Under the pieces are notes generated by a model. It searched no databases, was not told where the DNA came from, and saw only the letters and a list, made by a program, of their open reading frames with translations. The position numbers and the translations under genes were made by a program. Positions 1-48,262 of a stretch of 48,262 bases of DNA are shown here, piece by piece (position 1 is the stretch's first letter; each line of letters begins with the position of its first letter). Source of the DNA: Spirogloea muscicola (Eukaryota > Streptophyta > Zygnematophyceae > Spirogloeales > Spirogloeaceae); contig WELB01000017.1 in NCBI GenBank assembly GCA_009602725.1, forward strand, positions 48,742 to 97,003. Reading direction: 5' to 3'.

Positions 1-108
1 CCCCCCCTTCCCCACACACACACATTCCTTCTTCACCTGCTCCTGCCACGCTTTCATTAAACTTCATGATCGCAGATCAGCCTCCCACCCACCTGCTGGT
101 GATTGCAG

Positions 109-3100
109 AGCGCCAAGGACGAGTGCATGGAGCTCCGCGGCGAGGCGGCGGAGCTGCACGAGTACTCTGCCAGCAAGTTCGGCCGCCTGGCGCTCTTCCT
201 CGGCGCCCTCGCCGAGAAGACCGACCGGCAGGGTGAGGCCGACCGTCCGGCCGCGGCAGCTCGATAAGCAGCCGCTCCGGTGGGAGGCCGCCGCCACAAG
301 GGCCGCTGCGCTCAGTGTCTGCAGCCTTGGCTTGACTCGCGTGCACGCAGACCAGGTGGCGCAAGAAGTGGAGTCCCGCATCGCCCCGCTGCGGCAGGAG
401 CGCCGGAGGCTCTTTAACGACCTGCTCGCCATAAAGGGTGAGCGACAGCTGACCGCCGCCATGGCGGCCGTGCTGCCGCGGCTGTGGAGGATGTGCCGCT
501 TCCTGCACCCTTATAGCTCAACTCCTCCGTCCCCCTCCCTCTTCCCTCCTCCTCTTCTCACTCGCCTCCTCTGTCGTTGTTAATTGCTGCCTCCAATGTT
601 CTTCCCTCCTCCCCTCTCTCTCTCTCTTCCCTCCGCCTCTTTTCCCCTCCCTCTGCTTCTCCCTCCTCTCCACGTCTACCCACTCTCGTACATCCCCTTC
701 CCTCCCTCTTCCCTCCTCCCTCTCCTGTCCCCTCAGCACACCAGCCGGCCTGCACTTGCCTTTCGCTGTACAGGCAACCTGCGAGTGTGGGCCCGCGTGC
801 GTCCGCAGTTCGAGCACGAGGGCCCCTCCGTTGCATCATTCCCGGACGACTACACCGTACGCATCTTGCAGCCGGCCGGCGCTGCTGCTGCTCGCAAGGA
901 CTTTGAATTCGACCGCGTGTACGGGCCGCACGTCAGCCAAGGTGGGCGTGCCTATCTGTAAAGGCAGCCTCCCTCCTCTCCTCATGTTTCTACCAATTCA
1001 GATCTACTTAAGGTCCAAGAGAGGCTGACCACTGGCGGCGCTGCTCCCTATGCGTCCGTTTACTGACGACGACACCGCCGCGCATTGTGTTGTAGTGGAG
1101 CTGTTTGCCGACGTGCAGCCGGTGGTGCAGTCGGTGATGGACGGGTACAACGCATGCATTCTCGCTTATGGCCCAACCGGCTCCGGCAAGTCGCACACCA
1201 TGGTGCGAAAGCTGCACCGCTAAGTGAAAGCACCACAATCCTTCCACATTCCTTCCTTCCTTGCCGGCCCTTACCTCCTTGTCGTTCCTAGTCATAAAGC
1301 CCTTGCAAAGCTGAGTGCTTAGCCCCTCCTAAGTTGACTATGATGCTTGACATTTAGTATACCGGTTAGTATGCCTATTTAGTATACAAATGCATTTCTA
1401 AATAGAGGAATACTTGTGGAATATTTATGGAAGTATCATGGCCTGAGCCCTGATGCGGAATCGCGACCTGCCTTACTTACCCGGCATTAAGGAGGTCCTG
1501 GGATTTTGTCTTATCTATATTCGGGTCCCTGCCTGGATGTGAAGTCCTTTGCAAGTGCTCCTGGTGCGGTCCGGGCTGCCCATACATTAATGTGGCAGCC
1601 CCATTGCTGGTCGGCAGGAATCATCACAACGTAGCAAAGGAACCCCTTGTGGTTGCAGCGACAGTCTCCCCTCTCTCCGGCCCTTCTGACTGCCGGCTCT
1701 GACTTCTTGTCGGCAGGAGGGCCCGTCGCACGACCGCGGCCTCTTCTATCGGGCGTTCGACGAGATGTTCGACCTTGCCAACACGACCGCGGGGTTGCCA
1801 TCGTGCCGCTATACCTTCCAAGTCACCGCCCTTGAGATCTACAACGAGCAGGTATGCCGCTTGCGCAGGTGTACAGCTGGAGGGCGTTAAGCACCAATTC
1901 TGAGCTAATAGTTGATGGAGACCCCACTGAATTTCTCTTAAAGAGATTCTAATGAGGTTGCCCGAGATTGGCTGTGTGGCTTCTCCCGCAGGTCCGAGAC
2001 CTGCTTGTGCGCCACCACCAGGACAAGGGCACGGTGCCGCGCCATGAAATCCTGCAGGCAGATGGCAGTGTCGTCGTCCTGGGTCTGCGGCACGATGTGG
2101 TCACAACGCCTGCCGAATTTGCGCGCGTCCTGAAGGCGGCGCACCAGAATCGGGCGGCTAGCGCTGGTGCCGCTGCCGCGGCTGACCGTGCAAATCGTGC
2201 TCACTTGTAAGCCTCCTGATCCCTTTTGTGAGTAGCTCAATAATACGGTCTCAGTTGTCTCGGATTGCTTGTGTGACAGTGCATCTGGAATATTTAAAGA
2301 GTGGGATGAGCGCCACAGCTTCTGGTTGTTAGTTTCGTCAAAAGGCTCTGTGACACGTGCTTGAATAACACGTTCCCACGGTGTGCAGCATCGTGACAAT
2401 TGAGGTGACGTGCGAGGATGGTGGCGCGCACGTCGAGGCCGTCCGCAGCAAGCTGGTGCTGGTGGACCTTGCGGGCAGCGAGCGGCTGCCAAAGTCGCTG
2501 ACGTCCGGCGACCGCCTCACCGAGTCGCTCCACCTCAACAAGGCATTCTCAGCGTGAGCACCGCACGCCGTCTATTCTATTTTTGCAGTCTAAGATGACT
2601 TGCAGGTGTTCGCTTTGTCGATTGCCTGTGAAGCTCTTCATGAAATTCTATCACGTCATTCTCTCAACTGCAAAGGAGAGGCCTAAAGCAGCTTGACGGA
2701 AGTGCATAGGGAGGTTATCTGCGGATAAATTGACAAACATTCTAAAGCTGAGAGCCCTAGATCTCCCTCAGTGATTCATGACACTGTTCGATAGCCTTGA
2801 CTGCAAACAGTAGCCTGCATTTGTTCTGCCACGTGTTGATCAAGAATGACAAGCTGCACAAATTGTTGTTACAAGGCCTGCCAATGGCTGGGCACCTGAG
2901 CAAGCTTGCCACACTGGCCTGCTGCAGAGTGTGTCAAGTCGTCAGTGTAAATCCATGTCAGTTTCTTGTCAGAGTCACAGGCATGACAGTCTCGCTGGAC
3001 TGACAGAAGCTAGAAGGTGTGAGAGACTTTGCTGCGCAGGCTGGGGGACGTGCTGTTGGCTGTGGCGGCGAAGAAGAGCCACGTGCCGCACCGCAACTCC

Positions 3101-6100
3101 AAGCTCACGCATCTCCTCTCCGATTGCATAGGTGGGCACCACCCTGCGCGCCTTTGTAGACAGCTCCTATTTCCAAGCTGCTAGCTCCTCACACCGCCAG
3201 CTTCCTCCAAAGACCAGCATACTTTGGTGGAGTGACATTGTGGTGCTATAAGCCAAGCTTGAAGTCATCCTATAGCAAGCTTTGACATATGGTATACTGT
3301 CTGAGCGTGCGACTGCTCAACACAGGCGGGGATGCAAAGACGCTGCTGGTTGTGACGTGCAGCCCGACTGTCACTGACACTGCCGAGAGCATTGCTTCAC
3401 TCGGGTTTGCCACACGAAGCCGCAATGCAGAGATTAGCCTCGGCTCTAAGGACACGGTTAAGAAGTGGCGCGATGCGGTAGGTCTGCAGAAGGCAGGCCC
3501 GTACCTTAGCAGGAAGAAATACTATCACGGGTCTTAGAACACACCTGGCAATGGCAAGGCGGAGCTGCTTAAGAAGAGCAAGTCCTGCAACATTGACTTA
3601 CAATCTGTGAACGTGGCAGCACCTGTTCTTTAAGCCAATTAGTAGTGTAAACAATTGGATACAGTCATGCTTGATTTGCTCAGTAGGCGTGCATGCTGCA
3701 CGGATAATCTGGAATATGTTGTTGATTGCAGGCAAGCGAGGCTCGCCGAGACCTTTTTGAGAAAGACAAGGAGCTGAGTGAGCTGCAGCAGGAGTTGCTG
3801 CGTCACAAGGAGGCGGCCAAGGACCTGGATGCCCAAGCGCTTGTGCTTTTCAGCGAACTGCAGAAAGCATGGGCGTTCTCCTTGGAGCTCAAGGCAGAGG
3901 CTGACAGGCATCAGGCTCGAGCTACAAGTCTTAAGGTGAGAGGGCATCATGCCCAGCATGAAGCAGGCTGTTGTTCTTGGGAGCTTGTCAGCATGAGCTG
4001 TGGTCACAGCAAGGGTCATTACTGGAGCTTGCTTTCAGCACCTAGCTTCCTTCCTGTCAGGACGCTTATCATACACTCTAAGTCCCTCTTGTTGTCCCGC
4101 TACCTTTACATGTCACAAGATTTCATTCTCCTATATGGCTTGCTACATAATGTAAGGGGCTATTGCTATTGGGTGCTGCACGGTGAAAATGGCAAGGGAT
4201 TGTAACTTAAGGAGGACGCAAGCAGATGAAGCAAGGGCTTTGAAACATGCCAGTGTTTTTGTGGCTGCAGGCTGAGCTGGCAGCTGCGTCAGAGAAGGCC
4301 CGGAGAGCAGAGGAGGGCCACGCAGCGGCCTTGCTCCTGCTGCGGTCGCAGCTGGAGGAGGAGCACCGCGCCAAGATGGTGGAGTATGTGATGGAGACGG
4401 AGGCTGCTGGGGCGACTATGGCCAGCAATGAGGTGCTCATGAAGTCATCTTTGACACTCATCACCTGCCTCTTATCCAATCAATGCTATGTACTCGATGC
4501 TATGTGCTGGCTAGTAAGCATGGGAATGTTTGTGACAGGCATGCCACAGCTTCTTATGTCGAAGTCGACCGACAGCCTTAGTTGGTCATTATGGTGATAC
4601 TCTCACCTTTCCAGGCTCAAGGCCAGATGTACGTTGCCTCTGGTTTGTGATTTTGACAATAGCTTATTGCTGCTCAGGTTCGTGTGCAGCACCTGGAGCG
4701 CCAGCTCGCGGAGGCACTCGCAGCTGCCAGTACGACTGCTGCTCGTCCTCCGTCACAGGACGCCCGGGCAGACATTGATGCGAACCAAGCGGCATCTGCA
4801 GAGGAAGTGGGCAAGCTCCGTGTCACAATTTCTCACCTGGAGGAGGAGCTGGCCAAACGGGACGAGCTCATTGAGGTAAGCGATGCCGAGGGTTTGAGGA
4901 GATGGATTTTAGGGATCAGCTAGGCATCTTGAGAAGCGCTTTGCTTGAATGGCACATGGTTGTCAACTCCTTCTTGCACGGACAAAGCATGCAAGTGCCA
5001 CAGGCCACCTGTTTGATGAGAATGCCAGATCCAGGATCTTGTTGAATATAGTAGCCATTGCATCTAATGGCTTCGACTGATGGAGTGCATGATGGCCGCT
5101 TGCAGCGCCTGAATGAGGAGAATGAGAGGCTAGTAGCACGACCAGCAATACCTGCCCAAGCGCAAGAAGCTGATGCGCTTATTCAGAGCTCGGCAGAAGC
5201 AAGGCCACAAGACGCGAGAAGCGACCAGCCTGCAATGGCTGCAGCTTCCACTGAGCTGCTTGACAAAGTTGGGCAGCAATATCCAAAAGACGAATCTAAG
5301 AGCGCTTCAAGCCAGGCAGCAGAGCCGGTATCAAGTACAGTCGGTGAGACACCATCGGTGGTACCAGTGACCAATAGAGAGCCACCTGCGATGCTGGAGA
5401 CAGCGCAAGGTCGTGCAGGAGCGCAGGCCAATGGCGAAGCAACTGACCAGCCCAGTACGAGCGCGCCTTCCACGCCGCGCCTGCTGAGGTCCACAGCGGC
5501 TGGGGAGTACCTCACTTGGGCTCTGAGTGCATTCAGTCCAGACCAGTATGGAAGCGTGGCTGCTGCTGCTGACCAAGCTAACAAGATGCTTATGCTGGTG
5601 AGCATCTGAACAAAAGCACAGATTTGTCATGATCTGAACAGCTACTTCTAAGCGTATTTATTGCTCAGTCGAATAATGTCAGCGTGTCATGATGTGTGCG
5701 TTTTACATTATGTGTCCCCTTGTCCCTTGGCATGCCACAGATTTGACTGATCTGCTGCAGCAGAGCAGATTGTTGCACTGCTATATATTGCTGCGGAGCA
5801 GCATCATGGAGATGCTGTGGCCAACTAGCCGTCTTGCTCATTCTTGTTCCTTGTGGCAGGTGCTGGCAGCAGTTGTCAAGGCGGAGCGTGCCATGCGAGA
5901 GAGCGAGATGCTCGCAGAGCTCCGCGATGCAGTTTTCTCCTTTCTGGGGAGGATGGAGCCCAGGCGTCTGCTGGACACGATGCTCGTGGCGCGCATCCGC
6001 ATTCTCTACCTGAAAGCCCTCCTCGCCAAGTCACCAGAACTGTCCTCTACCAGGGTCAATTACTGCGCCCCCTTAATTTATCAAGCTGATTGCTTCTAAA

Positions 6101-9100
6101 ATTCCCTTCATAGGCTTCTATCATCGTCACACTTTCATCTGTCGCTCAGTTTCATTTCCGATGTTGCACTGCTTCTCCTAGTTGTCTTGAAAATTGATTA
6201 GGCAGCAGAAGTGGGCAATGCAAACCCACACCACACATTATTGCACCCAGCATTGTTAGGCACCAGAAGTGTGCGATGCAAACCCAGGCCATGCATTATT
6301 GCACCCAGAAGGAGGAGGCCGCCTGTTTGGAGGACTCCTGTTCATGTGCTGCTTGAGCCTCTGAAAGGCTACCTTGCAGTCTCAGCTGGCATTGATGTAC
6401 ACGCCTCAACTCAAACCCAAGTGCTGGCGCCTCTCTGCAGGTTCACTCCATTGAGCACTTCCTTGAAAATGGCTACGTCGCACCAGTGTGGAGCAGGCCA
6501 AGCAGCCGGTGGGGTAGTCGCTCCAACAGTCGCTCCAACAGTCGCTCCAACAGTCGATCCACAACACCAAGCGAGTCGCCAAGGCATTCACCAAAGCACC
6601 CGCTGTCTGAAGGCCTGCGGCCAGTCGTGCCCTTCCGCGTGAACCTTTCTGGTACTGGCCACAAGGCTTTTGCAAAACTGTCATCCTTCTCTTGGAAGGC
6701 TGTGGCTGGAGCGGCGGTCTCGGCCAATGGTATAGAGGCCCGCAGTGGGGCCGAAACGCCCAAGGTACCACTTGCCCACTGTTGCCAGCTACTTTACCAG
6801 CACTCTCTCCTCTTCTTGGACTTATAAGGTGAATACTGAGTTGCCAAACATTGTCAGAGTTGGTATGGTGAGTAGTAGGTACTCTTCTAAATTGCTACTC
6901 TAATATGTCTATTATGACATTACACACAGTTATGTTGTTGCTTTGTGTTCTGCTGGCTTTCCACAATCAGGGCACAGAGCAAGGGGGGCGGCAGGTGGCA
7001 ACCGAGAGGCTCAAGGAGATCAGCCAGGAGTCGCGCACCTTTGCAATTGATAACCGGGAGCTGGCGGCGGTGTTCGCGCACGGCGAGCAGGAAGAGTTGC
7101 GGCGGCGCATCCGCAAGTGGCTTGCGGAGACGTTCCACTTCCTCTCCCTCAACCACACTGCGGTTAGTGTAACATTGTCCTACCCAGGTCCTACATTAAT
7201 TCCTGCTGCTAAGCTCGCAGCTGTTTACATCCACTTTAGTTATGTTCTGCTACACTAGCCCCTCAGAAGCAAACCACTGAGATCTGGCTTCTTTGTCGTG
7301 CATATTATGTTAGTGTACAGTGAAGCATGCTCGTCTGGACTGCCATGCCATATTCATTATAGACATAAGAGGGACGGACTTTGCACCAAGCGAGCATTGC
7401 CATTGGCATGCGTGGCAGGAGGAAGTTCCCGGCGACCTGGAGTTGCTGACGACGTCCATCCTGCACGGATGGCTGGCAGGGCTGGGCGCCGCACCCCCGG
7501 TTGCCACGGCCACCGACGTCCTAGGCCAACTCCTATCTGACTACACCAAGCAGTCGTACATGCAGCACATCCAGCACCTCAAGGTCAGCATTGCAGCTGC
7601 TCTATGATGCAATGCATCGTCCATGACGTTCATGCAAGCGGATATAGTGAGGCAGCATCATACTGTATTATACTGCAAGCATGTGACCTCTTCTGTCCTG
7701 CCAAGACTGCAATAGCAGTTGTGCCAGTCAGCTTCAGGAAGTAGGGGTCGTCCAAGGTTGCCCAACGCGAATATTCCATGTTTGGTGTTTCATTTGTTAC
7801 TGCAGGATGTGGCCAGCACACTTGCGACTGAGGATGCGGAGGACATGGCGGCAGCGCAGCGTGTACGCACAGCCTTGGAGTCAGTGGAGCACAAGAAGCG
7901 CAAGGTGTGCTTAGTGGCCCCGACCTGCAGAGAGCATTTGCTATCCACAATTGCACTAACACTTGCTGTATGGCTATCCTTGGTTTGATAGCCAGATGAC
8001 TTCAACTCTTATTCAAGTCCTGCTAAAGTAAAAATTTGGTCCTTCTTAAGAGCTACCTCCATCCCTGTAAGTTGCAACCAATGGAATCCGTCGCCAGTCA
8101 AGATTTGACACCTTATCTTGGACGGGTAGCTGGCATAGATTGCAGTGATCAAGCACTGGTGTGGTTGTCTTGCCAGGTCTTGCAGCTCATGAAGCAAGAC
8201 GTGACGATCTTGGCCAAGGATCAGACTGCATTGCCGCTGAAGAGCCTGCCCACAGCTGCAGAGGACGCGCGAGTGGCCTCTCTGCTCAAGCTTGAGGAGA
8301 TCTTCCGCAAGGTTGAGGTGCGGACCGACAACAGCAGCTGCCACGTGCTCACGCTTTTGATGCCAAGCCAAGTCCACTGCCAACGGAGCTCCTGGGTCGA
8401 GCTGTAGAGCTCTAAGATCTTCCTAGAAGGGTTAATGGACAATAATTATGGAACTGAAAGAGGATTCTACCAGGAGCTAAAACATGTGCCACTGTCGCAT
8501 TTCATGCGGGTGCAGACAATGAAGCGGGAGGCAGCAGAGCGGCCGGGCCTGCAAGACAGCCACCGTGCACAGCTGCTGGCGCTGCTGAGTGAGGTCATCC
8601 CATCGCTGCTCCCGCTGGACCGACCAACCGGCGAGCAGTGCATTCTTGAGACACAGCACGTCATTGATGTGAGACCCCATTTCGAGGTCCTTCTGTGTCT
8701 GCCACCTTTATCACCCTGCCGACTTGATCCAGGTTGCTTGGCAACAGAACAAGCTTGCGAGCTGCTGCCGCTCGTCTGCACTGAGAAAGTTTGGCCTGCA
8801 AGCTGATGCATGGGGGAAGGAATGTGGGTAGAAGTACTGTCTCTAGGCATATATGCAGCGATCGAGGTAATCTTACGATTTCTCGGCTGGACGTTGGACA
8901 GTGTAGCGCCAGTGATCCCTTGACTTCAAGACCCCCAAAAGTCAAGAAGTCAGTCCTTCAAGAGTCAACGAAAGGCTATGCATGTGCAGGGCTCCTTTGA
9001 CCAGCAATAGTCCTTATTGGTGCAGTCGACACCGTCCAAGGTTAGAAGCATGGCTTCTGGTGGTGGCGCCTCCGACGACAGTAGTGGCGCTGGCATCGGC

Positions 9101-10007
9101 GTGGGCAGGGCTGCTGAAGGCGATGTGGGTGTGAGCAACGGCGACGGTGGTGCCGCACTGCCGTCAGCCAAGGACCAGCAGCCGCTGCTTTACGCATCCA
9201 AGTGGACGTCGACCGGCGCCAGCCCCGCGGCCCCTAACGAGGGCGATGGCGTGTCGCGGGAACTCTTTCCCGTTGGCGGCCGGCAAGGTGTCGCGGGCTT
9301 CCCGGCGGTGCTGCAGGGCGAGAAGATTGCGTGGACGGTCATCACGCTGACCACCAAGGGCGCTGCCCGGCCGCAGGGCCAGGTGAAGGCCGGCGCGACG
9401 TCCCGGCTCGACTTGGTCATCAAGGCGCGCGTGGAGCGCCGCAGCTCCTTGGGCAGCACGGAGCAGGTCTTGGTGGCTGTGCTGCCCCCGCCAGCTGAGC
9501 TGGAAGGCTTGCCACGCGAGGAGCTGCGGCGCCGGCTCGTTGTCGTGCCGGAGATGCTGCGCCGGCTCGCCATCGCCCCTCAGCGCGACGGGACGCTTGA
9601 CCCCACCAAGACAGTCAAGAAGTAAGCATAAATTGCCGGATACCATTTGCCTGTCCCACTTCTGACTATGACTCGCTGATGTGGGCGCGCACTGAAAGTG
9701 CTTGATTGCTCAGATGGTCAGTCATGCTTAGCCCTTGCCATGATGAAACCATTATATTCTCACTTATGGGACGAGAACCTTGACGCTGTTGCTGCCACTT
9801 GGTTCTCACAGATACCTGCGGTTGTACAACACGATTGCTGCACGCGTGCCGGTCCTGCGGGATGCACGGTGGGCGGAACTAGAGGACTACGCGCCGGGCC
9901 GGTCGTCCACGTGGTCCAACCAGAGCTCTGTGCAGAGCACGCCGGGGTGGTCGAACCAGAGCTCCGTCTCAGCGACGCCCCGGCGAACTAGTCCGCCACG
10001 CATGTGA
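109..10007 (+). CDS. KAC: KAC/KCA-type kinesin-14 (chloroplast-movement kinesin), 5' partial
   Basis: Twenty-two phase-consistent exons give about 1,467 residues: 109-232, 351-437, 774-941, 1096-1202, 1717-1851, 1992-2206, 2389-2553, 3040-3131, 3326-3477, 3732-3935, 4271-4432, 4678-4875, 5106-5597, 5860-6054, 6441-6764, 6971-7162, 7419-7583, 7806-7904, 8177-8317, 8474-8668, 9026-9621, 9812-10007. The N-terminus lies outside the window. A short coiled segment ([17 protein letters not shown]) precedes a motor domain with P-loop GPTGSGKS and switch II DLAGSER. Switch I is degenerate (RANRAHF in place of NxxSSRSH). A coiled coil begins at about 3732, followed by an SR-rich linker and a long conserved tail ([16 protein letters not shown]-like, [18 protein letters not shown]). 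Land-plant KACs bind actin filaments and tether chloroplasts during light-driven movement. The order motor, coil, tail and the tail motifs separate it from other kinesin-14s. The donor at 6055 (GTCAAT) is weak. The family call is confident; the function in this alga is inferred. Confidence 0.9.
6201..6309 (+). repeat. 58-bp imperfect tandem duplication in a KAC intron
   Basis: Unit 1 (6201-6258) and unit 2 (from 6259) share blocks such as GATGCAAACCCA/CAATGCAAACCCA and ATTATTGCACCCAG. The copies differ at scattered positions, so the duplication is not recent. It lies wholly inside the intron 6055-6440. Confidence 0.75.
6516..6563 (+). repeat. 12-bp coding minisatellite, Ser-Arg-Ser-Asn repeats in KAC
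   Basis: Three identical copies of AGTCGCTCCAAC and a diverged fourth copy encode SRSN repeats in the linker between coiled coil and tail. The surrounding residues are rich in SPR and SPK, so it is a plausible disordered phosphorylation-prone linker. The 12-bp period allows copy-number change without a frame shift. Confidence 0.85.
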
Positions 10008-10370
10008 CAGGGGTCTCAATAGGACTCAGTCTAGGTGACGGCATACATAAGTTAGGATGTTAAGCTAGGACATTTGCAGACAAATTTTGAATTCATTGAC
10101 CCCAAGCTCTTACATCCTTGATGATCTCGACTTTCAACTCGATGCTGTGTGGAGGCGACATTTGTCATGCTGCTGCTTTTACAACTCAGACTGTGCTATG
10201 GGGAGTCGGCAACAAGCTTCTTTGCAAAAATTCAACTCAATGCAGCAACAGAGCACCAGAGCATGTGATCGTGGTGAGTGGTACATTAGAAGGCTCTGCT
10301 AATACGTTCAACGAAGTCCAACGTGACTACTAAAAAGACCCCTGCAGCAGCTGCCAGCCATGGACACCCT
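10008..10370. other. Convergent intergenic region KAC/eS12
   Basis: These 363 bp separate the stop codons of two converging genes and should hold both 3' UTRs and polyadenylation sites. I see no coding exon, RNA gene or repeat in it. Confidence 0.6.
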
Positions 10371-11099
10371 CTACTTGCTCTTGAGATGCTCCTGAAGCAC
10401 GTTCAGCGCCTCCGTCTCCTCGCCGTAGTCCCGCACAACGACACATGAGCAGCCGACGACCTTGCGCGCCTTGCCCTCTGAGTCGATCTTGCAGAGCTGC
10501 CGCCACCCCAACACACCAGCTTTTGTCAGCAGGCACTCAGGCTGCAGTGTGCTGGCCAGGATGGGCGCCACTGCTGCTACGAGAGGGCGGGAGGAGGGAG
10601 CGCGCAGGAAGGGGAACTCACGCCAGCCCATTCGCCGAGCTTCTTGGCGGAGGGGACCTGGATGAGGTTGACGTTGTGCTCGTTGCACAGCGCCTCGACG
10701 AGCTTCGTGTAGTCTGCCTGGTCGCAATCCTGCGCGAGCACGCAGAGCTGCGCGGTGTGCTTCTCCACCGCCTTGGCGGCCTCGTGGAGGCCCCGCGCGA
10801 GGCCGTCGTGTGCCAGCGCCTTCTTCAGGACCTGCTGCAGCGCCGTCATCGTGTCCATGCGCTCGCCCGCCGCCATGACGGCGGCGGCGCCGCCGCCGCC
10901 GCCATTGGCGGCGCCGCCGTCGGCCGTCGGCTCGCCGTCGTTGTCGGCGGCCATGACCTCATCAGCGACAGGCTCATCTCTGCGGACGAGGGAGGTGGGC
11001 CCAGGTTGAGACTGGAGAGCAGCGCGGTCCAGCGGTGGTGCCTGGCAGCCGCGCCGGCGCAGAGGGGGCGATGGCGCTAAGAGCTCACCCGTCCGACAT
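10371..11099 (-). CDS. RPS12: 40S ribosomal protein eS12
   Basis: Three exons on the minus strand: 11089-11099 (ATG TCG GAC GG), 10622-10979 and 10371-10496, giving 164 residues with every phase consistent. The 11-nt first exon explains the start: spliced, it reads [16 protein letters not shown], a typical acidic eS12 N-terminus. The alternative ATG at 10954 would lose it. A Gly/Ala-rich stretch encoded by GCC-type repeats follows, then the conserved core ([60 protein letters not shown]). eS12 is a small-subunit component near the beak. It is slightly longer than plant eS12 (about 144 residues) because of the N-terminal insert. It is divergent from UTP3, another ribosome-synthesis gene. Confidence 0.95.
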
Positions 11100-11108
11100 G
11101 GTCCTCAG

Positions 11109-11124
11109 CGGTCACGCGTGACCG
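11109..11124. promoter_or_regulatory. 16-bp perfect palindrome just upstream of eS12
   Basis: CGGTCACGCGTGACCG is self-complementary over all 16 bases and ends 10 bp upstream of the eS12 start codon. Its centre CACGCGTG resembles a bHLH/bZIP-type site. It could be a dimeric transcription-factor site or part of the transcribed leader. The role is inferred from symmetry and position only. Confidence 0.5.
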
Positions 11125-11548
11125 CCTCGCACGTCGGAACGTCCTCGAGTCCTCACCTGCCGCGACATCAGCGCCGTGCCTGGTCAGCACTGACAACCGA
11201 GCATCCGGAGCCCCATGAAGCTGGGAGGAGGGTGGAGTGGGCAACGGGAGAGCTCGTGGGGGACGACAGAGAAAGCCCGCTGACAAACGGGGGTAAAGGG
11301 GCCTCCGACGCCGCAGCGCCCAGCAGGCAGTGACTGAGAGCACTGCGCCAAGACCACAGCCTCCGCCGCTGCCGCCGCCGCCGCGCAGAAGAAGGCAGGC
11401 GAGGAGAAGGCGCAGGAGACAGAGGAGGAATGGTTGAGTGGCGGCGAGCTTCCGCACCTACGCTGGCGGGCTGGGCGCTCGCGCGGCGGCGCCTGCTCCG
11501 CAACGGACAGAGGTGGCGGCTGGCAGAGCTCGTGAAGGTGGTTATGGA

Positions 11549-11559
11549 GGGGGGGGGGG
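11549..11559 (+). repeat. Eleven-base G homopolymer in the divergent promoter
   Basis: An uninterrupted G run in the region between eS12 and UTP3. Such runs are prone to length errors in sequencing and could form G-rich structures with neighbouring G tracts. Confidence 0.8.
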
Positions 11560-11635
11560 GTTTTAGGAGGCTGTGGCTGAGGGCGCTTTGTTGTGGGCGC
11601 CCCACTACCTGGCGGCGCGGCCCTCGCGAGCCGCA

Positions 11636-11660
11636 CGATCTGGGTTTAAGGGCCAGATCG
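11636..11660. promoter_or_regulatory. Inverted repeat CGATCTGG-N9-CCAGATCG in the eS12/UTP3 promoter
   Basis: Two perfect 8-bp arms (11636-11643 and 11653-11660) flank a 9-bp spacer containing GTTTAAGGG. Spacing of about one and a half to two helical turns between arm centres suits a dimeric DNA-binding protein. No factor is recognised. Confidence 0.4.
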
Positions 11661-11762
11661 GAGGCGCGCAGATCGCGCCCCGCCCTGGCTGTGTGGGGGA
11701 GGGAGTCCTTAAACCCTGGCTCCCCCCTATGGACTAAAACCCCGGCCTCCCACTCAGCCCTC

Positions 11763-11771
11763 TTTAGGGTT
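11763..11771. promoter_or_regulatory. Telo-box-like motif TTTAGGGTT upstream of UTP3
   Basis: The reverse complement AACCCTAAA matches the plant telo-box core found in promoters of ribosomal-protein and ribosome-biogenesis genes. It sits about 40 bp before the UTP3 ATG, between UTP3 and eS12. The motif is seen; the regulatory role is inferred from plant knowledge. Confidence 0.45.
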
Positions 11772-11810
11772 CCTACACCCTAGGACCGCCGAGGCCCGCC
11801 TCCGGCGCCC

Positions 11811-11917
11811 ATGGCCCGCGCCGCGGCGTCGCGCCGCGAGCGCGGCCGCNAGACATCCGGCGCGAGGACTTCGTGGACGAGGTCGACGAGTGTGAGCGCA
11901 GACCCCCCGATTTTGCC

Positions 11918-11951
<34 letters not shown>

Positions 11952-14900
11952 GTTCGCCGCGCTCGGGCCGCCGCACGCCGCTGAGTTCCGATGACCGTCA
12001 ACACTCGACGCGCGTTGCCGAGCATGGCTGACGGCTGGCTCTCTGGTCCGCCCCGCGCGCCGCAGTCCTTAGCCATCGCGACAAGCTGCCTCTCAGCCTC
12101 GACGGCGACCGCGACGGCAGTGAGCCACCCCGCCCGCCGCCGCCTCTGCGACCGCCGCTGCGGCCTCTGCGCGAAGCCGTCCCCCTTTGGGCCGCCTGTG
12201 ACGGCCCGCCGCCTCGCTGCCATGGCCAGGCTCATCGGACTCCGAGGCCGCCGCGGACGAGGAGGTCTTTGCTATACAGGTAGCTAGGTAGATACTGCAG
12301 CGTATCAGCAGATTGAGCGGTGGTCTCAGTGACTGCTGTTGCGAAGCTCAGTGCCCTGAGATGCTGCCGCTGCGCCAGAGGTTGTATGCACTCCTTAATT
12401 GGTCAATAAAGGCCTCACTCATTGCCTTGCTGATACTCGTCGTTGTGCGGCACTGCAGGGCCAGGACGAGGATGACGAGGACGATGGTGATGACGATGAG
12501 GGGGATGACGACGACGACGAGGAGGAGGACGAGGCGGAGCTCAACGGCTTCGCAGCCAAGCGTAAGTGCTTCCGTCCTCCTTACTGCCTGGGGCTTGTGA
12601 TTGCAGTGGTTTTCGTTAGTAAACCTTAAACCCCAACTTTCTGGCTGAGTCACATCTTCTGTCTCTGCAGTGGCGAAGCAGGCGAGGTTCATGCGGCAGC
12701 GAGCTAGCGGCGCCACACTCGAGAGCGACGAGGAGGATGGCGAGGACGGCAACGATGGGGAGGAGGGTGAAGCGGAGGAGGGGGGCGGAGCAGGCGGCGC
12801 GGCCGCCTGGGGCCGCCGCAAGCAAGCGTACTACAGCGCCGACAACGTGGACTTCGAGGTGCTACACTTGGGCTGCCGGTGTTGTGACCGCCGCTGTCTG
12901 GTGGGCGCCCACGTCCGTGCTCTCCTGCGGCTACGCAATAGATTGCTCACAGCGAGCGGCGATGTGCTGCGGCTGTGTGATCCAGCTGCAGTCGAGCGAT
13001 GAGGAGGCGCCGGCAGAGGAGGAGGCGGAGGTGCGGCGGCTGCAGCGCCGTGCAACTGCGCGGCTGCGCCTTGAGGACTTCGAGCTTGGCGAGGACGAGG
13101 AGGACATCGATGATGGCGGCCGAGGGAGTGGCAAGGGCGGCGCTGCTGACACGGTGGCCGGCAGTGAGCAGTCCTTGCAAGACGTGCTGCACACCCTGGA
13201 GCGCACTGGGGCCGCCGAAAGATCAGCAAAGGGCGACGGAGCTCCAACGTTGGCAATAGCATCGGAGCGTGTTGAGAAGGACCCCACATCACTGACCGAG
13301 CAGGAGCGCATGGACGTCGTCATGAGGTGCAGCTCCTACTGAGCCCGCTGCTGCCGCTGCCAATGAACTGCAAGGTGGAAGCCTGACAGCTGTGGTCATG
13401 TTAACCCCCACAGCGACGCGCCGGAGCTGGTGGGCCTGCTCGGTGAGCTGCGCGAGAGCCTGGATGAGCTACGCACCCGCGTGCAGCCCCTTCTTGAGCG
13501 GGTGGGGCACTGCCCTTGATGTCCCTTAATTTGTGACTAAATTGTGATCAGCGGCACGCTACGTTGTGTTAGCACGGTCCCTTGCCTTGTGATTTGCAGG
13601 CACCACAGAGCTATTTTCTTGCCAGTGGGGCTGGCACAAAGTCAAAGTCTAAGGCATCGAGTAGAGATTTAGTGATTACTAAATACTTCACAATCTTAAT
13701 CAAAGACTGCACGCTAGATTGCTTGTGGTGCTTATCTATACTATAAGTCACGGCAAGGCCTTGCACTTGCCAATAAAGTTGTCCTCTTACCGTCTCTCAG
13801 TCAACATACAGAGAAGTCTTGTGCTATTGCTCAAGACAAGGTCAGGCTTGGTGCATAGCAGAGAGACCTGCAGTCAGATTGATATAAATTGAGGCCAATT
13901 TACTAAAGTGGCCATCATCAAGCCATTAACACATTGTTGTGTTGTGGGCGAAGTTTTGGTCATGAGGGCTGCTGCTGATACAGCGCTAGTGCTAGCAGGT
14001 ACGCAATGGGGAGCATGCGACGGCGGGCGGATTGGGGTACCTGGATGCCAAGCGCTTGCTGCTGCTTGCCTACTGCCAATGCATCGTGTTCTACCTGCTG
14101 CTCAAGTCGGAGGGCCGCTCTGTGCGAGACCACCCCGTCATCTCGCGGCTTGTCGAGCTCCGCCTCTTCCTCGAGAAGGTCACCATTTGCCACTTGGGCA
14201 ACGTCAGAGAGGCCTGCATCAGCCGTCTGCAGGCTACCTAACTCTGCTTGACTTGGACAACGCCAAACTTACAGTTGATCATTTGCTATTTTGCTGCTGC
14301 CTTTGCAAGGCCTGAGCAAGCCCTGAGTTGTTGACGTTGGCATGCGGGTGCTGGGGTCGCTTGACGGCATCATTGCAGACGCGGCCAATTGACAAGAGGC
14401 TTCAGTACCAGGTGGAGCGACTGCTGCAGGCCGCCAAGGCGGAAGATGGCCACGGTGCAACCAGGCCCACACCGGAGGACGATGAGCTCCAGTTCCGGGC
14501 CCACCCGGACCTACTTGTATCCAAGATTGACCAGGCGGCCACCGAGGTGCGTCAATGTTTGCCCCACAAGGATGCTTGGTATGCTATCTGGCTGCGCTGA
14601 ATGGTCACTCACCACGCACTTGTGTGTTTGTCGTAGCACACACTGCACTTGCTGGAGTGGGCAGCGCTTCTTATTCAAGGGTCAAGAAGAATTGTGGCCT
14701 TGAATGGTGCTGATCCGAGCGGCGGGCTCAGCAGTTGTAGGCATGTCAGGCAGCGCATTTGCATGTCAGACAGCACATTGTTGGTGACTGGTGGTCATGT
14801 TCCACAGGAGAATGGAGGTGTCTACAAGCCGCCTATGATGGCCTCTGCAATGATGGGCGACGAGGACGGCCCAGGGCGGGCCAGAGACCGCCGAGCGCAG

Positions 14901-17033
14901 ACGCGAATGGAGCGGGAAGACCGGCGACGCGCCGCTCGCAGCTCGTATGTTCAGGAGCTTGCTGAGGAGCTGGAGGGCCGGCCCGAGGAGGTACGCTGCA
15001 GGGGTCTGAAATTGATAGCCGGCACTGTGAGGTGCTGAAGCTTTCTCTTAGACGTGTTCTATTTACCATATTTTGGACAGCCCTTGTGCTTTGTGTGTAG
15101 ATGCTTGTGCAAAAATCGTGGGAGTAAGCTATTCCCCAGGTGGCAGGCCGCAGGCAGGCCCGTGCAGTCGTCTCCTTACAAGCAAGTGGGTTGTTGTCTG
15201 ACGATGTCAAATTTGAAAATCTTCAGGTCCGGCCGCTCGTTGGTGCTGAAGACCGGCAGCGGCAGCGGGAGCTGGACCGGTTGCAGCAGCGTGCCGAGGC
15301 GGAGGTGGACATGTTTGCACGCGTGCCGCTCTCTCGCGAAGAGCGTCGGCGACTGAAGGCCCTCAAGCGCCCTTCGAGCGGGTATGATTGCTTACTCCGT
15401 CTTTCTGTTGTGCTATGCAGCTGAGCGCCTATAGATGCTGAAGTCAAAGTGCATCAGCAGCTGGCATGCAAGGCTTGGAACAGGAGAAACGGAGACAACA
15501 ATGCCTCCCCATATGAGTACGAGCTCAATCTCAGCTTTGTCGCATGGACTGATCTCACTGCTTCCTCCACACTCCTGCACAGCCTGGCGGGCATGATGGA
15601 CGACTTCAACGAAGACGTGGCTGGCCTGGTGGGCATGGACGATGATGCCAGCGCCGGCACTGCCAGCGGACCTCCCCGGGACCTACTGCGTCCGCGGCGC
15701 TTGTCGGAGGCTATTGCAGAGGCCGGGCGCCCGTCCAAGAAGGTCAAGGTGTGGCCTACACTCCCAGTCTTTCCCTTTTAGCTCAGAGTCAAGCTCTTCA
15801 TTTTCATACAGTGTTGCCAAGTGGCGCGCAATCGTCGTCGTATCAAGCTGGGGCGACCAAGCAGATGCTGGGCTTCCGTTGGTTGCATTGATTCAGGCCA
15901 GAAATATTGGGGCGTTCTGCAGTCAGTCCTTGTGGCCACTTCGTTTAGCTCGCTAGTCACCTCTGCAGCCTCTTTCTGAAAATTTGCTTGGTCACCCACC
16001 AGGCCAACGTTTGGTGTGAGTAAGGGCGTGGGCAAGCGCACTTTTATAGCTGACGGCCGCTTGCTTCCTGCTTGATAGCGTGTCAGAAGGTAATGGACTG
16101 TAACCCCGTGCTTTCTTATGTGTCAGGCTTTATCAGGGGATGCAGACATCCCAGTGAGGGAGGACCTGGGATTGCGAAGGAGGCATGCAGAGCTTCAGGC
16201 CTTACGAAGGGGCTCGGGTGCAGGAGGACGTGAGGACGACGCTCTTGAGGACGATGACAATGGGGGGGGCGATAGAGAGGGCCGCGGCTTGGGAGATGGC
16301 GGTGAGGACGAATTCTACACAGCAGCTAAGGAGCGGCGGGCTGCTAATATAGCTGCCAAGGCTGCCAAGTATGGAAAGGGCGAACCAGCTTCGCCAACGC
16401 CTGCCAAGGACAGCGGGGTTGATGGCAAGCGGAACATCTCGTACCAGGTAAAGCTTTGTGACTACGGTAGTTTCTGCTGAAATCTAGAGAGATGAGCTTT
16501 GCTGCTCTTTGGTGCCGAAGCGCCCGTGAGCGACGAGGACATGTACTGCGCCACAGATTACGCATGAGGCCTGCAGATTGCAAACAGCATCACGTTTTGC
16601 AGCAAGGGCAGTGCCATGGCTCCCTAAAGTCTGATACAATCTTGTGTGTCACGTGCTGATAACCCTACTCACCAGATCGAGAAGAACCGGGGGTTAACGC
16701 CGCATCGGAAGAAGCTCACAAAGAATCCACGCAAGAAGTACAAGGTAAAGCTAGCTTCTCATTTCCCTCTGGCACTGCATTCTTGAGTATCCATATCACA
16801 CAAGGTTAGTGCCACTTTTTCAATCAAAGTATTGCAGGCACATCCCAACTGCAAGTAATTCTCTCTGTGACAGCTCACCTCAACTGCCAAGCTCTCTTCT
16901 GCAGCTTGCACACGCCAAGGCGGTGGTGAGGCGGGGCGGCCAAGTGCGGGAGGCCCGGCAGCAGAGCGCACCCTACGGTGGCGAGGCTACGGGCATCAAG
17001 TCGGGGCTCAGCCGTAGCATCCGCATACGCTGA
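11811..17033 (+). CDS. UTP3: SSU-processome protein SAS10/UTP3 (THALLO homologue)
   Basis: Fifteen exons: 11811-11891, 12066-12119, 12230-12279, 12459-12561, 12671-12858, 12986-13326, 13414-13501, 13999-14178, 14379-14546, 14808-14990, 15227-15381, 15583-15748, 16127-16447, 16676-16744, 16905-17033, about 758 residues. The N-terminal half is very acidic (Asp/Glu runs). The Sas10/Utp3 domain follows (DAPELVGLLGEL, GYLDAKRLLLLAYCQ, RPIDKRLQYQVERLL). The C-terminal Sas10 box is nearly canonical: ISYQIEKNRGLTPHRKK, then PYGGEATGIKSGLSRS. The protein belongs to the U3 snoRNP complex that processes 18S rRNA in the nucleolus. An N at 11850 in exon 1 must stand for two bases (or one base is lost) for the frame to hold: the exon is 81 nt as written, 82 are needed. 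Confidence 0.93.
11921..11951 (+). repeat. (CCG)n trinucleotide repeat in UTP3 intron 1
   Basis: About ten CCG units directly downstream of the first exon. It lies inside the intron 11892-12065 and has no coding role. Confidence 0.8.
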
Positions 17034-17382
17034 AGAGCATGACTATTGGACTGGCCTGAGCGGCTCTGACGTTGTATTGGAGAGAGCCAATATCATCCAT
17101 GCAGCCTTCAGGCAGTTGATTGTAGCGATTTGTACTGTGCGTGAAGCGAGGAAGTACACATTGCAGCTGCAGAAAAGCTAAAAAGAATGAAAGAATGCCT
17201 CACAACCCATTCTACGCACCACGCCACCAGAGATGACCCTCCTTTGCTATCAGAGTTTTCTGGGGGAATGGGGCGGGAGGGAGTGGAAGGGCGAGGGAGG
17301 GAGAGCAGGAGTGTGTGGCAAGGTGGCTAGGGATTTGAGTATTCCTTGTTGTGTGGCTCACTTGGGCTCTCACAGCGGGCTC
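17034..17382. other. Convergent intergenic region UTP3/SCC2
   Basis: About 350 bp between the stop codons of two converging genes, presumably shared 3' UTR sequence. It contains a G-rich stretch around 17261-17320. I see no gene in it. Confidence 0.55.
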
Positions 17383-20300
17383 TCACAAGGAGCGCTTGCT
17401 TGGCCGCTTCCGCTGTGCCACCGCCTTTGCACTGCCTCTACACCTCACCTTCGCCTGCGGCTCTGCCGCTTGATACTCCGAGTCTTGGCCGCCTGGTTCG
17501 CTGTCCTCCTCAGGCGAGAGCACGCGCAGGCCTCCTGGCAGAGGCGCGCTCTGCCGGCGATACGATGTTCGTGCGGGCACGGGCTGATGCGGCAGTGGCC
17601 TGATGCCTGTAGCACACTCCTCCATGCCACCACTGGGCTCCTCCTGCGCATGTGCCACCTGCTTAGCCACGGCCTGGCGGCTGCTCCGAGGCCTTTGAGG
17701 TAATCCACCATATGTAAAATCGGCTCCAGAGTCGTCCTCCAGTAGCTTCATGAATACCTTCAGCAGATGGGAGTGCATTCACGAATATCAGAGCCCACAC
17801 AAAATGGAAGATTAAAGAGAAGAAGAGCGCTTGGAGACGCACAAGTACATACACAGAAGCACTCCAAAATACTGCAGCACCTTACCTGACATTGGCGGAC
17901 TGCCTGCCGTACTGTGACGGGCTGCTCCAGCACCGCAGTGATGGTGCTAAATGCTGCAGAGCCCTCCCGGCGAAAGAGCGTCTCTCCTTGCTTAATCTGC
18001 TCTAGCGGCGAGTAGGACTGAGAAGAGTCACACGGTTCAGAGTCAGGTATGATTAAGCGAGCATTGAGAATACCTGCAAGAAGATTGAACAGGAATATTC
18101 TACCATTGTTCACATGCGGGCAAGGAGCATGCCGGCTCAACACCTCTGATGAGCCAATCCGTAATGCACAAACAAAGTGCTTGGATGTTGTCTAATTTCT
18201 CCTTACCTGGCAACGTGCATCAGTCAGGCCATAGGCAAGCTTGATGTGTTGCTTCAGCAGGAGTAGCAAAGAGAGCGCTGCAGAGTATACACAATTTGCC
18301 TGCAGCAGAATCGTATGCTTGACTTTACAAGATGCCTCAAGGCCTGCAGCAGCAACACCACTATATAACTGGAAGACTGAGGCAACTTACACCACCTCAA
18401 GTGCAATGAAGAATTATTTTCATGAGATCATGTGCAGATTTTTGTAGCTCGGTCATACCTTCAACCTGGCTCGGATGCTTTCACCTAGATCCTGAAGCTG
18501 AGGCTCCTCAATCAATGTCAATCTGCTCCCAGATGCCGCTGCACCCTCTTCCTCACTGTGAGCTTCGTTCCTCTCAGCAGCCCTTTCTGGCGTTATCTCA
18601 AATGCAGCACCTGCTGCCTCTTCCAGCGGGCCACCCTTGACAAGCATGTACTTCAGTTCTGCTTGCAGTGGACCACCACGGAGCTGGACGAGACGATTTG
18701 CTGCATGGACTAAGTACAGGGGCTCATCTGGTAGACAAAACGGTAGAGAGGCCAGGACTTTGGAACAATATCTGCAATAAGAATATGTCAGCAGGATAAT
18801 TTAGTAGTGCAGATAAGCACCAAGCTGCTGCAAGCACAGATGGGTTCCTTTGGCACCCCCGGTACACACTGCACACACAGACTGATCTGGTACAGCTCCA
18901 CATGCCTAATGACTTCACAATCCACCTCACAAGTCAGCAATAAAGACACGCTATGATGGAGGACCACTCAACATGCTATACAAGCTAGGCTTAAGTTTGA
19001 CTTGTGACTTGCCACTTACACAATAAAAGAGCTTGTGACTTGCCACTTACACAAGAAAAGAAATGTTGAGAGCTGTTGAGTGGGAGCTCAAGGCTCCTAA
19101 ATCGTATCTGCGGATGACCGAGGACATTAACTTATTTCTTGAAATTCGGGAGCTGCTGATGAGCTTGTATACTCGGGACATGCCCTGCACTGCTTTACTG
19201 AGATGCTGTTCACTCTGCTCATTACTCATATTGTTGCCAGATGATGGGACTCCATGGGACTCCATGGGACTCCATGATGGGCCAGCGCCCTCAAGAAACG
19301 CGAAGGACAGTTGTAAGCCCTCCCCCAGACGGGTCTCAAAGAAGTCAGAATACCTGTACATGTTGCAATCACCTCAGAAATTCTTAACCTATCCACTTGA
19401 ACAGTGACTTGCAAATAGATTGATTCATCCCTCCATCCAAAGTTTTTGTATGCACATGCAACAGGAAAGAAAATCAACTTATCTTGACATTTCCAAGATA
19501 GATATTATTACGACTGAGCACTGTAAGTCAGGTAAAAGAGTGACATACTTGTCATTGATCTGCGAGAGAAGTTGGTGAGCGAGCTTATAGTTTGACTCGA
19601 CAGAATCGACTTCCATAGCAACAAGCGTGGGGATGCTCGACATTGGATGTATCAATCCATGTCGAAGAGCCATCTCCACAACCTGCAAAAATACATGGTC
19701 ACCAGGGCACCAATATAGATGAACTCAGACTCCTAACACACTTGGAAGAGGCAGTGTACAGTCGTCTAACTCGCCTGGTTGACCTGGCCAGGTAGACAGC
19801 AGTTGCCAGGATTTCCAAATTTTCCACCATGACAGCAAATGTGTTACTTACCTTCAATGCTGCTTGTCTGACATCAGCTTTGAGGTCAAGACAGCAACGA
19901 AGGATGCTGTCCCAATGCAGCTGCACGATGCCTCCACAGGCGTTGCTGTCGCCTGCGCCAGCAGCAATGGAAACCGGACCTCTAGAAGCAAAAACGACAT
20001 CATCATCTTCTTTGCCTGGTTCCTCCAAAGCCAGACCCATCTTTTCCTCCCAGTCATGAAGATAGTCGCTGAGAATCTTGAGAGTCTGTATCTGAAAGAA
20101 TGAGTGTGCTACAGAGTGCAATTAGGAGAAACGACAAGCAGCTTCACTTCAAGACTCTCAGTATAAGGCGCTGCATGAGCGCGACAAATGTGCAATTTCT
20201 ATCAAGGTACCTTCATAGTTGCATCAGCACGTTCTGCAAGAGTTGCTCTCATAATAGACATAGATGTCCTCCGCATGAAAATCGCTGGTCTTGCAATGCA

Positions 20301-23300
20301 GAGGGAGCCAAGACCCTGGCAAGATTGTTGATGCATGAGTCAGGTGTCTAGTACGACACATGAAGTGAATACATGTGAACAAGTAGAGGCTGCTGCAGAC
20401 TATGATAAAAGACTGAAAATGGTGCAACCTGGAGAGCTTTGGCTTTGATGTTGAAGTCTTTGTGTTGCAGGTAGAAAGAGAACAGCTTTACAATGCTTTC
20501 CAGCGTGCAATCAGCGACCTTTGTCCTCTCTATTATCTCAGCTCCATATCGGCAGAGTAGCCCAAGTGCAAAGAGACACCTCTGGCAGTTCTGAATACAT
20601 TGTGCAAAGCCGTTGCCTCATTTGTCAGCAAAGCTGTGCACCATCTGTGCAGACGTCAGGTATTGTACAGGTTCGCATAAACCTCACTACCACAGAGCCG
20701 TCGTCAATACCGGTTTCGGATTTAGGGTTTAGGGATTTAGGATTTGTGATTTAGGGTGTTGCAAAGAAAGCCATAAGAGCCGCAAGTATCTAAGCTGGAT
20801 ATTATGACCAGTCAGCTCATTGAGAGCATCAATAAGATGCTAACATGGTATTGGCACAACAGGTGTACACTGTAGGCTTGACATCTACTCTGACATCTAC
20901 TCGCCTGTGATGTCCTCTCATCACCCTCTTGGAGGCTCTCATCACGCTTCATGTCGACCAAAATCTTGAAGAAGCGAGATACCAGAAAGTCAAAGGAGAC
21001 AAGCCCAGTCTGGGCAACACGACAAAGAGAGCACAGGCATCTGCATGCAAAATTTCAAGAGAAGTCAGGTACCTAAACACGGATGATGTTAGAATCCTCA
21101 GCTTACAAATATCCCCAACCTGAGACAAGGGTTGTGCTCCAGTTACTCACTTGATACAGGCATGCACCACAAGCAGATATGGATGCCGGGCAACCAATGA
21201 GCGGAGGTCCTTCTCTAGCTCCTCCACAAAGCTTTGTGGAGGTCGTTGAATCAAGGGCAAGACTTCGTCAATTATGTAGCAGATGCTCTGAAGAAGCTGA
21301 GCTGTGTCCTTTCCACTCTCTTGCATGTTGACTTATCAAGTCACATCACAGAAGCCCGCTGACTATCTCTATATGAAGCTTGAGCACACCCTAAACATTT
21401 AGCTGCCTCTATCTTGTCATTGTTAATGCAACAAGCACACAAGACAGGCCATGCGACCAGAGCTAGCCCTGCAATCCCAAGATTGGTATCAAAGTGTGGA
21501 TCTAATCACAATGACAGTGACATTGATTGTCATTGAGGAAGCACGCAATACCTGAAGCTTCAAGTAAGGCTGAAGAGTAAGAACAAATCGAGCAGGATCA
21601 GAAGAAGGTGAGCATAATGCAGCATCCACTGTGCAGAATGCATGTAAAGCTGATACATAAGGCAAAGCCTGTGTATCAGCCTGTTCGATGGTACTCTCTT
21701 CTGCCTGAGACATGACAATCTCGATGACCAGTGAGAGGGGTCTGGACAAACACGCCACAGTCGCAATGTATGTGTTAATGCATAGAAGGACATGTACATT
21801 TTGGCTGATAAATCTGTCGCAGCACAGGCAGTATCCGCACCTTCAGGATGCTCTCCAACAAAACCTTGCACATTTGCTCACAGCGAAACCGTGTGGGCCC
21901 TGACTCTGTGCTGCAGCCCTTCATCTGATGCGAAGCTTTGTCATGCATCAGGCTCCGCTGAATAATGGTGACAAGGGGCTGATGACTAGATAGTCCTCGC
22001 AGTACTTCAACCATGTGCTGTGTTCTGCTCTCTAGCTCCCCAGCTTCTTGATCAGGGGCACGGACGACTGGCTCTGAGAACCAGAGATCGTAGAATACTT
22101 TCGCAACGAGCTCCTAAAAGAAATTGTTATGTACCACAAAGAGTAGATTAGTATAGCGAACATTTCAGTCACATTCGGAGCATGACATGTCATGCTAAAT
22201 TCTTAGAACATGTAGGGACATGCCGGGGAGTGTTGCTCTTGTACGTTCAGCATTATACACTCTCATGAACAGAGATATCATATAGGGTTGCTCATCACCA
22301 ACAAAATGCTGATGCAATGCTGGATAAGACTGGACATGACTACACGCTCTTGCGCATCACACCTGAATGCTATTCTCCTCATCATTGATCCGCTTGATAA
22401 GTTTCCTGCAAGCCTCAACCTTCCTTGGAAAGTTAGGCTGATGCAGACAAATATCTCGTATGATTTTGATGACTCTTTTTCGTACACTGACGCCAGTGTC
22501 CATGATGCGCTCCACTACGCGGTCAAAGTACTGCAAAGCATCCAGTCAACTAATCAGAACAATTTCATCGTAAAGATGTGTGACTCTTGCTGCATCTTTG
22601 ACAATGCTGAAAATTTCTGGTTGTCAATACCTGGATGGCAAAGGTAGGATATCCTATGATGTGCTTTCCAACAAGGTCCGTGGCTGCCTCTCTAGCAGAT
22701 ATGGCGGAATCCAAGAAGCGTCCTCCCACTGCCCTCTGAACCCTCTCATCACCAAGAACAACAGGATCCACTTCCACGACCGCGCTCACCTGACAGGAAA
22801 AACATTGAACCGTTCAGCTTCTTGACTGACCTTCGAACACACAGATGGCAACCATCAACACCGGTGCATGCATACTGAGTGCTCCTTAACAAGGAGTCAC
22901 TGTGACATTCAAGAGCACTATGGGCAGCGCATGCAGAGAAGGAGCTGTGCTGAAACTGTACCGCTTTCAGAGCCTTTGCTCTTAGTGCAGCAGAATTTTC
23001 CTGGAGCATATTCTGAGCAGCAATGCAGGTTGCGAAACTAGACCAAACATCAAGAAATTCTAGCATCAATAATTTTAGTTGGCTCATAGATGATAGCATG
23101 TGCACGACTTGCAGACCACAACATGCAAGTCTTGCAGAACACATGCGGCCTAGCATACATCGAGCCAGACACATGGATGTCTGATGCCAGGGCTCAAGCA
23201 TCCCACAATCATATCATGAATCACAAAATCACAAGAAGTTGCACCAGGAGGCGCTCCAAGATGCGATCAATCCCTTTCGCTAGAGGGGAGTTCTGATCAA

Positions 23301-26300
23301 GTCCTTGCACGCCTTGACACAAGCTGTCTCGTGAGAATGGCACACTGTTTGCCTTCATGTTCATTGAGTTGCAGTCTTGCTGCAACTTGTGCAGAAGTTG
23401 AGCCACCTCAAAGTTAGACATGGCCTCTTCCTGTTTCCACTGGAGGACGTAAAATCTGCAACATCCAAAACGTCATCATAAGACGGATGGCAGGCACAAG
23501 TTGCAAGGAACCTCTGCATGCAGGGTGGATGACGGTGACAGCTGATATCCATTTACAGGCGTAAGGCCTACCGTTGGGCACTCTTTCTCATGCTGTCTCT
23601 TTGTGAAGCTTCTTGTAAGTGCCTCAACAAGGTGAGCCGCACATTGTAAAACTTGTCCTTGACGGCAAAATGGTCATCTTCCTTGACCTCCGTGTCAGAA
23701 GGTGCACTCTCAGCATTGGCAGCAAGCACATTCAGGTCAGGAAGCGCCTCTCCAGCAGATATGGAGGCCTCCTTGCATACAACCACTGCATCCATTTTCA
23801 AGCGAGCTGCTATTGCTCCAAGGAAATCGACAGCCATGCTGCGAATTGCAATATCCTTGGCTTGCAGGCCCTGCGCTCCAACTAGAAGCATGCAAAGTAC
23901 CTGTGCACAACAATCATGCAGCCTCAGCCAAGCCAGGTAAGATCGGGCAATATGCCTTACAATGGCTGGATTGACTGTGGAATCAAATGTAAGGTGGGGT
24001 TCTGCTCATGCAGCATCACAAGTGCCTGAAGCACTGTGGATGGCTTGCTTGAAGCGGAAGAATGGTTGTTGGTACCTGCAGAAGCAGTCCTGTTCCAGGA
24101 TACTCAGGGACATGAAGTGTCGTGAGCAAGTCCCTCACAAGATTCTCCACAATGGCTTTCGATTCAAATGCTTCTGGAGCTTTGACTTGACCACATCGCT
24201 GTAGAATGGCCTTCCAGAAATATGTTGAGACTTCCAAAGCCGGCTCCAGTAGGTTGTCATCAGGCGATAGGCTGGTGTCACGGCTAGCTACAACATCAAG
24301 GTTGCCGTCACTGGCTGGGTTGCTGCTTGGTGTTCCAACACTGCTGTGAACAAGATGGAGCAGAAGGGCGCTAACCATTTGAATGGACTTGTTGCTCTCA
24401 TCTGGCAGAGGGTAGGTGCGCATGTTGCGCTTTGCAAGTGGCAGCCTCCAGATGAGAGCAACAAGCTCATCAAGCATTGAACTACGATGTTGAGGATAAA
24501 GACCAAAGATCTGCAATGCTCAATGGACCTGCATGAGAGTCACATCTTAGGCCTAGGCCCAGGACCCGCACTTCCTACACAGATATTTCAAAGTTACAAT
24601 AGCCAAGACCCAATCGTCAGTGTCATACGTAGGAGCACAATTGAGGAACCAACATACATCACGCAGCCTTCAAAGTTGCTCACCGAGCAGGTGAGAGCAA
24701 TCACTCGCATCTGCATGACTTGGAAGCCCCCAGCTTGCAGGACAGAGAAAGAAAGCTTCAACAATTGGAGAATGGTGGTGTCCTGGAGTCGGGCAAAATA
24801 TAGTACATCATCCACGCCAGCCACAAGAGAAGCGAGCCGGTTGAATAGATCATTAGTTGTTGCCGATGTCCTGTTGCAACATCAGAAGTTGGACTTAGTC
24901 TTATCAACTTATCAACGCACACATCCATTTGACTCTTTCTCTTGCCTCATACACAATAGAGGTCACTGTGATAAAAAAAGACTTGTGCCTCAGTCGTGCA
25001 TGACAAGTACTGCATTGCCTTGTCACTAATAAGGTGGTGTTGACATTAAGCATGTGCCTTCACTGCATGCCTCCTACCTTACTCTTTTCCGATCATTGCT
25101 TTTCCTGGCTTTCCTCTCATTCAGTTGCCCTTCAGAAGGTTCCACATCTGACCACCCATCCTTTGCTGGGAGAATCAGTTCGAGTTTGTAGATCTTGCAA
25201 GTGCTGCGCTAAGATCTAGCTTCACAAGAGCTTTGTCGGCACATGCAATGAAGCTGCTTGCGATCATACATGAGGTATTTGTCATCTAGCACCATGGTAA
25301 AGTGCGTGAAAAAGTGCAGGACATACCTTCTTCCGCGCCTGCTGCGTTCTTCATTGCTTGTTTCCTGTGTGCATAGTCATGGGGAGTAGATACGCTCTTG
25401 ACTACTTGATGCTTCAGAAGTCCTACGACTTTGTCAAGAATCTGCACACAGGGCATAGATATAGCACCCTGATTGGGAGATCTGACGCAACTGTAGCATG
25501 ATTACTTGCTCCCCACTTCAGTTTATAACGGTCACAATGAAAGGTGAAAGGCATAAGCATATCTCACATCCTGAGAGGCACTTGTTGAGTAGGAAATTTG
25601 ACAATGCAAGGCAGTACCTCTTCATTATATGCTTGCTTGGGCATGTCTGGTGTACTCATTACTGAGGTACACAAGTGAGCAGCTTCAATGGCAGTTGTTG
25701 CCATAAGTAACTGCTTGGAATGAAGCTGCAGTCCGCAAATGGCAAATGGAGCCTTCAGTGCCTTTGCAGCATTCACCTCCTTCAAGCATGAGTGTGGCTG
25801 TCTTGGTGACTGCCACATGGTGGCAATGCTCTTGCCTTGCCATACTTTTACAAGGCAGCAGTACAAATGAAAGATGCGTCATCACCAAGTTTCACTCACA
25901 GTGATATCTGTTATCTCCTGGCTCAGACCTGGCTCGATCAGAGAGCAAAGCCAGCTGGAAAGTTTAGTCAAAGTCTGTGTTGGCACAAGTGCCAAGCATT
26001 CCATCTTCCGCAAGTTCCTTATTTCCATGTGCAGACTTGAAAGCAAAGCCAATGGAGCTGCAGAGCCCTGTTGCCAGTTTACTCTCTTGGTCAGTTCCAT
26101 GGCATCCTCTAACTTCTCTGTGAACCTGGCCACAAGTCCATCTGTGCGACCACAGAGAAAAAGACAGGCCACATGCTGAGGCCAATCTCAGAGGGTGCAC
26201 AAAGAGCTAACAAACTTTCCCTTTCAACTATGTAGTAAAAGTGACAGGGAAAGCATAAGCAGTTGGCATATGCCAAAGTGATAAATCTTCCACCTCGAGG

Positions 26301-27574
26301 AGTATTCTGGCTGTCGATTGCATCGACATCAGATAGTGGCTCTGGCCTTGCTGTTATGCTGGTGGCCTTGCGCTTCCTAGTTGGAGCAGATTCTGCCGGT
26401 CTTGCCATTGAGCCATGCGAACGTGGCTGCAAAGACGAGAGCGCTTGCTGATACTTTAAAGTGGCTGTGGAAGCCAGCCAAGCGGATACAAACTTAGTCA
26501 TCTGGTGATACTGCACTTGCGAAGAAGCCTCAGAACTCAGGCCAGGACGGGTCGCGCAGTAACCTCCTTGTAAAGGACTCAGAAATTGATATTACAACGA
26601 GGTACTCTGAGCACAGCAGCCAACCAGCCAAAAAAGAATTTCAAGGATACACGTGACAGGAACGGAGCTCACTACGGGACCAGGCACAAATCGTGGTAGC
26701 TGAGGACTTCTCTCGACTCCTGCATTGGCATGAAGAGGAGCAGGCACGTGCTCCACTACTTGCTTGATTGATTGAGGCCCTGCTTGTTTGTTCTGCACCT
26801 TCGGTTTTGCAGGTCCTGCAGGTTACGATGCAGACAGCTGATCATCAGGATCTATGCTGCTACTCTATTACCCTGACAATTGGCGCCAGCTACATGCAAG
26901 TACTGCAAGGACAACAAAAATATCCCATTGCTGCTTCAAGGTACTCCCTCACAATATTGAGCACGCAAGCGCACCAGTTGTTCGATCGAATATTCCAGGA
27001 TCTTGTTCAAGGATAGCAGCTATCAAGCTGCCAGGTGCGATCTCAAGATCTCCCTGGACTCGGGCGTCTCCAGGTAGGGACCTTGTCAAGCAGTCAGCGG
27101 CTGCGCGTTGAGCCTACTGCCTACTGCAGAATGCGCTCCGCAAATTGGACAGACACAAGCTGGCTGTCCAAGGTTGCATTTGGTAGGGCACCACTGCCAA
27201 AATGCTTACAAGTAACTGATGTCCGTCGCTTGTAGTAACCGAAGGAGGCCAGGAGCCTGCGACACAAGCTCTGGCTCCCGTAGGTCCCTTTTGATATCAG
27301 GGGCCCCATACTTGTCAGCTGGACTTGCAGCTTCTGAGGAGCCGCAGCATACTGCAAGACACGGAAGTGCAAGGGAGCCTGCCAGGTCGTTGTGGACAAG
27401 GTTCGTGATCGCGTTCCTTGGCAGCTCCTCGGACTCTGGGGCCATCGCCTCCGCATTGGCCCTCGTCCACCAATGAGGGTTGCTCTGCCCCTGCTGACAT
27501 CCAAGCTCCTTCACAGAGCAGCCTGCAGCTTTTGCGACCTCTGCAGGCGGCAGAGGACGCAGGAAACAAGACAA
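17383..27574 (-). CDS. SCC2: Cohesin loader SCC2/NIPBL
   Basis: Minus-strand exons, 5' to 3': 27210-27574, 26953-27027, one or two uncertain exons within 26673-26860, 26294-26510, 25900-26141, 25618-25725, 25327-25441, 25078-25165, 24684-24870, 24076-24510, 23572-23900, 23233-23455, 22962-23012, 22631-22789, 22363-22530, 21841-22113, 21552-21719, 21151-21317, 20959-21040, 20429-20581, 20211-20315, 19852-20091, 19549-19682, 19051-19353, 18459-18771, 18207-18299, 17886-18017, 17383-17757. The product is about 1,820 residues, close to plant SCC2. Conserved stretches include [11 protein letters not shown] near the N-terminus, [33 protein letters not shown]-type [59 protein letters not shown] and [15 protein letters not shown]. 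The HEAT-repeat protein loads cohesin onto chromatin with SCC4. The last exon encodes a basic, low-complexity tail. The gene is divergent from CPL1. Confidence 0.93.
19001..19059 (-). repeat. 31-bp tandem duplication spanning an SCC2 splice donor
   Basis: CTTGTGACTTGCCACTTACA occurs at 19001-19020 and again from 19032. On the gene strand each copy carries a canonical GT|GTAAGT donor. The upstream donor (exon end 19051) keeps phase and joins to [11 protein letters not shown]. The downstream copy would add 31 nt with an early stop. Confidence 0.8.
20720..20757 (+). repeat. Interstitial telomere-type tract (TTTAGGG)n in an SCC2 intron
   Basis: The tract reads ATTTAGGGTTTAGGG, then ATTTAGG, ATTTGTG and ATTTAGGG: two perfect adjacent TTTAGGG-type units followed by diverged ones. 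It lies in the intron between exons 20959-21040 and 20429-20581. TTTAGGG is the telomere unit of plants and several green algae, in contrast to TTTTAGGG of Chlamydomonas. Confidence 0.7.
23961..24025 (-). other. Cryptic exon-like segment in SCC2
   Basis: The 65-nt segment has a good acceptor (CTTCAG) and donor (GTAAGG) and one open frame ([21 protein letters not shown]). Including it shifts the frame of the next exon to an early stop. The flanking exons 24076-24510 and 23572-23900 join directly in phase 0 and give the conserved LLLQ-VLCMLL junction, so it is not part of the main product. Confidence 0.5.
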
Positions 27575-28103
27575 TGACTCCCCGCCGGCGACTGGCGAGC
27601 TGCCTGGGATGCGCCCTTGGCGGCGGCGGCAGCGGCGGCGGGACGCCTGGCGCTGTGGAAGTGCCTGGGAGGACGTTCACTAACGACTGCCAAGTATCTG
27701 ACATTCGTGCATATCGAATGCTCGACATAGAAAAGTCGGCTATATCTATTGCACTATATAAACCTTGCACCTGCCGTTATTAGACGAACGAACTGTGATA
27801 TGACGCAGAAGACAGATTCTTGTGCTGCAAGCGGGGGCCCAGGTTGGCCCTACCCCGCCCTGGGCTCAAAGCCAAACTCGGGGTTCCAGGGTGCCTTGCA
27901 GCCCCCACTGCCCCGTCGTCACGCGCGCGCCGCCCTGAGCCCCGTCCGTGCGGCGGCGGCGGCGGCAGCAGCCCGCGGCAGAAGCGCTGCGGCGCAATGC
28001 AGAAGCGCTGCGGCGCAATTCGGAAGCGCGGATAGGTTGGACCTCGTCTGCTGCTCCGCCGGGGTGGCTTGGCTTGGCCAAGCGTGGCTTGCCTGCACAG
28101 GCC
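27575..28103. promoter_or_regulatory. Divergent promoter region SCC2/CPL1
   Basis: A 530-bp region between opposing start codons. It contains GC-rich sequence, a (CGG)n stretch near 27950-27963, and a 21-bp unit (GCAGAAGCGCTGCGGCGCAAT) repeated perfectly at 27978-27998 and 27999-28019 with a partial third copy. The repeat lies 85-126 bp upstream of the CPL1 ATG, probably within its promoter or leader. No TATA box is clear. Confidence 0.5.
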
Positions 28104-31100
28104 ATGGAGACCTCTTTTGTCTCGTCGCTCGCCGACGCAGATAGGCCGCTAGGCGTCGTCCGTATCACCGCCTTCCAGCATCAGGCCGCGCTGAAGCACG
28201 CCTTCCGGCAGCAGCTGCGTATCTCCTCCTATACTGCCCCCAGCGAGCGGCTGCAGCCCTTACTCGCCCTGCACACGACTGCCGACTCGGGCCTGTGCTT
28301 CAAGATGACCAGCACGGCCTCCAGGCCTGAGCTGTGGCGAGAACTTAGTCTCGTGCACGGCGTTTGTAAGGCTGAATCAAAGGTACTCAATCTTCCTTAG
28401 CACCAAGTTATGCCAAACTGAATACACGATGGAGGTAACGCCAGGCCAGCGCTCAGACGATGCGCCGCTCGACGAGCAGCGTGGTCAGTCCGAGCGGCCA
28501 TCTTTGCTCGGACAGTAATGAGCGCGCAGCAGGAAGACATGCCAGAGGCCTGCGTACCAGCAGATGCCGTCTGTCTTCTGCTGCCAGTAGAGGTTCTGGC
28601 CAACGTCAACCTGCCGCAGAAAGCGCTTTGCGTGTCCATAAAAGTTGGTGTGAGGTTGTCATGCAACTCTTCTCGTCAAACTTGGTGTTGCTTGCTCCTG
28701 CTCGGCTGGTGGCCAGTTGTTGGCCTGCGAAGCGGCCCTCTGCGGCCCTCTTCATAAAAGATCCTCATCAGGGTAGAGGATCTTCTAGAAGGCTTTGCGC
28801 TGCTTGTTGCTGGCTGTGGCTAAGACTCAGGGCCTGGTTGAGCATTTTGCTTAGTGACACAGCAGCATGAGTCTGCTAGTAAGGACCTACTTAAATGGTC
28901 TAGTAGGTCAATGCCGATCTGCCAAAGAACGCACAATCATGTGCCTAACTTCATATAATGAATGTACCTGATTGCAGACAGCTGTGGCAAGCTTGGACAA
29001 GGAGAGAGAGGTCCATCTTGTGGCTGTGCCACCTAGCAATCCTGACGATCAGCGCCCCCACTTTTGGGGATACATCTTCAAAGTGGGGCTGTATGCGACC
29101 ACTTTGTGGCTTTTCAACACTCGTACTTTAGGCCTGGTACTCGACCTTGACGAGACGCTCCTTGTGGCAAACGCAGCAAAAGGTTTTGATGACAAGATCG
29201 AGAATGTTAAGAGGAAGATTAGGGCTGAGTCTGATCAGGCTAAGCGAGCAGCGCTGGAGGGTGAGTTGCTTCGCCTTCAAGGTGATCGTGCACTCTTGAA
29301 GCAGTACAGTGAGGATGACCAGATTGAAGACAACGGCCACATCATGAAGGCAGACTTGGAGGTCGTTCAGCCTGTGAATGATGGAGCACTACCAATTCTC
29401 AGGCCCATTATTCGGCTGCCTGAGAAGCAGCTGGTGCTCACGCGCATTGATCCTGCTGTAAGCACTCAGCTGGGCCGTTTCCATCGTTCTGCCATGAGGT
29501 CTTTCTCTTCGTTCATTTTGTTTCCCAAGGACTCATTGTAGCTGCACTTCAAATTTCATTCATGCCACAAGTGAGCAACACTTGAGCTTCCAGTACGTAG
29601 TTTTGATCTGTCATGTCTACTTACAGCACCCTTGTGGCACTATTCATGTCCTTCACAGAACCGGGACACCAGTGTCCTGGTCAAACTGCGACCAGCCTGG
29701 GAAGAGCTCAGGAGCTATATACTTCACAAGGATCGCAAACGTTTCGAACCATTTGTGTGCACCATGGCAGAGAGAGAGTATGCACTGGAAATGTGGCGGT
29801 TGCTTGATCCTGATGCCAAGCTCATTCCCCTCAAGGAGCAAAATGATCGTGTAGTGACTGTCAGGGCTGGTAAGGCCATAGCCGCCTCGTCTCAAGAAGT
29901 TGCATCAATGCAATGTGAAGAGGCAAACAGCCATTTGGATGTTGCAATAGGTACATTGCCTGCTTACAGCAAGCAAGGAGTCACAGAAGTGGAGCAGCAT
30001 AATAGTTGCGAAGACATGTAGGCTGACAAGTGCACCCTCTTAGTGAAGGTGCACTCGCAGTTGTTTGCATGCCAGCTGCTGCACGTTGACACCATCTTCC
30101 TTGGATGTCCCTGTGCTCAGGAAAGAAGAAGGCGCTGGAGCACGTCTTTGTAAGAGGGCGATGTTTGCCGAAGCTAGCATTGACGGTTGATGATCGGTTG
30201 GACGTGTGGGAAGAGGCTGATCAAAGCCGAGTGCATGTGTTACCAGCTTTCCTTCCGTACTCGCAGCCACAAAACGAGGTAGAATCTCACACCCAGAGGT
30301 GTTGCAGACATCTGACTTGTTGGAATAAGCATCTGTGCCTGGCTGCCGAAGGAGATGACACTTTGAGCTTTTACCCCTCCTCCTTATTCATCTTCATGCT
30401 TCTCATTTCTGTATGTTGGTTGGTTTCAGACTCATCTGCAGGTCCCAGTTCTTGCTATTGTCAGGAATGTGGCATGCAATGTGAGGGCAAGTTTCTTCAG
30501 GTGAGAGCTATTTTTGTGATTGTGGATCTCATCTCACTGGTGGTTTGCTGCGAAGCATATGAAGTGTGGAAACATCACAAAGAGGTGTTGCAAATTTGCA
30601 GGGAGGTGGACGACACCCTGTCTCCGATGTTCGCAGATGTGACATTTCATACTGATGCAGAGAAGTTGCCGTCAGAAATTGACGTGGGAGCCTGGCTCAA
30701 GTCTGCGAGTGATGTAAGCGCAACATACTCAGAATGTTGACTCACATTTGTCATTCTGCTGCCACTTCTTGTTGCAGCAGATGTCACACAACGTCACAGT
30801 GGCAGGATATTGTTAGTCTGAATGTGTAATTCTTGTTTTGCATCTTGCAGATGCCGTACAATAGCAAAGCAAGTGGACAGGATACTGACGAGGTGAGCTG
30901 ATTGATTATAATCATCATCTAGCATATGATGCTGCAGATTGCACATTTTCCAACTCCTTGCCTTTTATACACTCCTTGGAAATGAGCTGCCTTTAAGGTA
31001 GCAATGCTGACTTGGGGAGGAGGTATGCCTTTAGGTAGCAATGCTGACTTGGGGAGGAGGTATGAGCTCCTCACAGATTTTGTGAATCTTGATGTCCAGT

Positions 31101-34100
31101 TTGCAAAAGCAGCAAGAATTGACCCACGGACAGCAAGGGGGGTAAACAGGGACACAGCAGATGGCATCACGTCCGGACGAGAAAGAGGCATACAGCCATT
31201 GAGTATGATACACTCAAACTCTTACTCACGGGCTCTTTCTCCAGGGGACCGCAGTGTCTTGCCAACACAAGATGCAATTCCTTCGTCAGTCTCGCAACAG
31301 CGCGTGGCTGCGGCAATGTCAAGGGCCTTGGAGTTACTACAGGCCACCAAGGATAGAGGCGATTCTTTGACTTCACACACAGAGGTCGCAGCTGCCTTGG
31401 CTGAGGCTGTTGATGCACTTAGAGCCAATGGGAATCTTGAAGCAGCACAAGCGCTGGAGGTAGGCGTGGCTGAAGGCCTACAGGGATCGCAGGGACAGCT
31501 CCTCAGCTCGGTTGGTCAGGCTGTCACGTCCATGGCTCACAGGCAAGAACAGAATGCTCCTCCAGTTTCTCATATATCAAGGGATGGAGGAATTCCACAT
31601 CAACGTCAAGGTGCTCAGGGAGAGGGAGACACACAAGTCAATGACATCCCTGACACAAGTCTCGGTCAAGATCCCGTGCGTTCGCTTTCGCCAGAGGACT
31701 TAAATCGAAAGAGGCTCTTGATCCTCCAACATGGCTTGTCAGCAGAAGAGCGGGCAAGCGATGCTGCTACCTCCTTTGTAGATGCCCATTTTCATGCTCG
31801 AGAAGTGTCACCAACTGACCTCCAAGCAGGCCAAGCGGCTGCCTCAACACACGGTCTCCTCAAAGTTGGGCGCACGTCGGATACGGCAACAACATTAGTC
31901 CCTCCCAATATCCTCTTTCCTGTGAGGCCAACTCCAGGTCATTGGCAGCGAAGGATTGAAGAGATCCCTTTGCAGCATGCGGCTCCTACACCTCCAGGCA
32001 GCGCATCGCCTCGCAAGGCTTCAGTCGACCTGAACAAAGTACAAGCACTTACTTGCGGCTCTCTGAGTCACCTACTCAAGTTTGGGTACTTGGCAGTGTG
32101 CCGAGATGCAATGCACTGCCTTGCTCTGCACTGGCCTGTTATTGTCAATCACCTTGCCATTGCATGTGACGAGTCAGATATGGTGCATGCTAGTGTCACT
32201 AAAGAAGATGGTGCTTGAGCCCTCTGTGCTTGCAGGAAGAACAGAATACCACAAGGAGGAAAGAGAGAACACTGGAATCAGAAGATTATGCTCTGGCTAC
32301 TGACAGTAAGTCTGTCACTGGAATGACTTTGAGATGCCTTCTTCAGTACTGGAGCATACACTTATAGTAATCAATCATCTGCCTTTAGCTATGGCAATAT
32401 ATCATGCCTTCCATCTGTTATACAAACTGCGCCCAAAGTGGCATATCTATTGCTCTTGCATGCAGCTAAAAGGCTGTGCACTAGGTATGCAAACAATAAG
32501 CACCAAGCATGCCCTGAATTATGCTTACTAGGTGTCCAGTTGATCCATGGTGTTAAAGTGGCACCTGTAAGATTGACCTTGAAAGCGGTAAGATTGACCT
32601 TGAAAGCGCCGGTCGTTATCTGCAAATGCACTGCAACGCGATCTTGCCTGCTCCCAAGCAGGCGCACAGACCATTCTTGAAAAATTGGCGACTGCACTTC
32701 GTGAATTCAAAGCAACCAACAGCAAGGCTGCATCTCAAGGATCCGTCAACCTTCTCAACTCCATCGCCCAGAGAATACAGGCAAAGGTGAGCACATGGAT
32801 ATTCTTGAAGCCTTCCATCCTTGTCTCTCCCTATATTTCGTCACAACTGGTCATTATGGGTCACGTTTGGGCAGCTTCTCTTTTAGCTATCATTTCTGGT
32901 GCTCATAGTGTCCTGAATTTGATATTTAAGCGATAGGAGTGCTGTAAGACACTTGAGAGCATACAGTAAGAGGATTCATGCACATAGGGAAAATCGCAAG
33001 GCAGCTCAGGTGTTGTTCTGATGAAACCGCATGTGGACAAGGTTGCTCTCTTGTGCTAATATTGCTTTGGTTGATGGACAACTCTTCCAATGTTGTGGGC
33101 AGTTGGACTACAGACTGCTTCCAAAGCAACCAGCAAAACCTGGGTTTCGTATGGAGGTAAGAGGCTAGCTACAACATGTTGTGGGCAGTCATATGATAGC
33201 AGAAGAATATGGCAAGGGTCAATGGTATCTGCACATTAAGGAATGCTCCAGCTTTGTCAAACAGAGGTAGTAAGCAGAGCTCTGCGTCAACATGGAGTGA
33301 GAAATCAATACAAAGGATGCACACACCTCCTGGTCTCGGCCTTGCAATCTGCTCGCAGGATGGCAGGCAGGGATTTGTGGTTTTGCACAGAGAGTAGTTG
33401 CATCGGTTGATAAGGGATTTTGTAAATTAGCTCTGAGGTCTATGTCATGGACAAGGGGAAGGGATGTGGAGGTTGGTGGCTCCTTTTTGGAGGTCAATGT
33501 TAAGTTTCCTATCATCATAGGAGACAGTTCGAGCGAGCTGCTCATTGTGGAAAATAATGCCAAGGCTGGCACGCTTTATTTGCAGCTACCAAGTATTGGG
33601 TGAGGTCACAAGGCTGCTCCTTGAGGCCTTCCATTGTGGTCAGGGCGTTGAGTGTTCACATTGCAGTTGCATGTCATTGCAGGTTGATGCGTATGGGCAG
33701 GTGCTTGGAAAGGGGTTTGGCAGGTCCAGGAAGGAAGCCAAGCACCACGCTGCCGAGCAAGTCCTTCAAGCAGTTGCCAGGAGTATAAGTGGGCCCTCTC
33801 AGCCCAAGTTGGAGGCAATGGGGCCTTATGAGTTCTTGCCTACTGGCAGGGCCGCAGAGCCACTCTTAGCAGGTCCCAGCGAGCCAGAGAGTGCCTTCAG
33901 TGCAGGTGCTGTCCCCAGGAGGTTGCAGGAAGGTCATGGTCACCAGAACGGCGCACTCGCATTGGGTGGCATGCGTGAGCTCGACTTAGGGCTGCATCTT
34001 GGAGCAGCGCAGGTCAACAACGGCGAGATTAGGATGAGGCCAGCAGGTTTTATTGGTCAGCCTCCTGCTGAAGGAGCTGCACCCATGCTTAGTCTAGGTC

Positions 34101-35135
34101 TAGGCTTTGGGCCATCTCAAAGGCCACCACTTGGAAGTGCACCACTAATGCATGCCAACGGAGCATCAAGGGTCACTGCTGTTCCCAGACCGCAGACCCA
34201 AGAGAGGCCTCCTGATGGTTTTCCCAGCAATGCTTGGTTGAGACCTCCTTGGCCCATTGGTGAAAATGATCATGGACCTCCTAAGTTTGCTGGGCCAGGG
34301 AAGCAAGCTGTCAGATCTCCTCTAGTTGAGGAGCTTGAGAAACAGGTAAAGTCCCTCCAGTGTTGCATTGTTGTGATGTGCGCTGATTGCTTGAATCGAA
34401 AAGATTGCAAGGTCTTGAGCTGCATGTGAACCCCTTAGCGGTAGCACCTCTTTGACCTCAAATTTATAGTGCTTTGCTGCTTGGAGTTGTTGTACTGTCT
34501 GCACTGTGCAGTGCTCTTTGTATGCATGCTTTTATCTGGTCAATTGCTCACACGCTCAAGTTTTGAGCAGTACGATGATCATCTACCTCAGCACCCTAGT
34601 AATTGTCTAATCTCATGAATGTGCTTGCTTTGTACTTGCAGTTTGCTAGTAAAGGTATCGAGCTGCTCTACAGGGAGATTCCTCCTCCGCCTCACCTCCA
34701 GAACCACATAGTTATCCAGATCGAAGCTGCTGGGACGCCTTTGTCCTTTGGTAGCGGCCCATCTAGAGAAGCCGCCATGCACACGGTAATTGTGATGAAC
34801 AACTCCATGTATTTTGTGTGGAAAGCTCATCGTTTAGTTCCACTGCATGTCCACCGCATGATGAAGCCTGCTACAAAGATTCCAACAGGAATTGCTCTTG
34901 GCTCTTGTTTACCTGCTACCAGGGTGACAAAGGGGCATACTTGCAGCTACGCTAACAGAGCCTGCGTCATGTCTGCGATGCTGAGCACAAGACCACAGCC
35001 TTTGGGACAGTGCGCACTGGTTGCTTAGAGTACTGCCTGAAGCATGTTGCGGCAGGAGCTGGTTACTCTTCAGGAGGTGCAAGCTTTGCGAAGAAGAAGT
35101 TGAGAGAGGTCTTTAGGACTCCACCTCACGATTGA
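28104..35135 (+). CDS. CPL1: RNA polymerase II CTD phosphatase-like protein, CPL1/FIERY2 type
   Basis: Fourteen exons: 28104-28382, 28978-29457, 29659-29869, 30121-30278, 30442-30500, 30602-30713, 30851-30892, 30998-32038, 32236-32305, 32662-32786, 33103-33156, 33683-34345, 34642-34785, 35031-35135, giving 1,180 residues in frame. The start is the first ATG and leads into [18 protein letters not shown], the conserved CPL1 N-terminus. The FCP1-type catalytic motif is [10 protein letters not shown] (DxDxT class). Downstream are [37 protein letters not shown] and [10 protein letters not shown], with the distal acidic pair. [10 protein letters not shown] marks the family linker. Two dsRNA-binding domains follow: LDYRLLP...[20 protein letters not shown], and a second spanning 34642 to the end. 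In plants CPL1 dephosphorylates the Pol II CTD and acts in stress and microRNA pathways. The acceptors at 30998 and 35031 are the least certain; the last dsRBD helix seems short. Confidence 0.92.
28758..28784. repeat. 9-bp hairpin in CPL1 intron 1
   Basis: AAGATCCTC and GAGGATCTT form perfect arms around a 9-nt loop within the first, 595-bp intron. A short inverted repeat of this size can occur by chance. No function is assigned. Confidence 0.5.
30996..31064 (+). repeat. 37-bp tandem duplication across a CPL1 splice acceptor
   Basis: The 32-nt block beginning AGGTAGCAATGCTGACTTGG occurs at 30996-31027 and 31033-31064, offset by 37. The upstream copy supplies an in-phase acceptor (TTTAAG|GTAGC) and the reading frame runs through both copies. 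An acceptor in the downstream copy (TTTAG|GTAGC) would put the exon out of frame. Confidence 0.85.
32567..32608 (+). repeat. Perfect 21-bp tandem duplication in a CPL1 intron
   Basis: GTAAGATTGACCTTGAAAGCG is repeated twice without mismatch, 50-90 bp upstream of the acceptor at 32662. Each copy begins with a donor-like GTAAG. Confidence 0.85.
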
Positions 35136-36172
35136 CGTCTCAACTTCCATTGTGGTTGTGCTATCCAGGCTGCGGAGCATGCATTACGTGCAAAAGCATC
35201 ATTCCTCTTGCCTGGGTGAGGGTGCTTAGCCGGAGCCGTACGTGTACGTGTTTGGTGCAGTGCACTAGGTTGCCTTGTGAATTGAAATCGGCCAAGTGGA
35301 GCAGTTCATGAGGGTCCTCAGGTCGTCAGCTTTTCTCTGAGAAACAAGGATGGCCAACAAACATCTGGCAGAATGCACCAGAGTCACAGAATAATGAGGA
35401 CGAGCAAAGTCTAGATATTTAGAGAAAAGACTATCAGCAGACTCTCACAGCAGTCATTGGTGGGTCCAGATCTCCTGGTCAGCACTCAAACAAGAGATTG
35501 AAGCACCTGGAGCACCTCAGCGCAAAGTGGTGATACACCTGTAAGTAGGACTTGTAGGCAGTCCTATTACCTGTGGCTATGCTGGCAGTTAAGAAGAGAT
35601 GCACGTGCTACAAGTTGTCCCCACAGCTAAATCCTTCGAAGTAGTTGTTATTGATGGACGAAGCAAGTTAAGCTAAGGTGATGTATGCAGGTGTCCGTGG
35701 TGTGCCATCTGTGTGCCATATTGAGCAGACGGCACTGGCCTGCCTTCTAGTCGCGGAGTTGGCTTCTAGTGGACAACATGCACGCCATTACATCTCTTCC
35801 AAGTGGAACCCTTGTCCACTCCAGCTTGGCATTGTCTTCTATGCACATTCTTTTATGAAGAGGCCATCATTGGCAATATTGCCGTCATAATGGCGAGCAT
35901 AGCACTGCAATCACCTCCTAGGGGCTGTCTGGGTCTCAATACGAATGAAAGCGAGTGATTATTGTCAGGTGTTTGCAGTGTGACGCGCGAAGTAATTTCT
36001 GCAAGTTTTTGTGCGTATTTGCACTCAACAGTATTCCATGCAGTATGGCCATCAGTCATGCATCTCAGTAAGTACTTGTTTGTATGTGAGAGTGAGAGTG
36101 TGAGAGTGATTTGGTTCAGATGACATTAAATATAGACTGTTCGGTGGTATGATGGCCCTGTTAGTACAGGGT
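35136..36172. other. Convergent intergenic region CPL1/MPG, no gene seen
   Basis: About 1 kb between stop codons. It should contain the CPL1 3' UTR and the end of the glycosylase transcript. A GAGAGTGAGAGTGTGAGAGTG-like short purine repeat lies at about 36088-36110. No open frame shows conserved protein sequence or splice-bounded exons. Confidence 0.5.
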
Positions 36173-38147
36173 CTAAATAGACACCGAGAATATATCTGCC
36201 CCTCTTGTGGAGAAGCTGTTATGGGGGAATAGGGTAGCTCGCGGCTGGCTGACCCATGCGCAGTCGGCAGCAGCAAAACGCCAGCAGGCTGCCACATCAT
36301 GCGACTGCGCATACGAGATGCCAACGCGGGGGCCGGAAAGTATCCCGGTAGGAGGTGGAGGTCCATCACAAAGCTCAAGCCCACCTGGATATGATCACCA
36401 TAACCTTGAGTCTTCATCATATTGGGAGCTTGTCACAGAGAAAGGATAAGTCTTATCAAGGATGCATTTATGAATAAACGAGTGCGGGTTATCCGCGGGT
36501 CTGCTTTCCAGTCTCAGGATGTGATGATGCCACAGCAACGCATCATACCAGATGTGTAAAGTGGGTGATTGGACCAATCCGAGCTCAGGCCGAGGGCTGC
36601 TCCGACCTGGCGTCAGTGGTTGCAGCAGAGTACGGTGTGGACTTTTAAGTCAACATCCAGCATTCTGCGATGCAAAATAACACAGAATATAACGTACCAA
36701 TGAAGCTTGGCCGGCATGTTCACCTTGCCAGGGCCTGTTAAGAGAACAGGCTTGTCCGTGTGCAGACCCCGGCGCTGCTTGATGGCCTCCAGACCTGACA
36801 ATTGTTGGCTTGTATAGGTCATCATGAAGGTGATAGTAGAAAATCTTGTCTCACGAGCATGACCAGTCAATATGCCGAGGTTATTGTCAGCCAAAGCTGA
36901 TGTGTATTTTCTGGGCACCTCAAAAACATCAAGATGGGGTATAAGTGGCGGAGGTAAGTGTGGGCCAAGGAGTACCTAGGACAGGCTCGCACGCTCGTAT
37001 GAGGACCGCGGCACCTGTGCCGGGCGCGTCACAGACGACGTTCAGCATCTGGTGGAGGCCATAGCAGAGGTAGACGTATGCACGGCCAGCCTCGCCAAAC
37101 TGGAATGGTGCACAGCAGCAGCAGCTGGCCTGCCCGTAAGTGCGTTGATTGGCCTCCAGCTGCTTGGCTCACATGCGCTTGGCCATGCCAGTCAGTCATG
37201 TGAAACTGCAGCCAGAAGATAAATACCAGGGGTGCAGTCCTCTTGGTCAAGCCAAAGCGTGCATGGCAAGCCGTGTCGTTTGGCCGGTACGCCTCCACCT
37301 GCAGGGAGCGCTTCACGCAGTATAGTACCAGATGGTAATGATGACGCTGTAACTTCACACCTCAGTAACAAAATGCTTAATCAAGCTGCGGCATTGAGAC
37401 CAGCATTCTGACTTGACCAACAGATGCATATACACAGGCGGCTTGCGACAGTCTGATTGCAATGCACGAGCTCCCTTGTACCTCAGTGATGCGGAGGACA
37501 ACAGACCCTCTTCGAAGGAGCTTGCCAAGCAGGCAGGGCGCGAGGTCGACAGCATCACGGCAGTAGAAGTCTTGGCGCAGAATCGCAAGGTCCCCTTGCG
37601 TTGGCGGAGACGGGCATCTGTCGGGCTTCGCTTGAGAGTCAGCATCCGGCCTGCTGGTGTCAATACCGACAGGTGCTGCCACCAACGTGCTCCGCTGCTT
37701 CCTGCGCAACTTGGTGGAGCCGCGGATGGCTGCCGTTGCCGCTGCTGCTGCCGCCACAGGCCTCTTTCGGCGACTTTTCAAGCCACTGCTGCTCACGAGC
37801 GCCTCCGCAGATGCTGCCGCTGCCATTGCGATGTGCTTTTGTGGCCTCGGACGCAGCACACGGGGGTGGTTTGCCGGTGGGCCTCTGCACGTGCTGCCAG
37901 CAGCGTCTATGCCCGACGAGGGTGCTCCAGCAGCTGGAGCTGCTGCCTCTTGCGCAAGCGGCCGAATGAGCGCGTGCTCCGAGAACGGCCCAAACTTGGT
38001 GGTGCTTGGCCGCGCCGCCGCTGCTGCCTCGCCCCCCGCCTGCACAGCAGCGCCGCTCAAGTCCTCTATAGCTACCTCAGCGCTTGCTTCAAGGGCACTG
38101 CAGATTGCCAGCCTGAATTGAAACTCCTGGACACTGACCGTAAACAC
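36173..38147 (-). CDS. MPG: DNA-3-methyladenine glycosylase (AAG/MPG family)
   Basis: Six minus-strand exons: 37482-38147, 37227-37298, 36976-37099, 36724-36794, 36549-36606, 36173-36384, giving 400 residues with all phases consistent. The catalytic half is canonical for the family: [115 protein letters not shown]. It flips out and excises alkylated purines in base-excision repair. The first about 190 residues are an unusual Ala/Ser/Arg-rich extension with basic clusters (SRRKRP, KLRRKQR) that could be a nuclear or organelle signal. An internal Met before [15 protein letters not shown] could also start the protein. Confidence 0.93.
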
Positions 38148-40763
38148 ATGTCCATCTCTGAGATCATTGCTCCACTCCGGTGCTGGACCTTGGCATTTAG
38201 TTTACGGATGACTAGAGGCAAGGTGTATACTCAGCCCTGAATCTTCCAGCTAATACTCATGGCCAGAAGTCAGCAGTAAAAGTCTACTAACATGGATACA
38301 AAGTCAAATATAGAACTTGTCCTTGACCCCTAAACCTGGACCTCTGCTGGTGCAAGCTCCAGACAGCGGGCCTGAGGGCCTGAGAAAGTTGTACAGCGGG
38401 TAACTTAGAGACTATTGACAGTAACGCCTGGGCAATGCCGTCTCATTCTTTGAGCGCCTGCTGGCTGTTGAAAGACCCCAGAGTCGAGAGTCAAGAGCAA
38501 CCCTCCTCCAGCTTGCTTGGTGCAACTCGATCGCTGAGCCTAGACTGACCCAATATAAAGACCGCTGCAATTTCTCCCTGTGCTTGGGGTGCACAGGGAG
38601 AAATTGCACCGCTGGAACACGCACATGTGAGCAACAGCAGACCTGGTGGTGGGAAAAGAAAATTTTACACTACATCCTGAGTCCTTCATACCAAGGTTTC
38701 TGCCTCGAGAAAAAGCTGAAACAAATTCTGTGCACTGATCCCGGCCATGCAGATCCTGATGTCAAGCCGCCGTGGCGCTGGCTCAAGGTTTGCAGGGGGC
38801 GCTGCACTTTTTTTGAGCTAAGTCTACGGAGGCGGAGCAGTGGCCTGAGCCAAAGCTGTGCCGTCGGCACGTCAGCTGCAGTGCCCACCTTCTTGAGCAC
38901 CATTGGCGAGGAGCCGCTCCGCCCCGTTGCAGCACCCGCCAGCGCCAAGCAGCAGTGCCACTCTTGGAGCCGCCCACGTCAAACAATTTCTGGCAGCACT
39001 GCAAGCCGGGCCTGCTCCGCCTGGACGGCCTCCACGAGGAGCTCTTTGTCCGGCTAGTACACAACATGGGTGCTCCAACGTCGGCAGCGACTCGGCGCGA
39101 CGTCTTGGGCGAGTCACGAAGGGCTTCCGAGCTCCACGGCCCGCGGTTCTGAGGATGGCGACTGTCAGGCCCGCCCAACGGCGGTCCACAACGTGGGCGC
39201 TCGGAGCCCGAGGTATGAGGCCCGCGCAAGCACGGCGCTGGGGCGCCTAGGCGACGACGCCGCTCCAAACGCCGTCGCCCTCATCCCAAATGCTCGTCCT
39301 TATCAGTCGTTGTGGGGCTTCACCACTGCGGGCTTCACCACTGCGGACTCCAGGCTTGAGGCGACAGCAAGCTCTTGAGGCTTTGAGACTCACGAGGCTC
39401 TTTCCTCTTTCTTCTTTTGAGGCTTTCCATTGCCTGCAGCATCCCCGGCACATGCCTTGCATTCTCGTAGTGGTCGTGCCCCTGTCTGCCGCCTCAGGCT
39501 ATTAGCAGGGCAACTCCGTTCCTGCTGCCAATATTGCCTACTTGACGGCTGCCGACGAGGGGTTACTGAGCAGGCACCCCACAGGGGTCTCTATGCTTTT
39601 CGGCTTTTTCAAAGCTCACTCCAACTTTGTTCAAGATAATAACGTTCAATATAACAAAGTCCTGAACACCCTCCTGCATGCACCTGACTGACTTTTACAG
39701 CCGCTCTTCAATATCAGCAGCCGCGTTTGTCTCGAACAGTGAAAGGAGAGACCTCGGCGTCCTCGAGGTTGAGGTGCCTCTTCAATCTTGCCAGTGCACA
39801 GTCAGTGACCTTGCATAGCGTTTGTGGAGACATTGCCAACGTTTGGGAAGACCAACTGTTGGGCCAACGCTCAGCTCATCCGTCTCTGGCGACACCCTTG
39901 TCCCATCATGGCCTTGGAAAGTTTCAGCAAGCCACCACTGCTGTCAGGCTGGACTCTTGGCTCGGTTGTGTTGGATGCAAGTAATGCAAAGTCGTGCAGC
40001 AAGGGAAACCGGCTATGGCCACACCAGCATGGAGTATAAATGACATCGCCCATAGCTTTGCATCGTCCACTCGACAGCTATGCTTAAATTGCCGTCGGTG
40101 GCAATGTCGCTGCGCGGCACGCCGCTGGCGGGTTGAGGTGGGCAGGCCTCACTGGTGAGACTCGCAGTTGCGCAGAGGGAGTGAGTGCTCTAGGTTGCGG
40201 AAGGCGCCGCCCAGGAAATCAGAAAGTGCTCGCCCATAGAGAGAGAAGGCGCGCGATGCGCATGACATTGATAGGGAGGCCAAGCCTAGCCTTACAAATG
40301 TCCTGTTATGGGGTAATGAGCTAGCTAAGGGGGACACTAATATCCGCGAGTGAGCACATGCATATCTGACAAGCTCAGCTGAGGAGCCAAACCACCACCA
40401 TGGAAGCCGTTAGCAAAGCCAGCCCCTCTTCTCTATGGGCCGACATCATGCCGGTACTCCAGAGGCGCGGCAGACCCTACATCAGGCGTCTGGATGTGGT
40501 TGCGACCCACCGCTCCGTTGCCAGCCCAAAAAGAATGGACAACGTCTAAAGGAGGCTAATGGCGAGGGCGACAGCGCAGCGCTGCATCCTGGCTGGCTTT
40601 AATAGCAGCCGCACTCCTCATCATCCACAGAGCGTGGGACGCGCCCGACGCAGAGCGAGCAGGCGGCTGTGGGCGATAGCGGCGGTCCGAAGCGGAACGG
40701 CGGCCGTGCTTGGAAGCCGCAGGCCGGCAAGAAGACTGCGGCTGTAGACAGCCAGATGCATAT
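38148..40763. other. Gene-poor region upstream of MPG and before the retroelement
   Basis: I see no complete gene here. It contains a 17-bp hairpin (38567-38607) and a doubled GGCTTCACCACTGCG at about 39317-39347. Short pieces of the retroelement tail occur, for example AGAAAGTGCTCGCCCATAGAG near 40221 and AAAGCCAGCCCC near 40416. One open stretch at about 38979-39152 reads WQHCKPGLLRLDGLHEELF and resembles coding sequence, perhaps an F-box/LRR-like fragment, but no exon structure could be built. Confidence 0.4.
38567..38607. repeat. Perfect 17-bp hairpin with 7-nt loop
   Basis: GCAATTTCTCCCTGTGC (38567-38583) and GCACAGGGAGAAATTGC (38591-38607) are perfect reverse complements around TTGGGGT. 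An uninterrupted 17-bp stem is very unlikely by chance. It could be a transcribed stem-loop, a small-RNA precursor core, or a trace of an inverted duplication. Confidence 0.85.
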
Positions 40764-40952
40764 AGAAGAAGAAAGTGCTCGCCCATTGAGGATAGGGGCT
40801 GGAAAAGCCAGCCCAAAGAAGAATGAACAGAGTACGAGAAGGGGGCCAGGGGAAGCGCTAAGTAAAACAAGCACACAAAGAAACAAAGCAGCTACGAATC
40901 ACTCAGTAACCCCTGCTAAGCAGCCGCGGATCAGAGATGCTAGGCTCGTGGA
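40764..40952 (-). repeat. 3' tail of the minus-strand non-LTR retroelement
   Basis: Read on the minus strand, this is the 3' untranslated tail that follows the endonuclease remnant. It runs from GAGCCTAGCATCTCTGAT, through GGGGTTACTGAGTGATTCGT, to GGGCTGGCTTTTCCAGCCCC and AATGGGCGAGCACTTTC. The same tail recurs on the plus strand between 43,224 and 43,815, which defines it as a repeat family. The 3' boundary lies near the GAAGAAGAAAG stretch. Confidence 0.75.
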
Positions 40953-40962
40953 AGTGGGTCCC

Positions 40963-43200
40963 CTAGCCAGAGCCAGAGGCAGCAGCGAGGGCTCTGCCAG
41001 CACGAAGGTGCAGCGCGCGGGCCATAGACCTCTGCAGCGAGACGGCCAGCCGCATTCGATACACTTGCGCCAGCGACCCGGCTGCAGGAAAGTCTAACGG
41101 CTCCCCAGGGAAGCGACGGGTGATGGTGTGGCGGGCGAGCTGGGTGAGCAGCTCGAGCCACGGAGCGCCCAGCGCCCCATGGGTGTCAATTGCCAACGGG
41201 AAGAATTCGTCTTCCCGCGGATGGTCGGCGTACTTGAGCTCTTTAGCCCGAGCAGCGCAGACGACCGCATACCCAACCTTGGTGGCACATTGGGCTGGGT
41301 GTGAGCGGTCGTATGCGTCGGTGGTCACCACGTCCAGGAGAAGACGGGGCCCGCCGGCCTGTGGGGTGACCACCAGGTCTAAGCGACGGGCGTGGAAGCC
41401 GTCGGCCCTTTTCATGGAGCGGCATGACACCGGATTGCTCCGCTGCCACCGAGAAGCCAGCCTCTACCAGGATGCCATGCATCACAGCGCGGCGGCGGTC
41501 GTGGGCCGCTGTCCGCTCGCCGCCGTGGCGCAGAACATGAGCGGCCAGCTCCCCGGACTCGGCCCCTTGCTCGCCGCATACACGCTGACGCACGCCCTGG
41601 AGACATGGAGGCGGCAGTCCCAGGAGCCGGTGGACGGCAGTGCGAAGGCAGTGCGAAATACCTCATCGGGAAGAGTGAGGGCTGTCATTGATGGGGAGGG
41701 CCTGAAGCCACGCCGCTGCCCCCCGCGAGGAGGCCGATTGAAGTCTTGCGCGCCTGCGCAAGTCGGTCTCGGGGAGCTGCAGCACGGTGGTGGTGTAGGC
41801 TGCCTTGTCGACTACGGCCGCGAAGCGCGCTTGGACGCGCAGGTCAGCAGTGTGCGCGAGGTGCGCAAAGGAGACCACCTGGCCTGCCAGGTCCGGGTGC
41901 GCCGCGAGCAGCTCCTGGTGGGCGGAGCGAAGCGACACCTGGAACGGCAGCGCGCCTATGTCAACCTCGACCACCGCCTGCTCCAGTGCACGCCGGCCGT
42001 GGACCATGAAGCGCTGGGCCACGGAGGCGGCAGTCTGCGCCCAGCTGCCGAGGTATGCAGCCCTGCAAGAACGGGCGAGCGGGCGCAGGCCGAGACCACC
42101 GTGGCTGAGGGGTATGGCCGCCTGGTGGATAGCGGCTGGCGACTGGAGGAAGCCCTAGTGGCGGACCAGGGCCGCCAAGCTCGCCACCATGCCTGCATCG
42201 AAATCCGCGTACGACGCCAACGCCCCTGGGGATGGCGGAGTGGCCCGCGTCAATTACTGGGGCCGCTGCCCAATGGCCTTGGTCAACGACAGCTGCATAT
42301 CGTCCAGCTCGGGAAGCCGGGCCGCAAGCTGAAGATGCTCCGCAAGGCGGGCTCGCAGCTGCCCCTCCACGAAGGACGGCGCGCCGATGGGGACCCCCAG
42401 CAGGGTGAAGCCATCTGCTGGAGACTGGCAGCCGGTGGGCAGCGTCAGGGTGGGTGGGAGGCCGCAGGGAGACCAAGCCGCGCACTTTCGACGCCCGGCT
42501 GGACAGGCCGAGGGTGGCCAGCTGCAGCTCAAAAGTGACGAAGGCCGCCGCCACGTCTTCCGGAGGGCCGACTATGGTGGTGTCGTTCCGCGAAGGTGGG
42601 GAGTGGGACTCCTGGGTGTGCCGCCGCGGTAGCCTGCAGAGCCCGGTGGTGAGCGAGCGCAAAGTAGAAGCCGGCGAGGGGGTCCCCTTGCCGCGTGCCC
42701 GCTTGGGACTGCAGGACCTCCACTTAATCACCCCCTGTCCGCCAGAGGAGGCCGCTGGGCTGACTGTACCCCAAGCGGAACAAGGGTACCAGGGAGGGGA
42801 AGTGTGCCCGGAGCTCCTCCGCAATACTGGCGCGCTCCACAGTGTTGAAGGCATTCTTCACGTCAACGGCCAGCACAAGCCACCCCGGGTGCTGGTCCAA
42901 GGTCGCACGAACCCCGTGGACGACGGCCTCGCCCCCACTCCGCAGCCCCGCGCCGTACTGGTGTGGCGCCATGTGCACCTGCGCCGGCCCCGCATGCTGC
43001 TGCCAGAGTACGCGGCTCACCAGGCGGTACAGGACCTCCCCAATGGCAATGGGCCTGACTCCCCCGCTCGGCTTGTCGAGGGCGAGCAGCGTGCTGGTGC
43101 ACAGTACGCCGCGGATGCTGGCCGGCACATTGTCTCGGGCCATATGCTGCACATAGAAGAAGGGATTCAATTTTCACATCGGCGGAGCAACAGGCTAGGC
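40963..43200 (-). pseudogene. 5'-truncated, frame-broken non-LTR retrotransposon (RT and REL endonuclease remnants)
   Basis: Minus strand. RT fingers and palm: LDKPSGGVRPIAIGEVLYRL, then motif A AVDVKNAFNTVE (about 42833-42870) and motif B QAGTRQGDPLAGFYFALA (about 42653-42710). An in-frame TAA lies at 42724-42726 between A and B. A frame shift falls at the YxDD site (about 42575-42597), where only RNDTTIVGPPEDVAAAF can be read. Further shifts separate ADGFTLLGVPIGAPSFVEGQ and AAIPLSHGGLGLRPLA. The C-terminus keeps a zinc-knuckle-like region and a PD-(D/E)XK-like segment: LDLVVTPQAGGPRLLLDVVT, then FFPLAIDTHGALGAPWLELL. This order fits REL-endonuclease non-LTR elements (R2/CRE/NeSL/Utopia-like); the clade is not assigned. 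The 5' end is lost at about 43,200. The copy is not functional. Confidence 0.85.
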
Positions 43201-43223
43201 AAATACGCCGCTCTTAATCAGTA

Positions 43224-43815
43224 CCCCCTTCTCGTACTCTGTTCATTCTTTTTCGGGCTGGTTGTTCCAGCCCCTATTCTCAATGGGCGAGCACTTTCTT
43301 CTTTTCCCAGGAGCCTAGCGTATCTGACCTGAGGCTGCTTAGCAGGGGTTACTGAGTGATCCGTAGCTGCTTTGATTCTGTGTGCTTGTTTTTCTTAGCG
43401 CTTCCCCTGGCCCCCTTCTCGTATTCTGTTCATTCTTTTTTGGGCTGGCTTTTCCCTAGTATGTTGTCGTGATTGGTAGAGTAGAGGAGTCCTTCCTCGG
43501 CTTCTCATTCTTCGGCTTTGGACATTGTCGATTCTTTTTGGGCTGGCTTTGCCAGCCCCTCTTTCTTTATGGGCGACCCACTTCCAGGACCCTAGCCTCT
43601 CTGATTTGCGGCTGCTTAGCAGGGGTTACTGAGTAATTTGTAGCTGCTTTCTTTCTTTGTGTGCTTTGGTTTCTTAGCGCTTCCTCTGGCTTCCTCTGGC
43701 CCCCTTCTCGTTCTTTGTTCATTCTTTTTTGGGCTGGCTTGTCCAGCCCCTATCCTCAATGGGCGAGCCTTCTTTCCAGCCCCTATTCTCAATGGGCGAG
43801 CACTTTCTCTTTTTC
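43224..43815 (+). repeat. Head-to-tail array of plus-strand retroelement 3' tails
   Basis: Partial tail copies at 43224-43306, 43312-43456, 43530-43577, 43591-43769 and 43775-43815, all on the plus strand and opposite to the adjacent RT remnant. Most contain GGGCTGG, a 5-nt loop (TTGTT, CTTTG or CTTGT) and CCAGCCC, followed by a variant of AATGGGCGAGCACTTTC. The copies differ by several substitutions, so they are of different age or source. Confidence 0.75.
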
Positions 43816-43829
43816 CACTCAGCAACTCC

Positions 43830-43860
43830 ACCACACAATGCAATCGTTGCATTGTGTGGT
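43830..43860. repeat. Perfect 14-bp hairpin with 3-nt loop
   Basis: ACCACACAATGCAA and TTGCATTGTGTGGT are perfect arms around TCG. The hairpin lies between the tail array and the tRNA-like segment, at the 3' side of the latter when read on the minus strand. Confidence 0.85.
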
Positions 43861-43895
43861 TGACACCGGCAGCAACAGTGAGCGGTGGCGGTTTT

Positions 43896-43963
43896 GGCGC
43901 CAGGGTGGGGATTCGAACCCCCAACCGGAGCGCGAGAAGCACAGCCTGAGTGCCCGCGTTACC
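43896..43963 (-). other. tRNA-like 3' half, possible tRNA pseudogene or SINE head
   Basis: Read on the minus strand, GGGGGTTCGAATCCCC (43907-43922) is a textbook T arm with a Pol III B box. It is preceded by a possible variable arm and a GGCAC...GTGCT stem enclosing TCAGGCT, and by GGTAACGCG, which resembles a D-stem 3' side. Upstream, where the acceptor and D-arm 5' halves should be, lies simple sequence, so no full cloverleaf forms. The loop lacks the invariant T33, so no anticodon is assigned. Confidence 0.4.
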
Positions 43964-44033
43964 CCCCTCCCTCCTCCCCCGCCCGCGCGCTTGCTTCCGC
44001 TTTCTCCCTCGCTCCCTCCCTCCCTCCCTCCCA

Positions 44034-44034
<1 letters not shown>

Positions 44035-44120
<86 letters not shown>

Positions 44121-44138
44121 NCTCTCTCTCTCTCTCTC
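44035..44138. repeat. (CT)n microsatellite, about 52 units, with an N
   Basis: An almost pure CT run of about 104 bp with an unresolved base at 44121, ending 150 bp before the DnaJ start codon. The N probably marks an assembly uncertainty, so the true length may differ. Polypyrimidine tracts of this kind are common in promoters and 5' leaders. Confidence 0.95.
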
Positions 44139-44286
44139 CCCCCTCCCCCCCTCATTCTCCCCCCCTCTCTCTCTGCCTCGCGCGCTCGCGCCGGGCAACC
44201 GGCCGCCGTCTTGCCCGTGCACTGCTCGCCGCCCAGTCGCAAAAGGCGTGCAAGCGCAGCGCAGACGTCCACAGCGAGGCAGTCCA

Positions 44287-46116
44287 ATGGCCGCCAGGAG
44301 GGCAGGGCGCAAGAGGGCAGCAGCAGCGGCAGAGCCGGCGGCTGCGGACGAGGAGGAAGGGCCGCAGCGGCGGGAAGAGGGCGAGGAGGACGCCAACGGC
44401 GGCGCCGGCCCTGCGCCTGGCGAAGACAGGGACGGAGGCGCGGCGCCCCACCCGCTTGGCGGCAAGGACCTCTACCAGGCAAGGCTGCAAGGGCGCCCAG
44501 CCTAATTGGCTCTTGACATGGCAGCACTTTCCGCAGCAGAGATTCACAGCCGCAGCGGCGTGCCATGCAGGCGCTGGGCGTGGATCGCGGCGCGACCGCA
44601 GAGCAGATCCGGCGCGCATATCATCGTCTGGCGCTGCGTCTGCACCCCGACAAGAATCCAGGCGACGCCGTGCGCATCCCTCTGGCACCCTCGCAAGGCT
44701 TGCCTGCGCATTCGGTGCCGTGTTATTGCGCCGCAGCATGTTTGCCTATCACCCAGGCGCCCGCCACCACCGCCGCTGCCGCCGCAGGCCGCCAAGGAGA
44801 ACTTCCAGAGCCTGCAGCAGGTCTTTGCCGTGCTGGGCGACGCCGAGCGGCGGCGCGTCTACGACCAGACTGGCAGCCTGGACGACGCAGTGAGCGCCTG
44901 CAGCCAGACAGTGCGCCGCCTCTGCCGACGTCCTCGCAGAAGCCTGAGACCTGTCGTTGCTGTGGGTGACACCCCCGGCGTCATGCAATACGCAGGAGCT
45001 CTCGGGCGCCGCGTTTGACAGCCTGTACGAGTTCTACCGCAACGTCTTCAAGAAGGTGCGGCACACGCCCCCAACAATGCAAGAATTTGTGGTGCATCAC
45101 CTCTCTCCAACTAGTGGACTGACGTGGGGAAATGGGCCCCTGCAACGGGCAGGTTTCGGCTGATGACATAGTGGCCTTTGAGGCCGACTACCGTGGCTCG
45201 GCTGAGGAGACGGCCGATCTCAAGCAGCTGTATCGGCGCTTCAAAGGCAACATGACCATGTGAGGCATCTCATGCAGCATCCTGCCGCTGAACGTCGAGC
45301 GGGCTTGTTGGACCTGCGAGTGGACGGCCTAAGGCGGCTACTCTGACCAGCACATGGCAAAGCTTCGCCAGCGAAGTAATGGTGGCCTGCTGCACGCTGA
45401 TGGCCTTAGGGTGATGGCGTGGATGTTGTGCTCTTCTGACGCCGACTGCCACCGCTTCATGACCATCCTAGACGACGCTGTGGCTGAAGGCGAGCTTTAC
45501 TGACACCACCGTTCATGCAAGGCTTTGCACTGCTTCTCAGTGCCTCAAGGCTGTGGGGCTGGTTTCAAGGTCCTGACATGCCAGCCTTGTTTCACGCTGG
45601 TGTCACTTGCATAAGCAGGCGAGCTTCCGGAGCGCAAAGCGTACCGCCGATGGGCTCAGCGGGTTGCCAAAAGAGGGCCTCCTCCAGAGTCTCCACTGAA
45701 GCCGGCTGCCAGAAGGTCAGGCGACGAGATAGACGTCTCACACTTTCAAGCTCGGCTCCTATTTTGCTGGTCTGACAGATGATGTTTGTTGTAATGGTAA
45801 GGTCAAGTCACACATGCAGCGACTCACTGTATTATTGCTGAGATTGTACTTGGAACTGCCGCATAGGGACGGCAATGGCGGCTCCCAGGGAGACCTCGCG
45901 GCACTCATTCGCAGCCGGCAGGGGCAGCGTGGTGAGGAGCTCGTGGCAGTGCTCGCTGCTAAGTATGGCAAGCCCGAAGGCAATCGGGTGGGCAAGCGGC
46001 GGGGCGGCGCAGAGGTAGCCGGCGGCGCTGCTGCGCACGAGCCTTCTGAAGAGGATTTTGCAATTGCACACAAGCTAGTGATGGCCCGCCGCGGCGTCGC
46101 AAAGCCAAAGAAGTAG
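44287..46116 (+). CDS. DNAJC9: J-domain co-chaperone, DNAJC9 / plant DnaJ6 type
   Basis: Eight exons: 44287-44478, 44571-44669, 44788-44889, 44996-45055, 45153-45259, 45410-45489, 45619-45715, 45867-46116, giving 328 residues with consistent phases. An Ala/Glu-rich N-terminus leads to the J domain: DLYQALGVDRGATAEQIRRAY, the HPD tripeptide in LRLHPDKNPGDA, then FQSLQQVFAVLGDAERRRVYD. Downstream blocks match DNAJC9/DnaJ6: YEFYRNVFKKV, DIVAFEADYRGS, DLKQLYRRFKGNM, CHRFMTILDDAVAEGEL and KAYRRWAQRV, then a basic C-terminus ending AKPKK. DNAJC9 is known as an HSP70 co-chaperone and histone H3-H4 chaperone. Two introns need GC-AG splicing (44479-44570 and 45490-45618). The gene is intact although retroelement debris surrounds it. 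Confidence 0.9.
45490..45618 (+). mobile_element. Introner-like intron in the DnaJ gene
   Basis: This 129-bp intron starts GC and ends AG. The 10-bp sequence AGGCGAGCTT lies at both junctions (45488-45497 and 45617-45626) and survives once in the spliced mRNA, as expected of a target-site duplication. Inside, TGACACCACCGTTCATGCAA (from 45501) and the complement of GCCTTGTTTCACGCTGGTGT (from 45584) form imperfect inverted repeats sharing TGACACCA, CGT and CAAGGC. The first donor GC comes from the duplicated target itself. Removing the insert restores GAA-GGC-GAG-CTT in the conserved AEGEL motif. Confidence 0.6.
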
Positions 46117-46908
46117 CGCAGCGGGGGACGCGGGGCTTAGGGCCCTTTCTGGGAGAGTAGTACCACCTAGAAGTGAATCCACAATGTTGGGGCTGCATAA
46201 TACGCACTTGTGGGCTTTGCAATGTGAACTCCAACCTTGCCATGCTGCATTCAAGAGTCCTCTTGTGAAGATCGCATTACACCTGGTATTATAAAGAACA
46301 GGCTTAAGGATGTGGACTGCAGCCATGCGGGGGGTGGGCGTTATAATCCTGAGTGAGCCGCCCACTAGAGAAGAGCGTTCGCCAAGTGCATGAAGCCTGG
46401 TGCTGTCGTGCACATAGTATGCCGTCGGTCAGTGATTGTCATTTACAGCGGACTTAGGGTCCAGATATCGTCAAGAGGTCGAGGAAATTTGCTGTGTCCA
46501 CCGATGGTGCAACAGACTGAAGATACATTCTTGCGACCTTGCATTGGAGCTTCGAAGGGGCGACACACAGGTGTCACGCTGCGATGTAAGGCCAGGCCAG
46601 TATAAGGAGCAGTTTTGCTCAGTAAGGCGATGGCTGTGTGAGATGCCAGTCCAAGAATGAACAAGATACAGCTCTTCCAATGTAAGGCGATGGCTGTAAG
46701 AGGCCAGCCCACAAGGAGTGAACTAGGTCCGTAAGGGCCCTTAATAAAATAATAAGCAAGCATCATGTGGGATAATCACTTAGTAAACTCTACTTAGCAG
46801 CCGCAGGTAAGCAAGACTAGTCGCCGGAATGCAGTCCCCTTGACGAAAGCCAGAGGATGCAGCGAGAGCACAGTCAGCAAGCAGATGCAAGGCGTGGGCC
46901 ACGGACTG
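46117..46908 (-). repeat. Retroelement-tail repeats of a diverged subfamily
   Basis: On the minus strand, GGGCTGGCCTC and GGACTGGCATC, each followed by (A)CAGCCATCGCCTTAC, recur between about 46600 and 46720. Related TTGTTCATTCTTGG text recalls the main tail family. The remaining sequence, including 46120-46560, shows no gene. The DnaJ 3' UTR occupies the first part. Confidence 0.5.
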
Positions 46909-47060
46909 CTAGAAAATGATATAATACAGGCGCGTGCAAGACACCTGCGCTAGCGAGCCAGCGGCGTTGAAGTCGGCCTGCTCGCCTCGCCTGAGGGACA
47001 CAGCGCGGCGCGCAAGCTGGGTCAACAGGTCACGCCATTGAGATCTTGAAAGCCCCGTGC
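46909..47060 (-). pseudogene. Retroelement C-terminal fragment (REL-end), minus strand
   Basis: The minus strand encodes WRDLLTQLARRAVSLRRGEQ and AAGSLAQVSCTRLYY, aligned with WLELLTQLARHTITRRFPGE and AAGSLAQVYRMRLAV at the end of the larger element (40,963-43,200). Only the extreme C-terminus remains. Upstream on that strand (47090-47200) is more tail-like text with GGGCTGGCC, so several truncated copies are stacked. Confidence 0.65.
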
Positions 47061-47426
47061 ACATCGTTGGAAGTGGAACGAGAGAAGACTCTGGCAGTGG
47101 AGGGTGATGGCTGCAATTGGCCAGCCCAGGAGGATAAGGAGCACTGTCCGAAGGGGCCAAAAAAAGCGCTGAAGCACACAGCGATTCAAATAGCCACTGG
47201 GTGCTCGATATCCCCTGTTGAGCCCGCAAGCAGAGAAAGAAGTCTCTGTGTATCGGGTCCCCTGTCTATAGCCCAAGAATAGTATGCGTGTTTGAAAAGA
47301 ATGAAGAAAAAGTGGCCAAGTACAAAGGCAAGCACATCTCAAGACCTACATAACCTACAGCAGATTGACCCGCTCAGTATTCACGGGTCAAAACATAAAG
47401 GTCGCTAATCGATGCCTGAATACTAG

Positions 47427-47891
47427 ATGGCAGATACAAAGGGAGCGAACGCTCGTACCCTTGGGGTACTGATCAACGCGTACAAGGCTGGCGCACCCAC
47501 GTCAACCGCGTCTGGCTCGTCCACGTCCAGCGCGGAGCGCAAGAAGGAGCGGCACTACCAGGACCATCCCCGAGGGAACCATCTTTATCCGTGTGCCATG
47601 GATATCTATGGAGGCTACGGCGTAAAATGGTCCTCCCTGATCCAGCATCTGGCCCGGCTGGTTGATGCGCGTCGTCGAAGTCGGGGGGGCAGCTTGGGCC
47701 ACTCCAGCATTCCGCAGGCCTTAGTTGCATACTATAGAATGCGGCTCTCACTTCGTTTGCAGCGCTCGCAAGCATTGGCTCTTCATCAACGTGCAGGGCG
47801 CGGTTTAAGTCAGGCCTCCGGCTTTTGTGGCGGCGCTCCAGCTCCCCAAGTTGGCTTGTCGGATCTGTTTGTGCTCACCCGTGGGTACTGA
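47427..47891 (+). pseudogene. Retroelement C-terminal fragment, plus strand, with an intact 154-codon frame
   Basis: The open frame ends with MDIYGGYGVKWSSLIQHLAR, YYRMRLSLRLQRSQALALHQ and RAGRGLSQASG. These align with the DTHGALGAPWLELLTQLAR, YRMRLAVSLQRSMARALHL and RAGRALAAASG end of the minus-strand element, so this is a related copy in the opposite orientation. Its first about 50 residues (ARTLGVLINAYKAGAPTSTA...) do not match what I can see of the family. The catalytic parts are absent. A tail with TCTTTGGGCTGGCC follows near 48020. Confidence 0.65.
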
Positions 47892-48045
47892 TATTACCTT
47901 AGGCACCTTGGTTTCGGTTTCCGTATTATGTAGCCCTGTTTAGTTTGCCCTTGACTCTGCCTGAACAATGTGTCGGCTTGAATTGGCCTCCATCTCATTT
48001 CATGCGCCCCGCGCGCCTTCTCTCTTTGGGCTGGCCCCCCTTTGT

Positions 48046-48262
48046 GCCTCACTCCTCTAGCAGCCGGCCCTCCCTTTCCCCTCCGCCGTCCCTCATCCTG
48101 CCACTGCTGCCAGGCCAGGTCGACAAGACCCTCATCGGCACTTCCGGCCATCCTTCCCCACCCCCCCATCCCTCCTGCTATGGATGCTGCCTCACTCCTC
48201 CTCTAGCAGCTCCAGCAGGACAGGATGTCAAGGCCCCAATCGTGGCACTTCCAGCCCTCTTC
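48046..48262 (+). repeat. Diverged tandem duplication at the window end
   Basis: GCCTCACTCCTCTAGCAGC (48046) and GCCTCACTCCTCCTCTAGCA (48189) begin two related segments. Both continue to a CAGG...GTCAAG/GTCGACAAG and a GGCACTTCC-(G/A)-GCC block. The offset is about 143 bp. The second copy is cut by the window edge. No gene is seen. Confidence 0.5.

Follow-up and report, generated by a model that had tools for sequence, protein, structure and literature searches.

A predicted GC-AG intron with an exact 10-bp junction repeat and a hairpin in a DNAJC9-type gene of Spirogloea muscicola: a candidate introner-like insertion

Introduction

An intron whose two ends lie in copies of the same short sequence raises the question of how it was born, namely whether it was inserted into an exon with duplication of the target or whether it is an ordinary intron whose repeats are due to chance. 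The question is posed here by a short predicted intron in a co-chaperone gene of the zygnematophycean alga Spirogloea muscicola. The stretch of DNA that was analysed, hereafter the window, comprises 48,262 nucleotides (contig WELB01000017.1, positions 48,742 to 97,003, assembly GCA_009602725.1), and all coordinates are given relative to its first letter.

Introners have been found in lineages such as green algae, and the survey of their families reports target-site duplication in 49 of 130 and terminal inverted repeats in 72 of 177, neither feature being obligatory (PMC9860276). According to the same source, GC 5' splice sites make up 0-50% within these families, in some families both splice sites are supplied by the site of insertion, and the duplications of previously characterised introners measure 3-9 bp. 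The introner elements of Amoebophrya are described with inverted repeats of 8-20 nt able to fold the intron and with direct repeats overlapping its borders (PMC7789003). In Daphnia, significant internal repeats were reported in 55 of 90 neointrons versus 100 of 617 established introns (PMC4202315). Direct repeats were also reported near the borders of 213 of 213 introns examined, belonging to several classes (Rogers and Bendich 2025, PMC11782384), a reminder that border direct repeats alone would prove little.

Materials and Methods

The exon chain of the DNAJC9-type gene was picked by eye from the three-frame translation. A comparison set was assembled from nine kinesin, nine Sas10 and seven DNAJC9 introns, to which RPS12 was added. 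The kinesin and Sas10 introns are ab initio predictions chosen by coordinates around Pfam hits, neighbours beyond those limits being dropped. One predicted Sas10 intron (16448-16904) holds a piece of the Pfam Sas10 domain and was replaced by two introns (16448-16675 and 16745-16904), giving a set of 27; a recount with this corrected set left the conclusions and the odds unaltered. The ab initio run yielded 113 predicted introns, of which 80 passed the flank filter, and its output is still noisy, so these totals were not used. The RPS12 gene is encoded by the minus strand (about 10.4-10.9 kb). The best four of its 52 PDB matches reach 198.6-201.4 bits, the remainder at most 172.5, and we take these four, from their entry codes, to be plant ribosomes, in keeping with a host of the green lineage.

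Possible introns were counted as AG|GY donors paired with AG| acceptors at a spacing of 60-300 nt, and the same counts were made in 60 Markov-simulated windows (512567 pairs). A looser scan accepted direct repeats of at least 8 bp together with a 10-nt inverted repeat holding at most one mismatch, at a spacing of 50-600. The probabilities attached to the various origins are our own judgement.

Results and Discussion

Table 1. Features of the DNAJC9-type gene and of its GC-AG intron
Feature	Position	Strand	Basis
DNAJC9-type co-chaperone gene (8 exons, 7 introns, 328 aa)	44287..46116	+	stop-free translation, Pfam domains
Predicted phase-1 GC-AG intron of 129 nt with donor AAG|GCGAGC and acceptor CATAAGCAG|GC	45490..45618	+	predicted from frame and protein domain
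Left copy of 10-bp direct repeat AGGCGAGCTT; contains exon-end AG and GC donor	45488..45497	+	exact match
Right copy of 10-bp direct repeat AGGCGAGCTT; first two bases are the AG acceptor, remainder exon	45617..45626	+	exact match
Left inverted-repeat arm (imperfect), TGACACCACCGTTCATGCAAGGCT, lying 3 bp inward of the direct repeat	45501..45524	+	alignment
Right inverted-repeat arm (imperfect; reverse complement TGACACCAGCGTGAAACAAGGCT), lying 11 bp inward of the direct repeat	45583..45605	-	alignment
In-frame TGA met upon intron retention	45501..45503	+	translation
CTGAC, candidate branch-point site about 40 nt upstream of the acceptor	45573..45577	+	read from sequence

The product predicted from the gene (Table 1) carries a Pfam DnaJ domain at residues 61-123 and, given the 129-nt excision, a Pfam HTH_DNAJC9 domain at residues 164-231 that spans profile positions 1-68 of 69 (E 6.9e-21). 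Removal of the intron thus keeps the frame and restores this domain on paper, the predicted protein reading AVAEGELPERKAY across the junction. A total of 37 stop-free in-frame GT/GC-AG pairings can be formed with donors at 45440-45559 and acceptors up to 45715, and a single one, that of Table 1, leaves the AEGEL motif intact; the exact restoration of this motif, claimed in the preliminary description, is thereby borne out at the level of prediction. The nearest alternative pairing (126 nt) leads to AEAGEL. GT-donor splicing at this site was rejected, as the five pairings that allow it all start from donor 45480 and all lose conserved residues. The junction repeat lets the splice position slide by ten bases with the mRNA unaltered, and the register was set as GC-AG because this fits known splice sites.

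The GC-AG subclass of U2 introns is characterised by an AG|GC donor with A at +4 and G at +5, and by an AG acceptor. All these elements are present in the predicted intron along with a conserved protein product; its long junction repeat and its hairpin are foreign to the class. The CTGAC of Table 1 presumably fits the branch-point consensus and is kept as a candidate. A known structured RNA inside the intron was rejected: at the gathering threshold Rfam matched nothing in the window, and in 45440-45680 there was no match even up to an E value of 1.

Upstream of the gene, a CT dinucleotide array of 51.5 copies (44036-44138) stops some 150 bp short of the start codon. Further upstream, a near-perfect 17-nt palindrome with a 3-nt loop, TCCACCACACAATGCAA/TTGCATTGTGTGGTTGA, occupies 43827-43863.

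It had been noted that one sequence flanks the intron on both sides, is retained once in the mRNA and includes the GC donor. These observations hold: the two 10-bp copies of AGGCGAGCTT are identical, their start-to-start distance is 129, a single one is kept in the predicted mRNA, and both splice dinucleotides fall in the duplicated AG|GC. Across the 27 introns of the four genes, which are mostly predictions from sequence and some of which lack domain-matched flanking exons, the junction repeat measures 10 bp at this intron and 0-6 bp at the other 26. It is therefore an outlier and has, as in introners, the form of an exact target-site duplication at the junctions; it also lies within the 4-12 bp of the direct repeats that link an exon end to the opposite intron end in break-repair neointrons. 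None of the 702 cross-pairings between donors and acceptors of these introns reaches 10 bp, the longest being 9 bp, and six reach at least 7 bp.

Junction repeats of 3-5 bp are nevertheless frequent (13 of 27). Together with the repeats of up to 9 bp between unrelated donors and acceptors, they favor the view of an ordinary old GC-donor intron, in which the 10-bp repeat would be AG|GC plus the exon-start consensus extended by chance and in which the hairpin would be a chance structure, picked as the most striking one. In the plus-strand pairs, direct repeats of at least 8 bp number 21 versus 19.7 per simulated window (1181 in 60), so that on their own they show no excess over simulation. Those of at least 10 bp occur in 6 of 9767 pairs, this intron included, versus 2.2 per simulated window (129 in 60). 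This fraction can be read in both directions for an old intron: repeats of such length do arise in the window, and yet the event is unlikely for any given pair.

The inverted repeats are real, since their alignment (24 nt, 18 matches) is equalled by only 6 of 2000 dinucleotide shuffles and its score of 21 is the highest among the 27 introns, the next being 14. Contrary to what had been stated, they are subterminal, the arms being displaced inwards by 3 and 11 bp. In an intact transposon, the inverted repeats abut the target duplication directly. No direct repeat of 3-12 bp flush with the inverted repeats was found here, the flanks differing at two or more positions every time, and the anatomy of an intact transposon was rejected for this intron. 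The preliminary wording 'built like a DNA transposon' accordingly goes too far: the arms do not abut the duplication, the window holds no second copy, and a staggered break leaves a like direct repeat, of 4-12 bp in Daphnia (PMC4202315). Relative to the two ends of the intron, the arms have nearly equal offsets (11 and 13), which places the centre of the hairpin at that of the intron and not at that of the supposed insert. Such arms would fit a decayed element, filler captured at a staggered break, or a structure merely serving splicing.

At the RNA level, the intron is predicted to fold into one long hairpin (-53.6 kcal/mol, z -3.5, none of 200 shuffles as low), and further estimates with 100 shuffles each gave z values of -3.1 and -4.2. 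The DNA fold of the stretch that includes both direct repeats reaches a z of -1.9 only, 7 of 200 shuffles being as good. The sole other notable folder among the compared introns is a predicted Sas10 intron of 497 nt (13502-13998), with z values of -3.8 (30 shuffles) and -2.7 (100 shuffles) and without inverted repeats at its ends.

The two kinds of repeat were then considered jointly. A direct repeat of at least 8 bp combined with an inverted-repeat score as high as here is found in 1 of 9767 plus-strand pairs, which is the intron itself, in none of 8628 minus-strand pairs, and once in the 60 simulated windows; these figures overstate the case, as the features were selected after the preliminary description had noticed them and because it had picked the most striking among many introns. 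That the joint feature falls on an intron with protein-domain support makes it rarer still than one per 60 windows. With the looser scan, four instances were obtained in the window, as compared with 2.55 on average in 20 simulated windows, and BLAST gave no convincing match, so that no sibling elements were recognized in the window.

The search for related sequences proposed in the preliminary description was run with blastn on the 48-kb window alone. No related sequence was found there, the best match outside the intron being 17 nt long (E 0.056), and the window likewise holds no source for the intron as filler. This absence of a second copy is uninformative for a low-copy family. In viral contigs, the window-repeat pattern, a 19-base intron pattern and a gapped inverted-repeat pattern gave no match, and an 81-aa piece of the DNAJC9 product gave 10 pattern-matching stretches with no confirmed relative. 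In prokaryotic genome contigs, the search for DNAJC9 relatives gave 341 matching stretches, none confirmed, and the gapped inverted-repeat pattern matched a Myxococcales MAG (L001) and a Pantoea plasmid (L002). These two were dismissed as relatives and taken as chance, with BLAST pieces of 10-18 nt, the best being a 15-nt exact match in the plasmid (E 0.006); neither the viral nor the prokaryotic collection could be expected to contain copies of an algal intron.

From the repeats, the frame, the homology and the predicted fold, we infer that the intron is spliced and that it most likely derives from a foldback MITE-like, introner-like insertion with a 10-bp target duplication (probability about 0.42). 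A foldback segment of about 119 bp would have entered the exon and duplicated the target AGGCGAGCTT, whose AG|GC would have been located in the codons for Glu-Gly-Glu-Leu. The left copy would provide the end of the exon and the GC donor, followed by GAGC, and the right copy the AG acceptor and the exon start. As the target contained AG|GC, the new segment would begin with GC and end with AG, and since both splice dinucleotides would be target-derived, excision would restore the original codons exactly. The insert would contribute the interior, with a possible branch site and a hairpin drawing the ends together, and little else would be needed. The GC donor would then be a relic of the target with no special property.

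This MITE-like origin is supported by the outlying direct repeat, the inverted-repeat score, the RNA fold, the joint rarity and the domain-supported intron. The non-terminal arms (3 and 11 bp), the modest DNA fold and the lack of relatives in the window speak against it, as does a duplication longer than the 3-9 bp cited for characterised introners (PMC9860276). With the introners of that survey, the intron shares its short length, its location in a coding exon, the junction direct repeat, the inner inverted repeats, the predicted exact restoration of the frame and splice sites that are partly or wholly target-derived; it differs in being known from one copy, in the distance of its arms from the repeat and in the length of this repeat. 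The foldable inverted repeats and the direct repeats across the exon/intron borders also recall Amoebophrya, where direct repeats of 3-5 nt and non-canonical introns are described (PMC7789003); the present intron, in a gene of the green lineage, has a repeat of 10 nt and GC-AG ends. A single copy raises a good suspicion, short of proof. The preliminary description had proposed a recently gained introner; the repeats and the frame are indeed best explained by an insertion duplicating its target, but the qualifier 'recent' is weak because only about six positions of the intronic copy (GAGCTT) lie free of the core splice dinucleotides.

The chief competing explanation is an old intron whose repeats are due to chance, a serious, if somewhat doubtful, possibility. 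Besides the frequent short junction repeats, it can invoke the presence of two more GC-AG introns in the compared set and the border direct repeats reported for every one of 213 introns (Rogers and Bendich 2025, PMC11782384). It requires, however, that a direct repeat and an inverted repeat, each unlikely and jointly met once per 60 simulated windows, fall together on an intron that has protein-domain support.

Repair of a staggered double-strand break, in which a 10-nt overhang would be filled in and a filler with a chance foldback captured without transposase, is considered unlikely. Of the 90 Daphnia neointrons studied, 33 are such cases, marked by direct repeats of 4-12 bp (PMC4202315) with the same placement as here between an exon end and the opposite intron end; gain was observed there through populations, whereas here it is proposed from one sequence. 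Terminal inverted repeats are unneeded in such a repair, so the offsets of the arms pose no difficulty, and the intron contains an internal near-repeat, CAAGGCTTTG/CAAGGCTGTG, a type of feature in which Daphnia neointrons are richer (PMC4202315). The inverted repeat itself is not predicted by break repair and no filler source was found in the window; the hairpin also falls outside the description of Daphnia neointrons, since the word 'inverted' is absent from the main text of PMC4202315. Insertion with target duplication, be it transposon-like or by break repair, is on balance the probable origin. An origin in which a piece of exon containing AGGC was duplicated in tandem, so that both splice sites were created together, agrees with AG|GC on either side of the intron. 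It is hardly credible, as the intron shows no resemblance to its gene apart from the 10 bp (the closest match being 22 nt, 82%, E 0.34).

GC donors are not exceptional in this window: they are found in 3 of the 27 predicted introns, a rough share because the splice priors of the gene finder were typed in from general knowledge with 12% GC donors. The two others are DNAJC9 intron 1 (44479-44570) and a kinesin intron (3493-3731), both predicted, which have AGGC on either side and junction repeats CAGGC and AGGCA. Exons starting with GC follow all three GC-AG introns versus 5 of 24 GT introns (Fisher p 0.019), a lead that comes from a tiny sample of predicted introns. It is imaginable, though rather improbable, that the present intron is a copy of an undescribed green-alga introner family that inserts at AGGY, duplicates its target and draws both splice dinucleotides from it, the GC-AG introns of the genome being fossils of AGGC insertions.

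Contrary to the earlier remark that GC-donor introners are little described, the GC share of up to 50% in surveyed families (PMC9860276) places them in the existing literature. A narrow literature search returned no paper specifically on green-algal introners with GC donors, and the supplement of PMC9860276 may list such families. The intron is thus a candidate addition to the introners already described. If a family exists, it would offer a green alga with introns whose birth is legible base by base, a simple cause for some GC-starting introns, namely AGGC in the duplicated target, and a direct way to ask if GC donors become GT by subsequent repair. As a lone case, it would be one more candidate for phenomena already in print.

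With regard to mobile elements in the window, no transposase was found by Pfam (E up to 0.001) on the plus strand at 1-45999 or on the minus strand at 8000-43999, and a reverse transcriptase is present. Its domain (about 42619-43077, minus strand) lies between repeats 40766-40963 and 43224-43816, which form one family of GGGCTGGCTTTGCCAGCCC-like units in opposite orientation, 77-95% alike. The G+C content per 2-kb bin is 0.465-0.501 in 18001-26000 and 30001-36000 and 0.528-0.653 in the other bins. Degenerate repeats at 20712-20757, GGTTTGGGATTTAG and GGATTTAGGATTTAG, are telomere-like, and we take them to resemble plant telomere repeats.
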